The position numbers and the translations under genes are program-made. A DNA stretch of 64,000 nucleotides from Myxococcota bacterium (lineage in GTDB: Bacteria; Myxococcota_A; UBA9042; DTJE01): contig JAGOKF010000012.1 of the NCBI GenBank assembly GCA_017994695.1, forward strand, positions 1 to 64,000. The letters run 5' to 3'. Position 1 is the first letter of the stretch; the number at the start of each line of letters is the position of its first letter. The notes beneath the pieces were generated by a model. The model worked only from the letters and a program-made list of their open reading frames with translations. It made no database searches and was not told the origin of the DNA. Positions 1-64,000 of the stretch are shown one piece after another.

Positions 1-975
1 CACCGCGCTGAGGTGCCGGGCATCGATCCGGAGGGCCACCTTCCCCACCAGCACCCGGGCCTGGCCGCGGGCGTCCACCTCGGCCACGATGGCGTCCCGC
101 CCCGCGAGGATGCCCGCCTCGATGCGCACCCGGTCCCCCACCCCGAAATCGACCGAACCCCCGCCGACCGAGACCCTCGGGATGTCCCGACCCGCCGTTC
201 CCGGAGACGAGGCCGCCGAGGGGACCTGGGAATCGGGAAGCAGCCAGTTGGAGGACGGCCTCCAGGCCCAGAAGTCCCAGATCGGAAGCAGCCTGGTCAG
301 GGTCTCCAACGCCTGGGATCGCAGGTTCGGAGCCATCACCTCCGGACTTCCCGGGGCGAAGACGCGCCCGACCAGGATCCGGAAGGACTCGTTCAACACC
401 GATTGCTCCAGGCGGGCCAGGTGGGACTCCTCGAAGCCCGGCCCATCGACCCAGGTGTCCGGACCGATCCGGAACCGGTAGTCCGGGGGCAGAGTCCGGA
501 TCCGGTGGACCAGATCCAGCGCTTCGGAGGGCTGGCGGCAGCGGTTCAACAGGTTCATCACGTCCAGCCAGGCCCGCGAATGGGCCATCAGGCCCACCTC
601 GACGCCCTCCTGGGAGAGTCGGACTCCGAGGTGGAGGTGCTGCTGGTGCACCGCAAGACCGGCCACCTGCTCCGGCAGCGAGAAGCGGGAGTCGATCAGG
701 GGCCCCACGGCCTTTCGCTGGTCCTCCGTCCGGGTGAAGAAGAGGACCATCTCGTCGACCCGGTGCTGGTTGAACAGGCAGGGGACGTGGGGACTGATCT
801 CCCAGGAGAAGGATCGCTCCCTGGTCAGCGGAACCGCAGCAGCCTCGCCCAGGTCCCGGAGCGCCTCCCGGAGCGCCATGCGATCCCGGTTGAACTGGTT
901 CGACGACTGTTTCCTTTGTTCGAAGACCGACAGGGCCTCGGCATCGAACCCGGCGAAGGGACCCCCGAAGACCAA
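1..975 (-). CDS. KOW-domain conserved protein (3' end beyond the window)
   Basis: The reading frame enters at the left edge and 325 codons are visible. The N-terminal two thirds (about residues 1-265) match no enzyme family I can name. They include an F-x-GF start and a QSSNQFN segment that I recall from unnamed myxobacterial proteins. Residues about 278-324 contain VGDRVRI, a glycine-rich turn and an alternating hydrophobic strand, which is the KOW fold seen in NusG and some ribosomal proteins and usually binds RNA or protein. The start is a TTG at 975, chosen because GGAGGG lies six bases upstream and a TTGGCA/TACACT promoter sits just before it; an in-frame ATG at 879 is the alternative. 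It diverges from the sirtuin gene. A role in RNA or ribosome biology is inference from the KOW domain only. Confidence 0.72.
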   Translation of the reverse strand, partial: MVFGGPFAGFDAEALSVFEQRKQSSNQFNRDRMALREALRDLGEAAAVPLTRERSFSWEISPHVPCLFNQHRVDEMVLFFTRTEDQRKAVGPLIDSRFSLPEQVAGLAVHQQHLHLGVRLSQEGVEVGLMAHSRAWLDVMNLLNRCRQPSEALDLVHRIRTLPPDYRFRIGPDTWVDGPGFEESHLARLEQSVLNESFRILVGRVFAPGSPEVMAPNLRSQALETLTRLLPIWDFWAWRPSSNWLLPDSQVPSAASSPGTAGRDIPRVSVGGGSVDFGVGDRVRIEAGILAGRDAIVAEVDARGQARVLVGKVALRIDARHLSAV

Positions 976-1016
976 TTCCAGCCCTCCTGTCGCAGCGCCG
1001 CCATCGCGGCCGCCGA

Positions 1017-1045
1017 AGTGTATCCGAAGGGTTTGCGGTTGCCAA
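1017..1045 (-). promoter_or_regulatory. Sigma-70-type promoter for the KOW-domain gene
   Basis: On the minus strand a -35 TTGGCA (1045-1040) and a -10 TACACT (1022-1017) are separated by exactly 17 bases. The predicted transcript start near 1010 leaves a leader of about 35 bases containing the GGAGGG before the TTG start at 975. Confidence 0.6.
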
Positions 1046-1161
1046 GCCGCCCGGCTCGCCCCGGCGCATTCCGCGGCCGCGACCGTCCGCCGGGGGACGG
1101 CTTGACGAGGGCGGTTTTCCTGGGAGACTTGAAATCCAGGTGCGGCGCGGAGGAACCGAAG

Positions 1162-1902
1162 ATGGCGAGGGAGGCGTTGGCGCTGCGGCCCGACATGTCC
1201 GTCGCGGTTCTGACCGGAGCCGGCATCTCGGCCGAGTCCGGGATCGCCACCTTCCGGGATTCGGGGGGCCTCTGGGAACGGTACGACGTCTCCCAGGTGG
1301 CGACCCCAGAAGGTTTCCGCCGGGACCCCGACCTGGTCTGGCGCTTCTACAGCGAACGGCGGCGGCAGGCCCTGGCCGCAATCCCGAACGCGGCCCACCG
1401 GGCACTGGCAGAGATGGAACGGTTCCTGGAGTCCCGGGGCCGTTTCACGCTGGTCACCCAGAACGTGGACGGACTCCACCAGCGGGGTGGGGCCCGGAAC
1501 GTCCTGGAGGTCCACGGATCCCTCTTCCGCACCCGCTGCAGCAACCCGGGCTGTCCCCAGGCCGCGACGGAATGGCCGGATCGGGAACTCCACCTGGACG
1601 GCGCTCCCAGGTGCGCCGAGTGCGGGCAGGTCCTCCGTCCGGCGGTGGTCTGGTTCGGCGAGGCCCTGGACCCCCGGATCCTCTTCCAGGCCGAACAGGC
1701 CGTGAAGCACTGCGATCTGTTCCTGGTCGTCGGGACGTCGGGGGTCGTCTGGCCCGTCGCCGGCCTGGTCCACGTCGCCCGGGATCAGGGCGTCCGATCG
1801 GTGCTGGTGAACCTGGAACCCCCGGAGAACCACCGGTATTTCGACGAAATGCACCTGGGGAAGGCCGCCGAGATCCTCCCCTCCCTCCTCCGCCTGGAAT
1901 AG
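1162..1902 (+). CDS. NAD-dependent protein deacylase, Sir2/CobB family
   Basis: Sirtuins remove acyl groups from lysines using NAD. Visible motifs in this 246-residue protein are the NAD-binding GAGISAESGI (19-28), TQNVDGLHQRGG (99-110), catalytic His118, and four zinc cysteines (126, 131, 151, 154). Tyr63 and Arg66 in FYSERR match the Tyr/Arg pair of class III sirtuins such as SIRT5 and E. coli CobB, which bind the carboxylate of succinyl-lysine, so desuccinylase activity is likely. The ATG at 1162 is preceded by GGAGG at eight bases. The frame is open far upstream, but that part is the antisense shadow of the neighbouring gene. The gene converges on hutH with an 11-base gap. Confidence 0.93.
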   Translation: MAREALALRPDMSVAVLTGAGISAESGIATFRDSGGLWERYDVSQVATPEGFRRDPDLVWRFYSERRRQALAAIPNAAHRALAEMERFLESRGRFTLVTQNVDGLHQRGGARNVLEVHGSLFRTRCSNPGCPQAATEWPDRELHLDGAPRCAECGQVLRPAVVWFGEALDPRILFQAEQAVKHCDLFLVVGTSGVVWPVAGLVHVARDQGVRSVLVNLEPPENHRYFDEMHLGKAAEILPSLLRLE

Positions 1903-1913
1903 GAGGCCGGGGA

Positions 1914-3440
1914 TCAATCCTTCCCGGCCAGGGCCTCCCGGACCCCCTCCAGGAGTCCTCCGCCCGGGCGAAGCATCCGCTGGAGCCGGTCGGCATCGGG
2001 CCCCACGGGGCGATCCCCATCCAGGGGAGGAATCGCCTGCCGGATCAGGTGGTGGGCGACCCGGACTCCCCTTCCGGGCCGCCTCGGCCCCCGCTGGTCG
2101 ATCCCGGCCGCGGCGCACAGCGCCTCGAGGGCGAGCACCCAGCGGACGTTCTCCACCACCTGCCGGGCCTTCAGGGCCGAGGTCATGCCCATGCTGACGT
2201 GGTCCTCCCGGTTGGCCGAGGAGGGGATGCTGTCCACCGACGCCGGGTGGGCCAGGACCTTGTTTTCGCTGACCAGCGAGGCGGCCGAGACCTGGGCCAT
2301 CATGTACCCGCTGCAGAGGCCCGAGTGGGTGGCCAGGAATGGGGTCAGTCCCTCGGAAAGCGCCGGGTTCAACAGGTGCTCGACCCGCCGTTCCGAAATG
2401 GAACCGAGTTCGGACGCGGCGATCGCCAGGAAATCCAGCGCCAGGGCCACCGGCTCACCGTGGAAGTTGCCGCCCGAACGGATCGACCCGTCCGGGAAGA
2501 CCAGGGGATTGTCCGTCGCCGAGTTCATCTCGATCTCGACGGTCCGCCGGACGAAGCCCAGGGCGTCCCGGACCGCCCCGTGGACCTGGGGCATGCACCG
2601 CAGGGAATAGGGATCCTGGACCCGGTGGGAACTGGACCGGTGGGACTCCCGGATTTCGCTGTCCTGGAGCATGGCCTGGAGCCGGCGCCCCGATTCGATC
2701 TGCCCGGGATGGGGCCGAGCCTGAAGGATCCTCGGATCGAAGGCGTCGGGAGTGCCCAGGGCCGCCTCCAACGTCATCGCCCCGATGAGGTCGGCCACTT
2801 CCACCAGATGCAGGGCCTCCCGCAACGCGACCGCGCCCACCGCCGTCAGGACCTGGGTCCCGTTGACCAGGGCAAGGCCCTCCTTCGGCTCCAGGCGCAG
2901 CGGGACGAGTCCGGCCCGGGACAGGGCCTCGGCCCCTCCCATCTCCTCGCCGCCGACTCGCGCCCTCCCCTCCCCGACCATCACCAGGGCCATGTGTGCC
3001 AGGGGAGCCAGGTCGCCCGAGGCGCCGACGGACCCCCGGGAGGGAACCACCGGGTGGACGCCCCGGTTCAGCATCTCGATGAGCAGGAGGACGACCTCCG
3101 GGCGCACCCCGGCCAGTCCCGTCGCCAGCACCTGGGCCCGCAGCAGCATCGCCGCCCGGACCTCCTCCTCCCCCAGGGGCTCCCGGACGCCCGCCGCGTG
3201 GCTTCGGACCAGATTCCATTGTAATTGCGCCAGGTCCCCGGAGGGGATGGGGACCTCTGCCAGGGCACCGAACCCGGTGTTGATCCCGTAATGGGGAAGA
3301 CCGTCCCCGAGGCGCCCCTCGACCACGGCCCTCCCCGCCCGGACCCGGGCCTCGGCCTCGGGGTGCAGCGTCACCTGCTCCCGCCGATGCACGACCGCGT
3401 CCAGTTCCTCCAACCCGATGGCCTGCCCGATCCGGATCAT
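1914..3440 (-). CDS. hutH: Histidine ammonia-lyase
   Basis: Converts histidine to urocanate and ammonia, the first step of histidine breakdown. At 508 residues it has the usual family length. It contains the [14 protein letters not shown] signature (137-149), where Ala140-Ser141-Gly142 form the self-made MIO electrophile, and the YGINTGFG motif (51-58) with the active-site tyrosine. The ATG at 3440 follows GGAGGAGGG directly; the longer open frame (to 3518) has no support. A -10-like TACAAT lies at 3475-3470. The next pathway enzyme, urocanate hydratase, is about 58 kb away at 61927, so the hut genes are scattered. Aromatic lyases of this family can also act on Phe or Tyr, but the presence of hutU favours histidine. 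Confidence 0.93.
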
Positions 3441-3469
3441 CCCTCCTCCCGCATTCCGATCCCGGGCGC

Positions 3470-3475
3470 ATTGTA
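3470..3475 (-). promoter_or_regulatory. Possible -10 element for hutH
   Basis: TACAAT on the minus strand, 30 bases upstream of the hutH ATG, in the only gap between hutH and the divergent Nfu gene. I find no good -35 at 16-18 bases, so this is tentative. Confidence 0.35.
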
Positions 3476-3562
3476 TTCCCATCTGCCTTTCCGGGACCTC
3501 GGGTTGACCGGAGGACACGGTCTGATACCCTTGCCGGGGTTTTCTACGGGGCGATTCCCATC

Positions 3563-3835
3563 ATGGAAACGAACGGCAACGACACCCTCCAGGCGACTCC
3601 CGAGGAACACCGGGCCGCGATCCAGTCCATCCTGGACCAGATCCGCCCCGCCCTGGTGAACGACGGGGGCGACTGCGAACTGGTGGACGTGTCCGAGGAC
3701 GGCAAGACCGTGTACCTGAGGCTCCAGGGAGCCTGCGCCCACTGCCCCTCCTCGATCTACACCCTGAAGTACGGCATCGAGCAGGTGCTCCGGGAACTGG
3801 TCCCCGGCGTCGAGACCGTCGAGCCGGTGCCCTGA
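3563..3835 (+). CDS. Nfu-type Fe-S cluster scaffold protein
   Basis: A 90-residue protein made almost entirely of the NifU C-terminal (Nfu) domain. This domain holds a [4Fe-4S] cluster across a dimer and passes it to target enzymes. The cluster ligands are Cys58 and Cys61 in the CAHCPSS motif, and the preceding LVNDGGDCEL segment (31-40) is the family hallmark. It lacks the N-terminal degenerate A-type domain of E. coli NfuA. The ATG at 3563 is the only sensible start but has no strong ribosome-binding site (GGGG lies about 13 bases upstream). It is divergent from hutH and convergent with the lipoprotein gene at 3879. A ferredoxin gene nearby (4425) is a plausible but unproven client. Confidence 0.9.
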   Translation: METNGNDTLQATPEEHRAAIQSILDQIRPALVNDGGDCELVDVSEDGKTVYLRLQGACAHCPSSIYTLKYGIEQVLRELVPGVETVEPVP

Positions 3836-3878
3836 GTCCACCGGGTTCCGAAGCACGGACCGGCGGGGAAGCGCGGAG

Positions 3879-4337
3879 TCAGAAACAGGCGTTGAAGACG
3901 CGCCAGGCGTTGCCTCGGGCCGGATCCCGGCGGAGGCCGCACGGCGTCGCCATGTCGCTCTGGCTGTTCTGGACGAAGACCTTCAGGTTCTGCCCCTCGG
4001 TCCGCTTCTCCATCACGACGTAGGTCAGCGCCGACGGGTCCTTCAGGAGGTATCGGGCCTTCCTGCGGATCGCAGGAAAGCGCATCGTCTCCCATTCGTT
4101 CATGGCCGCCGGGGATGCGACCTCGTCGGAGTGGAGCAGTTCGGCGAAGGCGATCCAGGACTCCTGCTCGTCGGGCATCATGGCCGCCTTCAGCACGTCC
4201 TGGACGACCTTCTCGGGCGTGCCCGCGTCGGGATTGGAGACCGTCACTCCGATGCCCAGGCGGTTCTTCAGCGCCTGGCATCCCGATTCCAGGGACACCA
4301 CCATCGCCAAGGCCAGCCACGGCGCCACCTTCCTCAT
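3879..4337 (-). CDS. Predicted lipoprotein, unknown function
   Basis: A 152-residue protein beginning with a lipoprotein signal peptide: two basic residues, a hydrophobic stretch, and LESGC with the lipidated cysteine at position 20. It is therefore predicted to be exported and membrane-anchored. The mature part is mixed alpha/beta with the segments FAELLHSDE, IRRKARYLL and a terminal WRVFNACF. Its layout (short lipoprotein ending in a W-R-hydrophobic strand) resembles the lipoprotein at 16903, and the two may belong to one family. ATG 4337 follows AGGAGG at six bases; the longer frame to 4409 has no such site. No function is recognised. It follows the ferredoxin gene on the same strand after an 87-base gap. 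Confidence 0.78.
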   Translation of the reverse strand: MRKVAPWLALAMVVSLESGCQALKNRLGIGVTVSNPDAGTPEKVVQDVLKAAMMPDEQESWIAFAELLHSDEVASPAAMNEWETMRFPAIRRKARYLLKDPSALTYVVMEKRTEGQNLKVFVQNSQSDMATPCGLRRDPARGNAWRVFNACF

Positions 4338-4424
4338 CGGGATCCTCCTGGCGGTTCGTGGGGCGAGTCTATCGGGAATCGCGGGATGGGACAAGGGCGG
4401 GCCGAGCACTGCAGGCGAGCGGAA

Positions 4425-4619
4425 TCAGGCCTTCACGATGGCGTCCACGCCGCAGGTCGGCACGCACTTCGAGGTGCCGCCGGCGCTGGCGCACTCGTCG
4501 CACTTCGCGGGGTCGATCACGTAGGCGGGATCCCCGGGGGAAATGGCGTGGTTGATGTCGCACGCCTCCTCGCAGGCACCGCAGGAAACGCAGAGATCCG
4601 GGTCGATCTTCATGGCCAT
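4425..4619 (-). CDS. 2[4Fe-4S] ferredoxin
   Basis: A 64-residue electron carrier with two [4Fe-4S] cluster motifs. Cysteines 10, 13, 16 and 20 form a standard C-x2-C-x2-C-x3-C. Cysteines 40, 43, 52 and 56 form C-x2-C-x8-C-x3-C, the lengthened second loop of Allochromatium-type ferredoxins, which usually have low-potential clusters. It would act in the cytoplasm; the partner enzyme is not in view. The ATG at 4619 has GGGAGG seven bases upstream; the in-frame ATG at 4613 is less well placed. A TTGACA/GAGCAT promoter lies at 4674-4702. The longer open frame reaching 5177 on this strand is antisense to the phosphatase gene and was discarded. Confidence 0.9.
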   Translation of the reverse strand: MAMKIDPDLCVSCGACEEACDINHAISPGDPAYVIDPAKCDECASAGGTSKCVPTCGVDAIVKA

Positions 4620-4673
4620 GGCGCAACCTCCCAAAGAGAGTCCCGGGGCGGCCCCTCGCCGTCCGACGGGCGA

Positions 4674-4702
4674 ATGCTCTGCAAAGACGGGTCTCCTGTC
4701 AA
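4674..4702 (-). promoter_or_regulatory. Promoter for the ferredoxin gene
   Basis: A perfect -35 TTGACA (4702-4697) with 17 bases to a weak -10 GAGCAT (4679-4674) on the minus strand. This gives a leader of about 45 bases before the ferredoxin ATG. Confidence 0.5.
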
Positions 4703-4744
4703 GCGATCCCTTCGACATCGTGGATTTCCGTCCCCTTTTGGATC

Positions 4745-4750
4745 GACAAT
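4745..4750 (+). promoter_or_regulatory. -10 element placed for a leaderless transcript
   Basis: GACAAT ends seven bases before the ATG at 4757, so transcription would be expected to start at the initiation codon. No Shine-Dalgarno sequence is present. The -35 (TGGATT, 18 bases upstream) is weak. Confidence 0.4.
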
Positions 4751-4756
4751 GGCCCC

Positions 4757-5233
4757 ATGATCGAGTCCTTCCCGGCGGACCTCGTGGTGCCCGGCCTCCT
4801 GGTCGGCCCCGCTCCGACCTCCCTGAACCACTTCCAGGCCATCCGGGAACGGGGGGTGGAGGCCCTGCTGTCCCTCCAGACCGAGGCCGAGGCGGCACGG
4901 CACGGCCTTCTTCCCGAGGTGGCGGCCCGGGTGGCCTCCTCCCTGGGGATGTCCCTGGACCGGGTTCCCATCCCGGACCTCGATCCGGGAGCCCTGCGGA
5001 GGCTTCTGGGTGCCGCGGTGATGCGTTTGGACGACCTCCTGGGCAGCGGGCGCCAGGTGTACCTGCACTGCGCGGCAGGGCTGAACCGTTCGCCGACGGT
5101 GGCCGCCGCCTGGATCGGCTGGCGACGGTCCCTCGACTCCCTCTCGGCCTGTACGCTGGTGCGCCGGGCCCGGCCATCGGCGCCGGACGTCGAGGCCGTC
5201 CGAGAATTCCTGTCGAAGATCCGTGCTTCCTAG
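4757..5233 (+). CDS. Dual-specificity/tyrosine phosphatase-like protein
   Basis: A 158-residue protein of the cysteine-based phosphatase fold. The P-loop HCAAGLNRS (104-112) contains the nucleophile Cys105 and phosphate-binding Arg111, and an acidic PDLD segment (73-76) sits where the general acid loop of this family lies. Such enzymes remove phosphate from proteins, or in some bacterial members from phosphoinositides or RNA; the substrate cannot be read from the sequence. There is no signal peptide. No ribosome-binding site precedes the ATG, and the -10-like GACAAT seven bases upstream suggests a leaderless message. Its stop overlaps the end of the convergent gene at 5230 by four bases. Confidence 0.85.
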   Translation: MIESFPADLVVPGLLVGPAPTSLNHFQAIRERGVEALLSLQTEAEAARHGLLPEVAARVASSLGMSLDRVPIPDLDPGALRRLLGAAVMRLDDLLGSGRQVYLHCAAGLNRSPTVAAAWIGWRRSLDSLSACTLVRRARPSAPDVEAVREFLSKIRAS

Positions 5234-5661
5234 CGCTTCAGGGTGCGTGCCGAAGGGGACTTCCTGCGGGGACCGGCGGGGGCCTTCCGGGGTGCGCCCT
5301 CGGGACCGCCGTCGGTGACAGCGTCTCTGCGACGGATCCCCACCTGGATCCGGATGTCGAAGACCAGGTCCGTCAGCAGCCGCTGCAGTTCCTTCGCGGG
5401 ATCCACGTGTTCCAGGAACCGGTTCAGTTCCCGGACCGAGGCCGCCAGGAAGTCCCGGCGCAGTTCGGACAGTTCCGCCCGGACGGCCTGGCCGACCTCC
5501 TTCGGGATCACCGCCCCGAGGATCTGCCGGAGTCCCTCTTCGGAATTCAGCAGGGACTTCACGGAGGTCCCCACGGCCTTCCGGGCCAGGTCCAGCACCC
5601 CGTCCACCGCCCGCCTTCCCGACGTCTCCTCCGCCGGCCCGCTGTCGGGTCCATCGGCCAT
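5230..5661 (-). CDS. Conserved helical protein of unknown function
   Basis: A 143-residue soluble protein with no signal peptide or membrane segment. Residues about 18-105 look like a run of amphipathic helices (VLDLARKAVG, LRQILGAVIP, ELQRLLTDLVF). The last 35 residues are basic and proline-rich, which suggests a disordered tail that might touch nucleic acid or polymer. I recall similar unnamed proteins in myxobacteria, with a weak likeness to phasin-like helical proteins, but assign no function. ATG 5661 follows AGGAGG at five bases. It is divergent from secA and overlaps the phosphatase stop by four bases. Confidence 0.7.
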   Translation of the reverse strand: MADGPDSGPAEETSGRRAVDGVLDLARKAVGTSVKSLLNSEEGLRQILGAVIPKEVGQAVRAELSELRRDFLAASVRELNRFLEHVDPAKELQRLLTDLVFDIRIQVGIRRRDAVTDGGPEGAPRKAPAGPRRKSPSARTLKR

Positions 5662-5710
5662 GGAAGCCTCCTGGAATCATACGGAGGGCATCCTAGCACG
5701 ACCCTCCGGC

Positions 5711-5739
5711 TTGTTCCTAGGGCAGAGGGTGTCCATGAT
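5711..5739 (+). promoter_or_regulatory. Probable secA promoter
   Basis: TTGTTC (5711-5716), a 17-base spacer and CATGAT (5734-5739) lie in the 131-base gap between the divergent gene at 5661 and secA. Both hexamers are imperfect, but the spacing is ideal. Confidence 0.45.
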
Positions 5740-5792
5740 AGACTCCGACGCCCTCGGAACCCGCCGGGTCCCGGGCAGAATCGGAGGACTCG

Positions 5793-8666
5793 ATGGACTG
5801 GCTCAAGAAGATCTTCGGCACCAAGAACGAGCGGGAACTCAAGCGGATGCGACCCATCGTCGCCCGGATCAACGAACTGGAGCCGCGGTTCCAGCAGATG
5901 TCCGACGAGGAGATGCGCGGTCTCAAGCAGGTCTTCCGGCAGCGCCTCCGGGACGGGGAGACGCTCGAGGACATCCTCCCGGAGGTTTTCGCCGCGGTCC
6001 GGGAGGCCTCCCGCCGAACCACCGGCATGCGGCACTACGACGTGCAGTTGATCGGAGGCATCGCGCTGCACCGGGGGATGATCGCCGAAATGAAGACCGG
6101 CGAAGGCAAGACGCTGGTCGCGACCACGGCTCTGGTGCTGAACGCCCTGGAACCCGACCCCGACGTTCCCGATCGGGGCATGGGGGCCCACCTGGTCACC
6201 GTGAACGACTACCTTGCCCGGCGGGACGCCGAGTGGATGGGGCCGATCTACCGCGCCCTGGGCCTGACCGTGGGGGTGATCGTCCACGGGATGACCGACG
6301 AGGAGCGCCAGCAGGCCTACCTGGCCGACATCACCTACGGCCAGAACAACGAGTTCGGGTTCGACTACCTCCGGGACAACATGAAGTTCAGCCTGGACTC
6401 CATGGTGCACCGGTACTTCCAGTTCGGGACGGTCAACGGCCAGGTGAAGACCTTCCACTACGCCATCGTGGATGAGGTGGACAGCATCCTCATCGACGAG
6501 GCCCGGACGCCCCTGATCATCAGCGGTCCCGCCGAGGAATCGTCGGAGATCTACTACACGGTGAACGCCATCGTGCCGTCGCTGCGGCGGGACGAGGACT
6601 ACACGGTGGACGAGAAGGCTCACTCCGTGGCCCTGACCGAGTCGGGCGTGGACAAGGTGGAGCGGCGCCTGGGGGTCCGGAACCTCTACGACGGCGACAA
6701 TGTCGAACTGGTCCACCACGTGTACCAGGCCCTGAAGGCCCATGCCCTCTTCAAGCGGGACGTCCATTACGTCGTCGAGAACAGCGAGGTGATCATCGTT
6801 GACGAGTTCACCGGGCGGAAGATGCCCGGCCGCCGCTGGTCCGACGGGCTGCACCAGGCCGTCGAGGCCAAGGAGGGCCTCCGGATCAAGGAGGAGAACC
6901 AGACCCTGGCGACGATCACCTTCCAGAACTACTTCCGGATGTACCGGAAACTCGCGGGCATGACCGGAACGGCGGACACCGAGGCCGAGGAGTTCGCTCG
7001 GATCTACAACCTGGACGTGCTGGTCGTGCCGACCAACCGGGCGATGATCCGCCGGGACCACGAGGACCTGGTGTACAAGAACGAACGGGCCAAGTTTCTG
7101 GCCGTGCTCCAGCAGATCAAGGAATGCCACGCCAAGGGGCAGCCCGTCCTGGTCGGCACCACCTCGGTGGAGAAATCCGAACTGGTCAGCCGCCTGCTGA
7201 AGAAGGAGAACATCCCCCACCATGTCCTGAACGCGAAGAACCACGCCCGGGAGGCCGACATCATCGCCCAGGCGGGGCGCAAGTTCTCCGTGACCATCTC
7301 GACCAACATGGCCGGGCGGGGGACCGACATCCTGCTGGGTGGCAACCCGGAGGCCCTGGCCAGGACCCAGGCCGAGAGCGTCGAGAGCGAGAAGTTCCAG
7401 GAGGTCCTCCAGCAGTTCCGGCGGGTCTGCGCCGCCGAGCGGGAGGAGGTCCTCCAGGCCGGCGGGCTGATGATCATCGGCACCGAGCGCCACGAGTCCC
7501 GGCGGGTGGACAACCAGTTGCGGGGACGAGCCGGCCGACAGGGGGACCCGGGGGAGTCCATCTTCTTCCTGTCCCTGGACGACGACCTGATGCGCATCTT
7601 CGGAGGCGACCAGATCAAGAAGATCATGGAAAGCCTCAACGTCCCCGACGACGAGCCGATCGTGCACCGGTGGGTCACCAAGGCCATCGAAAGCGCCCAG
7701 AAGCGCGTGGAGGGACGCAACTTCGACATCCGCAAGAACCTGCTGGAATACGACGACGTGATGAACCAGCAGCGGCAGACCATCTACAGCCTCCGGCGCC
7801 GGGTGCTGGACCCGAAGGAGGACATCGGCGCGCTGGTCCGGACCACGATCGAGCAGTACGCGTACCGCCTGCTGGACCAGTACTGCCCCGAGGGGGTCAA
7901 CCCCGAGCAATGGGACTTCGTAGGGCTCGCGTCGGAACTGGCCTCGAACCTGCGCATCAAGGTGCCGCCGGAAGCCCTGTCCGAATCCCCCGAAACCCTG
8001 ACCTCCCGCCTGGTCCAGATGCTGCTGGACGCCTTCCAGCAGAAGGAGCAGGCGACGGTGGAACGGGCCGTGGACTCGAACCTCCCGCCTCCGGCGGCCG
8101 GGACGCTGGATTTCGATGCGGAGGCCTGGGAGCGGGACCGGGCCGCCCTGCGGGAGCGGATGCGGGAGGCCTGGTGGCAGTACGAACGGGAACGCTACCT
8201 GCGGGCCATCGACCAGCTCTGGAAGAACCACCTCTACGCGATGGACCACCTGAAGGAGGGGATCTACCTGGAGGCGTACGCCCAGAAGGATCCCAAGGTC
8301 CTGTACAAGAAGGAGGGGTACGAACTGTTCAAGCAGTTGCTGGACCTGATCAACACCCAGGTGGTGGAGACCCTCTTCCGGGTCGAGATCCAGGGCGAGC
8401 GGGACGTGGAGCGCCTTCGGCGTCTGCGGAGCCGGGTCTCGATGACCTACGGCCGCGGGGTGATGCCGGACCTTGCCGCGTCGGGAAGTCCCGGTGAGGC
8501 CCGGGAGGTGGCGTCCCAGGCCGCCGCCGCCTCGGGCGGACGGGCCGGGCCCGTGATCCGGGCCTTCCCGAAGGTCGGCCGGAACGACCCCTGCCCCTGC
8601 GGATCCGGGAAGAAGTACAAGAAATGCCACGGTTCCCACCTGGGCGAGGGGGACCAGCCGGGATGA
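5793..8666 (+). CDS. secA: Preprotein translocase ATPase SecA
   Basis: SecA is the ATP-driven motor that pushes unfolded preproteins through SecYEG, so it would serve the many exported proteins in this window. The protein has 957 residues, at the long end of the family. Walker A GEGKT is at 103-107, followed by the [12 protein letters not shown] helicase motif near 230 and the MAGRGTDI motif of the second nucleotide-binding fold. The C-terminus carries the SEC-C zinc site [12 protein letters not shown], which binds SecB and phospholipid. The ATG at 5793 has CGGAGG six bases upstream. The stop overlaps the ATG of the YfiM-like gene (ATGA), implying translational coupling. Confidence 0.98.
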
Positions 8667-9055
8667 GGGCTTCCAGGACACCGGTCGCGGCCGCGCTGCT
8701 GGCGGGGTGTCTGCTGGTGGCGCAGTTTCCCGTGCGGTCCCTGGAGGCGGCTCCCGCGGATGCCTGGAGCGGCCGGGACAAGGCCTTGCACTTCACCGGA
8801 ACCTTCGTGCTGTCGGCCTCCGGGTACGCCCTGGGAACCGGGCTGATCCGTTCCAGGGACGCCGGCGCCATTCTGGGGTCCTCGGTCGGCCTGGGAGCCG
8901 GTGCCCTGAAGGAGATCGTGGACCTGGCCGGCGCGGGACATCCCTCGGCCCGGGATTTCGCCTGGAGCGCTGCCGGGACCGCGTTCGGCCTGCTGTTCGG
9001 CTTCCTGATCGACCTGGCCGTGAACGGGTGGGCCCGGCCGTCTCCCCGGCGTTGA
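8663..9055 (+). CDS. YfiM/DUF2279-like membrane protein
   Basis: A 130-residue protein with an N-terminal hydrophobic signal or anchor (6-24) and further hydrophobic segments near 45-62, 67-82 and 102-120. The spaced pattern GRDKALHF (38-44), LKEIVD (82-87) and ARD (96-98) matches the D-x3-H, K-E-x2-D and D signature of the YfiM/DUF2279 family, small proteins related to VanZ-like membrane proteins and of unknown biochemical role. Its ATG overlaps the secA stop, so it is probably translated with secA. An alternative start at 8624 inside secA lacks support. A link to export or envelope assembly is suggested only by position. Confidence 0.75.
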
Positions 9056-9079
9056 TCTTCCGGGCATCGCCGGTACAAT
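9052..9079 (+). promoter_or_regulatory. purC promoter
   Basis: TTGATC (9052-9057) and TACAAT (9074-9079) separated by 16 bases. The expected start near 9086 gives a short leader that includes GGAG before the ATG at 9107. Confidence 0.6.
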
Positions 9080-9106
9080 GAGCCACCCTTTTCCGCCGGA
9101 GCCCCC

Positions 9107-9994
9107 ATGTCGTCCACCGTGCTTCGAACCGACTTCCCCGGCGTTCCCTGCATGTCCCGCGGCAAGGTGCGGGACATCTACGACCTGGGGGAACACCTCC
9201 TGATCGTGGTCACCGATCGCATTTCCGCCTTCGACCACGTGCTCCCCAACGGGATTCCCGACAAGGGCCGGGTGCTGAACCTCCTGTCGGCCTTCTGGAT
9301 GGAGCGGACCAGGAACCTCGTCCAGAACCACCTCGTGAGCGTTCGCGTCGAGGACCTTCCCGAGTCCCTGGGGGCCCACCGGGAGATCCTGGAAGGCCGC
9401 TTCACCCTGGCGCGCAAGGCCCGGATGCTTCCGGTGGAATGCATCGTCCGCGGGTACCTGGTCGGCAGCGGCTGGAACGACTACCGGAGGACCGGTTCCG
9501 TGTGCGGCATCCCTCTTCCGGAGGGACTGCTGGAAAGCGCCCGCCTTCCCGAGCCGATCTTCACCCCGTCCACCAAGGCCGAGACCGGGCACGACGAAAA
9601 CATCCCCTTCGAGGAGGTGGTCCGCCGGATCGGGCCCGACCTGGCCGAGGAGGTCCGCCGGACCTCCATCGACCTCTACCGTCACGCCGAGGAGTACGGC
9701 CGGAGCCGCGGCATCCTGATCGCCGACACGAAGTTCGAGTTCGGCATCGTGGATGGGCGCCTGACGCTCTGCGACGAGGTCCTGACTCCGGATTCCAGCC
9801 GGTTCTGGCCCGCGGACGGCTACCAGCCCGGGAGATCCCAGCCCTCCTTCGACAAGCAGTACGTCCGCGACTACCTGCTGTCGATCCACTGGAACAAGGA
9901 GCCGCCGATTCCGGTGCTTCCGGACGAGGTCGTCCGGCAGACCGCGAACCGGTACCGGGAGGCCTATCGCCGTCTCGTGGGCCAGGAAATCTGA
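9107..9994 (+). CDS. purC: Phosphoribosylaminoimidazole-succinocarboxamide (SAICAR) synthase
   Basis: Joins aspartate to CAIR using ATP in de novo purine synthesis. The protein has 295 residues, the length of the longer (yeast-like) single-domain form. Family signatures are clear: KVRDIYDLG near the N-terminus, the VECIVRGYLVGSGW motif (about 110-123), KAETGHDENI, and the DTKFEFG motif with a downstream DEVLTPDSSRFW. The ATG at 9107 is preceded by GGAG, and a good promoter lies at 9052-9079. It stands alone; the next gene (efp) has its own promoter. No other purine gene is in the window. Confidence 0.97.
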   Translation: MSSTVLRTDFPGVPCMSRGKVRDIYDLGEHLLIVVTDRISAFDHVLPNGIPDKGRVLNLLSAFWMERTRNLVQNHLVSVRVEDLPESLGAHREILEGRFTLARKARMLPVECIVRGYLVGSGWNDYRRTGSVCGIPLPEGLLESARLPEPIFTPSTKAETGHDENIPFEEVVRRIGPDLAEEVRRTSIDLYRHAEEYGRSRGILIADTKFEFGIVDGRLTLCDEVLTPDSSRFWPADGYQPGRSQPSFDKQYVRDYLLSIHWNKEPPIPVLPDEVVRQTANRYREAYRRLVGQEI

Positions 9995-10055
9995 CCTCCA
10001 GGAAAGCCGTTCCTTCCTTGGCCTCGGTATCCGGTCCAGGCGAGCCTGCCGGGGC

Positions 10056-10084
10056 TTGCAACCCATCGAGACTTGCTGTAGAAA
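10056..10084 (+). promoter_or_regulatory. efp-epmA promoter
   Basis: TTGCAA (10056-10061), 17 bases, then TAGAAA (10079-10084) with an upstream TG. The expected start is near 10091, about 22 bases before the GTG of efp. This rules out the longer in-frame start at 10056. Confidence 0.58.
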
Positions 10085-10112
10085 CAGCCCGCCTTGCGCA
10101 GGGGAGTCTACG

Positions 10113-10676
10113 GTGTACGAGACCTCGGACATCCGGAAGGGCCTGAAGATCAAGATGGACGGCGATCCCTGGATCGTCGTGGACTTCCAGTTCGTGAAGC
10201 CCGGCAAGGGGACGGCGTTCACCCGGGTCCGGCTGAAGAACCTGCGTACCGGCCAGGTGCTGGAACGGACCTTCAAGACCGGCGAACGCCTGGAGGAGGC
10301 CAACCTCGAGGAGCACCAGGCCCAGTATCTGTACAACGATGGCGAAGAGTTCCACTTCATGGACCAGGAGTCCTACGAGCAGATCAGCATCCCCCGGAAG
10401 GTGCTGGGGGACGCCGCCCTGTTCCTGATGGAGAACATGGTCGTCGAGATCCTGTTCTACGAAGGGACTCCGATGAACGTCGAACTGCCCACGTTCATCG
10501 AGGCCGAGATCACCTACACCGAGCCGGGGATGCGGGGCGACACGGCCACGGGCGCCACCAAGTCCGCCACGATCAACACCGGCGCGACCCTCCAGGTCCC
10601 CCTGTTCCTGAACCAGGGCGACTGGATCCGCATCGACACCCGCGACGGTTCCTACGTCGAGCGCGTGAAGAAGTAG
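10113..10676 (+). CDS. efp: Translation elongation factor P (GTG start)
   Basis: EF-P binds ribosomes stalled at polyproline stretches and restores peptide-bond formation. From the GTG at 10113 the product is 187 residues, the standard length, with the three OB-like domains expected. Lys32 at the tip of the KPGKG loop corresponds to E. coli Lys34, the residue that is beta-lysylated. The next gene encodes EpmA, which performs that step. GGGGAG precedes the GTG. The upstream ATG in the same frame (10056) falls inside the promoter and is rejected. The long proline-containing envelope proteins nearby are plausible clients (inference). Confidence 0.95.
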   Translation: MYETSDIRKGLKIKMDGDPWIVVDFQFVKPGKGTAFTRVRLKNLRTGQVLERTFKTGERLEEANLEEHQAQYLYNDGEEFHFMDQESYEQISIPRKVLGDAALFLMENMVVEILFYEGTPMNVELPTFIEAEITYTEPGMRGDTATGATKSATINTGATLQVPLFLNQGDWIRIDTRDGSYVERVKK

Positions 10677-10699
10677 CCTCCGGGCATCGGAGGCCTCCG

Positions 10700-11662
10700 A
10701 TGGATCCTTCGATCTCCCGCACCTCTCGACAGGACGTGCTGCTTCGCAACCTTCCCCTCCGGGGCAGGCTGCTGAGGTCCCTGCGGGAGTTCTTCTGGAA
10801 CGCGGGATTCCTGGAGGTCGAAACGCCCATCGCCTGCGCCTCCCCCGGGGTCGAGGTCCACCTCTCCCCCTTCCGCCTGGAGGGGGCGGGCCTGCGCCAC
10901 GAGTCCCGGTGGCTCACCACCAGCCCCGAGTTCCACATGAAGCGCCTCGTCGGGATGGGGTTCGACCGCATCTTCCAGGTCACCCGGGCCTTCCGGGCCG
11001 GCGAGCGGGGGGAACGGCACAACCCCGAGTTCACCATCGTCGAGTGGTACCGCGTCGGGGTGGACTACCGGGCCATCCAGGAGGACTGCGAGGCATTGCT
11101 GCAGCACCTGGGGAGATCCATCGGGATTGCGGTGACCCCTTCGGTCCCCTCCGGCCGCGAATCCCTGGACCTTTGTTCCCCCTGGCCGCGGACGTCCTTC
11201 GAGGAGGCCTTCCGGCGGGCCGCGGCGGTCGATCCCTTCTCCCTGGAACCGGAGGCCCGGGACCTGCTGCTGGTGGACGCCGTCGAACCCACCCTGGGCC
11301 GCGGAAGACCGGAATTCCTGGTGGAATACCCGGCCGACCAGGCATCCCTGGCCCGCCTGTCGGACCGGGACCCCCGGGTCGCCGAGAGGTTCGAACTGTA
11401 CGCCGCGGGCCTGGAACTGGCCAACGGGTTCACCGAGGTCTCGGACGCCGACGAGTACCTCCGGCGGTGCCGGGCGGACCTTCAGGCCCGCCGGGCCCTG
11501 GGCCTCGTGGAGCCCCCCGTCGATTCCCGGTACGTGGAGGCCCTCCGCCGGGGGCTTCCGCCATGCGCGGGGGTCGCCCTGGGCTTCGATCGCGTGGCGA
11601 TGCTGCTCCTGGGATCGGCGCGGATCGAGGAGGTGCTGGCCTTCCCCTTCGAGGACGCCTGA
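10700..11662 (+). CDS. epmA: EF-P lysine ligase EpmA (GenX/PoxA type)
   Basis: A truncated class II lysyl-tRNA synthetase homologue that attaches (R)-beta-lysine to EF-P. The 320-residue protein is just the catalytic core: there is no N-terminal anticodon-binding OB domain, as expected for EpmA. Class II motif 2 is seen in the segment from FQVTRAFRAGE to HNPEFTIVEWY, and motif 3 as GVALGFDRVAMLLLG near the C-terminus. The gene starts 23 bases after efp, with GGAGG upstream of the ATG, forming a two-gene operon. EpmB, the lysine 2,3-aminomutase that makes the substrate, is not in the window and should be elsewhere in the genome. Confidence 0.94.
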   Translation: MDPSISRTSRQDVLLRNLPLRGRLLRSLREFFWNAGFLEVETPIACASPGVEVHLSPFRLEGAGLRHESRWLTTSPEFHMKRLVGMGFDRIFQVTRAFRAGERGERHNPEFTIVEWYRVGVDYRAIQEDCEALLQHLGRSIGIAVTPSVPSGRESLDLCSPWPRTSFEEAFRRAAAVDPFSLEPEARDLLLVDAVEPTLGRGRPEFLVEYPADQASLARLSDRDPRVAERFELYAAGLELANGFTEVSDADEYLRRCRADLQARRALGLVEPPVDSRYVEALRRGLPPCAGVALGFDRVAMLLLGSARIEEVLAFPFEDA

Positions 11663-11668
11663 TTTCTC

Positions 11669-11697
11669 TTGACAGGTTCCCGCTCCTGTTGTACAAA
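11669..11697 (+). promoter_or_regulatory. Promoter of the tRNA-Val/tRNA-Asp operon
   Basis: A consensus -35 TTGACA (11669-11674), 17 bases, then TACAAA (11692-11697). The expected start is near 11704, twelve bases before tRNA-Val. Confidence 0.75.
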
Positions 11698-11715
11698 GCA
11701 CCCGCATTTGGCCCC

Positions 11716-11788
11716 GGGCGAATAGCTCAGCCGGAAGAGCAGCAGCCTTACACGCTGCGGGTCACAGGTTCGAGCCCTGTTTCGCCCA
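11716..11788 (+). tRNA. tRNA-Val (anticodon TAC)
   Basis: The 73-base cloverleaf folds cleanly: acceptor GGGCGAA pairs with TTCGCCC, D stem GCTC/GAGC, anticodon stem GCAGC/GCTGC around loop CTTACAC, and T arm ACAGG-TTCGAGC-CCTGT. Anticodon TAC reads GTA valine codons and probably others by wobble. The discriminator is A, and the 3' CCA is not encoded, so it must be added by nucleotidyltransferase. Confidence 0.96.
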
Positions 11789-11809
11789 CAGGGCCGCTCT
11801 TTGATCGTC

Positions 11810-11883
11810 GGGGTGGTAGTTAAGTCGGTTATAACGCTGGCCTGTCAAGCCAGAGGCCGCGGGTTCGAGTCCCGTCCACCCCG
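11810..11883 (+). tRNA. tRNA-Asp (anticodon GTC)
   Basis: Acceptor GGGGTGG pairs with CCACCCC, the anticodon stem CTGGC/GCCAG encloses loop CTGTCAA, and the T arm is GCGGG-TTCGAGT-CCCGT. The discriminator is G, as required by AspRS, and CCA is not encoded. It lies 21 bases after tRNA-Val, so the two are probably one transcript. Its 3' half (from the anticodon on) is antisense to the end of the HAD hydrolase gene. Confidence 0.96.
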
Positions 11884-12522
11884 CTGAACGAAACGAATCC
11901 CCCGTTCCTCCAGGTGCTGCCGCAGCCTTTCGACCCCCGTGAAGCAAAATCCTTGGATGCCATGCTCGCGGGCGCCGTTCACGTTCCGTTCCAGGTCGTC
12001 CACGAAGAGGATCCGTTCCGGCGGTACTTCCAGGGCCTCGACCAGGGCGCGGTAGAGCCGCGGATCGGGTTTCATCGCCCCCACCTCGTAGGACACCACC
12101 CAGGCGGGAATCCGGCGGACCGCAGGGAAATGGCGCTGGCACCAAGGGAAATGCAGCGGGTCGGTGTCCGAAAGACCGCCCAGGCGGATGCCAGCCGTCG
12201 CCAGGTCCTCCACCAGGTCCTCCATGCCGGGCATCGGACTGAAGACGTCACACCAGCGCGAGGCGAACTCGACGAACCCCATCCGGATCCCGGTGCGGTC
12301 CTGGAAGGCCTGGTGGAACTGCAACGGGTCCAGGTGCCCGCAGTCGAAGGCGACCAGGAGGTCGTTTTCCCGCAGGCGGGAAATGTCCGAAGGATCTCCG
12401 CCTCCGGCCTGGATGAGTGCCGGCCACAACCCTGCGTCCAGGTGCACCCGGACCAGCACCTGTCCCAGGTCGAAGGCCACCGCCTCGATGCCCCCCTCCA
12501 TGTCTCGCCCCGGAACGGCCAC
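11845..12522 (-). CDS. HAD-superfamily phosphatase, YihX-like
   Basis: A 225-residue HAD hydrolase. Motif I is FDLGQVL with nucleophile Asp18; the second acidic residue is Gly, as in E. coli YihX and its relatives. Motif II is the serine in GLSDTDP, motif III the lysine in MKPDPRLY, and motif IV is ILFVDDLE. Such enzymes act on small phosphate esters; the substrate is unknown. The last 12 residues and the stop are antisense to tRNA-Asp, with the TGA inside its anticodon loop. The start is a GTG at 12522 with a TAGAAT -10 right before it (leaderless candidate); ATG 12501, eight residues before motif I, is an equally reasonable start. Confidence 0.85.
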   Translation of the reverse strand: MAVPGRDMEGGIEAVAFDLGQVLVRVHLDAGLWPALIQAGGGDPSDISRLRENDLLVAFDCGHLDPLQFHQAFQDRTGIRMGFVEFASRWCDVFSPMPGMEDLVEDLATAGIRLGGLSDTDPLHFPWCQRHFPAVRRIPAWVVSYEVGAMKPDPRLYRALVEALEVPPERILFVDDLERNVNGAREHGIQGFCFTGVERLRQHLEERGIRFVQRGGRDSNPRPLA

Positions 12523-12527
12523 GGGTC

Positions 12528-12533
12528 ATTCTA
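12528..12533 (-). promoter_or_regulatory. -10 element for the HAD gene
   Basis: TAGAAT on the minus strand, ending six bases before the GTG at 12522, so the message would begin at or within the start codon. No good -35 is seen. It shares a 45-base divergent intergenic region with the -10 at 12555. Confidence 0.4.
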
Positions 12534-12554
12534 ACGGGGATTCCGGCTTTCCGT

Positions 12555-12560
12555 TATACT
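12555..12560 (+). promoter_or_regulatory. -10 element placed for a leaderless transcript
   Basis: TATACT ends seven bases before the GTG at 12568. There is no Shine-Dalgarno sequence between them, so the transcript is predicted to start at the initiation codon. The -35 region is weak. Confidence 0.42.
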
Positions 12561-12567
12561 GGCCGCC

Positions 12568-13776
12568 GTGGCATTCGACCTACATCGCGCCCTGCTGGAG
12601 GGCCTCGGCAGCCGGATCCCGTTCCTGGATCGGCTGCTTTCCTACTGCTATTTCGCCGATATGTCCGTCCTGGAGGTGGCTTCCTGCGACTCCGGCGGTC
12701 GGGGAGTGTCCCTGGTGGGCCGGATGGGCGCCGAGGGGGCCGAGGAGGTCGTGCTGGTCTCCCCGCTGCCTTCTCAGGCCTCCCGCCGGGGGCTCCTGGA
12801 AGACCCGTTGGACCGGCGGCGGGCTCTCCGGCTGCTGGCGGCGACCTGGGCCCTTGCCTCCCTCCAGGATCCCCAGCGGCCCTCCCCGGGAGCCGGACTG
12901 ATCGCCGTCCATCCCGATCCCGACGGGGACGCCCTGTCGGGTCTTGCCCGGGAGCGCGACCTGCTGAGACCCAGACGATTCCTTCTTCTGGACGACGCCC
13001 CTCGTCCCGGAAAGGTTCCGGTCGCCATGGACGGGATGATCGTCCGTGTCGCGGCCCCGCTGCCGGTGCAGTCGATCCCCCGCCCGCTCCGAGACATCCA
13101 GGTCTGGCGCTGGCACCCCGGTCCAGGCCTGTTCCGGGCCCTCGAGGAAATCTGTTCCCTCCACCGAGAAGGACGCATCGTGCCCCTGCTGGTGCACCCC
13201 CGGAGCGGGATCCTGCTGGAGGAGCCTCCGGACGCCGAGGTCACCGTGGGCCTCCTCGATTCGGGGGTCGTTCCGCCCCCGGCGTGGCGCCATGTGGACA
13301 GCCCGATGCGCATCGGGACCCAGGGTTCCTGGGGAGGGCGGGTCCGGGCCTTCGCCGAGGGCTTTTCCATCCTTTCCGAGGCGGCACGTCGTGCCTGGGG
13401 CGGATCCCTTCCCGACGGGGCGATCCGGGTCGTCGGGACCGTCGCCCGAAACCCGGTGGGCATCGACCTGGTGATCTGGGTCCCGGCGGGTTCCCTGGAG
13501 AAGACCCGGGAGTTCCTGGAACAGTCCCCTCCGAAGGAAGGATCCGAAATCTCCCTGGGCCCCGGGCGTTCGATCCGGACCGTGTCGCCGGCATCCCTGC
13601 CGGACCTCCGATTCCCTCCCGGCATGGCCCTCTGCATCCCCGAGGGAGTCCCGACCGAGGCCCTTGGCTCCCGGCGGGACGAGGAAGGGGACCCGGTCCG
13701 GGAGGCCGTTACGCTGGCGATGGACCTGAAGGAGTTGCTGAGGGGCCTGCTGCGCCCCGGACAGGAAGGACGATGA
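12568..13776 (+). CDS. Protein of unknown function, partner of the NamZ-like gene
   Basis: A 402-residue soluble protein without signal peptide or clear membrane segment. I do not recognise the family. Visible landmarks are a hydrophobic N-terminal helix region, an acidic HPDPDGDAL segment near 113-121, and a mixed alpha/beta pattern with several G-x-V strands (VRVVGTVARNPVG, VIWVPAG) typical of an alpha/beta enzyme or binding fold. The general order faintly recalls M20/M28-type peptidase lids, but no metal ligands can be assigned, so I make no claim. The start is a GTG with no ribosome-binding site and a TATACT -10 at leaderless distance. Its TGA overlaps the ATG of the next gene, so the two proteins are probably made together. 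Confidence 0.78.
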   Translation: MAFDLHRALLEGLGSRIPFLDRLLSYCYFADMSVLEVASCDSGGRGVSLVGRMGAEGAEEVVLVSPLPSQASRRGLLEDPLDRRRALRLLAATWALASLQDPQRPSPGAGLIAVHPDPDGDALSGLARERDLLRPRRFLLLDDAPRPGKVPVAMDGMIVRVAAPLPVQSIPRPLRDIQVWRWHPGPGLFRALEEICSLHREGRIVPLLVHPRSGILLEEPPDAEVTVGLLDSGVVPPPAWRHVDSPMRIGTQGSWGGRVRAFAEGFSILSEAARRAWGGSLPDGAIRVVGTVARNPVGIDLVIWVPAGSLEKTREFLEQSPPKEGSEISLGPGRSIRTVSPASLPDLRFPPGMALCIPEGVPTEALGSRRDEEGDPVREAVTLAMDLKELLRGLLRPGQEGR

Positions 13777-14951
13777 CACGACCGGGAGCCAGCCGTTTTC
13801 TGGAGGAGGCCGACCGACGGATCGGCGGCCGTCGATGGGCCCTGCTGTGCCACGCCGCATCGGTGGATCATACCGGACGGTCGATCCTGGAACCCCTGTG
13901 CAGCACCACGGCCCTCCGCCCGGCCTTCCTGCTCGCACCGGAGCACGGGCTCTGGGGGGATGCTCCCTACATGGTGGCCGTGGAGGACCAGGAGGACCCC
14001 TGGTGGGGCGTCCCGGTCCGCAGCCTCTACGGCCATGATGCGGCTTCCTTGGCCCCTTCCGCCGCGTCCCTTTCGGGACTGGATCTCCTGGTCGTGGATC
14101 TCCAGGACGTCGGGGCCCGCTACTACACCTACCTGGCCACGATGGCGATGACCCTCTCGGCCTGTGCCGAGGCGGGGGTTTCGGCCCTGGTGCTGGACCG
14201 CCCGAATCCCATCGGCGGCCTGGAGGTGGAGGGAAACCTGCCGAGGCCGCACCTTCGATCGTTCGTCTCCTGGCTCCCCCTTCCGAACCGCCACGGGATC
14301 ACGGCGGGAGAGGCTGCCAGGATGCTGGTCCGCCAGGAACGACTTTCGCTGGACCTGGAAGTCCTCCCCTGCGAGGGCTGGGCCCGGGAGATGACCTGGC
14401 CGGACACCGGGCTTCCCTTCATCCCGCCCTCCCCGAACATTCCCGACTGGGAGACCGCCCTCGTGTACCCCGGGATGTGCCTCCTGGAAGGCACGAACCT
14501 GAGCGAGGGACGGGGGACTCCCCTGCCCTTCCGGGTCTTCGGCGCTCCCTGGATCCTCGATCCCCGAAGGCTGTCCGACGCCCTGAACCGGCTGGACCTG
14601 CCCGGGGTCCTCTTCCGGCCGCTCTGGTTCACACCGGACAAGGACAAGCACCAGGGGAAACGATGCGGGGGCTGCCACCTGGTCATCCGGGACCATCGGG
14701 CCTTCCGGCCCCTCCTGGCGGGATTCTCGGTTCTCCGGGTGGTCTCCTCCCTCTGGCCCGACGATTTCCGGCTTCGCACCGACGCCTACGAGTTCGTCAC
14801 CGATCATCCGGCCCTGGACCTGCTGCTGGGGAACCGGGATCTTCGGCATCGCCTGCTGGAATCGCCGGATCCCCGCGAGGTCTGGCGGACGGCCTGCGCC
14901 GAGGGAACGGGGTTCCTGAAGGATCGGGAACCGGACCTGCTCTACTCGTGA
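13773..14951 (+). CDS. DUF1343 family protein (NamZ-like exo-N-acetylmuramidase)
   Basis: A 392-residue member of the DUF1343 family, whose characterised member NamZ trims terminal N-acetylmuramic acid from peptidoglycan fragments. Conserved stretches visible are LAPEHGLWG (54-62), VDLQDVGARYYTY (108-120), LDRPNPIGG (141-149), PGMCLLEGTN and the C-terminal TDHPALDLL. Unlike exported NamZ proteins it has no signal peptide, so it would act on imported muropeptides in the cytoplasm. It starts at ATG 13773, overlapping the previous stop (ATGA), with AGGAAGG upstream. The substrate is inferred from the family; the partner protein is unknown. Confidence 0.85.
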   Translation: MTRPGASRFLEEADRRIGGRRWALLCHAASVDHTGRSILEPLCSTTALRPAFLLAPEHGLWGDAPYMVAVEDQEDPWWGVPVRSLYGHDAASLAPSAASLSGLDLLVVDLQDVGARYYTYLATMAMTLSACAEAGVSALVLDRPNPIGGLEVEGNLPRPHLRSFVSWLPLPNRHGITAGEAARMLVRQERLSLDLEVLPCEGWAREMTWPDTGLPFIPPSPNIPDWETALVYPGMCLLEGTNLSEGRGTPLPFRVFGAPWILDPRRLSDALNRLDLPGVLFRPLWFTPDKDKHQGKRCGGCHLVIRDHRAFRPLLAGFSVLRVVSSLWPDDFRLRTDAYEFVTDHPALDLLLGNRDLRHRLLESPDPREVWRTACAEGTGFLKDREPDLLYS

Positions 14952-15002
14952 CCGTGCACCCTCGACCGGTTCTGCACGACCGATCTTCCGACCTCCCTCT
15001 GG

Positions 15003-15008
15003 TATGAT
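15003..15008 (+). promoter_or_regulatory. -10 element for nadD
   Basis: TATGAT, with an expected start near 15015 that leaves an 11-base leader carrying just the GGAGG before the ATG at 15026. No clear -35. Confidence 0.4.
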
Positions 15009-15025
15009 CCGCCCCGGAGGCGTTC

Positions 15026-15601
15026 ATGATCCCGGAAGCCGACCGGCACGTGGCAATCTTCGGTGGATCCTTCGATCCGCCCCACGTGGCCCATGTGATG
15101 GCAGTGGCCTGGGCCCTCTCGTGCACCCCCTGCCGGCAGGTCCTGGTCCTTCCCTGCTACGAGCATCCGCTGGGAAAGCAGGGGTCCCCGTTCGAGGCGC
15201 GGGTGGCCATGGCCCGCGCGGCCTTCCGGCCATTCGGCCACCGCGCCCACGTCTCGATGCTGGAGGCCCGTCTCCCGCGGCCCTCCTTCACGATCCAGAC
15301 CGTTCGACGCCTGGTGGCCCTGAACCCCGGAACCCGGTTCCACCTCCTCCTGGGAACCGACATCCTGGACGAGCAGGACCACTGGCGCTCCTTCGACGAG
15401 CTGATGCGGCTGGCCCCTCCCTTCTGGCTGGCCCGAGGGGGCCCGGATCCCCGGGCCCATTCGCCGGTCCTCCCGGCCGTCTCCTCCACGGAGATCCGGT
15501 CCGCCCTCCTCCGGGGCGAGGACGTTTCCAACCGGGTTCCCCTGTCGGTGCTGGAGGAGGTTCGCCGCTGGAGGCTCTATTCCGCGGAGGGTTCCGGGTG
15601 A
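15026..15601 (+). CDS. nadD: Nicotinate-nucleotide adenylyltransferase
   Basis: Transfers AMP to nicotinate mononucleotide in NAD synthesis. The 191-residue protein has the nucleotidyltransferase signature GGSFDPPHVAH (13-23), whose histidines contact ATP, and the SSTEIR motif (about 155-160) of the KMSKS-like loop. Length and motifs fit NadD. The ATG at 15026 has GGAGG five bases upstream. Its stop overlaps the next ATG by one base (TGATG), tying it to the DUF2520 gene. NAD supply is indirectly relevant to the NAD-consuming sirtuin at 1162. Confidence 0.95.
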   Translation: MIPEADRHVAIFGGSFDPPHVAHVMAVAWALSCTPCRQVLVLPCYEHPLGKQGSPFEARVAMARAAFRPFGHRAHVSMLEARLPRPSFTIQTVRRLVALNPGTRFHLLLGTDILDEQDHWRSFDELMRLAPPFWLARGGPDPRAHSPVLPAVSSTEIRSALLRGEDVSNRVPLSVLEEVRRWRLYSAEGSG

Positions 15602-16476
15602 TGGTGACTGCCGTTCCTGGTCCCGTCTTCATCGTCGGCGCGGGGAAGGCCGGCACGGCCATGGCCTGCTCCCTGCGCGACGCCGGTTTCCCGGTTTCCC
15701 TGGTGATCCGGCGTCCCGCCGGCCGACCCCTTCCCGTTCCCTCCACGAACCTCGATTCCCTTGTCCTTCCTTCCGGCCGGCCGGCGGTGGTCCTGTTCGC
15801 CGTCCCGGATCGTCTTCTCGCCGAAGTCGCCCTCTCCCTCGCATCGAAGGCCGATCCTGGAACCCGCCTGGTCCTGGGACATCTCTCCGGCGTGTTCCCG
15901 TCCACGGGATTGGCCCCCGACAATCGGGATCGGGTCATCGGACGCTTCTCCGCCCATCCCCTCTTCGCCTTTCCTCCTGCCCATCCGCCCCTTCCCCTTC
16001 CCGGGCAGGTGCCCTTCCTGATCGAGGGGGACGAGGCCGGAATGACCATCGCCCGGGCACTGGTCCTCTCCATCGACGGGTTGCCGATCCCCATCGACCC
16101 CTCCCGGAAGCCACTGGCCCATGGCGCGGCCGTCCTTGCGGCGAACCTCCCGGCGGAACTGGTCTTCATCGCGGCCGACGTCTTCCGGGACCTGGGAGTT
16201 CCGGACCCCGAACGCGTGGCTGCGCGGCTGTTCCGGTCCCTGGCGGACAACCTCGACTCCCTTCCCTCCCCGGCCGCGCTGACGGGCCCCGTGGTCCGGG
16301 GTGACCGGGAAACCGTGGCGGCGAATCTCGAGGCGCTGGTTCAGTGGGCCGGGGGGACGCCGGAGGTCCCTTCCCTCTACCGGCGCCTCTCCCGCAGGCT
16401 CGCCTCGCGGATCCGCCGTTTCCGCACTTCCGGGTCCCCATCCTCGGGGAAGAAACCGTGGGAGGTCTCTCGATGA
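15601..16476 (+). CDS. Rossmann-fold and DUF2520 domain protein
   Basis: A 291-residue two-domain protein. The N-terminal half is an NAD(P)-binding Rossmann fold (FIVGAGKAGTAMACSL, near residues 10-25). The C-terminal half is the all-helical DUF2520 domain, recognised by LTGPVVRGDRETVAANL near 225-241. The layout resembles F420-dependent oxidoreductase-like and ketopantoate-reductase-like enzymes, but the reaction of this family is not settled to my knowledge. It lacks a signal peptide. The ATG shares a base with the nadD stop, and its own stop overlaps the next start (ATGA), so nadD, this gene and the following membrane protein form one translationally linked set. Confidence 0.86.
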   Translation: MVTAVPGPVFIVGAGKAGTAMACSLRDAGFPVSLVIRRPAGRPLPVPSTNLDSLVLPSGRPAVVLFAVPDRLLAEVALSLASKADPGTRLVLGHLSGVFPSTGLAPDNRDRVIGRFSAHPLFAFPPAHPPLPLPGQVPFLIEGDEAGMTIARALVLSIDGLPIPIDPSRKPLAHGAAVLAANLPAELVFIAADVFRDLGVPDPERVAARLFRSLADNLDSLPSPAALTGPVVRGDRETVAANLEALVQWAGGTPEVPSLYRRLSRRLASRIRRFRTSGSPSSGKKPWEVSR

Positions 16477-16898
16477 ACGGTGACCAGTCCAGGGAAGAGG
16501 ACGTCCCGGAGAACCTCGTCAGTACCGACGTTCCGTCGGCCTCCCGCGCCTTCGGCGAGGTCGTCTCCCGGCGGCCCTGGTACCTGGTCCTGCTGGTGTT
16601 TCCCTTCGGCATCCTGCTGGCGGTCGCGCCCTTCCTGTTCCACCTGGAGCGCAACGACCTTCCCCGTGTCCTTGCGGCCTACGACGCCGCGTGCCAGGGC
16701 CCGGCTCCCGGGATTCGGTGCGTCGATCGCCGGGCCTATCTCCCGCGTCTTGAGTCCGTGGACGGGCCACCCGGGTCCCCCGAGGCGTTCCGCCTGGTCC
16801 TTTCGCCCCGTTCCGGGTCTTCCGCGGAAGAGGAACGCTGGCTGTTGATTCGCGAAGGGGATGCCTGGCGGGTCCGCGACGACCCGCCGACGCGCTAG
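16473..16898 (+). CDS. Small single-pass membrane protein, unknown function
   Basis: A 141-residue protein with a polar N-terminal segment, one strong transmembrane helix at about 36-57 (preceded by RR, so the N-terminus is probably cytoplasmic), and a C-terminal domain of about 80 residues with two cysteines (in DAACQ and IRCVDR). The C-terminal part ends in a beta-like WLLIREGDAWRVRDD segment that would face the periplasm. No family is recognised. The ATG at 16473 has GGAGG upstream and overlaps the DUF2520 stop. It converges on the lipoprotein gene at 16903 with a four-base gap. Confidence 0.72.
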   Translation: MNGDQSREEDVPENLVSTDVPSASRAFGEVVSRRPWYLVLLVFPFGILLAVAPFLFHLERNDLPRVLAAYDAACQGPAPGIRCVDRRAYLPRLESVDGPPGSPEAFRLVLSPRSGSSAEEERWLLIREGDAWRVRDDPPTR

Positions 16899-16902
16899 AT
16901 CC

Positions 16903-17442
16903 TCAAGGGGTCATCACGTCCAGGCGCCATTTCCCCTGCTCCAGGATCAGCACCGAGGGGGGATCGGATTTCCGGGCGTCCCGGCACCGAACGAAGATCT
17001 TCACCCGGTCCGTGGCCAGGGGCACCCGTCGGCACAGCGTGTAGGCCGGCTTCGTCGGGTCCGCGACGTACTTCCCGACGTGTTCCCGAACCCTGGGCCA
17101 GATGTTCTGGAGGATGTGGTCCTTCGGGGCGCCCTGGACGAACAGGCGGTAGAACGCCTCCCGTGCGGCCTCGGTGTCTTCCCCCAGAGCCAGACCGTAT
17201 GCGTCGAAGATCACCCCTTCGGGGGTCCCGTCGCCTCCTGCCGTCACGACCGTCTCGTCCGGACAGTTGGACGGAACCCGATCCAGCATCGGAGGCGTCT
17301 CCACGGCGGCTGGAGATTCTTTTCCTCCGGTCACCCGGGGCTCGGCCGCAGGATTCCCGGAGGACGGCGCCACCGCCGGCCCCGGATCCCTCCGGCAACC
17401 GGCCACCGCGATCCACACGAGTGCAATGACGGTGGTTCGCAT
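16903..17442 (-). CDS. Predicted lipoprotein, last gene of the envelope cluster
   Basis: A 179-residue protein with a lipoprotein signal ending in AVAGC (Cys16), then a proline/alanine-rich linker (20-50) and a C-terminal domain. That domain includes an ILQNIWPRVREHVGKYVADP stretch, a VKIFVRCRD strand and a final WRLDVMTP. Similar short lipoproteins with a W-R ending occur at 3879 here. It is the most promoter-distal gene of the minus-strand envelope block, separated from the small exported protein by a 58-base gap that contains a perfect 8-bp hairpin (17480-17498). GGAGG lies eight bases before the ATG. Function unknown; an envelope accessory role is inferred from context. Confidence 0.75.
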   Translation of the reverse strand: MRTTVIALVWIAVAGCRRDPGPAVAPSSGNPAAEPRVTGGKESPAAVETPPMLDRVPSNCPDETVVTAGGDGTPEGVIFDAYGLALGEDTEAAREAFYRLFVQGAPKDHILQNIWPRVREHVGKYVADPTKPAYTLCRRVPLATDRVKIFVRCRDARKSDPPSVLILEQGKWRLDVMTP

Positions 17443-17479
17443 CGTCGATACCTCCGGAGGGTTTCGGGAATGATCGACG

Positions 17480-17498
17480 GTCGCGGAGGGTCCGCGAC
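17480..17498 (-). terminator. Perfect hairpin after the small exported protein gene
   Basis: GTCGCGGA and TCCGCGAC form a flawless 8-bp stem with a three-base loop, two bases downstream of the stop codon at 17501. There is no T-tract, so it is either a weak terminator, an RNA-stability element, or a pause before the last lipoprotein gene. Confidence 0.4.
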
Positions 17499-17500
17499 GA

Positions 17501-17758
17501 TCAGCGGAAGACCTCCTCCTTGGCCGACTGCATCATCGGTTCCAGGAAGGATTTCTTCAGTCGAAGCAGGCGCTCGAACTTCACCTTCTGGCGGGCGTCG
17601 GTGTACAGCGCCGTCGGCTTCTTGATGTCGCCGTCGATCAGCTGGTCCGAGAAGTCGTAGAACTTCGACTTGACCCCGCCCTTCGGCGCCGCCTGGGCCA
17701 GCAGGAGCCCCGGCAGCAGAAGTCCCAGGCAGAGGACCATCCATTTCAGGTGCTTCAT
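17501..17758 (-). CDS. Small exported protein of the envelope cluster
   Basis: An 85-residue protein with an obvious signal peptide (hydrophobic 7-20, cleavage predicted after AQA). The mature part is about 62 residues: a DFSDQLIDGDIKKPTALY segment followed by a basic, helical KFERLLRLKKSFLEPMM. I recall short proteins with this pattern (D-F...I-x-G-x-I-x-K-P...R) beside TPR genes in myxobacterial motility and envelope clusters, but have no functional name. ATG 17758 has GGGAGG six bases upstream. It lies 36 bases after the TPR lipoprotein gene on the same strand, so co-transcription is likely. Confidence 0.75.
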   Translation of the reverse strand: MKHLKWMVLCLGLLLPGLLLAQAAPKGGVKSKFYDFSDQLIDGDIKKPTALYTDARQKVKFERLLRLKKSFLEPMMQSAKEEVFR

Positions 17759-17794
17759 CGTCCACCTCCCGTGAACTCGACCCGCATCATCCTA

Positions 17795-19168
17795 TCACTT
17801 CGCACCGGGTTCTGCCGAGGGAGACCCGGAACTCCCGGCCGGGGCTGCGGGACCGTCCTGTGCGGGAGCCCCCCCCTCCGGAGCGGTTCCTTCCGTTCCC
17901 TGGGGTTCCGGCGGCATCATGATCCCGCCGTTCGCCTTCATCTCCTTCAGCACCGGAAGCCGTCCCCGGACGGGGTCGTTGGCCGGCGGATTCGCCTTGG
18001 CCAGGTACAGGTCGTAGTACTGAATCGCCTGGTCCAGGTCGTTCAGGGAACTTTCGTACACCTTGCCGATGCGGGCGTAGAGCGGACCCAGGTTCGGGTT
18101 CAGTTCCAGGGCCTTCTTCCATCGTTCCACGGCCTCCTTGGGCCGGTGAAGACCCAGCAGGCAGGACCCGGAGCCGACCCAGGCCTCGGCCTCTCCCGGC
18201 ACCAGCCGGATCACCGTGTCATACTGCTCCAGGGCCGCCTGGTAGTGCAGGTATTCCAGGTAGATCGCGGCCAGGTTCATCCGGGCCTCGAAGTTGTCCG
18301 GGTCCACCACCAGGGCCTTCTCGAAGGAGGCCACGGCCTTGGGGGTCTGGTCCATCCGGAGGTAGGTGACCCCGAGGTTCGTCAGCGCCTCGGTGCTGTT
18401 GGGGTCCTCCCGGAGGGCCTTCTCCTCGAAGACCCACCGGGCGATGTTCAGGCGTCCGGCCTGGAGGTTGATCAGACCCCGGGTGTTCAGGGCCACCACG
18501 TTCCGCGGCTGGAGCAGCAGCACCTTCTTGACGAAATCCTCGGCCGTCTTCTGGTCGCCCCGCATCAACCAGTAGAGCGCCAGGGCGTTGTTCGCCTGGA
18601 TGTTGTCCGTGTCCTCGGTGATGACCTCGTCGAAGAGCTTCTTCGCCTCGCTCTCGTAGCGGTCCGCCTTCTGGTTGTCCCCGGCCTCCCGGGCCTTCTT
18701 TGCCAGGGACAGGTAGACCTTGCCCACGGCCGCCTTGGCATCCCGGTTGCCGGGGTTCTTCTGGAGGGCCTGCTGGTACACCTCCACGGCCTCCAGGGGG
18801 CGCCCCGTCCGCTCGAACAGCATCCCGAGGTTGAACCAGGCCTCCAGGAAGGCCGGGTCCTTCCGAACGGCCTCCTCGAAGGCGGTCCGGGCCGTGGCGT
18901 AGTCCGGAGGCGTCTGGGACACGGCCCGGACGCCGCGCCGGAAGGCATCCTGGGCGCCGCGGTCCACGCCCTCGACGTACTCGGGCTCCTTCGGAGCCTC
19001 GACCACGCGCATCGTCACCTGCTCGCGCTGCCTCTTCCCGGATTCCGCCTTCGCGTCCGTGGCCGGTGTCCCGGGACCGTCCTCCCGGACCTGGGTCGTT
19101 CCCCCGCCGCATGCCACGAGGAGCACGGTTCCAAGGATCGAAAGGCCGGAAATGCCGTGATTCCTCAT
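17795..19168 (-). CDS. TPR lipoprotein (GltE/AglT-like)
   Basis: A 457-residue outer-envelope lipoprotein: the signal peptide ends in LVAC (Cys20), then a Gly/Lys-rich linker, then about nine TPR units between residues 70 and 400 (for example LEAWFNLGMLFERTGRPLEA, TEALTNLGVTYLRMDQTPKA), and a Pro/Gly/Ala-rich tail. TPR arrays bind other proteins. A TPR lipoprotein beside a large exported TPR protein recalls GltE/AglT next to GltD/AgmU in the Myxococcus gliding machine; this is a resemblance, not proof of orthology. ATG 19168 overlaps the upstream stop (ATGA), with GGAGG before it, so translation is coupled. Confidence 0.82.
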   Translation of the reverse strand: MRNHGISGLSILGTVLLVACGGGTTQVREDGPGTPATDAKAESGKRQREQVTMRVVEAPKEPEYVEGVDRGAQDAFRRGVRAVSQTPPDYATARTAFEEAVRKDPAFLEAWFNLGMLFERTGRPLEAVEVYQQALQKNPGNRDAKAAVGKVYLSLAKKAREAGDNQKADRYESEAKKLFDEVITEDTDNIQANNALALYWLMRGDQKTAEDFVKKVLLLQPRNVVALNTRGLINLQAGRLNIARWVFEEKALREDPNSTEALTNLGVTYLRMDQTPKAVASFEKALVVDPDNFEARMNLAAIYLEYLHYQAALEQYDTVIRLVPGEAEAWVGSGSCLLGLHRPKEAVERWKKALELNPNLGPLYARIGKVYESSLNDLDQAIQYYDLYLAKANPPANDPVRGRLPVLKEMKANGGIMMPPEPQGTEGTAPEGGAPAQDGPAAPAGSSGSPSAEPGAK

Positions 19169-22100
19169 GGGGCCACCTCCTCCACCATGCGCACCTCGAC
19201 CCCCTGGCGCCGCAGCGTCCGGATGAAGGACGTGGTGGCCAGGGTGTCCTTGGACCGGTTGTTCCGGGTCAGTTCATCGCCGACCACCGGGAAGGTGTCG
19301 GGATTCACCCGGACCGCGTACTCGGCGCAGGCGCGCGACCACTGGTTGTAGACCTTCTCCTCGTGGGCCAGGGTCAGCGCCCTCTCGAAGGCCCGGAGGG
19401 ATTTCTCCTGCACGGGCCGCATGATCTCCTCCAGGATGCTGCGGTACTGGTCCTGGAAGGTCGGCGCGACGCTCAGCCACTCCATGCCCCAGTCGTATTT
19501 CTGGATGGTGTCCAGGTCCCCGTTCCGGAACGCGGCCTGGACGATCCGGCAGTCCTTCTGGGGAACGCCCGGGCAGGGGCAGTCGGGAATCGGCACGTTG
19601 TCCAGTTCCTTGTAGAACTCGTAGTAGAGGAGGCCCATCTTGAACAGAGCCCCGGCGGACCAGCCGCCGGACTTGTAGGACAGCACCGCGTCGAAGGCCT
19701 TCTCGGCACGTTGCTGGGCCTCGGCCTTCGCCGCGAGGGCCTTCTTCAGCACGCCCGGGTCCACCGTGGACGGGATCCGAAGTTCCGAGAAGTCGTCGTA
19801 GAGGTAGTCGGCCAGTTCGAACGCCGCCTGGGCCGCATACTGCTTGGAGTACCGGACCGCTTCCGCTTCCTGGAGGCGCCCGAAGATCTCCAGGGCCTGC
19901 TGGAAGAAGGCCACGGCCGCCTTGCGCTGCTTGACCTTGTCCAGGCGCTTCAGGCAGTCCCCGGCCCGGGCGGCGGCCTCGACGGCCAGATCGCCCCGCT
20001 TGTAGCCCTTCTTCAGCCAGGCCGCGTAGGTCTCGTGGGCCTTGCGCAGGCCCTCGGCGGTCTTCATGGCCTCGTAGGCCCGGCCGATCCGGAGGTGGAC
20101 CATCGGCGCATCGGGGTGCTCGGGGAACTGCTTCAGGAACTTCTGGTACACCTCGATGGCGTCGCGGTACTCCCCGAGGGCCTCCCGGATCAGTCCGGCA
20201 TTCTGGAAGGCGTCCGCCATCTGGGTCTGGAGATGCCGGTAACTCTCCTTCTTTTCCTCGGAATCCCCGGCCTGGGGCGCGGGGATCGTCCGGAACTGCT
20301 CCATCGCCTCGAAGGTCTCCGCGGCCTTCTCGAACTCGGTCTGGGACTCGTAGATCATGGCGACCGTGAAGAGGGCCTCGGGGGCGACGTCGCTCTTCGG
20401 GAACTCCCGGACCACCCGCAGGTAGATGCGGATGGCCTTGTCGGGCTCCTTCTGGCTCTCGTAGAGGGCCGCCACGTTGAAGAGCGCCTTCGAGGCCAGT
20501 TCCTCGTTGCCGCGGAATTCCTCGTAGACCCGCATGGCCTCGTCGGAGGCCTGGCCGTATTTCTTCTCCACCGACAGGAGCCGGGCATTTTCCGTCATCG
20601 CGATGGCGACGATCTTCTTCAGTTCCTTTTCGGACTTCACGGTGAAGTTCCGCGCGGCGATCAGCCGCCTCGCCCACTCCTCGACCTTGGTCCACTGCTG
20701 GAGGCGCTGGTAGCAGTCCAGCAGCGTGAACACCGCGTAGGCGGCGAACTTGGACGACGGGTCGTACTCGAACAGCACCTGGAGGCGTTCCACGGCATCC
20801 TGGAACTTGCCGTGCCGGTAGAAGACCTGGGCGGCGATGAACATGATCTCCGGGATCTTCTCTCCCCGCTTGGGATTTTTCTTCCGGACCTCGGGGTCCC
20901 GGATCAGGTCGGTCAGCAGCCGCACGTAGGTGTCCGCCGCCGACACGTAGTCCACCTCCAGCGGATGGAGGTCCGTTTCCGGAATTGGCGCTTCGGCCTT
21001 CTTCGGGTCCACCCGGACCACCTCGATGCCCTCTCCCTTCTTCGTCCCCTCGGTGATCCCCGCGGCGACCATCAGTTCCTGGGTCGCGTAGATCACGCCC
21101 AGGGCGGCGTCCTCCACGTACTCGCCCTTCGTGTCCCGCTCGATGACCTTCTTGTACTGCTCCAACGCCTGCTGGTAGTCCTTCATCTGGTCATAGAGGA
21201 TCTCGGCGTAGTAGAAGTTCACCACGTAGGCGTTCTTGCTGTCGTGGAAGCGCGACAGGTACACCTGGTACTTGTCCGCGGCCTTCCGGTAGAGGTCCGC
21301 GCGGTTCAGGCGCTGGGCCTCCCGGTGGTAGTAGTTCGCGATGTAGAGCAGGTACTCCTCGGTCAACGCGTCCGCTTCCTGGAGGGTCTCCTCCCGGTTC
21401 CGGTTCGCCGTCCGCCAGGAACCGTTTGGCTTGAAGTACTCCAGCGCCTCCATCGTCACGCGGTCCAGATTGTCGTAATCATTGGTGTTCTTGTAGACGC
21501 TCAGCAGGATCTTGTAGTACTCGACGATGTTCGGAGTGGTCCGCTCCCGCTCGATGAAGTGCCGGAAGAGGGCGACGGCCTCTGGGATCTTGTCCTGTCC
21601 CACATAGAGGTCCCCGAGCATGCGCAGTTTCTTGTAGGCCTCCTCCTCGGGCATGACCTTCAGGAAGTAGTCCCGGGCCCGCTGCCAGCCGTTGTCCACC
21701 TCGGCGAAGGTGACCACCAGGTCGTTCAGGGCCTGGTTCCGGAACTCGATGACGCCCTTGCCCGTCCCCTGCTTCCCGACCGCGGCGACGACCTTCTGGA
21801 ACATCTCGATCGCCGTGTCGTATTCCCGCAGGTTGAAGTACACCCACGCCAGTTTGTACATGGCGTAGTTGACCATCGACGAGTTGGGGAACTGCTGGAT
21901 GATCCGCTCGTAGTTGGTCTTCGCATAGAACAGGGAGTTGGTCTCGAAATAGTACTCGGCCATGGCCAGCAGGGCCTCGGCGATCCACTTCGACTTCGGG
22001 TAGTCCTTCACCAGCCGGTTCAGGTACTCGACGCCCTCCTTCTGGAGGGCCCGGTTCTTCTTCGCCTTCCCTTCCTTCAGTGCGCCCTTCCCCAGGTAGT

Positions 22101-22620
22101 AGTACACCTCGTCGATCCGCGCGTAGCCCGGGAACTCCTGGAGGATCCGCCGGTAGAGGTTCAGAGACTCCGTGTAGTCCTCGACCGGCTCCGCGGGAGG
22201 CTCGGTCAGGCGGCCCTGGTTGTAGGCCTCCATCGCCTTCTCCCACTCGGCCCGCTGCTGGAGGTACTGGTAGAGCCGTTCCTCCCACCAGGCCTCGGCC
22301 AGCATGTGCATGACCTTCGGGGCCCGCTCCGGGTCCTTCCGGTAGTCGGGGTTGGCCAGCAACTGCTCCAGTTTGGCGATGTTCTCCCGTCGCTTCTCGC
22401 TGATGGCCCGCATCTTGGCCGCGAGGGACTCGTTGGCCAGGGCCTCGGCCTGCTCCAGACTGAACTTGCCGCTCCGGGCCGTGCCGGGCTGCTGTCCCTC
22501 GGCAGGGGCGGACGCCTCCGCCTTCCCGCCCTCGGACCCCCGGGGTTGCCCTTGGGACTGGGCCACCGCAGGGATCGCCATCAGCAGGGCCAGGCACAGG
22601 GAAAAACGGGTTGTGCTCAT
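19165..22620 (-). CDS. Large exported TPR protein (GltD/AgmU-like)
   Basis: A 1,151-residue periplasmic TPR protein. A signal peptide (cleaved near AVA at residues 18-20) is followed by a low-complexity Gly/Ser/Ala segment and then TPR-like repeats over nearly the whole length. Many are of the long-spaced type with aromatic pairs (EVYYYLGKGAL, AMYKLAWVYFNLREYD, LYYEFYKELDN). The C-terminal region contains a small cysteine cluster (CPCPGVPQKDC, about 1020). Repeat style and neighbours match the exported TPR proteins of myxobacterial gliding and sporulation complexes, which bridge inner and outer membrane parts. It sits between another exported TPR protein (34 bases upstream) and the TPR lipoprotein (overlapping stop/start). 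Confidence 0.85.
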   Translation of the reverse strand: MSTTRFSLCLALLMAIPAVAQSQGQPRGSEGGKAEASAPAEGQQPGTARSGKFSLEQAEALANESLAAKMRAISEKRRENIAKLEQLLANPDYRKDPERAPKVMHMLAEAWWEERLYQYLQQRAEWEKAMEAYNQGRLTEPPAEPVEDYTESLNLYRRILQEFPGYARIDEVYYYLGKGALKEGKAKKNRALQKEGVEYLNRLVKDYPKSKWIAEALLAMAEYYFETNSLFYAKTNYERIIQQFPNSSMVNYAMYKLAWVYFNLREYDTAIEMFQKVVAAVGKQGTGKGVIEFRNQALNDLVVTFAEVDNGWQRARDYFLKVMPEEEAYKKLRMLGDLYVGQDKIPEAVALFRHFIERERTTPNIVEYYKILLSVYKNTNDYDNLDRVTMEALEYFKPNGSWRTANRNREETLQEADALTEEYLLYIANYYHREAQRLNRADLYRKAADKYQVYLSRFHDSKNAYVVNFYYAEILYDQMKDYQQALEQYKKVIERDTKGEYVEDAALGVIYATQELMVAAGITEGTKKGEGIEVVRVDPKKAEAPIPETDLHPLEVDYVSAADTYVRLLTDLIRDPEVRKKNPKRGEKIPEIMFIAAQVFYRHGKFQDAVERLQVLFEYDPSSKFAAYAVFTLLDCYQRLQQWTKVEEWARRLIAARNFTVKSEKELKKIVAIAMTENARLLSVEKKYGQASDEAMRVYEEFRGNEELASKALFNVAALYESQKEPDKAIRIYLRVVREFPKSDVAPEALFTVAMIYESQTEFEKAAETFEAMEQFRTIPAPQAGDSEEKKESYRHLQTQMADAFQNAGLIREALGEYRDAIEVYQKFLKQFPEHPDAPMVHLRIGRAYEAMKTAEGLRKAHETYAAWLKKGYKRGDLAVEAAARAGDCLKRLDKVKQRKAAVAFFQQALEIFGRLQEAEAVRYSKQYAAQAAFELADYLYDDFSELRIPSTVDPGVLKKALAAKAEAQQRAEKAFDAVLSYKSGGWSAGALFKMGLLYYEFYKELDNVPIPDCPCPGVPQKDCRIVQAAFRNGDLDTIQKYDWGMEWLSVAPTFQDQYRSILEEIMRPVQEKSLRAFERALTLAHEEKVYNQWSRACAEYAVRVNPDTFPVVGDELTRNNRSKDTLATTSFIRTLRRQGVEVRMVEEVAP

Positions 22621-22654
22621 CGGACCCTCTCGTTGAAAGGAGTGAGCCGTTGCC

Positions 22655-24574
22655 TCACTGCTCGGTGCACTGGCTGGTCAGCAGGCTCCGGAAGTAGGGG
22701 ACCTCGTCGACCCAGTATTCCCCCTCGAAGGGCCACACGGCGGTGTCGTCCCCGACGATGGCGACGCTTCGACTCTGGACCACCTTCCCTTCCTCCTCGG
22801 CCTCGCCCACCGAGACGCGGATCTCCCGGGTCATGCGGTCGATGTCGGCGGCGTTGATGTCCACCTCGATCTCCGTCTGCTGCACCTGGGCGTCGGCGAT
22901 GTTCTGCTGGACCTCGGTGAGGATCTGCTGGACCTTCACCCCGGCCCGGATGATGCTGTCCTTCTTCAGCACCGCCAGTTTCACCAGCATCTCCTGGGCG
23001 AAGGACCCCAGCGTGGCGGCACTGGCCCGGAGCAGCCGGTCCTCCCGCTCGATCTGTCGGATGGTCCGGTAGAGGTTGTAGAACTCCACGTTGGACAGGA
23101 CCGGCCACTGCAGGCGGGCGGGAAGGCGGACCGACGAGGCCGACGGGTCATTCACCGACCGGGTGAACGACTGGTAGAAGTCCTCGGGGCTCCTCTGGGC
23201 ATTGATGAACCGCCGGAGGGGCTCGGTGTGGACGGCTACCTCCTGGTCGAACTGCTTCAGGGCCTTGTATGCCCGGTCGTAGCGGCACAGGTCGCCGAAG
23301 GCCCGGGCCTCCAGGATCCACAGTTCGGGGTAGAAGGTCGTCCCGAACACGGGGGAATGCAGGATCTGGAACGCCCCCAGGGCCCGGCTGTAGTCGCCCT
23401 TCATCAGGTAGGTCCAGGCCAGTTCGTAGAAGACCGTCCCGGCGCGGACGGAATCCCGGGGGACCTTCTTGTAGTAGAAGATGGCCGCGTCGAAGTTCTC
23501 GGACTCGTAGGAGATCCGGGCCAGCGCCATGTAGGCGAGGTCCAGGATGTCGCTGCCGGCGCGGGTCTTCTCGGCGATCTCGATCGACTTCTGGAGGTTC
23601 TCGACGGCCGACTTGAACATCTTGTACCGCACCTGGACCAGGGCGGTCAGGTAGAGGGCCTTCGCCGCGTCGGGCGATTCGGGGGAGATGGCCTCGAAGT
23701 GCTTCAGGGCCCGCTGGAAGTTCGCGGCATCGTAGAAGTACTCGCCCAGCACGTAGTTGAACTCGTCCTGGAACTTCTGGCTGAAGCCCGAAAGCGGGAA
23801 CCGGGTGAGTTCCTCCAGGTCCGGCGGATTGTAGATGACCTCCTGGCGGAGCCTCCGGAGGCGCGCAAAGGCCTCCTGGAAGAATGGCCGGTCGGGGCCT
23901 TCCAGCAGGACCTCGACCAGCAGGCGCGCCGCGGACTGGTACAGGCCGGCCTGGGTCAGTGCGGACGCCATCCCGTACTTCGCGTTGTAGGCCTCCAGGC
24001 TGCCGGGACCGAAGTTCCCTTCCGCGAGGAAGCGCTGGAACGTCTGGATGGACTCGACCCACTTGCCCGAGTCGGCCAGTTCGAGCCCCCGTCGCAGGAC
24101 GCCCCGGGCGTAGGCGGCCTTCCGGGCCTCCTCGGCCTTCCGGCGCTCCTCCTCGAGGCGCCGCGCCTCCTCGCGCCGCTTCTCCTCCTCGGCCTGGAGT
24201 TCCTCGGCCGTCTTCTCCCGGACGGGAGCGGGCTCGGCGGCTGCCGGCTTGCCCGCGGGGGCCGCCGCCGGGGTTCCCGATGGCGCCGGAGCGGCCTGGC
24301 CGGGCTGGGGCGCCTGGCCCTGTCCCGTGGCGAGCATGTAGCGGATGACCCCGTCGGGAACGCCGGCCTTCTTCAGTTCCAGGATGTCCTGGATGTTCAG
24401 TTGGAAGACCGTCTTGTCCTTCTCGATGGCCTTGATGACGTCGGCCTCGGGGATCCCCAGACGGACCAGGGTGATGACCTCTTCCTTGGTGATCGCTCGG
24501 GCCTCTTTCGAAAATGCCGCGAGACAGCCCCAGAGGATCCCGACTGCCATCGCCAGCCTGATGGTTCTCTTCAT
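22655..24574 (-). CDS. Exported coiled-coil and TPR protein
   Basis: A 639-residue exported protein. A signal peptide (1-27, ARA cleavage) leads to a short duplicated helical module (28-82: EVITLVRLGIPEADVIKAI, then DILELKKAGVPDGVIRYML). A Pro/Ala linker (85-115), a charged Glu/Arg coiled coil (119-155) and TPR-type repeats to about 430 follow. The C-terminal helical domain ends in VWPFEGEYWVDEVPYF and a cysteine near the terminus, an ending I associate with delta-proteobacterial envelope TPR proteins. ATG 24574 has GAGG upstream. It lies between the outer-membrane barrel gene and the 1,151-residue TPR gene and is probably part of the same complex (inference). Confidence 0.83.
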   Translation of the reverse strand: MKRTIRLAMAVGILWGCLAAFSKEARAITKEEVITLVRLGIPEADVIKAIEKDKTVFQLNIQDILELKKAGVPDGVIRYMLATGQGQAPQPGQAAPAPSGTPAAAPAGKPAAAEPAPVREKTAEELQAEEEKRREEARRLEEERRKAEEARKAAYARGVLRRGLELADSGKWVESIQTFQRFLAEGNFGPGSLEAYNAKYGMASALTQAGLYQSAARLLVEVLLEGPDRPFFQEAFARLRRLRQEVIYNPPDLEELTRFPLSGFSQKFQDEFNYVLGEYFYDAANFQRALKHFEAISPESPDAAKALYLTALVQVRYKMFKSAVENLQKSIEIAEKTRAGSDILDLAYMALARISYESENFDAAIFYYKKVPRDSVRAGTVFYELAWTYLMKGDYSRALGAFQILHSPVFGTTFYPELWILEARAFGDLCRYDRAYKALKQFDQEVAVHTEPLRRFINAQRSPEDFYQSFTRSVNDPSASSVRLPARLQWPVLSNVEFYNLYRTIRQIEREDRLLRASAATLGSFAQEMLVKLAVLKKDSIIRAGVKVQQILTEVQQNIADAQVQQTEIEVDINAADIDRMTREIRVSVGEAEEEGKVVQSRSVAIVGDDTAVWPFEGEYWVDEVPYFRSLLTSQCTEQ

Positions 24575-24653
24575 CGTTTCACCACCTCGTTCCAGAAGGG
24601 GGTCGGCACCCCGTTCCGTTCCCGGGCACGCGCCTCTCTCGAACGGCGCCCCG

Positions 24654-25436
24654 CTACTTCGGCGCGGGGGTCAGGTATCCCAGGCCCAGCGTGATCTCGG
24701 CCAGGGACCGGACGCCGTCCGACCACTCGCTGTTCCCCTTCCCCGGGTAGGCCGGGAAGATGTAGTGCCGGTAGTCCAGCCGGAGGGCCAGGTAGTCCGT
24801 CAGGAACAGGTGCGCCCCGAGGCCCAGGTTCATCATCAGGTTGAAGGGGACGTTCCCGTCGTAGGACCAGCGGGTCGTCCACGATTTCTTCAGGTTGTCA
24901 TAGATCTGGGACCCCATCACGCCGAGGCCGATCAGGACCCCGATGTCGAAGGAGGTCAGTTTCGCGTTGAAGATGCTCAGCTTGCCGTGGATCGGGGCCC
25001 AGAAGGCGTTCAACCCCGCGTACCACTGCACCCGCTCGGGGATCTGGACCGTCGAGATGGCGTTCCCCGAGAACTTCAGCAGGTCCTTCCGGAGATTGCT
25101 GTCGGTGGAAGGGACGTACGCTCCCGCCACCTCGATGGCGACCGACTCCAGGAAGAAGTAGTCGTAGCGCAGCCCGACCGGGAAGTAGTTGAAGAAGGAG
25201 TCGTTCGGGATGATCCCGACCAGCAGCCCGATCTCGTGCCGCTGATCCTTCTCGTAGATGCGCTTCTGGATGACGCGGACCTCCCGCTCCTTTCCCCAGA
25301 CGCGATCCAGATTGCGGTCCAGCGTCGTCCGCTCCTCCGCGGGAGCCTCCGTGGCCGCCTCCTGCGCCAGTCCGGAAACCCCGCTGGTCAGGACGACCAG
25401 CCCCACGACCATCCCAAAGGCCCACCTGCCGTTCAT
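24654..25436 (-). CDS. Outer-membrane beta-barrel protein
   Basis: A 260-residue protein: signal peptide (about 1-25), a short helical region with two RxxR pairs (ERTTLDRNLDRVWGKEREVR), then about eight amphipathic beta-strands ending in LAEITLGLGYLTPAPK. Strands such as VGLRYDYFFLESVAIEVAGAYV and LFLTDYLALRLDYRHYIF show the alternating aromatic pattern of a barrel. The overall shape fits the outer-membrane beta-barrel family common in myxobacteria (OMP_myx type), members of which sit in gliding clusters (CglE, GltH-like). The start is ATG 25436 with GAGG upstream; the longer open frame to 25502 runs into the terminator-like hairpin. It would anchor the neighbouring TPR proteins at the outer membrane (inference). 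Confidence 0.82.
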   Translation of the reverse strand: MNGRWAFGMVVGLVVLTSGVSGLAQEAATEAPAEERTTLDRNLDRVWGKEREVRVIQKRIYEKDQRHEIGLLVGIIPNDSFFNYFPVGLRYDYFFLESVAIEVAGAYVPSTDSNLRKDLLKFSGNAISTVQIPERVQWYAGLNAFWAPIHGKLSIFNAKLTSFDIGVLIGLGVMGSQIYDNLKKSWTTRWSYDGNVPFNLMMNLGLGAHLFLTDYLALRLDYRHYIFPAYPGKGNSEWSDGVRSLAEITLGLGYLTPAPK

Positions 25437-25494
25437 GACTGTCCTCGCTGATGGTGTCCGTCCCACGGTGCCCTCCAAGGCCCCGATGAGTCCC

Positions 25495-25514
25495 AAAAGC
25501 ACGGCCCGCCGTGC
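25495..25514 (-). terminator. Terminator-like hairpin after the vWA lipoprotein gene
   Basis: On the minus strand GCACGG-CGGG-CCGTGC is followed at once by TTTT, 20 bases downstream of the vWA gene stop. An overlapping alternative stem (GGCCCGC/GCGGGCC) is also possible. No promoter is evident between it and the barrel gene at 25436, so it may allow partial read-through and set gene ratios. Confidence 0.55.
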
Positions 25515-25534
25515 GGGCCTCCCCCGTCCGTTCC

Positions 25535-27394
25535 CTACTGGCAGACCCCGTCGGTGCAGGTCCCGCCGTCGCAGGGAGTCCCGTTTTCCACGTTCACCGG
25601 ATTGCAGAGCGCGTTCAGCGTCTTGCAGGGGCCCGGATCACGGCACTGCCCGAAGCAGCACTGGCTGGTCCCGCCGCCCTGGCACGAGGTCTGGTCCGCC
25701 TTCCAGTCGGTCACGCAGGTGCGGTCCCCGGACCGGCATCCCACGGTCTCACACGTGCCGACCTGCGATCGCCAATCGCAGGAGTCCCCGGCGGCACAGG
25801 GAACCCGGAAGGCCAGCCGCGTGTCCCACTTCGGGATGTTGCGGCCCGTGGCCGTCGGATCCACGTAGCCGACCCGCATCTCCTGCTGGGCGTTCGGATT
25901 CACCGGACCCTCGATCATCTTGATGCTGCCGCCGGTGGCCACCTGGGCGCCGGGCCAGAGGCGGTTGTTGGCCAGGTCCGCGACGTCCAGGGCCAGCACC
26001 CAGGCCCCGGCCATCACGCTTCGGAAACGCTGGGCAACCAGGGTGAGGGCGGTCAGGAGGTCCCCCTGGCTCTGCTCGACCCGGGAGAAGTCCCAGGAAT
26101 TCAGGAACAGGTAGTGGCCCCCGGTCCGGCAGGCGATCTCCTGCTGGCGGGCGTCCCGCTCCCGGTATCCCTGGGCCTGGAACTGGATGAAGGAGATGTG
26201 GACCGGGACGCGCTCGGGATCCAGCCAGTTCCCGGAGGAATCCTTCAGATCCTGCTCCAGGGTCGCCAGGAAGTCCTCGAAGGACACGTCGCTGCACGAG
26301 TCGTTCTGCTTGTACTCCCGGTAGGAACTGCCGGTCTTCTTCAGCAGGACCGGCTGGAAGTCCGGCGAGTCGGGATGGCAGGTGTCGGGGCCGTCGTTGA
26401 TCACCAGGATGTGGCGAACCCGGCTGTTGGTCGAGGTCTTCATGAACTCGTAGATGTCCTTCACCGCGGCCCACAGCGGCGTGCGGCCCCCGGGGCTCTG
26501 GACCAGCTTGCTGAAGGCCCGGCTCTCGGTGATGACGGTCCGGTTCGTCCCGAAGCAGTTCCTCCGCTTCTCCTCCTCCGTCGCGCCGTAGATGTCGTCG
26601 CAGACGATCGTCGGGCGAAGGCCCACCGCCTCGCCGTACTGGAAGACGCCCGCCCGGTCACCCGGGTTCAGGAGGCTGAAGAGGGAACGGACGGCCGACA
26701 CCCGCTGGCCGTCGGAATCGGAGGCGTGGTCCTTGAAGTTCTGGCTGTCCCAGGCGTTGGACTTGTCCTTCGCCTCCAGGCCGGTCTCGGGCTCCACGAA
26801 GCCCTTCATCGATCCCGACTGGTCGATCAGCACCGCCAGGGACAGGGCCTCCCGATCTGACGCCGCCGGGCGGTACTCCCCTTCGTAGTAGGACCGGTAG
26901 TCGATCTTCTGGGGTGTGGCGTTCCTGGGTCCCGCGAGGCCCTGGCACTGGGCCGTCGTCTTCAGGTCCTCGTCCGGGTAGGGCTCGAAGCACTCCAGGT
27001 CCACCTGGAACAGGGACTCCGTCACGGTGTTCCCCACCTCGACGACCGCCCGCTGATCCCGGCCCTTCTTCACCAGGTCCCCGGGGCGGATGGCGGTATC
27101 GTTGTCCTTTTCACTGGGGTCCGTCGCGGTGCCGACCTCGGTCCCGATCATCGCCACCGAGAACAGCAGCGCGTCCGTCCGGGCCCCGCCCCGGTCCTCC
27201 GGCGTGCACTGGCGCTGGTAGTTCCCCGATTCGCCGCGGTGCGCGGGGAAGACCGAGACGATCTCCAGCCGGTTGAACTGGAAGGTGCTCAGGACGGCGA
27301 TCCAGCGGTAGTTGCAAGCCGTGAGCGTCAGGATTGCCAGGGCGACCAGCCCCAGCACCGACCTGCCACCCGGACGTCCCAGAAGGCGCGACAT
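25535..27394 (-). CDS. vWA-domain surface lipoprotein with cysteine-rich tail
   Basis: A 619-residue lipoprotein (lipobox LTAC, Cys27). Residues about 185-440 form a von Willebrand factor A domain. The metal-binding MIDAS motif is D191-x-S193-x-S195 (DQSGS), with a downstream GRTPLW supplying the threonine and an INDGPDTC aspartate. The last 90 residues are cysteine-rich (CDWRSQVGTC, CCFGQC, NGTPCDGGTCTDGVC), typical of delta-proteobacterial surface proteins. In Myxococcus the vWA lipoprotein CglB is the gliding adhesin, so an adhesin or ligand-binding role here is a reasonable inference. It has a strong promoter (27457-27485), GGAG before ATG 27394, and a terminator-like hairpin after it. 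Confidence 0.87.
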   Translation of the reverse strand: MSRLLGRPGGRSVLGLVALAILTLTACNYRWIAVLSTFQFNRLEIVSVFPAHRGESGNYQRQCTPEDRGGARTDALLFSVAMIGTEVGTATDPSEKDNDTAIRPGDLVKKGRDQRAVVEVGNTVTESLFQVDLECFEPYPDEDLKTTAQCQGLAGPRNATPQKIDYRSYYEGEYRPAASDREALSLAVLIDQSGSMKGFVEPETGLEAKDKSNAWDSQNFKDHASDSDGQRVSAVRSLFSLLNPGDRAGVFQYGEAVGLRPTIVCDDIYGATEEEKRRNCFGTNRTVITESRAFSKLVQSPGGRTPLWAAVKDIYEFMKTSTNSRVRHILVINDGPDTCHPDSPDFQPVLLKKTGSSYREYKQNDSCSDVSFEDFLATLEQDLKDSSGNWLDPERVPVHISFIQFQAQGYRERDARQQEIACRTGGHYLFLNSWDFSRVEQSQGDLLTALTLVAQRFRSVMAGAWVLALDVADLANNRLWPGAQVATGGSIKMIEGPVNPNAQQEMRVGYVDPTATGRNIPKWDTRLAFRVPCAAGDSCDWRSQVGTCETVGCRSGDRTCVTDWKADQTSCQGGGTSQCCFGQCRDPGPCKTLNALCNPVNVENGTPCDGGTCTDGVCQ

Positions 27395-27456
27395 GGTTCA
27401 AACTCCGCCAAAAGAAGCACGAGGCGCTGTCCCTCGCCCCCGATTTGCGCGCGTAG

Positions 27457-27485
27457 TTTATCCCGGGCCGGAGCCGGGTTGTCAA
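27457..27485 (-). promoter_or_regulatory. Strong promoter upstream of the vWA lipoprotein
   Basis: Consensus -35 TTGACA (27485-27480), 17 bases, -10 GATAAA (27462-27457), in the 178-base gap after the beta-propeller lipoprotein gene. The leader is about 55 bases and ends with GGAG before the ATG. It is likely to drive the vWA gene and, by read-through, the TPR/barrel genes. Confidence 0.7.
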
Positions 27486-27572
27486 CGGCTTTTTCTGATG
27501 CCCCGATCGCCGAGCCTGCCCGCCCTTGAAGAGGGGTTCGTCGGCCCCGACGGGTGCCTCGAGGCAGGGGGT

Positions 27573-29783
27573 TCAGTACCAGGAAGCGGAGACCAGGTGC
27601 TTTTCCGAGTCCACCTGGTACACGGACCGGGTCGCGGCGTCGAGGACGAACAGGTACTTCCCGCCTGGAACGAAGTCCACGGGGGCTCCTCCCAGGGCCA
27701 GGGACTTCGGCTGGAACCCCGAGGTCACCTGGAAGGTCAGGCGCTGGTCCCTCCGGGGAGGGACCACCACCGGGCGGAAACGGGAATCGATGCGGCATCC
27801 GGGGACGACGTTCAGGGAGAAGGACGGGTTCTCGAAGCGCCGGAAAAGGAAGTTGTCCCCGATCCGGGCGTCCCCCAGGCGGACGGGGCATGCCTGGAGC
27901 ACCTCGGTTCCATCGGCGGGCATCGTGGTCAACGCCCGCCCGGTGAACCGGGCAGAGACGTCCCCCCGGGGGACGCACACGCCCCGGGAGGAGGTCCGGT
28001 TGTGCAGCAGGCCGCTCGTGGAACCGACGACCAGCCACTGGCGCGAGGCGCGAACCTCGTACCGGAGGGTCCTCCCATCGAGGCACCCGGGCGGAGGCAG
28101 CGGAAGAGAGGCGAACGCCGGCTCCAGAAGAAGCCGAGTGGCCTCCACCGCGACGATCCGGTACTCGAGGGCCTCCAGGGAGGCAAGGTCGCAGCCCCCA
28201 GCCGGGTCGGGCCGGATCACCAGGTGGTCCCCCGGGAAATCGCCCTCCCCTTCGCTGACTCCGAGTTCGCAGAAATCCTGGGAGGGGTCCTCGAAGACCC
28301 GCACCTCCCCTCCCTGGATTTCGCCTCGGAACGTCCCGCAGCCGGTCGCATGGGGCAGGACTCCCTCGTACACCACGTCCCAGGACTCCGAGAGTTCCTG
28401 GGACGGATCGTCGTGGAAGCGGATCCCGTAATAAATCGACCGGCCAGGTCGTTCCGGGTCCGACTGGATGTCCGACATCCCGAAGGAGGGCCATTCGGGC
28501 CGGCGGACGATCCCGAGGGGCTGGAGGTCCTCCCCCTCGATGGTCACCGGCATCGTGGCGACGCTTTCCACGTCCGTGGATGCGGGATCGATCCGGTGGA
28601 GGGCCTGGTCCGGCCTCTCCGGGTCCACCACCAGGCGCACCGCGAGGCCCGACTCCAGGATCGCGTAGGCCCGAAGCCCCTTCTCGGCGTCCTCGGCCCC
28701 GGGGTCCTCCGGTTCCGGAAGGGGGAAGAAGGCGACCCCTCGGACGGGGGCGCTCATGGGCAGGTAGCGAATCCCGAGACGTCCCAGCAGGTCGTTTCCG
28801 CTCCCCGGAACCAGAGGTTGGGAGGCCTGGACGTCGATGAGTTGCAGGTCCTCGGCCTGAAGGACCATCACGCCGTGGGGCGCCTCGAGGGGCAGGTAGA
28901 GGAAACGCCCGTCAGGACTCGGGGACGGAGCACCACCCAGGCGGAAGGCGCGGGTCCGGTCCCAGGGGGCGATGTCGCATCCAGGCAGGACCTCTCCTCT
29001 GGGGGAGTCGACGGCAACTCCCGGGACGGTTCGGACGCGCCCTGCCTCCATGTCGGAGGCTTCCAGGTCGATGCGCTCGACGACGTCCCGGTCATCCTCC
29101 CGCAATGCCGCGTACAGGATCTTCCCACCCGGGGCGATGGAGACGCCGAGGGGACGGGCGGACAGGGGTATCCTCCGGTGTTCGGGCAGCAGGGCGCCGT
29201 CGCGGGACAGACCGGAGACGGGAAGGAGGATCAGCGTCCAGGTCCCGTCGCAGGCGGAGGGGATGACCAGGGTCTCCTGCAGGGTCTTCCCGTCCATTCC
29301 CACGACCGGTCCGATCTCCATCCCGGCGGGATCGCAGGGAAGGGCCGCCCGGGGAAGGCGCATCCACGGGACGAGCAGCCGGGGTTCCACCCAGGCGATG
29401 GCAGGCCCGTTCCCGATGTCATCCCGGCGGATCGCGACGTACACGCGGTCCGAACCGGCTCCGGCACGGACCGAAACGCCGTCCCCGTCCAGGGCCACGG
29501 GAGTCCACCCCGGGATGAAGGGGTCGGCATCGAACCGATCGGTGCTCGATCCGTGGGCCACCACGAGTCCCCGGGCATCCCCGTCCAGTGCCCAGGAGGT
29601 CCATACCCCTTCCCGGTCCGCGCAATCCCCCAGGGCGATCGGTTCGCCACCCTGGGATGCGCAGGTGACCGCCAGGGACAGGGGCCTGCGAATCACCGGG
29701 ATGGAGGGGGCCGAGGTGCTGTCGCATCCGGCGGCGGGTACCAGAATCCACAGGAGTCCCGGAAGCCAGGCCAGGCGTCTCAT
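27573..29783 (-). CDS. Large lipoprotein, probable beta-propeller
   Basis: A 736-residue lipoprotein (lipobox AAGC, Cys20). The first 400 residues have repeated short strands separated by turns, with propeller-like phrases (RPLGVSIAPGGKILYAAL, SPSPDGRFLYLPLEAP) typical of YncE/NHL-like beta-propellers. The second half has scattered cysteines and could be a beta-sandwich. The C-terminus repeats the propeller phrase VDFVPGGKYLFVLDAATRSV. No catalytic motif is seen. The gene overlaps the preceding propeller lipoprotein gene by four bases (ATGA). Both may form a surface or periplasmic binding complex (inference). The following vWA gene has its own promoter. Confidence 0.78.
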   Translation of the reverse strand: MRRLAWLPGLLWILVPAAGCDSTSAPSIPVIRRPLSLAVTCASQGGEPIALGDCADREGVWTSWALDGDARGLVVAHGSSTDRFDADPFIPGWTPVALDGDGVSVRAGAGSDRVYVAIRRDDIGNGPAIAWVEPRLLVPWMRLPRAALPCDPAGMEIGPVVGMDGKTLQETLVIPSACDGTWTLILLPVSGLSRDGALLPEHRRIPLSARPLGVSIAPGGKILYAALREDDRDVVERIDLEASDMEAGRVRTVPGVAVDSPRGEVLPGCDIAPWDRTRAFRLGGAPSPSPDGRFLYLPLEAPHGVMVLQAEDLQLIDVQASQPLVPGSGNDLLGRLGIRYLPMSAPVRGVAFFPLPEPEDPGAEDAEKGLRAYAILESGLAVRLVVDPERPDQALHRIDPASTDVESVATMPVTIEGEDLQPLGIVRRPEWPSFGMSDIQSDPERPGRSIYYGIRFHDDPSQELSESWDVVYEGVLPHATGCGTFRGEIQGGEVRVFEDPSQDFCELGVSEGEGDFPGDHLVIRPDPAGGCDLASLEALEYRIVAVEATRLLLEPAFASLPLPPPGCLDGRTLRYEVRASRQWLVVGSTSGLLHNRTSSRGVCVPRGDVSARFTGRALTTMPADGTEVLQACPVRLGDARIGDNFLFRRFENPSFSLNVVPGCRIDSRFRPVVVPPRRDQRLTFQVTSGFQPKSLALGGAPVDFVPGGKYLFVLDAATRSVYQVDSEKHLVSASWY

Positions 29784-31003
29784 GGAATCCTCGCGATCTC
29801 GTGGGCCCGGTCCGGCTCCCCCGGGTTCAGGTCCAGGACGCTGACGTCCTGGGACTCGAAGTTCGTGATCAGGGCTCGATCCCCCGCAATGGCGATTCCG
29901 TAGGGACCTTCTCCCACGGCCACCCGTGCCAGCACCGTTTCCTCCTCCGGGTCGACGCCGTACACGGAGTCGCCCGCGAAGTCGGTCACCCAGACCGTCT
30001 CCCGGCCGTCCGATCGCCGGTGAACGGCCACCTGTCCCGGGGATCCCGACAGGGGAACCAGGCGCCCCATCGCCAGGAGCCCCTCCCGGTCCAGTTCCAG
30101 GACCAGCAGCGCAGCCGGCGACCTCCAGGACACGTAGAGCCGCCTCCCGTCCCCGGAGGGCGCGATGCCGCGGCCGTAGTCCCCCGACGCTGCGATCGTC
30201 GGGACCGTCCAGGGCATCCGCGGGGACAGGCGGAACGCCCCGTCCTCCCGGGTGACCACGGCGCTGTGGATCGCATTGCGGTTCCGGGTGGTGCCGTACA
30301 CGGCTCTTCTTCCGTCGCCCAGGGAGACTTCCACCAGGGAATGGAGCCCCGGGTCCCAGAGGAGGTGACCCTGGACCACCGGCAAGCCCTCGTCGGGGAC
30401 GTCCAGGACCATCACGACCCCGTCCTGGAGGCTGCCGACGTAGAGGGGACGATGCCGTTGCTCCGCTCCCTGGTCATCCTCCTCGATCACCGGGGATCCC
30501 AGAGCCAGGGCAAAGGGATCCCGGTTGTCCAGCGCGTCTCCTTCCTCGTCCCGGATGGTCCCCTGGAGAACCAGGGCGTCGTCTTCCAGGCAGACCGCCT
30601 GCCCGGAGGATTTCCCGGCCAGTTCGCAGGCCAGGGCCGGGCGCCGGTCCTCCCCCTCCCGCCCGATGCCGAACCAGGCCAGGGCGTCCCCGTCCCGCAG
30701 CGACAGGTACCCGCGGGTCGATCCGTCGGGCCTCCGATCCAGCACCAGGTCCCCCCCGAAGGACCCGACCTGGAGAATGGCATCGGAAAGGACCTCCGGC
30801 GGATCGAGGCGGACGGGCGTGACCCATCCCCGCTGCCAGAAACTGTCGAAATTGGTGGACACCACGTAGGCGAAGTCCCCGTCGGGATCGGCCACCACCG
30901 CGGTGGGGAACGAGAAGCGGGCCCCGTCGGGGACCTCCCCCCGGACGTTGTTGCAGGCCGCGAGGCCCAGCAGCAGGAACCATCGGAGGGGGATCCCCTT
31001 CAT
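29780..31003 (-). CDS. Lipoprotein beta-propeller (YncE/NHL-like)
   Basis: A 407-residue lipoprotein (LLGLAAC, Cys17 from the chosen start). Repeats of the propeller type run the full length: FPTAVVADPDGDFAYVVST, RGIAPSGDGRRLYVSWRS, PYGIAIAGDRALITNFES. Such six- or seven-bladed propellers bind ligands or proteins rather than catalyse. The start is taken as ATG 31003 with GAGG five bases upstream; a GTG two codons earlier (31009) is possible. The stop overlaps the next lipoprotein start. It lies 51 bases downstream of ppdK on the same strand, so transcription may continue from the glyQS-ppdK operon unless a terminator is hidden in that gap, where I see none. Confidence 0.8.
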   Translation of the reverse strand: MKGIPLRWFLLLGLAACNNVRGEVPDGARFSFPTAVVADPDGDFAYVVSTNFDSFWQRGWVTPVRLDPPEVLSDAILQVGSFGGDLVLDRRPDGSTRGYLSLRDGDALAWFGIGREGEDRRPALACELAGKSSGQAVCLEDDALVLQGTIRDEEGDALDNRDPFALALGSPVIEEDDQGAEQRHRPLYVGSLQDGVVMVLDVPDEGLPVVQGHLLWDPGLHSLVEVSLGDGRRAVYGTTRNRNAIHSAVVTREDGAFRLSPRMPWTVPTIAASGDYGRGIAPSGDGRRLYVSWRSPAALLVLELDREGLLAMGRLVPLSGSPGQVAVHRRSDGRETVWVTDFAGDSVYGVDPEEETVLARVAVGEGPYGIAIAGDRALITNFESQDVSVLDLNPGEPDRAHEIARIP

Positions 31004-31054
31004 GATCACCTCTCGAGCGGCCGGAGAGGATGTCCCGCGGGCAGGGATATCGTC

Positions 31055-33805
31055 CTAGGCATTGGGCAATTCTGCAAGGGCCGCCTGGGCCGCCGCGACC
31101 CGGGCGACGGGAACCCGGTAGGGGCTGCACGACACGTAGTTCAGACCGATGCGATGGCACTTGTAGATCGAGTGCGGCTCGCCCCCGTGCTCCCCGCAGA
31201 TCCCCAGCTTGATGTTCGGCCGGGTCTTCCGGCCACGCTCCACGGCCAGGCGGACCAGTTCGGCGATGCCGTCATCCAGGCTCACGAAGGGATCCACCTT
31301 CAGGATCCCCTTCTCGTTCGACAGGTAGATCGGCATGAACTTGCCGTAGTCGTCCCGGCTCATGCCGAAGCCCATCTGGGTCAGGTCGTTGGTGCCAAAA
31401 CTGAAGAACTCGGCCGACTCGGCGATCTGGTCGGCCATCACGGCCGCCCGGGGAACCTCGATCATCGTGCCCACCAGGTAGTCCACCCGGATCCCCTTCT
31501 CGGCGAAGACCTTTTCCGCGGTCTCCCGGACGATCCGCTCCTGGTTCTTCAGTTCGTTCAGGTGGCCGACCAGGGGGATCATGATCTCGGGGTGGACGTC
31601 CTTCCCTTCCTTGCGGACGTCGCAGGCCGCCTCGAGGATGGCCCGGGCCTGCATCTCCGTGATCTCCGGGTAGGTGATGCCCAGCCGGCACCCCCGGTGA
31701 CCCAGCATCGGGTTGAACTCGTGGAGTTCCTCGACCCGCCGCTGGATCCGCTCCATCGAGATGCCGGTCTTCTGGCTGAATTCCCGCTGCTTCTCCTCCC
31801 CCTGGGGCAGGAACTCGTGGAGCGGCGGATCCAGGGTCCGGATCGTGACGGGGCGTCCCTCCATGGCGAGGAAGATTCCGTGGAAGTCCGACCGCTGCAG
31901 AGGGAGCAGTTCGTCGAGGGCCCGCCGCCGCTCCTCCTCGGTCTCGGCCATGATCATCTTCCGCATCGAGGTGATCCGGTCCCCCTCGAAGAACATGTGC
32001 TCGGTCCGGCAGAGGCCGATGCCCTCGGCCCCGAAAGACACGGCCAGGGCCGCTTCGACGGGGCTGTCGGCGTTGGTGCGCACCCCCAGGCGACGGTACT
32101 TGTCCGCCAGGGCCATCAGCCGGGCGAATCGCTGGTAGTCGGGGGCGTCTTCGGGTCGAAGGGTGCGGTCCTTCAGCACCTGGAGGACCTCCGACGGAGC
32201 CGTCTCGATGGCTCCCAGGAAGACGTCCCCGGTGCTCCCGTCCAGGGAGATCCAGTCTCCCTCCTTCACGACGTGGCTGCCGATGCGCATCTGGCGGGCG
32301 CCGTAGTCCACCTCGATCGCGCTGCATCCCGCCACGCAGACCTTGCCCCGCTGCCGGGCCACCAGGGCCGCGTGGGAGGTCATGCCGCCCCGGGCCGTCA
32401 GGATCCCCTCGGCCTTCTCCATCCCCTTGATGTCCTCGGGGGAGGTCTCGATGCGCACCAGGATCGTCTTTCCCGGGACCTTCTTCCCGTGGGAGTCGGT
32501 GGTGGCCCACTCGCTGCGCCGGGCGTCCATCTCGTCGCTGAAGAAGACGACCCGACCCGAGGCGGCGCCCGGACCGGCGTTCAGGCCCTTCGCCACCAGC
32601 CTCCCTTCCTGGACCGCCCGCTTCCGGGCCTCCCGGTGGAAGATGGGCCGGAGCAGGTAGGTCACCCCGTCGGCCTCCACGTGCTCCAGCACCTTCCTCT
32701 CGGTGGTGAGGCCCTCGTCCAGCATCTCGATGCCGATGCGGATCGCCGCCAGGGGAGTGGACTTCCCGTCACGGCACTGGAGGAAGTAGAGGTGCTTCCG
32801 CTCAATCGTGAACTCCAGGTCCTGCATCCAGCCGTAGTGGCGCTCCAGGACGGCCTTGGTGGCCACGAGGTCCCGGTATGCCTCCGGCAGGATTCCTTCG
32901 AGTTCGGCGACCTTGTTGGGGGTTCGGATGCCCGCGACCACGTCCTCTCCCTGGGCGTTCATCAGGAACTCGCCCGTGAAGACGTTCTCCCCGGTGCCGG
33001 GGTCCCGGGTGAAGCAGACGCCCGTCCCGGAGTCCTCCCCCATGTTCCCGAAGACCATCGTCTGGACGTTCACCGCGGTTCCCCAGTCCTCCGGGATCCG
33101 GTAGATCCGCCGGTACTCGATGGCCCGGTCGTTCATCCACGACGCGAAGACGGCGTCAATGGCCAGCACCAGCTGCTGCCAGGGGTCGGTGGGGAACGGC
33201 TTCCCCGTCGCCTTCGCGACGTACTCCTTCTCCCGCCGGACGACCTCCTCCAGTTCCGACTCGCCCAATTCCGTGTCCAGGCGCTTTCCGGCCTGCTTCT
33301 TCACGTCCTCGAGGATCGTCTCGAACGGGTCATGCTCGCCCTTGCCCGCCTTCAGGCCCAGCACCACGTCCCCGAACATCTTGATGAAGCGCCGGTACGA
33401 GTCCAGCGCGAAGCGCCGGTTGCCCGTCAGGCGTCCCAGCCCCTCCAGGGTCTCGTCGTTCAGGCCGAGGTTCAGCACCGTGTCCATCATGCCGGGCATC
33501 GAGGTCCGGGCACCCGACCGGACGGACACCAGCAGGGGGTTGTCGGCCCTGCCCAGCCCCTTCCCGGTGACCTCCTCGAGCCAAGCGACGGCCGACCGGA
33601 CCTGTTCCTCCAGGCCCTCCGGCCAGGACTTGTGCTGCATCGAGTGAACGCAGGCCTCGGTGGTGATGGTGAAGCCCGGAGGAACCGGCAGCCCGAGGCG
33701 GCACATCTCGTGGAGATTCGCCCCCTTGCCGCCCAGCAGGTTCTTCTGGTCCTTGTCGCCTTCCGCCAGGGCCTTCGAGAAACGGTACAGGTACTTCGTC
33801 GCCAT
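31055..33805 (-). CDS. ppdK: Pyruvate, phosphate dikinase
   Basis: Interconverts pyruvate + ATP + Pi with PEP + AMP + PPi. The 916-residue protein contains all three parts: the N-terminal ATP-grasp domain (GGKGANLHEM at 25-34, SVRSGARTSMPGMMDT at 94-109), the swivelling phosphohistidine domain (GGMTSHAA with His478), and the C-terminal PEP/pyruvate barrel with active-site Cys893 in SCSPYRVPVAR. The ATG at 33805 is preceded by AGGTAGGA. It begins five bases after glyS, so it belongs to the glyQ-glyS-ppdK operon, an order I recall from other delta-proteobacteria. It can serve gluconeogenesis or PPi-dependent glycolysis. Confidence 0.97.
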   Translation of the reverse strand: MATKYLYRFSKALAEGDKDQKNLLGGKGANLHEMCRLGLPVPPGFTITTEACVHSMQHKSWPEGLEEQVRSAVAWLEEVTGKGLGRADNPLLVSVRSGARTSMPGMMDTVLNLGLNDETLEGLGRLTGNRRFALDSYRRFIKMFGDVVLGLKAGKGEHDPFETILEDVKKQAGKRLDTELGESELEEVVRREKEYVAKATGKPFPTDPWQQLVLAIDAVFASWMNDRAIEYRRIYRIPEDWGTAVNVQTMVFGNMGEDSGTGVCFTRDPGTGENVFTGEFLMNAQGEDVVAGIRTPNKVAELEGILPEAYRDLVATKAVLERHYGWMQDLEFTIERKHLYFLQCRDGKSTPLAAIRIGIEMLDEGLTTERKVLEHVEADGVTYLLRPIFHREARKRAVQEGRLVAKGLNAGPGAASGRVVFFSDEMDARRSEWATTDSHGKKVPGKTILVRIETSPEDIKGMEKAEGILTARGGMTSHAALVARQRGKVCVAGCSAIEVDYGARQMRIGSHVVKEGDWISLDGSTGDVFLGAIETAPSEVLQVLKDRTLRPEDAPDYQRFARLMALADKYRRLGVRTNADSPVEAALAVSFGAEGIGLCRTEHMFFEGDRITSMRKMIMAETEEERRRALDELLPLQRSDFHGIFLAMEGRPVTIRTLDPPLHEFLPQGEEKQREFSQKTGISMERIQRRVEELHEFNPMLGHRGCRLGITYPEITEMQARAILEAACDVRKEGKDVHPEIMIPLVGHLNELKNQERIVRETAEKVFAEKGIRVDYLVGTMIEVPRAAVMADQIAESAEFFSFGTNDLTQMGFGMSRDDYGKFMPIYLSNEKGILKVDPFVSLDDGIAELVRLAVERGRKTRPNIKLGICGEHGGEPHSIYKCHRIGLNYVSCSPYRVPVARVAAAQAALAELPNA

Positions 33806-33810
33806 CTTTC

Positions 33811-35952
33811 CTACCTCGTTGAGATCCTGCCGAAGTCCGCATATCCATCGAAGAGGGCCGCCACCCGGGCCAGCAGCGCAAGCCGCCGCAGGCGGAGGCC
33901 CTCGTCGGCCTCGATGAGCACCGGGACGCCATCCCTGCCCGTCCCGAAGAACCGCGCCAGGGGGTCCCGGAATCCGAACAGGGCCGGGAGCACGTCCTCC
34001 GAATCCCGTTCCGCGGCAAGGGAACCGAAACGCCTGCGGGCCTGCAGCCGCATGGCCTCCACGTCGGCTTCCTGGGGCGTGTCCGTGGGGGCCCGGTGGT
34101 CCGCGTCCTCCTCCAGGAGCCCTTCCCGCCGGGCGCGATCGCGCCATCCGGCCCAGTCCTCGTCCGCCTTCCGAAGGAGGTTGCCGACGCGCTTGAAGAC
34201 CTGGTCCAGGAAGTCCCCGAAGCCGCGGTTCTCCCGGATGAAGGACGCCAGCGCCCGACCCCGGTGCACCAGGATCCTGGAAGGCGCCGGGCCGAACAGC
34301 CGGGACCCCACCGCCTGGGCGACGTCGGTGGGAATCCCCGCCTCGTCGGTCAGGTAGCCCCGGAAGCGGTCCGCCAGGAACCCCTCCACTCGTTCCCGGA
34401 TTTCCGGTGTCCAATTCCCGACCGAATCGAGCCAGGATCCGAGGGGCAGTTCGTCCAGCCGTGGGACCTCCATCGAGATCCGAATCAGGCCGATGGCGGC
34501 CCTCCGGAGCCCGAGAGGATCCTTGCTGCCCGTGGGAACGACGCCCACGCCGAAGCACGTGGCGAGCGTGTCCAGGCGATCGGCCGCGGCCAGCACCGCC
34601 CCGGGAAGGGTCGCCGGAACCGAGTCGCCCGAGTGGCGGGGCAGGTAGTGTTCCCGGATCGCCTGGGCCACGGCCTCGCGGGCCCCGGCGGCCCGGGCAT
34701 AGTACATTCCCATCGTTCCCTGCAGTTCCGGGAACTCCCCGACCATCGCGGACATCAGGTCCGCCTTGCACCAGTCGGCGGCCAGGCAGAGGTCTGCCGC
34801 CTCCCCCGCGGGCAGTCCCAGGGCAGTCCAGATGCGCCGGGCAATCTCGCGCACCCGGGCGCTCTTCTGCGCCATGTCCCCGGCGTCCTTCAGGAAGAGC
34901 CGTTCCGGCAGGCGCCGGGCCATTTCCCCAATCCCGTGGCGCAGGTCCTGCTGGTGGAAGAACCGTGCATCGTAGAGCCGCGCCGCCAGCACGCGCTCGT
35001 TCCCACGGATGACGACCGCCGGATCCCGTGCCGGCGTGTTGCTCACGACGCCGAACCGGGGCCGGAGGCGCCCGTCGCCATCCGACAGGGCGAAGAAGCG
35101 CTGGTGGCTCGCCATCGCCGTGACGAGGACCTCCGGAGGCAGTTCCAGGAAGGAGGGATCGAATCCTCCGAGGCCGAAGACCGGCCACTCGACCAGGTTC
35201 GCCACCTCCCCGACCAGTTCCTCCCCGGCGACGAACCGCCCCCCCTCGGCCCGTTCCGCCTCCTCGATGGCGTTCCGGATGATGCGAAGGCGCTCCTCCG
35301 GGTCGGGCTCGACGAACCGCTCCCGCAGCAGGGCCTCGTAGGCTCCAGGCCCGGGCACCGGGACCTCTCCGGGAGCCATGAAGCGGTGGCCCCGGGTGCG
35401 ATCGGAAGCCGTCACCCCCGCGAACGAGACGGGAACGACCTCGGAACCGTACATCGCCAGGATCCAGTGGACGGGGCGCACGAAGGGGCCGACTCCCCCG
35501 CCCCATCGCATGCTCTTCGGGAAGGAGAGGCGGGCCAGGATGCCCGGGATCGCTCCCGAGAGCCACTCCATCGTCGCCATGCCGATCCGCTTCCGCAGGA
35601 CGGCGACAACCTCCCCCTTGGGGCCGGCGACCCGCACCAGGTCCTCCGGAGCCACCCCCTGCGCCCGGGCGAACCCCTCGGCCGCCCGGGTGGGACGCCC
35701 GTCCCGGTCGTAGGCTGCCGAGACCGGAGGACCGTAGGCCCATTCCTCCCGATCCTTCTGGGCCGTCGGAATGCCCGCGGCCCGCACCGCGAGGCGCCGG
35801 GGAGTGGCGAAGGTCCGGATCGAGGCCGGGGCCAGGCCCGCTTCCCGCAAGGCCTCCTCCAGCAGCCCGGCCAGGTCGGCCGCCCCGGCCAGGATCATCC
35901 GGGCCGGAATCTCCTCGGTCCCGATTTCCAGCAGAAGGTCCCGGGCTTCCAT
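33811..35952 (-). CDS. glyS: Glycyl-tRNA synthetase beta subunit
   Basis: The beta subunit of the bacterial tetrameric glycyl-tRNA synthetase, which binds tRNA-Gly and supports the catalytic alpha subunit. The 713-residue protein starts with the family hallmark LLLEIGTEEIPARM and contains TPRRLAVR (about 51-58), PKSMRWGGG, FVRPVHWIL, the helical core, and a C-terminal anticodon-binding DALR-like domain. The start is ATG 35952 (GAGGCGAGGG upstream), 13 bases after the glyQ stop; a longer frame to 35991 would overlap glyQ and is not favoured. Operon with glyQ and ppdK. Confidence 0.97.
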   Translation of the reverse strand: MEARDLLLEIGTEEIPARMILAGAADLAGLLEEALREAGLAPASIRTFATPRRLAVRAAGIPTAQKDREEWAYGPPVSAAYDRDGRPTRAAEGFARAQGVAPEDLVRVAGPKGEVVAVLRKRIGMATMEWLSGAIPGILARLSFPKSMRWGGGVGPFVRPVHWILAMYGSEVVPVSFAGVTASDRTRGHRFMAPGEVPVPGPGAYEALLRERFVEPDPEERLRIIRNAIEEAERAEGGRFVAGEELVGEVANLVEWPVFGLGGFDPSFLELPPEVLVTAMASHQRFFALSDGDGRLRPRFGVVSNTPARDPAVVIRGNERVLAARLYDARFFHQQDLRHGIGEMARRLPERLFLKDAGDMAQKSARVREIARRIWTALGLPAGEAADLCLAADWCKADLMSAMVGEFPELQGTMGMYYARAAGAREAVAQAIREHYLPRHSGDSVPATLPGAVLAAADRLDTLATCFGVGVVPTGSKDPLGLRRAAIGLIRISMEVPRLDELPLGSWLDSVGNWTPEIRERVEGFLADRFRGYLTDEAGIPTDVAQAVGSRLFGPAPSRILVHRGRALASFIRENRGFGDFLDQVFKRVGNLLRKADEDWAGWRDRARREGLLEEDADHRAPTDTPQEADVEAMRLQARRRFGSLAAERDSEDVLPALFGFRDPLARFFGTGRDGVPVLIEADEGLRLRRLALLARVAALFDGYADFGRISTR

Positions 35953-35965
35953 TTCCCTCGCCTCC

Positions 35966-36814
35966 TCAGCCGCCACAGTAGGCCTCGACATAGGCCCGCG
36001 CGACCCCCCGGGCCAGGGCCCTCACCCTTCCGATGTAGGCCTGCCGCTCGGACACCGAGATGGCGTTCCGAGCATCCAGCACGTTGAAGGCGTGGGAGCA
36101 TTTCATGCAGAAGTCGTAGGCAGGGAGCGGCAGCCGGTCCTCCAGCAGGCGCCGGCACTCCCGTTCGTAGCGGTCGAACAGTTCCAGGTAGAGAGGGACG
36201 TCGGCCTTCTCGAAGTGGTAGGTGCTGAATTCGACCTCGGTGCGGTGGTGGATTTCCCGGTAGCGGACGCCGTGGGCCCACTCGAGATCGAAGACGTTGT
36301 CGATGCCGGAAAGGTACATCGTGATTCGTTCCAGGCCGTAGGTCAGTTCCGCGGTGATCGGGGACAGATCGATGCCGCCGCACTGCTGGAAATAGGTGAA
36401 CTGGGTGACCTCCATCCCGTCCACCCAGACCTCCCAGCCCAGGCCCCAGGCTCCCAGAGTCGGGCTTTCCCAGTCGTCCTCGACGAAACGGATGTCGTGG
36501 TCCCGGGGGTCGATCCCCAGGCTACGGAGGCTTTCCAGGTAGAGGTCCTGGACGTCCAGGGGGGCCGGTTTCAGCACCACCTGGAACTGGTAGTAGTGCT
36601 GGAGCCGGAACGGGTTGTCCCCGTAACGCCCGTCCGTGGGGCGACGGGACGGCTCCACGTAGGCCGCCTTCCAGGGATCCGGTCCCAGGCACCGGAGGAA
36701 GGTGTGGGGATTGAAGGTCCCCGCCCCCTTCTCCAGATCGTAGGGCTGCACGATCAGGCAGCCGTGGCGGGCCCAGAAGTCCTGAAGACGAAGGATGACT
36801 TCCTGGAAGGTCAT
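35966..36814 (-). CDS. glyQ: Glycyl-tRNA synthetase alpha subunit
   Basis: Catalytic alpha subunit that activates glycine. The 282-residue protein begins [18 protein letters not shown] and contains the class II motif 2 region around [15 protein letters not shown], and the family segments [36 protein letters not shown] and FTYFQQCGG in pieces throughout. The ATG at 36814 is chosen over the upstream frame (to 36871) because GGAGG lies five bases before it and the promoter -10 is at 36838-36843. First gene of glyQ-glyS-ppdK. The alpha2beta2 form is typical of most Proteobacteria-like lineages. Confidence 0.97.
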
Positions 36815-36837
36815 GGACGCCTCCAAAGGCCGGGCGG

Positions 36838-36866
36838 AGGATAGCCGACGTGCCGCTTCCGTGCAA
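36838..36866 (-). promoter_or_regulatory. glyQ-glyS-ppdK promoter
   Basis: -35 TTGCAC (36866-36861), 17 bases, -10 TATCCT (36843-36838). The start would be near 36831, giving a 17-base leader with GGAGG before the glyQ ATG. This position excludes the longer in-frame start. No T-box is possible in so short a leader. Confidence 0.65.
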
Positions 36867-36899
36867 GGCACCGGGCTGGGGAAATGACGGTGGAGCGCC

Positions 36900-37940
36900 T
36901 CATCGACCGGGACGGTCCTTCCTGCGGGACTCCGAGGCCTTCCTGCGAATTCTCGCCGCCTCTTCCAGGTCCCCGACCTCTTCCCGGATCGAGGCGGCCT
37001 CCTCCAGGAGTTCCCGGGCCTCGCCCGGACGCTCCCGTGCCAGGATCTCCAGGGCCCGGGATGCCTCCCGGGGCCGCCCGGTCTTCCGGAACGCCCGGGC
37101 CAGGCCCTTCAACGCCTCCTGGTACAGCGGCCTCTCGTAGGATCCGAACAGGAAGGACCACTCCCGAAGACCCCGGAGTTCCACGAAGCAGTCCAGGGCT
37201 CCGCGGGGATCCCCCAGGTCGAGGGCCAGGTTCCCCGCAGCCCAGAGGGCGTCGTCCCGGAGCCCCGAGGTGGGATGCCTGTTCGCAAGCAGGCGATACA
37301 GCCCCAGGGCCTCGATGCGTGAGCCTTCGTCCGGCTGCTTCCGGAGCAGTTCCGCCGTCTCCCAGAGGATGACGGGCGCCACCTCCCGCCCCTCGGTCCG
37401 CCGGTACAGGGCCTGCAGCAGGGCCACCCTGCCCGGGACCTCCGCGGCGTCCTGCGGGAAGGAGGCCAGTTCCCTCACGGCTCGGGCCGCGGCGGGCTCG
37501 TCGGGAAACAGCCTGACGATTTGTTCCAGGAATCTGTGCCGCGTCCCCGGACGGATTCTTTCGGAGATGCCCGCGACTTCCCACAGCGCCTCCGACGAGA
37601 CGCGAGGCCACGCGGCGCACTCCCGGCCGACCTTCTCCAGAGACTCGAGCGCCTCTTCCAGAGCCCCTTCCCGGGTTCGGGTCCTCCCCAGGGCATACCA
37701 GGCCGCGCACCGGACTTCCAGGTCGGCTGCCGGATCCGAGAGGGCCTTCCCGGCGGCTTCCGCGGCATCGGGCCGACCCGTGGCCGCCGCGACCTCCAGT
37801 TCGACCGCCAGCCGCGAGGAGACGCTTCCCCGGCTCCCGGCGCATGCCCCCTCCAGGCCCGCCGCCACCAGGAGGATTCCCGCCGCGACAATCGGGATGT
37901 TCCGATGGCGTCGCCGCGTTTCTTCCCGTCGGATGGCCAT
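36900..37940 (-). CDS. Predicted lipoprotein with TPR-like helical repeats
   Basis: A 346-residue protein with an arginine-rich N-terminus ([10 protein letters not shown]), a hydrophobic segment (15-28) and a GAC that could be a lipobox with Cys33, though position -3 is Glu, so lipidation is uncertain. The rest is a solenoid of paired helices rich in Ala, Leu and Arg ([43 protein letters not shown]) typical of TPR-like repeats. It is probably a periplasm-facing scaffold. ATG 37940 follows GAGG at six bases; the longer frame to 38366 runs over xseB and is a shadow. It lies 62 bases downstream of xseB, likely on the same transcript. Confidence 0.77.
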
Positions 37941-38002
37941 GGGATCCTCTTCCCGGCGAAGAACCGCCGGAACGACCGCTCCCGGTCCGTCCTCTTCGCA
38001 AA

Positions 38003-38266
38003 CTACGAACGTTCTTTCAGGAACTCGTCCGGATCCAGGGGCCGGGTCGTCAGTCCGTCGGATCCGGCCATCAGGACCTCCAGCCGACTCTGGGCATCGT
38101 CCAGAAGCCTCCGGGCAGACTGGTACAGCGTGGTTGCGTGTCCGTAAAGCCGGATGGACTCCTCCAGGGACAGGTTCCCCCGTTCCAGTTTCTCCATCGT
38201 GGCGTTCAGTTCCCGCAGCAACCCCTCGAAGTCCGTGCCCTTCTCTTCCTGTGTCGCCTCGTTCAT
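38003..38266 (-). CDS. xseB: Exodeoxyribonuclease VII small subunit
   Basis: An 87-residue protein with the XseB pattern: FEGLLRELNATMEKLERGN, then LSLEESIRLYGHATTLYQSA and LLDDAQSRLEVL, forming a helical hairpin that coats the long coiled coil of XseA. Exo VII cuts single-stranded DNA to oligonucleotides. xseA is not in the window. The start is ATG 38266 with GGAGG upstream; an 18-residue longer version would start inside the promoter region. It is the first gene of a two-gene unit with the helical-repeat lipoprotein. Confidence 0.92.
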   Translation of the reverse strand: MNEATQEEKGTDFEGLLRELNATMEKLERGNLSLEESIRLYGHATTLYQSARRLLDDAQSRLEVLMAGSDGLTTRPLDPDEFLKERS

Positions 38267-38290
38267 TCCAATCTCCTCCCCGACGCCGGC

Positions 38291-38320
38291 AGCATACCGG
38301 CAGTGACCCGCCGTCCTCAA
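38291..38320 (-). promoter_or_regulatory. xseB promoter
   Basis: -35 TTGAGG (38320-38315), 18 bases, -10 TATGCT (38296-38291), on the minus strand, with a predicted leader of about 18 bases carrying GGAGGAG before the xseB ATG. Confidence 0.58.
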
Positions 38321-38338
38321 GTCCCCCGTCGCGGTCTT

Positions 38339-38366
38339 TTGTTTTTCCGCGGCGATCCTTTACCAT
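38339..38366 (+). promoter_or_regulatory. Possible promoter for the membrane sensor-like gene
   Basis: TTGTTT (38339-38344), 16 bases, TACCAT (38361-38366), in the divergent gap with xseB. Both hexamers are partial matches. Confidence 0.4.
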
Positions 38367-38395
38367 CGACGGGTGGCGATGGATCCGGAGGTCTC

Positions 38396-40081
38396 ATGCT
38401 GCGTCGGCGGACGTTGGCCCTCTGGCTGGTCCTGGGCGGTCTCCTGACCGTCCTCTCGTGCCTGGTCGTCCGGAATCTCCAGAAAGACCTGCTTTCCCGA
38501 ACGGAACAGCGGGTTTCGGGTCTCCGAACCCCCGCGGATCGCCTGGTGGAACAGCGCCTGTTGCGGCAGGCCTTCCTGGGATCGGCGCTGGCCAGGGGGC
38601 GGCTGGCGACGGTCCTCGATTTTCTGGGAGAGTCCCGCGGGGACTTCCTCCAGGCCTGGAAGAAGGCCGAGGAGGCCGGTGCCGCCGGGTCCGCCCCCGA
38701 CATCCGGGAACGAAGGCAGGCGGCCGTCGCGGCCTTCCGCCGGGGCGGCGCTCCGGTGGTGGACCTGGAAGCCGAGCGCCTCGCGGACTCCCTGTCGGAA
38801 CGCTTCGGACCCGCCATCTTCGGCGATCATGGACGGGAGGGTTTCGTGGCCACCGAGAAGGCCCACCTCGTGCAGTGCCTCGCGGTCGAGCCCAGTTTCT
38901 GCGCCTGGGACTACACCTACGCCACCCTGATGGAGGAACTCGCCGACCTGAGCCGGGACTGGAAACTGCCGGTGGGCTGCCGGATCCTGGTGGTGAACGG
39001 GGACGGGACGGGACTGGCGGACAGCCGGAAGGACGGCTGGTCCAACGTGCCGGGTTTCTGCGACTCCGTTCCCTTCTGTCGTTCCGCCCTGGAGAGCCGT
39101 TCCCCCCGGCGGGACGTGGTGCAACTGGACGGGACCTGGCATCTGGGCACCGCGGTCCCGATGGTTTCCCGCGGGAACCTGATCGGGGCGATCCTGATCC
39201 TGGACCCCTTCAACCACGACATGGTGAAGGAGGATGCCTCGATCCTTGGAACGGAGGTGGCCTATGCGGTCAAGGGCTCCGTGATCGAGTTCACCCCCTC
39301 CCTCTCGTCGGCCCAGACGGTCCTCCGGATCCTCTCCTCGGGACCCGAATCCTCCCCTTGGATCGCCACTTCCTTCCCTCTGTTCGGAATTCCCCAGGGT
39401 TCCGGGGCCACGATGCTGGTCGCCGTCTCCCGCGACGGCCTCGCGGCGCCCTTCCAGACGGCCCGGCAGGTCCTGGTTTCCCTGGGTCTGCTGCTGCTCC
39501 TGCTGGGATTCGCCCTGTTCTTCCTGGTCATCGAGAAATACCTCCAGCAGATCGAGGGGCTCTACCAGGGAGTCCACGAGGTGATCCACGGCAATTCGGA
39601 CTATCGCTTCCCGACCGACATGAAGGACGAGACCCTGCGGAACCTCGGCATGACCCTCAACGTGATGGGCTTCCTGGCCCAGAGCCGTCCCCTGGTGGAC
39701 GAGGAGGAGGATGCCCTCCCCGATCCCTGGATCGGGGCCGCTTCCTGGGAATCGCTGGACAGCGCCGCGGACACCTTGGAATCGGCCATGTCGGGCAGCG
39801 ACGAATCGCTGGAGGAGATCCAGGTGGACATCGGGGCCCTGGCGTCCGAGGCCGCCGAGTCCTACCACCGGCGCCTCTTCCAGGAGTTCCTTTCCGCTCA
39901 CCGGGAAGCGGGCCTTCCGGTTCCCTCGGTCTCCCAGGAGGACTTCCTCACCCGCGTGGTGCACCTCGAGCAGAAACTGCGGCGTCGGTACGGCGTCGCC
40001 CAGGTCCGTTTCGTCGTGTCCCGCAAGCATGGACGGGTGGTCCTGACGCCCGTCCGGATCCGTTCCTCCCGGGAACCCTGA
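38396..40081 (+). CDS. Two-helix membrane sensor-like protein, MXAN_5187-type C-terminus
   Basis: A 561-residue inner-membrane protein with transmembrane helices at 8-27 and 359-379. The 330-residue loop between them is periplasmic and looks like a double Cache-type sensor (WKLPVGCRILVVNGDGT, HLGTAVPMVSRGNLIGAIL) with two cysteine pairs (161/169, 222/228). A HAMP-like segment (380-428) and an acidic linker lead to a C-terminal domain (about 485-555: RRLFQEFLSAHREAG, VRFVVSRKHGRVVL). That domain matches what I recall of the MXAN_5187 family of Myxococcus. No kinase, cyclase or methyl-accepting domain is present, so the output is unknown. GGAGG precedes ATG 38396. It converges on the giant TPR gene. 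Confidence 0.83.
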   Translation: MLRRRTLALWLVLGGLLTVLSCLVVRNLQKDLLSRTEQRVSGLRTPADRLVEQRLLRQAFLGSALARGRLATVLDFLGESRGDFLQAWKKAEEAGAAGSAPDIRERRQAAVAAFRRGGAPVVDLEAERLADSLSERFGPAIFGDHGREGFVATEKAHLVQCLAVEPSFCAWDYTYATLMEELADLSRDWKLPVGCRILVVNGDGTGLADSRKDGWSNVPGFCDSVPFCRSALESRSPRRDVVQLDGTWHLGTAVPMVSRGNLIGAILILDPFNHDMVKEDASILGTEVAYAVKGSVIEFTPSLSSAQTVLRILSSGPESSPWIATSFPLFGIPQGSGATMLVAVSRDGLAAPFQTARQVLVSLGLLLLLLGFALFFLVIEKYLQQIEGLYQGVHEVIHGNSDYRFPTDMKDETLRNLGMTLNVMGFLAQSRPLVDEEEDALPDPWIGAASWESLDSAADTLESAMSGSDESLEEIQVDIGALASEAAESYHRRLFQEFLSAHREAGLPVPSVSQEDFLTRVVHLEQKLRRRYGVAQVRFVVSRKHGRVVLTPVRIRSSREP

Positions 40082-40280
40082 TCGCCGCCTGTCCCCGTCT
40101 GTTCCGAACCGGGCATGCTTCGTCGGTCCTCCGGACTCCCAGGGGGCGTTTCCGGGCCGGGGCCGTGGATTGCCCAGCCGCCCTTGACAGAGGGTCCTTT
40201 CCTTGGAACTCCGCTGCCGCGTCAGGGGTCCGGAGGAAGGCCGGTGGCAGGGTGCAGGAACCGCCAATCAGTCCCGGGAA

Positions 40281-43200
40281 TCAGGAGGACTGGAGGGTTC
40301 CCTCCTCGGCCCCCACGGCCCGACGGAGGGTGAAGTGCTCCTCGGACACCGTGAACCGGACCAGTTCCTCCATGCGTTCCTTCAGGGACAGGCCGCTGAA
40401 GGACACGTCCTCGGCCCGGATGATTTCCAGGGCGACGGGAAGGCTTCCGCAGACCAGCAGTCCGGCCCGAAGGGACGTCAGTTCCAGGCCCTTCACGAAG
40501 TCTCCGTAGATGGCCTCGAAGTCCATCGCCCCCTGCCGCCGGACCAGTTCCCCGACGATCTGGGACATCTGGCTTCTCTGCTGCTGGGGCATCCGCTTCT
40601 CCATCGTCCGGACCAGGGCCAGGATGACCTCGGCGCCGGCCCCGATCTGCATGTCCGGGTAGGCCAGTTTCAGCGCCGCCGCCAGATAGACCTTCACTTC
40701 CGTGCGGGACTTCACCGCCGCCAGGAAGTTCCCGGGCTGGAGGAAGGCCAACTGCCGACCGAGGTGGAAGGCCAGTTCCCGTTCCTCCTTGCCGGTGAGC
40801 ATGTCGGCGCCGACCACCAGGGCGGGGATCGGCGTCAGGAACTCCACCCGGAGCCCCGACGGCTTCTCGTCCCGGTACACCTTGTGGTTCATCGGCGACA
40901 GGGTCTTCGTGACCGCCCGGTAGACCTCGTTGAAGGCCAGTTTCAGGGAGATGTCCAGTTCGTCCTTCTTCCGGAGTCCGATGTCCTTCAGTTCCTTCCC
41001 GCCCAGTTCCGACCCGAGCTGGGTGAAGAACATCGCCAGCAGCCGGGTCACCAGGGGGTTCTGCCGCGGGGACGTCATCTGCGTCTCCCACCGGAGGGCG
41101 TCCAGCCCGACCTTGAACCAGGGAAGGGACGGGTCGAGGTTCTTTTCGAAGAAGTCCCGGTCCTCCTGGTCCGCCCAGCCCATCGCCACCAGGACCGACG
41201 ACACCATGAAGGCCTTGTCCAGGGCCTTCATCTTCTTGAACAGCCGGGCCATCGCCTTGTAGGAGGAGGCGACCTCGGCGCTCAGTGGAGCCAGGGCCAC
41301 GATGGCCCGGTGGGCCTCCAGGGCCTTGTCGAGCTGTTCCTGCCCCTCCTTCTCGAAGAGCTGCGCCAGGATCTCGTGGGTCCGACGGTCCTGGGGCTTC
41401 AGTCTCGCGGCCTCGCCGAAGGCCGTGATCGCATAGTCCGGCTGGTGGAGGCGACTCCGGTAGATCTCTCCCAAGGCGGAGTAGAGCGCAAACTCCAGTT
41501 CCGGGTTGGCCCGGGACTTCAACCGCTCGAGCATCCGCCGGTAGTTCTCCGCCTCGTCCTCCCATTTCCGGGCCCGGGTCAGGATCTCGTCGATCTGCCG
41601 GAAGGCCTCCAGGAATTCCGGATCCTCGTCGAGGGCCTGGTTCAAACACTCGACCGCCTTCAAGTCATCGCCCAGTTTCTCCCGGTAGATGGCGGCCATG
41701 GTCTGGTAGTGGCGTGCCCTCTTCTCGGGGGCGTCCTCGGCCCTGGCCAGCAGTTCCAGCATGTAGAGGGCGTCGTCGATGGATCCGCTGTTCAGGTAGA
41801 TGTCGAACAGCTTGAGCAGGGCCACCTTCGCCTTCGGGTTGACCTCCAGGGCCTCCTTGTAGGCCGCCACGGCCCCGAAGACGTTGCCCAGTTTCTCCCG
41901 GTAGATGTCCCCGCACTCCAGCAGGATGCGGAACCGCTCGAAGGGATCGGCCTTCGCCTCGGCCAGGGCCTGCTTGTGCCGGATCACCGCCGGCCAGTCC
42001 TGCTTCTTTTCGCAGACGGCGATCAACCGCTCCAGGACGGGAATGCGGGTCGGGTCCGCCTCGAGAATCCGTTCCAGGTGACGGATGGCCTCGTCCAACC
42101 GGCCTTCCTCGATGCAGGCCTCGGCCAGGACGTACTGGGCCCCGATCCGCTCGTCGGGGCCCATCATGTCGCCGCCGACCGCCAGGGCCTTTTCGAACTG
42201 GTCCTTCGCCAGGGCCCACAGGCTGCGGTTCGAATAGATGCGACCCAGTCCCAGCAGCGCACCGGGGTTGTTGGGGTTGCTCTTCAGGGCCGCCTGGTAC
42301 TCCCGGAGCGCCCGATCCTGGTCCAGCAGGTGCTCGGCGCAGAGCCCGAGGAGCTGGTGGATCTCGGACAGGCGGGACGCATCCCCCTCGTTCCCGGCAG
42401 AGCCGAGCAGGAACTCCAGCAGGGGCTGCGCCCTCTCCCACTGCTGGGCCTCGGTGTGGGCCCGGGCCAGGAAGAACGAGATCTCGGGAAGCCTGGGATC
42501 CAGTTCCAGGGCCTTCTCGAAGTGCAGGATCGCCGTGTTCCGGTCCTTCAGCCTCTCCAGGTAGATCCGGCCGGCCCAGGCCCGGTGACGGGCCCGTTCC
42601 TCGTCGGTGGTCGCCGCCGCCTCCTGCCGGAGGTGAACCGCCGCCACCTTCTCCCAGTCCCCGAGTTCCTCGTAGATGCCCCGGAGCGTATCGGCGGCCT
42701 CCTCGTTCCCCGGGTCCAGCATCAGCACGTCCTGGAGCATCTTGATGGTGCGGTCCACGTTCTCCAGTTTCCGGTACAGGATCCCGGCAGCCTGGAGCAT
42801 CAGAGAGGCGATCTCCCTCGGCTCCTCGACGTGCTCCTTCCAGCGGATCAGCGTCTGAACCTGCTCCTCGTAGGACTCCATCGCGCCGAACAGTCGCACG
42901 AGTTCCGAGTAGGCGAGCCGGCTGCCTGGGTCGATTTCCAGGATGCGCTGCTGAACCGAAACGGTCGCGTTCAGGTCCTCGAGGTTCCGCTCGTAGACCA
43001 TCGCCAGGCGACGCAGCAGTTCGACCTTCTCGCTCTCCTTCCGCACCTGGGCGATGCGTCCCTCCAGGTGGTTCACGAGGCCGTTCCAGTCCTCGGTCTC
43101 GGCCAGCAGCCGGGCCACGTTCTCGAAGGCCTCGGGATCCTCGGGGTCGAGGTCCCGGAACTGCTGCCAGAATTCGAGGGCCTTCGCCTTGTCGTCCAGC

Positions 43201-46200
43201 AGGTTCTCGTGGAGGATCGCCAGGCGGCTGCAGAACAGCGCCCGGTCGGGCACGCTCTGGGACACGTCCAGCAGGCGCTCGTAGACCTCCGCGAGGCCCT
43301 TCCAGTCCTCCTCCTCGCCGTAGAGGGCCTGGAGCCGATCCAGAGCCTCCTGGTGGGTCGGTTCCAGGTTCGCCACATGGTTCCAGGCCTGGATGGACCG
43401 CCGGTTGTCCCGGAAACGGGTGTCGGCCAGCCGGGCCATCCGGACCCGGATCTCCAGTTCGCTGCCCGGGTCCACCTGGGCGGTCTGATCCAGGACCTTC
43501 CACAGGTCTTCCCATTCCTCCCGCTGCTCGTGGATCCGGGCCAGGGCGGCCAGGGCACCGAGGTTCATCTCGTCCAGTTCCAGGACCTTCCGCCAGGCCT
43601 TCAGGGCCCGTTCCGATCCCAGGGTCTCGGACACCTGGGCCAGTTCGGTCTGGAAGGCGACCTTCTCCAGGAAATCCGGCGTCTTCTCGACCCGGAGGTC
43701 CAGGATCCGGACCAGGTCCTCTCCGCGGCCCATCTGCCGGTACAGGTCCGTCAGGGCCGAAAGGGCCGTTTCGTCCTCCGGGGCGATTCCGAGGGCCTTC
43801 TCGAACACCTCCGCCGCCCGGACCGCCTGCCCGATCTCCCGGGCAATCACGGAACCGCAGCGGACCAGGTGCTCCAGGCGCTGTCCCTCGGGCATCCGGT
43901 CCACCAGATCCAGCACCGAGTCCACGTAGTCCTGCCAGGACCCGGTCGCCTGGGCGATCCTCCACAGTTCCGCCTGGATGTCCTCGTTGCCGGGAGCCAG
44001 GTCCAGGGCCTTCACCAGGATGATGAACGCCGCGGCCTGGTCCTGCTTCTCGACCTCGTAGATCCGGGCCAGTTCCTGGAGGTTCGCCGTCCTCTCCTCG
44101 ACCTCCTGGAGGATCCCGTCCCTGCGGAGCAGGACCTCGGCGAGCCGGTCCCATTCCTTCATGCCCTGGTACAGGAACTGGAGCCTCTGGTTCACCTCCA
44201 GGTCCGCCGGGCGGTAGGCGGCCACCTGCTCCAGCAGCGCGGCCGCACCGGCCGAATCCTGGATCCGGTCCGACAGCATCTCCGCCGCCTTGGACAGCAG
44301 GGCCGCCTTCCCCTCTACCGTCGGTTCCAGGTCCGCGCGGCGCTTCACGATGCCCACGCACTCCTCGATCCGGTTGGTGTCCTCGTAGAGCCTCTCCAGG
44401 GCCTGGAGGGCCTTGGGATCATCCCGGCGCCGTTCCAGCACCCGGTTCCACCAGGCGATGGCCTCCGAAAGCCGTCCCATCTCCTCGGACAGGAGCAGCG
44501 CCTCTTCCTCGCAGTAGGTCGTCTTCTCGGCCTCCGAGACCTCGGGATTTTCGTAGAGGGCCTCCAGCGTCCGGGAAAGTCCCTCCAGGTCCCCCGATTC
44601 CCGGTAGAGCCGCCGGAGGGACAGCAGGGCCTCGACGTCCTGGGGCTGCCGCTCGATGATCCGCCTCCAGGCGGCCTGGGCCCTGTACGAATCGTCCAGG
44701 CGCTCCTCGGCCACCCGGGCGATCTTCCGCAGCAACTCGACGGCCCTGGACTCGGAGGTGACCGGCAGCAGGATCTCCCGCTCGCAGGCATCCAGCAGCC
44801 CTTCCCAGTCCTCCCGGAACGCCAGCAGCCTCTGGAGTTCCTGGAGCGGTTCCGGGTCCTCGACGTCCACGCGGCTGATCTCTTCCCACAGGGCCAGCGC
44901 CCCGGCGGCGTCGCCCAGGTGCTGGTCCGCGATGGCCGCCATCCTCCGCTGGATCACCACCCTCTGGCGGGCGTCGGTGGACAGGTCCGCCAGCGTGGAC
45001 AGCACCCGGAAGAGGTCCCGGTGCTCGTTCCGGAGTTCGTGGAGTTCGGCGAGGGCCTCCAGGGCGGGCAGGAACATGTCGTCCAGCTTCAGCACCGCCC
45101 GGAACGCCTCGACGGCACCGTCCAGGTCCTCCAGGTGATCCCGGAGCACCTTCGCGGCGCGCATCCGGAAGTCGATCTGCTCCTGTAGATAGGGGGCGCT
45201 CAAGGCCTCCCGATCCAGGATTTCCAACAGGTTCGCCCACCGCTGCTCCTGCTGGTACAGCCGATCCAGGGCCGCGAGGGCCTCCCGGTCCTCCTCGTTC
45301 AGTTTCAGAATCCAGAGGCAGACGGCCTCGGCCTGCTGGGAATCCCCCAGGCGCTCCCAGAGAGTCCGGGCAGCCAGGTGCCACAGGTGGATCTTCCGCT
45401 CCTCGTCCTCGGTGTTCCCGGCGGCCGCCAGCAGGATCTTGGCCTGGGTTTCGAATGCCTCCAGGCTCCCCGACAGGTCCAAAATGCGCTGGAGCAGGCT
45501 GTCGTCCGACGGGTCGGCCTCCAGGGCCTTCCCCATCCACTGGAGTGCGGCCTCCCGGTGACCGAGCCGGTCGTGTTCCACGTCGATCAGGTGCAGCAGG
45601 ACCGTCTTCCGGTCCTCTCCCGACAGGTCGCCGAGGACGGTCCGGTACACCTCGGCCAGGTCCTCCCAGGCCTCGGCGGCCTGGTAGGCCGGTTCCAGGA
45701 TCTCCAGGATCTCGCGCCGCAGGTGTCCCTCCTGGAACATCCGCCGCAGCGCTCCCAGCACCTCGGGCCTCCCGGGGGACAGGTAGTGCGCCTCGCTCAG
45801 GGATGCGAAGGCCTGGGGAACCTTCCCCAGGGAGTCCTTCTGCGTGGCGGCCAGCCGGACCAGGAACTCCACCTTCACGTCGGTGGCCCGGGCGGTGTCC
45901 GCCTCCATCCGGATCACGCGCTCCAGGTCCTCGAAGCGCCCGAGATCCTGGTAGATGCGGTCCAGCCGGGCCAGGGCCTCGACGTGGTCCGGATGGTCCT
46001 CGACGATGGCCTCCAGGGTGGCGGCCGCCGCCACCGGGTCCTGGAGTCGATCCTTCTGGATCTCCGCCGCATGAAGCCTCAAGGCCAGCGCTTCCTCGAC
46101 GTTCGGCTGGGCCCGGGCGGCTTCCAGCAACAGTGGAGGCACGTTCTCCCAGTGGGAGAAGGACTCCGCCAGCGCCTCGACCTTCTCCAGGGCCTCCTTC

Positions 46201-49200
46201 CGGGACGGCATCCCGACGAAGGCCCTCCCGTAGCATTCGAAGGCCGTGAGGGGACGCTCGAGGCGATGCTCGGCGATCCCCCCCATCACCATCCAGTTCT
46301 CCACCTGGATGACCGGGTCCTCCTCCCGCTCGGTGATCACCTCGTAGATGACGTAGAGCCGGTCCCAGTCCGCCCGCTGCTCCAGTTCCGGGGCGAGGAC
46401 CGCGAAGGCGTGCATCGCCGCGAGGTCGGAACGGATCATCCGTTCCAGGGCCGTGACCGCGTCCAGGTCCCCGGGATGGTCCCGGAGGATTCCCTGGTAC
46501 ACCTCGACCGCCCGGTCATGCTCCTCGAGCCGCTGTTCCAGCAGTTCCCCGATGCGGAGTCGGAGGCCTTTCCGTTCCCCGTCCTCCACCACCGACGACA
46601 GTTCCTCCAGGACCTCCAGCAGGCTCGGGAAGTCCTCGACCGCGGTGTAGAGGCGATCCAGCATCCGCAACGCGTGGACGTCCCCGGGACGGAGGGAGAG
46701 GACCTCCCGGAACGTCTCGATGGAATCGTTCGCAGCCTCCAGGCGCTCCCACTGGACCAGGCCCTTCTGCTTCAGGGCATCGATCTTCCCTTCGGCGTCG
46801 GAAGCGTAGTCCGCCTTCCGCTGCAGCAGTTCCACGAGGTCTTCGTAGCGTTCCAGGGCCTGGTAGATCTCCTCGAGGGCGGCGATGGCCTCGGCATTTC
46901 CCGGATCCTCGTCCAGGGCCGCCGAGAAGGTCCCGATGGCCGCGGGGAGTTCCTTCAGTTCCCGGGCCTGGAGGTTCCCTGCCTCCAGCAGCAGGGCCAC
47001 CCGCTCCGCCGGGTCGGACAGGAGGTCATGCTTCTGGAGGATCCTGGACACCCAGGCGGCGATCTCCCCGTCCTCCCGGTGCAACTGGATCAGGGCGTCC
47101 AGGGCCGCGAGGTCCCCTTCGTCCATGGCCAGGACCGCGGCGAAATGCCGCTTCGCAAGGCCGCGCTGGCCCGACTCCCGGGCTTCCCGGGCGATGACCC
47201 GATGGATCTCCCTCTTCCGGACGGGGTCGTCGATCTCCTCCACCTTGCCGCAGAGGAGTTCGATGGCCGAGTCCACCGCGCCCATCTGCCGGGAGACCCG
47301 CAGCAGTTCGTTCACCAGGTCTTCCCGGGAGGGGGCCTCCTGGAAGGCCCGGGCCCAGACCTGGAAGGCCCGCGCGGAATCGCCGATCCGCTCCTCCAGG
47401 ATGGAGGCCATCGTCCGATACTGGGAAATCCGTTCCTCGGGGTCGCTCTCCGCCGCGAGGATCACCTCCCGGACGGCCACCTCCTGCTCCCGCTTCTTCT
47501 GCGCCTCGTAGGAGGGCAGCAGGATCCCCGCCACCGTCACGCGGACCTCGGGATTCTCGAACAGCCGTTCCAGCTGCCGGACGGCCTCCTCGTGCGCCGG
47601 GTCCTCGGCCAGGATCTCCCGGTACACCTCCACGGCCTCTGGGAGGTTCTCCAGTTTCTCTTCCATCACCTCCGCGAGCCGGAGCCGGAGATCGTTCCGC
47701 TCCGCCATCTCGACCGCAAGGCGGATCCGCTCCCGGATCACCGTCGCCAGGTCGTACCAGCGCTCGGCCTGGATGTAGAGGCTGTCGAGTCGCCTCCACG
47801 CCGCGACGCTCTCGGGCTCCCAGGCGAGAATCTGACGGACCGTGACGATGGCGCCCTCGACATCGTCCATCCGCTCGGCGAGTTCCGTGGCCACCTTGAA
47901 GGCGTAGTCGATCTTCTCCCCGACGTACGGCGACACGTCCATTCGCCACCGGTAGATGCGGAGCAGTTCCGGGTGGTTCTTCTCCTCCTCGTAGATGGTC
48001 TCCAGGGCCTCGAGAGCCTCCACGTTGCCCCGGTCCAGGTCCAGCACCTGGGAATAGAAGTGCTTCGCCCGCTCGACCTGGAACAGCCTCTGGTAGTACA
48101 ACCGGCTCAGCCGGGTCAGCAGGTCCACCCGGACGCCGGCCTCGGCCAGCCCGTCCAGTCCGCGTGTCCACAGGTTGGCCAGTTCCATCCAGGCATCCAG
48201 CGAGGAGGCGACCTCCTCCAGCTGGTCCCAGCATTCCCGGCGCGTCGGGTCCACCTGGAAGATCCGGGCCAGCAGCCGGAATCGCCGCCCGTTGTCGGGG
48301 ACCTCCGTGGCATAGAGTGCGTTCAACTGCTCCAGGATCCCGAGGGTCTCGGTGCTGTCCCCCCGGTGGCGCAGCTCGATTTCCAGCAGGTCCGCGAGGT
48401 CCGCCTTCCGCCCCATCCTCTCAAAGGGGCCCTTCAGCAGTTCCACCAGCCTGGGCTGGAGGTCGTCGATGCCCAGCAGTCCTTCCAGGAATTCCACCGC
48501 CTCGGGGTAATCCGGAACCTGTTCCAGCGCCCGGGCCAACCCCTCGACGACCTCCTCTCCCGGTCCGTCGATCCCGGCCGTCAGGATCGCCACTCGGGTG
48601 TGCAGATCGGCCAGCACCGCGGGCTCGCCTTCCCCCTGGGCCTGGAGCACCTCCAACTGCCTCGCCAGGAGCCGTCGGAGCGCCTCGAACCGCCTCTCCT
48701 TCAGCAGCAGGGCTCCCAGGTCCTCGCAGGCCACCCGATCCAGCGGATCGCCGTCCAGGATCTGCTGGTAGGCCCGGATGGCCTCGTCCACGCGCCCGAG
48801 TCTCTGGTACAGGATCCGGGCGATCTCGAGCCGGACCTCCCGGATTTCGTGTGCCCGCCGTTCCAGCGGGAGCCGGCGGTTCAGCACGTCGACCAGTTCC
48901 GCCCAGCGCTGGTGGGCCCGGTACAGGGCCTCCAGGGACTCGATGGCCTTCCGGTGGCCCGGGTCGATGGAAAGGACCTTCTGGAACGCGGCCTGGGCCT
49001 GTTCCATGTTGCCCAGGTGCTCGTTGTAGATCTCCCCGGCCCGGAGCCAGGCCTGCACCTTCCGTTCCGGCTCGTCCAGGATCTCCGCGGCCTGCTCCAG
49101 GACCGCCGCGAATGTCTCCCAGTTGTCGGTTGGGCCGGCCAGGCGCTCGAGCTGCTGCCGAAGGGAATCTTCCCGGAGATCCTCCTTGTAGGCCTCCAGG

Positions 49201-51041
49201 TAGTGGAAGAAGGCCCTCTCGGGGTTCGACAGGTGCTTTTCCTGGACCTCGGCCGCCTCGATCAACCACTGGCGATGCTGGGCCGCATCGCGGGTATTCG
49301 CGATGGCCACTTCGTACACCGCCGGGAGGTTCCGCCACGCCGAGAGTTCCCGGTACAGCAGGATCAGTTCCGAGGCCGCCCGGAGGTCGTTCGGAAGCAG
49401 GGCCAGCACCTGCTCGAGAACCTTCACCGCCCGCACGGGCTGCCGCAGTTCATCCCTCCAGACCGCGGCGGTCTTCAGCAGCAGGGCCCTCCGCTCCACC
49501 GGGTCCTCGACGTTGGACGCCTGGCCCTCGAGGGTCCGTGCCAGTTCCTCCACCGTGCCATAGGTCCGAAGGAACCATTCCAGGTCCTCCCACCGCCGGT
49601 CGGCGAGGTACCGGGTCCGAAGTTCCCGCTTCGCCCGCTCGTGATTCGGCTGGATGTCCAGGATCCGCCTCCAGATCGCCGTGGCACCGGCCGCATCCTG
49701 GATCCGGGTCCCCTTCAGCAGCGCCAGCCTCTCCAGCAGCGCCACCTGATCCGCGGGGGCCGAGGCCTTCTCGACCCGGGCCGCCAGCACGCGCGCCTGA
49801 TCCTCGTATCGCTTCTCGCGCTCGTAGAGTCCGTCCAGGGCCTGGAGCGCCTCGTCATGGTCGGGTTCCAGGTCCAGGACCTGCTCCCAGAACTCGATGG
49901 CGAGGGGGAACTTCCGAAGGCGCTCGGTCGCCGTGACGGCCAGTTCCCGGTAGATGGCGGCCCGTTCCGCCGGGTCCGCCAGGCGCTCGGCCTCCCGCTT
50001 CCGCAGGCGCAGCAGCGAGTCGAAATCCCGTCGCCTCTCGTACAGGTCCCTCAGCCGGTCGGCGATGTCCTTCCGTTCCGGATCGGTGTCGAGGATGGTC
50101 TCGAGGCAAGCGATGGCCTCGGGGAACTTCGCCAGCCGGGTCTCCAGCAGATGGGCCTGCTGTTCCAGCAGCGCCACCCGTTCGGAGGCGTCCTGGACGA
50201 CCTCGATCTTCCGCCCGAGGACCTTCACGTAGTCGGGCCACCGACCGCCGGCCTCGTACCGGGTCAGCAGGGCGTCCATCGCCTCCATGCATCGCGGGTC
50301 CGTGTCCAGCATGGCCTGGTAGGTCGCCATCACCTTCGGCTCGGCCCGCATCCGCTGGTCGTAGATCTCCACCAGGCGTCGGAGGATGGCCATCCGTTCC
50401 TCGCGGGCATCCTCCGGGAGCGCCTTCAGTCGCTTCTGGAGCAGGTCGGCCAGGGACGGCCACCGCTCCAGCCGGGTGTACAGCCTCTCCAGTTCGCGAT
50501 CGGCCTCGGGGTCCCCCGGCACCGCCTCGTGGACCGCCTGCCAGTAGGACAGTTCCTTGGAAGGGTTGTTGAATTCGGACGCGGTGCGGGCCAGCAGGCG
50601 CCGGATCTCGGCCGCGGGGGTTCCCTGTCGGGCCCCGGCCTCCTCCAGGAACTGCTCCAGGCGCATCCAGTTTCCGCGGGAGGCGTAGAAGGTCCGGTAG
50701 AACTCCATCCACTCCCCGGGATGATCCCCGCCGTGCTCCATGGCCCGGAAATAAACCTCGGCCTTCACCAGGTCCCCCATGCCCTTCCAGGCCAGAAGGC
50801 CCGCGGGCCAGGCCAGGCGGGACTCCCAGGGACTGTTGCGATGGCGACGGAACTGGGCGTCCAGGACCCGGAGGACCGCCTCCCGGGCCTCCTGGGTCCG
50901 CAACCCCTCCACCAGCGTCTCCAGCAAGGCGATTGCCCGTCCGGGATCTTCCTCCGCGATCGCCTGTTGCAGGACCTCTTCCAAGAGGGCTGCGCGGCTG
51001 GGATCATCGTGGATCTGCTGGAGCAGTTCGTTCCCTTCCAT
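40281..51041 (-). CDS. Giant TPR protein of 3,586 residues (AgmK/GltI-like)
   Basis: One continuous frame of 10.8 kb. After about 240 residues the chain falls into regular units: the D-x-x-P phrase recurs at 246, 318, 390 and 462, exactly 72 residues apart, each unit being two TPR-like helix pairs with a D-x-x-P, L-Y, R-W/F and E-R pattern. Unit length drifts later (one near 462 is 85), and repeats fill the protein to about 3220. The last 360 residues form a different domain (EERELAFHLGRQLAFLQPGNFL), reminiscent of a degenerate metallopeptidase-like fold without HExxH. There is no signal peptide, so it is cytoplasmic unless exported unusually. Size and build recall Myxococcus AgmK/GltI. AAGGAG lies before ATG 51041. 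Confidence 0.9.
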   Translation of the reverse strand: MEGNELLQQIHDDPSRAALLEEVLQQAIAEEDPGRAIALLETLVEGLRTQEAREAVLRVLDAQFRRHRNSPWESRLAWPAGLLAWKGMGDLVKAEVYFRAMEHGGDHPGEWMEFYRTFYASRGNWMRLEQFLEEAGARQGTPAAEIRRLLARTASEFNNPSKELSYWQAVHEAVPGDPEADRELERLYTRLERWPSLADLLQKRLKALPEDAREERMAILRRLVEIYDQRMRAEPKVMATYQAMLDTDPRCMEAMDALLTRYEAGGRWPDYVKVLGRKIEVVQDASERVALLEQQAHLLETRLAKFPEAIACLETILDTDPERKDIADRLRDLYERRRDFDSLLRLRKREAERLADPAERAAIYRELAVTATERLRKFPLAIEFWEQVLDLEPDHDEALQALDGLYEREKRYEDQARVLAARVEKASAPADQVALLERLALLKGTRIQDAAGATAIWRRILDIQPNHERAKRELRTRYLADRRWEDLEWFLRTYGTVEELARTLEGQASNVEDPVERRALLLKTAAVWRDELRQPVRAVKVLEQVLALLPNDLRAASELILLYRELSAWRNLPAVYEVAIANTRDAAQHRQWLIEAAEVQEKHLSNPERAFFHYLEAYKEDLREDSLRQQLERLAGPTDNWETFAAVLEQAAEILDEPERKVQAWLRAGEIYNEHLGNMEQAQAAFQKVLSIDPGHRKAIESLEALYRAHQRWAELVDVLNRRLPLERRAHEIREVRLEIARILYQRLGRVDEAIRAYQQILDGDPLDRVACEDLGALLLKERRFEALRRLLARQLEVLQAQGEGEPAVLADLHTRVAILTAGIDGPGEEVVEGLARALEQVPDYPEAVEFLEGLLGIDDLQPRLVELLKGPFERMGRKADLADLLEIELRHRGDSTETLGILEQLNALYATEVPDNGRRFRLLARIFQVDPTRRECWDQLEEVASSLDAWMELANLWTRGLDGLAEAGVRVDLLTRLSRLYYQRLFQVERAKHFYSQVLDLDRGNVEALEALETIYEEEKNHPELLRIYRWRMDVSPYVGEKIDYAFKVATELAERMDDVEGAIVTVRQILAWEPESVAAWRRLDSLYIQAERWYDLATVIRERIRLAVEMAERNDLRLRLAEVMEEKLENLPEAVEVYREILAEDPAHEEAVRQLERLFENPEVRVTVAGILLPSYEAQKKREQEVAVREVILAAESDPEERISQYRTMASILEERIGDSARAFQVWARAFQEAPSREDLVNELLRVSRQMGAVDSAIELLCGKVEEIDDPVRKREIHRVIAREARESGQRGLAKRHFAAVLAMDEGDLAALDALIQLHREDGEIAAWVSRILQKHDLLSDPAERVALLLEAGNLQARELKELPAAIGTFSAALDEDPGNAEAIAALEEIYQALERYEDLVELLQRKADYASDAEGKIDALKQKGLVQWERLEAANDSIETFREVLSLRPGDVHALRMLDRLYTAVEDFPSLLEVLEELSSVVEDGERKGLRLRIGELLEQRLEEHDRAVEVYQGILRDHPGDLDAVTALERMIRSDLAAMHAFAVLAPELEQRADWDRLYVIYEVITEREEDPVIQVENWMVMGGIAEHRLERPLTAFECYGRAFVGMPSRKEALEKVEALAESFSHWENVPPLLLEAARAQPNVEEALALRLHAAEIQKDRLQDPVAAAATLEAIVEDHPDHVEALARLDRIYQDLGRFEDLERVIRMEADTARATDVKVEFLVRLAATQKDSLGKVPQAFASLSEAHYLSPGRPEVLGALRRMFQEGHLRREILEILEPAYQAAEAWEDLAEVYRTVLGDLSGEDRKTVLLHLIDVEHDRLGHREAALQWMGKALEADPSDDSLLQRILDLSGSLEAFETQAKILLAAAGNTEDEERKIHLWHLAARTLWERLGDSQQAEAVCLWILKLNEEDREALAALDRLYQQEQRWANLLEILDREALSAPYLQEQIDFRMRAAKVLRDHLEDLDGAVEAFRAVLKLDDMFLPALEALAELHELRNEHRDLFRVLSTLADLSTDARQRVVIQRRMAAIADQHLGDAAGALALWEEISRVDVEDPEPLQELQRLLAFREDWEGLLDACEREILLPVTSESRAVELLRKIARVAEERLDDSYRAQAAWRRIIERQPQDVEALLSLRRLYRESGDLEGLSRTLEALYENPEVSEAEKTTYCEEEALLLSEEMGRLSEAIAWWNRVLERRRDDPKALQALERLYEDTNRIEECVGIVKRRADLEPTVEGKAALLSKAAEMLSDRIQDSAGAAALLEQVAAYRPADLEVNQRLQFLYQGMKEWDRLAEVLLRRDGILQEVEERTANLQELARIYEVEKQDQAAAFIILVKALDLAPGNEDIQAELWRIAQATGSWQDYVDSVLDLVDRMPEGQRLEHLVRCGSVIAREIGQAVRAAEVFEKALGIAPEDETALSALTDLYRQMGRGEDLVRILDLRVEKTPDFLEKVAFQTELAQVSETLGSERALKAWRKVLELDEMNLGALAALARIHEQREEWEDLWKVLDQTAQVDPGSELEIRVRMARLADTRFRDNRRSIQAWNHVANLEPTHQEALDRLQALYGEEEDWKGLAEVYERLLDVSQSVPDRALFCSRLAILHENLLDDKAKALEFWQQFRDLDPEDPEAFENVARLLAETEDWNGLVNHLEGRIAQVRKESEKVELLRRLAMVYERNLEDLNATVSVQQRILEIDPGSRLAYSELVRLFGAMESYEEQVQTLIRWKEHVEEPREIASLMLQAAGILYRKLENVDRTIKMLQDVLMLDPGNEEAADTLRGIYEELGDWEKVAAVHLRQEAAATTDEERARHRAWAGRIYLERLKDRNTAILHFEKALELDPRLPEISFFLARAHTEAQQWERAQPLLEFLLGSAGNEGDASRLSEIHQLLGLCAEHLLDQDRALREYQAALKSNPNNPGALLGLGRIYSNRSLWALAKDQFEKALAVGGDMMGPDERIGAQYVLAEACIEEGRLDEAIRHLERILEADPTRIPVLERLIAVCEKKQDWPAVIRHKQALAEAKADPFERFRILLECGDIYREKLGNVFGAVAAYKEALEVNPKAKVALLKLFDIYLNSGSIDDALYMLELLARAEDAPEKRARHYQTMAAIYREKLGDDLKAVECLNQALDEDPEFLEAFRQIDEILTRARKWEDEAENYRRMLERLKSRANPELEFALYSALGEIYRSRLHQPDYAITAFGEAARLKPQDRRTHEILAQLFEKEGQEQLDKALEAHRAIVALAPLSAEVASSYKAMARLFKKMKALDKAFMVSSVLVAMGWADQEDRDFFEKNLDPSLPWFKVGLDALRWETQMTSPRQNPLVTRLLAMFFTQLGSELGGKELKDIGLRKKDELDISLKLAFNEVYRAVTKTLSPMNHKVYRDEKPSGLRVEFLTPIPALVVGADMLTGKEERELAFHLGRQLAFLQPGNFLAAVKSRTEVKVYLAAALKLAYPDMQIGAGAEVILALVRTMEKRMPQQQRSQMSQIVGELVRRQGAMDFEAIYGDFVKGLELTSLRAGLLVCGSLPVALEIIRAEDVSFSGLSLKERMEELVRFTVSEEHFTLRRAVGAEEGTLQSS

Positions 51042-51089
51042 CGCTCATCTCCTTCCGGCTGTGGCCCAAGGCGAACCCTTCGCGGTTTG

Positions 51090-51118
51090 GGTATATCAGA
51101 TTGCCCGGCAAGGAACAA
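51090..51118 (-). promoter_or_regulatory. Promoter of the giant TPR gene
   Basis: -35 TTGTTC (51118-51113), 17 bases, -10 TATACC (51095-51090). The start near 51083 gives a leader of about 42 bases ending in AAGGAG. It lies in the 155-base gap after the HYDIN operon, so the giant gene can be expressed on its own. Confidence 0.6.
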
Positions 51119-51196
51119 GCATCAGGACCGTTGCATCACGGCCCGGGGCGCCTCGCAGAAATGGTCGGGATTCGCGTCCTGGAAGGGGGATCGCGG

Positions 51197-53344
51197 TCAG
51201 GGAGCGACGGCGAATTCGAGGGTCGCCTCATCGCTGAAGAAGGCCAGGCGGCTGTCGTTGTCGTAGGAGAAGACGACCAGCCGGAAGCCGTAGGTCCCCG
51301 GGACGTCGGGGATGAAGGACACCTGGGCGGGTCCCGGCCCGGGATTCACGAAGATCTTGCTGTTCGCAGGCTTGCGGTCCATGAACCACAGGTAGCCGCC
51401 CTGGGCGGGAATCGAGTAGGTCCCTCCAAGGCTGCCCCCGGCGTCCAGGACCTCGGCCTGGCCGACCCTGGCCCCGGCGTGGTCCGCGGCGGTTCCGGGA
51501 TTCGCCGTCGGCAGCGTGACGTCCTTCACGTTGGTCCACCCGATCAGGTTCACGGTCTCCCGCAACGTGCCGGTCGAGAAGGGGTCCTGGTAGTCGATAT
51601 GGAGGAAGCCGTTCAGGACGATGACCCCCGTCTCCTCGGTGATCTCGTACACCGTGCCGTCGAACTCCACCGTCAGTGGCAGAAGGCCGTTGGGGGCCAG
51701 TTCCAGCGCCGCGCCCGTTGGCGGATCGACAAGGCGGAAGGCCTCGGGGTCCACTCCGGGGTTCTGGGGGGCCACGGCGAATCCCTTCAGGTGGAGCACG
51801 TCGTTGCCCCGGTTGGCCAGCACGACGGTCTTCCGGGCCTTGCCGGTGGGCGGCATCGCGAACATCGTCACGTTGGTGACCCTGGGAGGCGGCGCGGTCT
51901 CCAGTTCGCCTTTCCGGAACCCGGCGCAGATGGGAACCCGCTCCTCTCCCGCATAAGGGGCGTTGTAGGACACGACCAGTTGCCCGTTCGGGTCGTTGCT
52001 CCCGGTCACCGTGTAGGTCACGGCGACCTTCACCGGGGAGTTCTGTTCCGTCAGGCTGAACCGGGGTTCGGTGATGGCCGTCCCGGTGACCGGTCCACAT
52101 TCCTCGCTCTGGGTGGCCCCGAGTCGATACCACTCGACGGCGTACGGACTGGACTTGCCCTCCGGGACGGTCACCTGGGGTTTCGACAGGACCACCAGCC
52201 CGGGTCCCTCGGCCCTCAGGTCCACCAGTTTCGTGCAGAAGGTGCCCGGCTCGGTCACCCGGGTGAAGTCGATGCACCCGGTCAGGTAGTCCCCGTACCC
52301 GATCTTCAACTGGCCGGGCTTCACGTCCCCCTTCAACCGGATCCGGGCCTTCTGGGGCTTCCGGCAGACCCCCGTCAGGCACCGGTAGTCGGCAGCGTCC
52401 GCCTCCCCCGCGAACCACGCCTGGCAGTCGCCGTCCTTCAGGCACATGCAGCGACCGTTGCCGCAGGAATACGGGCACGCCCCCTGACCGCCGACGCAGA
52501 GTTTCTGGTCGTTCCGGCAGGTGGATTCCTGGTTGCAGGAAACCCCCGTGTCCCGGACCGCGTCCCACTCGATGACCAGGTACTCCTCGTCGGGGGGATT
52601 CTGGGGCGTGTACTCCACGCGCAGCGTGACCGACTCCTTGCCGCTCCCGGTGCCCACCGGGTCGATCCGTGTGTCGCGGTTGGGCTCGCCCCCGAGGAAG
52701 CGGTAGGCCTTGCTCCCGGTCTCGAAATAGACCTTTGCGAGGGCCAGCGGCGCCAGGCCGGTGTTGGTCACGACGAAGTCCTGGTTGTCCGGCTGGGAGG
52801 CCGTCGCGTTCAGGAAGGTGTAGTTCGGAGGATTGACGGTCAGTTCCGGCACCTTTTCCTGGGGGGCGAAACGCATCGTGAAGACGCCTTCCAGGTAGGT
52901 GTCGTCGTTCGTGTAGAGGCGGATCTCCGTGGCCGAGTCATCGGGCTGGGATCCCGGGGTGAAGTGGACCGACAGGCGCAGCGGCGTGGGCTCGGTCGCC
53001 TGGAACTCCCCCGGGGTGATCCTCCGTGGGAACGAGATTCCGACCAGGTTGGGCTGGACGTCCATCTGGGAGTTGACGTGGACCAGTTCCACCCGGTCCA
53101 GCACCAGTTCCGCATCGCCGGTGTTGCCGATCACCAGCTGGATCGCCCCGCCACCCGGGGCGAAGACCAGGGTCTCCCCGTCCTGGACCGACGAGACCGG
53201 CGACAGCAGCGCGCCGGTGGCCGTGACATAGAGGGATGGGGACGGTGTGCTGCTCGCCCGCTGGCAGGATGCCGCCAGCATCGCGGCCCCGACCGCCGCC
53301 ATGATTCCCCAGTGACCCGTTCCGAACCGTCGCCGAACCATCAT
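51197..53344 (-). CDS. HYDIN-type lipoprotein with cysteine module and PKD-like end
   Basis: A 715-residue lipoprotein (LAASC, Cys27). Residues 50-260 hold two Ig-like repeats of the ASPM/SPD-2/HYDIN or choice-of-anchor type (GNTGDAELVLDRVEL, TNTGLAPLALAKVYF). A cysteine-rich module follows at 270-327 (C270, C276, C283, C290, C294, C299, C301, C307, C322, C327). Further beta-sandwich domains lead to a PKD-like C-terminus (WFMDRKPANSKIFV, FIPDVPGTYGFRLVVFSYDND). It is predicted to sit on the outer membrane surface or in the periplasm. The first six cysteines of the module recur in the neighbouring vWA lipoprotein. GGAGG precedes ATG 53344. Third gene of the HYDIN operon, 59 bases after the second. 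Confidence 0.84.
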   Translation of the reverse strand: MMVRRRFGTGHWGIMAAVGAAMLAASCQRASSTPSPSLYVTATGALLSPVSSVQDGETLVFAPGGGAIQLVIGNTGDAELVLDRVELVHVNSQMDVQPNLVGISFPRRITPGEFQATEPTPLRLSVHFTPGSQPDDSATEIRLYTNDDTYLEGVFTMRFAPQEKVPELTVNPPNYTFLNATASQPDNQDFVVTNTGLAPLALAKVYFETGSKAYRFLGGEPNRDTRIDPVGTGSGKESVTLRVEYTPQNPPDEEYLVIEWDAVRDTGVSCNQESTCRNDQKLCVGGQGACPYSCGNGRCMCLKDGDCQAWFAGEADAADYRCLTGVCRKPQKARIRLKGDVKPGQLKIGYGDYLTGCIDFTRVTEPGTFCTKLVDLRAEGPGLVVLSKPQVTVPEGKSSPYAVEWYRLGATQSEECGPVTGTAITEPRFSLTEQNSPVKVAVTYTVTGSNDPNGQLVVSYNAPYAGEERVPICAGFRKGELETAPPPRVTNVTMFAMPPTGKARKTVVLANRGNDVLHLKGFAVAPQNPGVDPEAFRLVDPPTGAALELAPNGLLPLTVEFDGTVYEITEETGVIVLNGFLHIDYQDPFSTGTLRETVNLIGWTNVKDVTLPTANPGTAADHAGARVGQAEVLDAGGSLGGTYSIPAQGGYLWFMDRKPANSKIFVNPGPGPAQVSFIPDVPGTYGFRLVVFSYDNDSRLAFFSDEATLEFAVAP

Positions 53345-53403
53345 GTTCCTCCTTCCGGTGCCTTCGGATCCTTCCCGGGATGTGGCTCCCCCCTCCCTTC
53401 CGG

Positions 53404-56400
53404 TCAGGAAGTGAGGCAGAGGGTCTCGTAGTCGATCACCACGTCGTCTCCCGGCTGGGGCATGCAGGGCCCCTGGTCGTCGAAGATGACGCTGTTGGAC
53501 GGCGCATCGTACGTCCACCCGCTGCTGCAGGCGGCCCCCTTCACCTTCACGGTGACCGTCGCCGGGTCGGCAAGGCGCGACAAGTAGAACTGGACCTTCA
53601 GCCCGAAGGCCTGCGCTCCGATCTGGTTCATTACCGTCGCGAAGTTCGGGTCGCAGATGCTTCCCTTCTTGCCTCCCGTCTGGTCCGCCACCTCGAGGTA
53701 GCGCTTCCCGACCTCGGCGCTGGTGGAACCGTCGGGGCTGGAGCACGTCTGGTCGCCGGGTTTCGCGGGCATCCCGACGATCACGTTGACGTGCATCATG
53801 TTCACGTTGTAGTACCCCTTGATGTTCTTGAAGAAATCGATGTAGTAGGACGGCGCGCCGTTGGACTGGTCCTCCTCGTCGGACAGGACGATGATCTCCA
53901 GCTGGGCGTCCTTCCGCAGGAAGGACTTGTTGAACCCGCCGCAGGTCCCCTCGACGCAGAGGTACGGGCAGCCCGTCGGGGAGGCGCAGAGGCTCTTGTC
54001 GTTCCGGCACTGGTCGTCGCTGGTGCAGGCGATGCCCGTGTCGGAGATCAGCGGCGCAGAGAGGGCGGCCTCCGCGGCCTGGAGTGCCGCCTCCTGGGAG
54101 TCGGACCCGCCGTCGCATCCCAGCTTTGCCAGCCGTTGGAACTGGCTCTGGGCCTGGGCATTGGGCGTGATGAAGCGGGGCGTGATGGTCTTGTTTCCCC
54201 GGTTCAGGCGGCCCTTCACGTTGTCGTTGGTCACCATCGTGCTGATGACTCCGATGTGGTAGTCGTTGTTCCAGATCGTGGACTGCTGGATGAACTCCGC
54301 GAAGTTCGACACCAGGCGGTCCTGCTCCTCACACATGGACCCGGAGTCGTCGATCACGAAGAGGATGTCCACCTCCTGCCCGGACACCTGCTTGAATCGG
54401 TCCGTCTGGTGGGTCTCGTAGGTCCCCGTGCCCGACAGCGCGACGTTCAGCGACGGCAGGCTCTGGTCGTTGCTGGAAATCTGCATCACGCACTCGTCCC
54501 GGCCCTCGTCCTGGGGCGCGTAGGCCACCTCGAAGCAGAAGGGCACGTTGGGGGCCACCTGTCTCGGAAGGCCGGGGACGTTCTTCTTCTTGAACTCCGG
54601 CGTGCATCCCTGGAACCTGATGTCCGTGACCTCCAGGGCGACGCTGCCCGTGTTGTACACACAGGCCCTCTGGGCCTTCGACCAGCAGCCGACCGTGACC
54701 AGGCCGAATTCCATCGTGTCGGGGATCACCTTGACCCGCGCGATGCCTCCGGTGCCGGTGAGGTTCGGGTTGTAGGTCGCGCCGCCGGCCCCGGTTCCCG
54801 CCGGGACCACGATGTCGTTCTTGTTGTTGGCGTCGTACGCCTTGATCCAGAGGAGCGCCGAGTAGGTCGTCAGTTCCCCGAAGACCGAGGCCACGTTCCG
54901 GGGAATGAACCGGATCCGGATAGGCACCGAGGCTCCCTGGGGGATCCCGTTCAGCGTCGCGGCTGGGAGCCCCGCGAACTGGAAGATCGACGAGGGGCCG
55001 ACGGATCCGGGGGCCTGGCAGACCACCGGCATCCCGGCGAATCCGACGCAGTCCTCGATCCTCGCCTGCTTGAAACTGCAGGGTCCGCTGCCGACGTTCA
55101 CCAGGTTGATGGGAAGCTCCCTGTAGAAGCCCTCGGCGACCGTCCCGAAGTTCAGGCTGGCCGGCATCAGCTGGACCTTGCACTCGGGGGACCCGGAACG
55201 GGTGACGTTCATCGGGACGGCGATCCTCCCGTTCCCGGGGCTGTTGGATGTGATAACCAGTTTCGCGCTGTCGGACCCCACGGCGGGGCCCTTGTTCAGG
55301 AAGGTCACCACGAGCGGAGCGGCGCTGTTTCCCGGCAGCGTCCAGCCGCTCCCGGACTGGTACTGGGAATCCATCTGGAAGGACCATTCAGCGCCATGGC
55401 TCGTGACGCTGATGTCCTCGATGGTGATGGACGAGATCTCGAGGGGGCCGTGACCGTCGTTCCGAAGCGTCACGGTCCTCGAGGAGGTCTGGTTCTGGGG
55501 AGCGAATCCCAGGTCCACCACGTCCGGCACCACGGTCAGGTAGGGCGCGTCCACCCGCCCGAACACCGGGATCAGAGTCGGGCTCGTGCTGTCGTTGGAG
55601 TTCACCGCGATGGCCCCGATGGGGTCGGCCCCGGCGGGCTTCGGGTCGTCGGCGGTCCACTCGACGTGGTACTCCACGCTCCGCCCCGTGGGCACGACGA
55701 CCTCCTGGTCGGGGGCGTCGGTGATGCGAAGCGTCGCATCGCCTCCCGGGGGGACGTAGATGCCCTGGATGCGGAGGTCGGCGTTCCCCTCGTTGCTGAT
55801 CATCAGCAACTGGGTCCGGGTCTCGTCCAGGGGAACCCACCCGAAGTCGATGACACCGGGGTATGCGATGAGCCGAGGCCCCAGTTCCGTTCCCAGGAGG
55901 TCGTAGGACCATCGCCCGGTCTCCCCGCGGCTTTCCCCTTCGACCACCAGCCGTCCCAGGTCGTCGTTTCCCCCCTTCGGCTCGTATCGGACCACCAGTC
56001 CGATCTCCTGGTTCGGCTCGAGCCGGAACGGCAGCACGCTCCCCTCGGGAAGAACCACCGCCTCCAGTCGGAAGTCCGGGCTGCCCTCGGGGTCGAGGTA
56101 GATGGTCCGCAATTCCACCGCGTCGGACCCGACGTTGCGCAGCAGGACGTCCTGGGCCAGGGAGTCCCCGGCCAGGACCTCGCCGAAGTCCACGGGACTG
56201 GGGATCGCGATCAGGTCCGCGAACTGCCCGTTGGCCGTGATGGGGATCCGGGTCTCCGACAGCGGGGGGACGTTGTGACGAATCACCACCGTGCCCCCGT
56301 CGTCCTGGCTGTCCAGGGGGGAGTAGGTGACGGTCACGGTCGTCTCCTCCCCCGGGGCCAGGGATGTCGTCCCCGGCTCGGTGACCTGGAACTCGGTGCT

Positions 56401-56631
56401 CCGGCTCTCGATGCGGACCGATTCGATCTGGATCACGCCCGAGGTGCCCACGTGGCGCATCACCAGGGTCCGGGTCGCCGAGGTCTGGATCGGAACGGTC
56501 CCGAAGTCCAGGGACGGCGGGGTCACCAACAGGTTGAGGTCGTCCGCGGCCTGTCCGCCTTCCCGGCAGGAACATCCGGGGTTCAGGGCGATCGCCCATG
56601 CCACCATCATCCATCCGATCCGCCTGGCCAT
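53404..56631 (-). CDS. HYDIN-repeat and vWA-domain lipoprotein
   Basis: A 1,075-residue lipoprotein (NPGC, Cys20). Six Ig-like HYDIN/choice-of-anchor repeats begin near residues 40, 145, 255, 375, 500 and 645, each marked by a D-F-G-x-V phrase and an N-x-G turn. A vWA domain follows at about 752-1040 with the MIDAS DDSGS (761-765), and a short beta-rich end. The vWA domain carries an insert at 869-897 with six cysteines spaced x5-x6-x5-x3-x4, the same pattern as in the gene at 51197. vWA domains bind protein ligands through metal, so an adhesin or envelope assembly role is likely but unproven. Very good AAGGAGG before ATG 56631; 46 bases after the first operon gene. Confidence 0.88.
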   Translation of the reverse strand: MARRIGWMMVAWAIALNPGCSCREGGQAADDLNLLVTPPSLDFGTVPIQTSATRTLVMRHVGTSGVIQIESVRIESRSTEFQVTEPGTTSLAPGEETTVTVTYSPLDSQDDGGTVVIRHNVPPLSETRIPITANGQFADLIAIPSPVDFGEVLAGDSLAQDVLLRNVGSDAVELRTIYLDPEGSPDFRLEAVVLPEGSVLPFRLEPNQEIGLVVRYEPKGGNDDLGRLVVEGESRGETGRWSYDLLGTELGPRLIAYPGVIDFGWVPLDETRTQLLMISNEGNADLRIQGIYVPPGGDATLRITDAPDQEVVVPTGRSVEYHVEWTADDPKPAGADPIGAIAVNSNDSTSPTLIPVFGRVDAPYLTVVPDVVDLGFAPQNQTSSRTVTLRNDGHGPLEISSITIEDISVTSHGAEWSFQMDSQYQSGSGWTLPGNSAAPLVVTFLNKGPAVGSDSAKLVITSNSPGNGRIAVPMNVTRSGSPECKVQLMPASLNFGTVAEGFYRELPINLVNVGSGPCSFKQARIEDCVGFAGMPVVCQAPGSVGPSSIFQFAGLPAATLNGIPQGASVPIRIRFIPRNVASVFGELTTYSALLWIKAYDANNKNDIVVPAGTGAGGATYNPNLTGTGGIARVKVIPDTMEFGLVTVGCWSKAQRACVYNTGSVALEVTDIRFQGCTPEFKKKNVPGLPRQVAPNVPFCFEVAYAPQDEGRDECVMQISSNDQSLPSLNVALSGTGTYETHQTDRFKQVSGQEVDILFVIDDSGSMCEEQDRLVSNFAEFIQQSTIWNNDYHIGVISTMVTNDNVKGRLNRGNKTITPRFITPNAQAQSQFQRLAKLGCDGGSDSQEAALQAAEAALSAPLISDTGIACTSDDQCRNDKSLCASPTGCPYLCVEGTCGGFNKSFLRKDAQLEIIVLSDEEDQSNGAPSYYIDFFKNIKGYYNVNMMHVNVIVGMPAKPGDQTCSSPDGSTSAEVGKRYLEVADQTGGKKGSICDPNFATVMNQIGAQAFGLKVQFYLSRLADPATVTVKVKGAACSSGWTYDAPSNSVIFDDQGPCMPQPGDDVVIDYETLCLTS

Positions 56632-56677
56632 TCGTGACCTCCTTGAAATCCCTGTCCCGGCCGATGTCCGCTCCGGC

Positions 56678-58792
56678 CTACGGCTGTCCGCAGGATCCGC
56701 CCCCGACCACGACGAAGGCCGGGTCCATGTAGTTGGAGGTGATCTTCAGGCTCCCGTCGGGCTTCTGGACGGCTTCCACGCGCCCTGAGGGCCAGGAGAT
56801 CGTGGCCGCCTCCCAGAAGTCGCACTTGTACATCTTGCGCCCCATCGCCTTCAGATCCCGGTCGAAGACCAGCTGCCCCAGGATGTAGCACTTCAGCCGG
56901 GGGTAGCTGAACCCGAACCCGTGGTCGTCCCAGTAGTGGACGCCGACCCGGTACACCCGGTTGTTGGCCGGCTGGTCCAGGTTCAGGTTCTCGGGGCCCG
57001 CCCCGTCCGTGTCGTCCCGGTCCAGGGAGGGATTGTCCGGGATGTTGGGGTTCACGCTCTCCCACTCGGGATTCCGGTTGTACCAGAAGCAGTCGTAGGG
57101 GATGTCGAACCAGGGATCCGGCTTCCCGTCGCCGTCCAGGTCCGACCGGCTCGCGAAGGGATGGGCGAAGTGCAGGTCCATGTCGGCCCCGGCGTCCTCC
57201 CCGTCGTCGAACTGGTCCGGGTCCCCCGGGGTGTCCCAGGTCAGTTCGCAGTGGATGGCTTGGTCCGGGACCACCGTGACCTCCACGCAGGCGGTGGTGT
57301 TGCACTGGGGATCCGACGAGCAGAACTGTGCGTCGCAGACGTCGAGGCAGTACTTGTAGGTGCCACCGACGTTCACCTCGTGGATCGGCTGGTCGAAGTT
57401 CGCGGCCGGGACGAAGGCGAACTTGTTGTCCGGAGGCTGTTCGACGGTCCAGGAATATCGGGTGATGCTGCCGCTGGCCGGCTCGGAGTTCTCGCCGTGG
57501 AGGTGCAGGCGAGTCTGGGGCCGGACCTCCTCCCCTTCCTCGATCTGGATGACGGGCATGGGGCATTCCACCTCGACCCCGAAGCCGGTCACCGGGACCT
57601 GGGTCACCGGGTTGAAGGCGTTGCTCTGGATCAGGACCAGGCCGGTATCGGGATCGGGCACCCCGTTCACGACGGGGTTCTTGACGTCCGGCGTGAAGAC
57701 GACCGTGAAGGTCGCCGTGTCGTTCGGCTGGAGTACCAGCGGGGACTCGGGAGAGGGGGCGACCTGCCCGGGCAGACTGTCGTACCGCAGGGAGAAGTCC
57801 GGGCTGCTGTCCGGGGTCTTCATTCCGATGCCCGTGAGGACCAGCGGCTCGGTGCCCACGGACCGGACCACGACGTCCACCGCGGCGGACCTGCCGATCA
57901 CCTTCCCGCCGAACTGGACCTCCGGCGGCTCGACCCGGATCCGGGGCCCGGTGCTGTTCCCCACCAGGGCGACCTCCCGGAGCCCGTCCGGGAGATCGGC
58001 CTCGTTGGTGTGGAGGGTCAGGGTGGCCCGTGCGGGCTCGCCGTCCTTCGGCGAGAAGGTGCTGGTCCAGGTGATGCCCGTGTTGGAATCGATTTCCAGC
58101 GGCGGGTTCAGGTCCAGTTTCTGTCCCGGCTCCATCGGGCGCAGCAGCACGCCGCCTCCCAGGTCCACCTCGAAGACGTCGTCCCCGACCAGGGCCACCC
58201 AGTCGATGATGAGCCGGCAGGACCCGACGTTGGTCAGCTGGAACTCCTCCGTGCGGGACCCCTGGTCCATCGTCACGAGCAGGAAGTCCACCGTCGCAGG
58301 CACCTGGAGTGTCGGGTCGCAGGCCCGGGTCGAGAAGACGATCTTCAGTTCGCGGCGGGAGGCCTCGGTGTCGTTGTCGTTGAAGATGGTGATCGTGGCG
58401 GTCCGCTGGAGATTGTCCCCCTGGGGATGGAACCGAACCACGAACGTGAAGGTTTCCGGTCCCGTGCCCTCCCCCTGGGGATGGACCTCGGCCGGGAGCG
58501 CCGGGTGTTCCAGTTCGAAGGCGGGCTGGCCCGCGGCCTCGGCTTCGGTGGCGGGGGAGTAGTCCAGCAGGATCTCCTGGAGATTCAGGACCTTTCCCTG
58601 TCCGGTGTTCCGGATCACGACCGGGTATTCCAGCAGGATCGAGGAGTCGATCTCCACGGCCAGTTGCGGCGGATCGATCTCGATGGTCGAATTGGACCGG
58701 ACCTGGCCCGAGTCCTTCTTGCATCCGGCGATCAGGACGAATGCGGAGGCGACCATCCAGGCCACGGTTCTGGAATTCCTGATCCGCCTCAT
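56678..58792 (-). CDS. HYDIN-type lipoprotein with PKD-like and YfaP-like domains
   Basis: A 704-residue lipoprotein (LIAGC, Cys24). Three Ig-like repeats (about 40-155, 165-280, 288-405) of the HYDIN/choice-of-anchor class are followed by a PKD-like domain (411-508: ITRYSWTVEQPPDNKFAF, GGTYKYCLDVCD). The C-terminal domain (515-704) has a DMDLHFAHP segment, a DLDGDGKPDP calcium-binding-like loop and a GAGPENLNLDQP segment, resembling the DUF2135/YfaP type. Ten or so cysteines cluster at 482-515. First gene of the HYDIN operon, with an excellent promoter (58831-58859) and AGGAGG before ATG 58792. A surface-exposed structural or binding role is inferred. Confidence 0.84.
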   Translation of the reverse strand: MRRIRNSRTVAWMVASAFVLIAGCKKDSGQVRSNSTIEIDPPQLAVEIDSSILLEYPVVIRNTGQGKVLNLQEILLDYSPATEAEAAGQPAFELEHPALPAEVHPQGEGTGPETFTFVVRFHPQGDNLQRTATITIFNDNDTEASRRELKIVFSTRACDPTLQVPATVDFLLVTMDQGSRTEEFQLTNVGSCRLIIDWVALVGDDVFEVDLGGGVLLRPMEPGQKLDLNPPLEIDSNTGITWTSTFSPKDGEPARATLTLHTNEADLPDGLREVALVGNSTGPRIRVEPPEVQFGGKVIGRSAAVDVVVRSVGTEPLVLTGIGMKTPDSSPDFSLRYDSLPGQVAPSPESPLVLQPNDTATFTVVFTPDVKNPVVNGVPDPDTGLVLIQSNAFNPVTQVPVTGFGVEVECPMPVIQIEEGEEVRPQTRLHLHGENSEPASGSITRYSWTVEQPPDNKFAFVPAANFDQPIHEVNVGGTYKYCLDVCDAQFCSSDPQCNTTACVEVTVVPDQAIHCELTWDTPGDPDQFDDGEDAGADMDLHFAHPFASRSDLDGDGKPDPWFDIPYDCFWYNRNPEWESVNPNIPDNPSLDRDDTDGAGPENLNLDQPANNRVYRVGVHYWDDHGFGFSYPRLKCYILGQLVFDRDLKAMGRKMYKCDFWEAATISWPSGRVEAVQKPDGSLKITSNYMDPAFVVVGGGSCGQP

Positions 58793-58830
58793 CGGGAAAA
58801 CCTCCTGCGGATTCCACGTCAAGACAGGGG

Positions 58831-58859
58831 ATTATCGAAGTTGCAACCGGTCCTGTCAA
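58831..58859 (-). promoter_or_regulatory. Strong promoter of the HYDIN lipoprotein operon
   Basis: Consensus -35 TTGACA (58859-58854), 17 bases, -10 GATAAT (58836-58831). This is the best sigma-70-type promoter in the window, placed to drive the genes at 56678, 53404 and 51197. The leader is about 32 bases with AGGAGG. Confidence 0.78.
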
Positions 58860-58911
58860 CGCGGGCGTGCCCTGCCCTCGCCGGGGTCTGGTGGACATCG
58901 TTCCCGTGCTC

Positions 58912-58917
58912 TAGGAT
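58912..58917 (+). promoter_or_regulatory. -10 element placed for a leaderless transcript
   Basis: TAGGAT ends seven bases before the ATG at 58925, and no Shine-Dalgarno sequence is present. The -35 is weak (TGGTGG at 17 bases). Confidence 0.38.
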
Positions 58918-58924
58918 CCCGGCG

Positions 58925-60652
58925 ATGGAACGCTCCCCTTCTTCCCCTCCCATCCCTTCGTCCCGCGGAGGAAGGCGCGTCCTGGCCTTCCTGGTCGTCG
59001 GGTGCGCCGCCGTGCTTCCCTGGGCACCATCGATGGACGTCCCGCTCGCGCTGGATGACCGGGTCGGGGTCGTCGAGAACCCGGTGGTGGACGGGTCCGT
59101 TTCCCTCGGCAGGATTTTCCGGACGAATTCCTGGGGAAGCCCCCCGGGCTTCCGGCACACCCCCAACTATCGCCCCCTCTCGGTGACCTCCCTGGCGGTC
59201 ACCCGGGCCCTCTGGGACCTCCGCCCCGTCGCCTACCGGGCCTTCAACGCCCTGGTCCTGGCCGGCGTCTCGATGCTGGTCCTCGGCCTGCTCCTGCGCC
59301 TGGGCCAGCCCCTGTGGGCCGCGGTCGCCGGCGCCTCCTGGTTCGCCCTCCATCCCCTGCGCGTTGAGGTGGCGATGTTCGCGGTGAACCGGGAGGAGGC
59401 CCTGGCCGCCCTGTTCCTGCTGGCCTTCCTCTGGAAGACCCTGGACGGGACTTCCCTGGTCCCCGACCCATCGGCCTCCCGCTCCCCGCTGCCCCGTCTG
59501 GCCGGATGCTTCCTGCTGGCCCTGGCAGCGGCCCTCAGCAAGGAGAATGGGGTCCTGGCGGCGGGTCTGGCGTTGATCGTCCCCCTGGCCTGGCGACGAC
59601 CGGCGTCCTCCTCCATTGTTCGCTGGACCCCGGCCCTGGCCGCCCTCGGGGCCCTCGCGCTGTATTTCCCGCTGCGGTTCGGGGCCCTGGGGCACCTCGG
59701 GGCCTCCTTCATTCCCATCCAGGACAATCCCCTGGCCACGATGCCCATGCCCGAACGCCTGGCTCCGGCGCTGGGAGTCCTGGCCATGGCGGCGGGCCTC
59801 ACCCTCTGGCCCCTGCGCCTGACCGTGGACTGGAGCGGATCCGTGATGCCCCTGGCCACGGGCTGGGCCGATCCCCTCCCGTGGGCCGGCCTTGGCATCG
59901 TCCTGGCATGCCTCGCCGCCTTCCTTCGCTTCCGGGAGCGCCGTCCCGTGATCTCCCTCGGCCTGCTGGTCGCCGGGCTGGGCTGGATCCCGTCCTCCCA
60001 TCTCCTGTTCCCGTCCTCGATTCTCTTTGGCGAGCGGCTGCTCTTCCTTCCCCATGCAGGGATCGCGATGGCCCTCTCGGGCCTGCTGGCCGGAGTTCCT
60101 TCCGTCGCCGGCGTTGATGGAAGACGGATCGTCCCGCTGGCACTGGCGGCGGGAGGACTTCTTCTTCTCGGCCTCCGGACGGCGGCCCGGGCGGCCGACT
60201 ACGCCTCGCCGGAGCGACTCTATGCCGCCTCCCTGGCCGCGAGGCCCGGAAGCCCCCGTCTCTGGGTCAACCTGGGGGTCGAGCGGTTCCGCGGGAACCG
60301 GAACCCCGAGGCCGAGGCAGCATTCCGGCGGGCCCTGGACCTGGACCCGAACGATCCCGAGGCCCGCCTGGGACTGGGCCGGGTGCTTGCCCGGAGCGGC
60401 CGGTCCCGCGACGCCGAACGGGAATTCCGGGAGGCGATCCGCATCCGGGGATGGTTCCCGGTGGCCCAGGCCAACCTCTGTCTGCTGCTGGCATCCCAGG
60501 GCCGCGACGAGGAGGCCCTGGAACCTTGCGAAAGGGCCTGCCGGGACGGGATGGACGTCGAGGAGGTCCTTTCCCACCTTCAGGCCCGGGGTCAATGCCG
60601 CGCCACGGTGTCCAACGCCGACCCCGACGGCGTCAGGGGTTCACCACCGTGA
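58925..60652 (+). CDS. TMTC-like membrane glycosyltransferase with TPRs
   Basis: A 575-residue multi-pass membrane protein with about nine to eleven hydrophobic helices, followed by three TPRs (about 445-545). The first periplasmic loop has DDRVGVVENPVVDG and, after TPN, the YRPLSV motif. The next helices contain HPLRVEVAMFAVNREE and LSKENGVL. These match the DUF1736/TMTC family, GT-C-fold transferases whose animal members O-mannosylate cadherins. Bacterial members have unknown acceptors. It is divergent from the HYDIN lipoprotein operon, making those exported Ig-like proteins candidate acceptors (inference). No ribosome-binding site; leaderless start suspected. Its last 20 bases overlap the convergent gene at 60633. 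Confidence 0.85.
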   Translation: MERSPSSPPIPSSRGGRRVLAFLVVGCAAVLPWAPSMDVPLALDDRVGVVENPVVDGSVSLGRIFRTNSWGSPPGFRHTPNYRPLSVTSLAVTRALWDLRPVAYRAFNALVLAGVSMLVLGLLLRLGQPLWAAVAGASWFALHPLRVEVAMFAVNREEALAALFLLAFLWKTLDGTSLVPDPSASRSPLPRLAGCFLLALAAALSKENGVLAAGLALIVPLAWRRPASSSIVRWTPALAALGALALYFPLRFGALGHLGASFIPIQDNPLATMPMPERLAPALGVLAMAAGLTLWPLRLTVDWSGSVMPLATGWADPLPWAGLGIVLACLAAFLRFRERRPVISLGLLVAGLGWIPSSHLLFPSSILFGERLLFLPHAGIAMALSGLLAGVPSVAGVDGRRIVPLALAAGGLLLLGLRTAARAADYASPERLYAASLAARPGSPRLWVNLGVERFRGNRNPEAEAAFRRALDLDPNDPEARLGLGRVLARSGRSRDAEREFREAIRIRGWFPVAQANLCLLLASQGRDEEALEPCERACRDGMDVEEVLSHLQARGQCRATVSNADPDGVRGSPP

Positions 60653-61751
60653 AGTAGTAGGAACCCTTCCCCCGCGTCTCCTTCTTCTGGCCGTCGGGGC
60701 CAGAGACCTCCAGCGCGAAGGTCCCGTCGAAGTAGTACTGGATGGGCTTCGCGAACTTCCCGACGACGAAGCGGACCATCGTGCTCGAGTCCTCCAGGAA
60801 ATCCTCCCTGCCGGTCATCCGGACGGCCTTGATGGCCCCCCGCAACCGGAGGTCGCCACCGGCGGACCGGAATTCCAGCAGCCTGGGTGCCTGGTACCCC
60901 TCCCGGTCGGGGTCCGTGTAGAAATCGGAAGTCCGGACCTCCGGCGCGAGGCTCTGGAACGCTACCTTCCCGTCCCGGAAGAACACGAGGAACCGGATCG
61001 GAGCCCCGTCGTATTCCGGCGGCGTCTCGACGTCGTGGAACAGGAAGACCTCCCGATCCCCGATCTGCCGGAACCGGGCCATCCTCCGGGCCTGCTCGTG
61101 GGTGCCGATGGACAGGACCTGGTGCTCCACCTGGGCCAGGCCACGGACCTCGTGGCGGGACCCGTCCTCCTTCACCACGACGGTCCCCTCGACCCGGGCC
61201 GCCGGGGCGGGCAGATGGAACATCCAGTATCTCCTGGCGGACCTCCCGTACTGGGCCCTGCCGCTTCCGGGCTTCCAGGGCGGAAAGAGGTTGGCCAGGC
61301 GGAACTCGGCCTGGAAGGACTCGTTCTCCAGGTGCAGCACCAGGGCATCGACGGGCCCCGACATTCGATTGGGTCCGAACGAGAGTTCGAACCGGTCCGA
61401 GGCCGCAGACCATCCCTTCCGGTCCGTCTCGAAGCGGTTCCGGATCCGGTCCTTCCCGGGCTGCTTGAACTCGGCCGTCACCGCCGCCCTGCCTTCCTCC
61501 ACGCCCATGTTCGTCACCAGGAACTGGACGTAGGCGTTGTAGCCCCCCTCGAGGCGGAACACCACGGACCACCACTCGGAATAGAAGCGGTTTCCGCGGT
61601 TCTCCGGGGCGTCGGCGTGGGGCAGCAGGTCCTCCAGTCCGACCTCTTCGGGATCCCCGGAAAAGGCCTTCAGGGGATCGCCGATCGCCGGCCTGGAGAA
61701 GACTCCCGCGAACAGCAACAGCCCGATGATCCGTCCTCGAGATGCTGTCAT
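60633..61751 (-). CDS. Exported Svf1/AttH-like lipocalin-type protein
   Basis: A 372-residue protein with a signal peptide (1-24, cleavage near AIG). The mature protein is beta-rich. An early SEWWSVVFRLEGGYNAYVQF segment and a later GLAQVEHQVLSIG stretch correspond to the E-W-W and central motifs of the Svf1/AttH/CrtC double-lipocalin fold, which binds hydrophobic molecules such as carotenoids or ceramides. The carotenoid hydratase aspartates cannot be assigned with confidence, so a lipid-binding rather than catalytic role is the safer guess. GGAGG precedes ATG 61751 and a TTGCAG/CACAAT promoter lies upstream. It diverges from hutU. Confidence 0.75.
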   Translation of the reverse strand: MTASRGRIIGLLLFAGVFSRPAIGDPLKAFSGDPEEVGLEDLLPHADAPENRGNRFYSEWWSVVFRLEGGYNAYVQFLVTNMGVEEGRAAVTAEFKQPGKDRIRNRFETDRKGWSAASDRFELSFGPNRMSGPVDALVLHLENESFQAEFRLANLFPPWKPGSGRAQYGRSARRYWMFHLPAPAARVEGTVVVKEDGSRHEVRGLAQVEHQVLSIGTHEQARRMARFRQIGDREVFLFHDVETPPEYDGAPIRFLVFFRDGKVAFQSLAPEVRTSDFYTDPDREGYQAPRLLEFRSAGGDLRLRGAIKAVRMTGREDFLEDSSTMVRFVVGKFAKPIQYYFDGTFALEVSGPDGQKKETRGKGSYYFTVVNP

Positions 61752-61798
61752 CGCTCCTCCTTCCCGGGGGCTGGCGACCTCCCCCGGACCCGGCGGTC

Positions 61799-61828
61799 AT
61801 TGTGCCGCTTCCGTGCCCCGGACTGCAA
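61799..61828 (-). promoter_or_regulatory. Promoter for the Svf1/AttH-like gene
   Basis: -35 TTGCAG (61828-61823), 18 bases, -10 CACAAT (61804-61799). It has a leader of about 40 bases with GGAAGGAGG. Confidence 0.5.
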
Positions 61829-61868
61829 ACGGCGATCCCCGGACGACCCGTCCTGCCCCGGGGGGACC

Positions 61869-61897
61869 TTGAACTGGGGCCTGACGCGAAGCAGAAT
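61869..61897 (+). promoter_or_regulatory. hutU promoter
   Basis: TTGAAC (61869-61874), 17 bases, CAGAAT (61892-61897). Start near 61904; GGGGAGG precedes the ATG at 61927. Confidence 0.55.
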
Positions 61898-61926
61898 CCG
61901 GGTCGCCTGTCTCGGGGAGGAATCCG

Positions 61927-63564
61927 ATGCCGCCGGTCGAACCCATCGCGGGAACCACGCTGCACTGCCTCGGCTGGCAGCAGGAGGCCGCCCTGCGGAT
62001 GCTCCACAACAACCTGCACCCCGAGGTCGCCGAGCGTCCGGAGGACCTGGTCGTCTACGGAGGCATCGGGAAGGCGGCCCGGAACTGGGACTGCTTCCGA
62101 CGCATCGACACGGCACTGCGGACCCTGAGGGACGACGAGACGCTCCTGGTCCAGTCGGGAAAGCCCGTGGGTGTTGTCCCGACCCACCCCGAGGCCCCCC
62201 GGGTCCTCCTGGCCAACAGCAACCTCGTCCCGGCCTGGGCCACCTGGGAGGTCTTCCGGGACCTGGACCGGAAGGGGCTGATCATGTACGGCCAGATGAC
62301 CGCCGGGTCCTGGATCTACATCGGTACCCAGGGGATTCTCCAGGGAACCTACGAGACCTTCGCGTCGGCTGCACGGACCCATTTCTCGGGGGATCTTCAG
62401 GGGCGGCTGGTGCTGTCGGCGGGCCTCGGGGGCATGGGGGGAGCCCAGCCCCTGGCCGTGACGATGAACGGGGGAGTCTTCGTGGGGGTCGAGGTCGATC
62501 CCCGCCGGATCGAGCGCCGGATCGCCACCCGCTACCTGGACCGCTGGACCGATTCCTTGGACGAGGCCTGGCGGTGGGCCCGGACCGCCACCCGGGAGAG
62601 GTTGCCCCTTTCCATCGGACTTTTGGGTAATGCGGCCCGGGTCTTCCCGGAGGTCCTCCGCCGGGGGGACCTGCCGGACCTCGTGACGGACCAGACGTCG
62701 GCCCACGACCTGTTGAACGGCTACGTTCCGGACCACTTCCCGCTGGAGGAGGCGATCCGGCTGCGATCCGAGGACCCCGAGGCCTACCTCGCCGCCTCCA
62801 GGGACGCGGTGGCCCGCCACGTCACCGCGATGGTCGGCTTCCACCGGGCCGGAGTGCCGGTGTTCGACTACGGGAACAACATCCGCACCCAGGCCTTCCA
62901 GGCCGGGGTCCAGGACGCCTATGCCTTCCCGGGATTCGTCCCCGCCTACATCCGACCGCTCTTCTGCGAAGGCAAGGGGCCGTTTCGCTGGGTTGCCCTG
63001 TCGGGGGATTCGGCGGACATCGCCGCCACCGACGACGCCATCCTCGACCTGTTCCCGGGTGAGGAGGGACTGTCCCGCTGGATCCGTCTGGCCCGGGAAA
63101 AGGTCGCCTTCCAGGGACTCCCGGCGCGGATCTGCTGGCTCGGATACGGGCAGCGGGACCTCGCGGGAGTGCGGTTCAACGACCTGGTGCGGACGGGGAA
63201 GGTCCGGGCCCCCATCGTCATCGGCAGGGACCACCTGGACGCCGGGTCCGTGGCCTCTCCCTACCGGGAGACCGAGGCAATGCGCGACGGGTCCGACGCG
63301 ATCGCCGACTGGCCGATCCTCAACGCGCTGCTCAACACCGCCAACGGCGCCACCTGGGTCTCCCTGCATCACGGGGGCGGGGTCGGCATGGGCTACTCGA
63401 TCCATGCCGGCGTGGTGATCGTCGCCGACGGCACCCCGGGACAGGAGGCGAGGCTGCGAAGGGTGCTGTCGGGGGATCCCCTGATGGGCATCCTGCGGCA
63501 CCTGGATGCGGGCTATCCCGAGGCCCGGGATGCGGCCTCGCGCCACGGCATCCGGCTCCCTTGA
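61927..63564 (+). CDS. hutU: Urocanate hydratase
   Basis: Adds water to urocanate using tightly bound NAD as an electrophile, the second step of histidine breakdown. The 545-residue protein has the expected length. It contains [19 protein letters not shown] (NAD-binding glycine loop, near 159-177), the [11 protein letters not shown] segment and the [11 protein letters not shown] motif with the conserved cysteine. The ATG at 61927 has GGAGG seven bases upstream. hutH is far away at 1914 and neither hutI nor hutG is adjacent, so each step seems to have its own promoter, unlike compact hut operons. Confidence 0.96.
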
Positions 63565-63648
63565 ACCCTACGGTTGGCAGGCATCCCGCCTCTCGCTGGC
63601 ATTCCTGTTGGGCCGGGTGCGTGCGAAGAGGTGTCCGACCCTGCGGGG

Positions 63649-64000
63649 TCACTGGAGCGACTGGAGCCCTTCGCAGATCCGGGAGGAGGTGGCCACCAGT
63701 CCCGCGTACCCGACCACTCGGCTCTCGTCCCCATCGCAGTCCACGCTGGTGCTGTAGGACACCAGGACGCCGGAACGGGCTCCCAGGGCCTTGGCGGCCA
63801 CCAGCATCGCCACGGCCCCTGCCAGCCCGCACATCGACACGTGGTGCTCCACCGCGGCCCCGTAGAGCCCCTTCGGGTCCAGCATCTGCAGCCGGTTCAG
63901 GACCATGCGGTCCTTCCGCCTCGCCACCTGCACCGGCTCCCGGTGCGACAGGTCGCTGCTGGCGACGATGATCGTCCTTCCTCCCGACGACCGGACCAGG
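63649..64000 (-). CDS. Memo-family (AmmeMemoRadiSam system B) protein, 5' end beyond the window
   Basis: The C-terminal 116 residues are visible, entering from the right edge. IVASSDLSH, then MCGLAGAVAMLVAA, SYSTSVDCDGDESRVVGYAGL are signatures of the Memo1/AMMECR-associated fold, a protein related to extradiol dioxygenases with three conserved histidines and a cysteine; the His in DLSH and the Cys in MCG are visible here. The family often sits with a radical SAM protein and an AMMECR1 domain protein; any such partners would lie to the right of the window. The biochemical role is unsettled. It converges on hutU with an 84-base gap. Confidence 0.88.
   Translation of the reverse strand, partial: LVRSSGGRTIIVASSDLSHREPVQVARRKDRMVLNRLQMLDPKGLYGAAVEHHVSMCGLAGAVAMLVAAKALGARSGVLVSYSTSVDCDGDESRVVGYAGLVATSSRICEGLQSLQ

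Follow-up and report, generated by a model that had tools for sequence, protein, structure and literature searches.

Two neighbouring genes in a 64,000-nt stretch of a Myxococcota genome (this entire stretch is referred to as the window) code for lipoprotein-like proteins of the HYDIN type, termed A and B, and each of them contains a short segment with six cysteines at matching distances. This raises the questions of whether the two segments represent one homologous module, how such a module came to reside in two unrelated folds, and what it may do there. The relevant features of the two proteins are as follows.

51197-53344, minus strand: protein A, 715 aa, lipoprotein-like, with HYDIN/ASH Ig-like domains
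52328-52849, minus strand: approximate Ig-like domain 2 of A, whose last two strands flank the insert (from a low-confidence model and knob-less homologues)
52448-52537, minus strand: six-Cys knob copy 1 of A, residues 270-299, in the F-G loop of Ig-like domain 2
52364-52444, minus strand: knob copy 2 of A, residues 301-327, with four cysteines in the window (CLKDGDCQAWFAGEADAADYRCLTGVC)
53404-56631, minus strand: protein B, 1075 aa, with a signal/lipobox-like N-terminus, a HYDIN/choice-of-anchor-D Ig array and a C-terminal vWA domain (MIDAS-adhesin-like)
53941-54027, minus strand: six-Cys knob of B, C-x5-C-x6-C-x5-C-x3-C-x4-C, residues 869-897
54337-54351, minus strand: MIDAS DxSxS motif of B, DDSGS, residues 761-765 (recognized in the sequence)
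53869-53883, minus strand: SDEED of B, residues 917-921 (recognized in the sequence)

Relatedness of the two cysteine modules

The cysteines of the module are located at residues 270, 276, 283, 290, 294, and 299 of A, as counted from the Met at 53344 (the start of the protein, rather than that of the longer ORF at 54118), and at residues 869, 875, 882, 888, 892, and 897 of B, exactly as given in the initial annotation. Their agreeing spacing is real, and the corresponding regular expression matches only these two places in all six frames of the window. Beyond the cysteines, the copies have DTG[VI] before Cys1, LC, CPYxC, and GxC in common. With the cysteines held fixed, 10 of the 29 aligned non-Cys positions are identical, which is reached by 7 of 200,000 shuffles, while within the core alone 152 of 200,000 shuffles equal the observed number of 7 identities. 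A profile composed only of vWA inserts, containing no A sequence, retrieves copy 1 of A with an E-value of 2e-7, compared to 0.62 for the best reversed ORF decoy, and a profile-profile comparison of copy 1 with the vWA inserts yields a probability of 98.6%. Because of these shuffle, profile, and profile-profile values, the possibility of a chance-level alignment beyond the cysteines, which had been raised together with the initial proposal, does not hold, and the view that both of these adjacent HYDIN lipoprotein-like proteins contain the same homologous module is supported.

Insertion sites in the vWA and Ig-like domains

Protein B is a member of the HYDIN/choice-of-anchor-D arrays, as indicated by the profile values of its Ig array, which exceed the cut-off (PF22544, 1.3e-26; choice_anch_D, 2.3e-45). 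Its C-terminal domain shows the general features of a vWA/MIDAS domain, with DDSGS being followed in the right order by the acidic SDEED, which presumably provides the acidic residues of MIDAS loop 3, as judged from the sequence and from what is known of vWA domains. A MIDAS-adhesin profile spans residues 753-1036, and the Pfam VWA models match below their cut-off only. The module had been described as lying inside this domain, which is confirmed by its position between a vWA helix (after GGSDSQ) and the strand leading into LEIIVLSDEED. In the vWA fold, the helix-to-strand loop belongs to the base of the domain, opposite the MIDAS, and the knob of B would accordingly project from this base and face away from the MIDAS. 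This placement relies on general vWA topology, because the AlphaFold model of the domain (based on 4 sequences) has a pLDDT of 36 and is taken for secondary structure only.

Paralogues of B in the same genome are found on contigs C97, C112 (six cysteines), and C156 (four cysteines). The B paralogues at loci L024, L054, and L084 keep the six-Cys knob with SKADD replacing SDEED, and the one at L024 has also lost the DxSxS motif; thus, the knob has been retained even where the MIDAS is no longer intact. The gene for another cysteine-rich protein, P0006 (L024:5383-7116, on G000:C112), is situated immediately upstream of one of the B paralogues; this protein contains about 75 cysteines in 577 residues, arranged in short C-x5-C repeats.

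In the case of protein A, the HYDIN/choice-of-anchor-D profile remains below its cut-off, and the fold search agrees with the assignment, returning HYDIN-like ciliary central-pair proteins and the SPD-2 domain of CEP192. The module of A had been thought to sit between Ig-like domains, but this needs correction: it is located inside Ig-like domain 2, in the F-G loop, because the AlphaFold model (pLDDT 55 overall and about 62-78 over the insert), which served only for strand placement, puts the insert between two strands that belong to the same Ig-like domain, and the fold search identifies domains of the HYDIN/SPD-2 types. Knob-less homologues of A have a short SNDP-type loop at the same site (SNDPTAPSVG in G110). 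Copy 1 is directly adjoined by copy 2, forming a tandem pair, and copy 2 contains six cysteines in 7 of the 9 knob-bearing A proteins. It aligns to the B inserts with a profile-profile probability of 94.8%, compared to 34% (hhalign) for copy 1, and because of this weak alignment to copy 1 and the better one to B, copy 2 may have originated separately.

History of the insert and its gene context

The vWA profile matches 129 of the 284 genomes of the phylum, and the state of the insertion site is graded across the Myxococcota, ranging from no insert in some relatives (ALSEPLASNENKGFMRDDAKLAI) via four-Cys inserts in many families (C-x5-C-x5-C-x4-CGG) to the six-Cys form. The latter is confined to the order of the window genome, where it is present in 14 of 14 genomes, and an insert in B is retained in nearly all members of the class. 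The 72 distinct inserts parsed, which are not phylogenetically independent, consist of 37 with six and 35 with four cysteines, and none has an odd number. Moreover, Cys3 and Cys4 are jointly absent from copy 2 of A in the window and in its nearest relative, from the paralogue on C156, and from the family-wide four-Cys forms. Cys3 and Cys4 probably form a disulphide, since they are absent together and the cysteine counts are always even. A separate third cystine has arisen independently in the same vWA insert in two genomes of family f7 (L135 and L137), following the pattern C-x-C-x6-C-x3-C-x7-C-x4-C.

A profile search for the module, as recommended in the initial annotation, matches only B-type vWA proteins (35), A proteins (9), and one contig-end fragment in the 14 genomes of the order. 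All nine A proteins with a knob group together in a single clade (support 99/99), and the module was thus gained once in A. Homologues of A without the insert occur in five genomes of the order (G110, G234, G065, G206, and G106) as well as in other families of the class. The A copy shows a non-Cys identity of 0.32 to the adjacent B type versus 0.25 to other B paralogues, and it most likely derives from B, as suggested by an alignment of 37 columns, which does not suffice for a firm tree of the module. Gene conversion between A and B within the same genome was considered and rejected, as there is no excess A-B identity within genomes.

Two further genes belong to the immediate context of A and B.

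56678-58822, minus strand: protein C, a HYDIN-type lipoprotein without knob, encoded by the first gene of a conserved C-B-A cassette
40281-51041, minus strand: giant TPR protein, 3586 aa, adjoining A in the family of the window genome

The gene order C-B-A is conserved throughout the class, being found in relatives from the same family and in genomes of families f3, f4, and f7, and predates the gain of the knob by A. Placement of the giant TPR gene after A is, among the loci examined, restricted to the window genome's own family. Genome G026 (locus L071 on G026:C75) represents a natural case of B loss with the order C-A-TPR, in which B has disappeared from between C and A, both knobs of A are kept, and B paralogues remain elsewhere in the genome. 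At this locus, there is now an overlap of a few codons between the open frames of C and A.

Relation to known families and possible role of the module

The initial annotation named no known domain with this pattern, and indeed no Pfam or NCBIfam model matches the window copies better than chance, and a sequence search of the PDB returned no match for them. None of them reaches the curated gathering scores of Pfam EB, Dickkopf_N, Squash, or WAP. Their four-Cys relatives share the half pattern C-x5-C-x5-C-x4-C with Dickkopf_N, EB, and DUF7107, which are eukaryotic families, and approach these models and TIGR04201, but stay below all cut-offs (24.0 bits for one insert with Dickkopf_N, against a cut-off of 25); the six-Cys window copies match none of the three eukaryotic families. 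TIGR04201 (Myxo_Cys_RPT) represents the cysteine repeats of TraA (PMC3325183), which likewise are short myxobacterial cysteine repeats. It requires a 22-residue repeat with more than 25 bits, which the window knobs do not attain; the four-Cys vWA inserts reach E-values of 0.004-0.01, below the cut-off, whereas the six-Cys window copies give no match in hmmscan, and the six places found with TIGR04201 across the whole genome all lie outside the window knobs. A fair reading of these sequence comparisons places the ancestral four-Cys form among the common short cystine-rich motifs and regards the six-Cys form as an unnamed derivative.

As to the host proteins, B scores 56.4 bits (E 2.8e-15) with the MIDAS family adhesin model NF052240 and 39.5 bits (E 1.6e-10) with the CglD model NF033765, compared to curated cut-offs of 700 and 400 bits, respectively, and is related to the NF052240 adhesins without being a member. 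It resembles the MIDAS-family adhesins of Bdellovibrio (Bd0875) and CglD of Myxococcus in presenting a vWA/MIDAS domain in a cysteine-containing lipoprotein, and differs from Bd0875 in its long HYDIN array, which takes the place of a small beta domain. An extra insert has been described in the MIDAS domain of Bd0875 (the cap, aa 143-176; PMC11003981). The identity of this cap with the knob of B was considered and rejected: the two are different insertions, because the cap corresponds to a position close to B residue 839, ahead of the helix, whereas the knob (869-897) follows it. HYDIN/ASH/SPD-2 Ig-like domains provide the scaffold of both A and B, but an F-G loop with inserted cysteines does not belong to the features of that family. 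A literature search for choice-of-anchor-D lipoproteins in Myxococcota returned no report.

The explanation that we regard as reasonably probable describes the module as a small loop stapled by disulphides, which probably become oxidised outside the cytoplasm, and as a stabilising or contact element. Its origin would lie in B, an old lipoprotein of the Myxococcota, where it would have appeared with four cysteines in the vWA domain, in the stretch that joins the helix behind the MIDAS loop to strand 4; a third cystine (Cys3-Cys4) would have been acquired in the order of the window genome. Later, the neighbouring gene A would have received a single copy in the F-G loop of one of its Ig-like domains, a site that also contains a second knob unit. 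Forming a stiff projection of the surface that is locked by covalent bonds, the module would most likely stabilise or space its host domain and provide a face for contacts opposite the MIDAS of the vWA domain. Of these points, homology, distribution, the sequence of events in A, and the joint variation of Cys3 and Cys4 are shown by the data, and the cysteine pairing, B as donor, the position at the vWA base, and the function are inferred. The module is probably structural, an unnamed element with a putative binding role.

Outside its cysteines, the insert of A shows lower conservation than the scaffold in 36 of 36 pairs, and dN/dS between the window and G036 is about 0.33 for the insert versus about 0.10 for the scaffold, so the A copy is retained but variable around a fixed cysteine frame; the B insert gives a value of about 0.03, from one pair with few sites. 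A tolerated loop insertion without any function of its own would fit the relaxed state of the A copy and the loss of a cystine from copy 2 in the window lineage, but is quite unlikely in view of the copy 1 cysteines, which are invariant in 9 of 9 A proteins, a dN/dS of the A insert still well below 1, and the retention and low dN/dS of the insert in B. Docking, in which the knobs would mediate binding of A to B, or of both to a common partner, in one surface complex, agrees with the adjacency of both genes in a conserved cassette, with the single entry of the module into A and its persistence in all nine descendants, and with its occurrence in no other kind of protein within the order. Nevertheless, a dedicated A-B dock is not favoured and appears unlikely, because the B insert is older than that of A and many genomes with it have a knob-less A, because G026 keeps the knobs of A without a neighbouring B (though B paralogues remain), and because the knobs of A are variable; in addition, the residues common to A and B mostly adjoin cysteines.

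Separate recruitment of common four-Cys repeats of myxobacterial secreted proteins into A and B would be in line with the richness of the genome in similar repeats (P0006 and the TIGR04201 matches elsewhere), with the different third cystine of family f7, and with the weak resemblance of copy 2 to copy 1. It is very improbable, however, in view of the identical six-Cys spacing, the common residues around the cysteines, and the results of the vWA-only profile (2e-7) and the shuffles (7 of 200,000). A more far-reaching reading, which we consider rather improbable, regards the module as a portable unnamed disulphide cassette, transplanted from the vWA domain to the Ig F-G loop like a knottin grafted onto an antibody loop, by which A would have gained a binding surface matched to the adhesin B.

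The proposed copying of a stapled loop from B to A represents a datable move of a small disulphide element from one fold to an unrelated one, vWA and Ig, encoded by adjacent genes. The empty state is preserved in sister lineages, so that natural protein pairs allow direct tests of how the third cystine arose and of whether binding was gained. A family definition is suggested for the unannotated and widespread vWA insert of the Myxococcota.

Elsewhere in the window, a block at 17795-25502 (minus strand) codes for GltE-like (1.7e-29) and GltC-like (5.6e-53) TPR proteins, both below the respective cut-offs, and an OMP_myx_plus beta-barrel, and possibly represents a gliding-type envelope apparatus. 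It is followed at 25535-27394 (minus strand) by the gene for another vWA-type lipoprotein-like protein (DQSGSM), the C-terminal tail of which is also rich in cysteines, with a different spacing.
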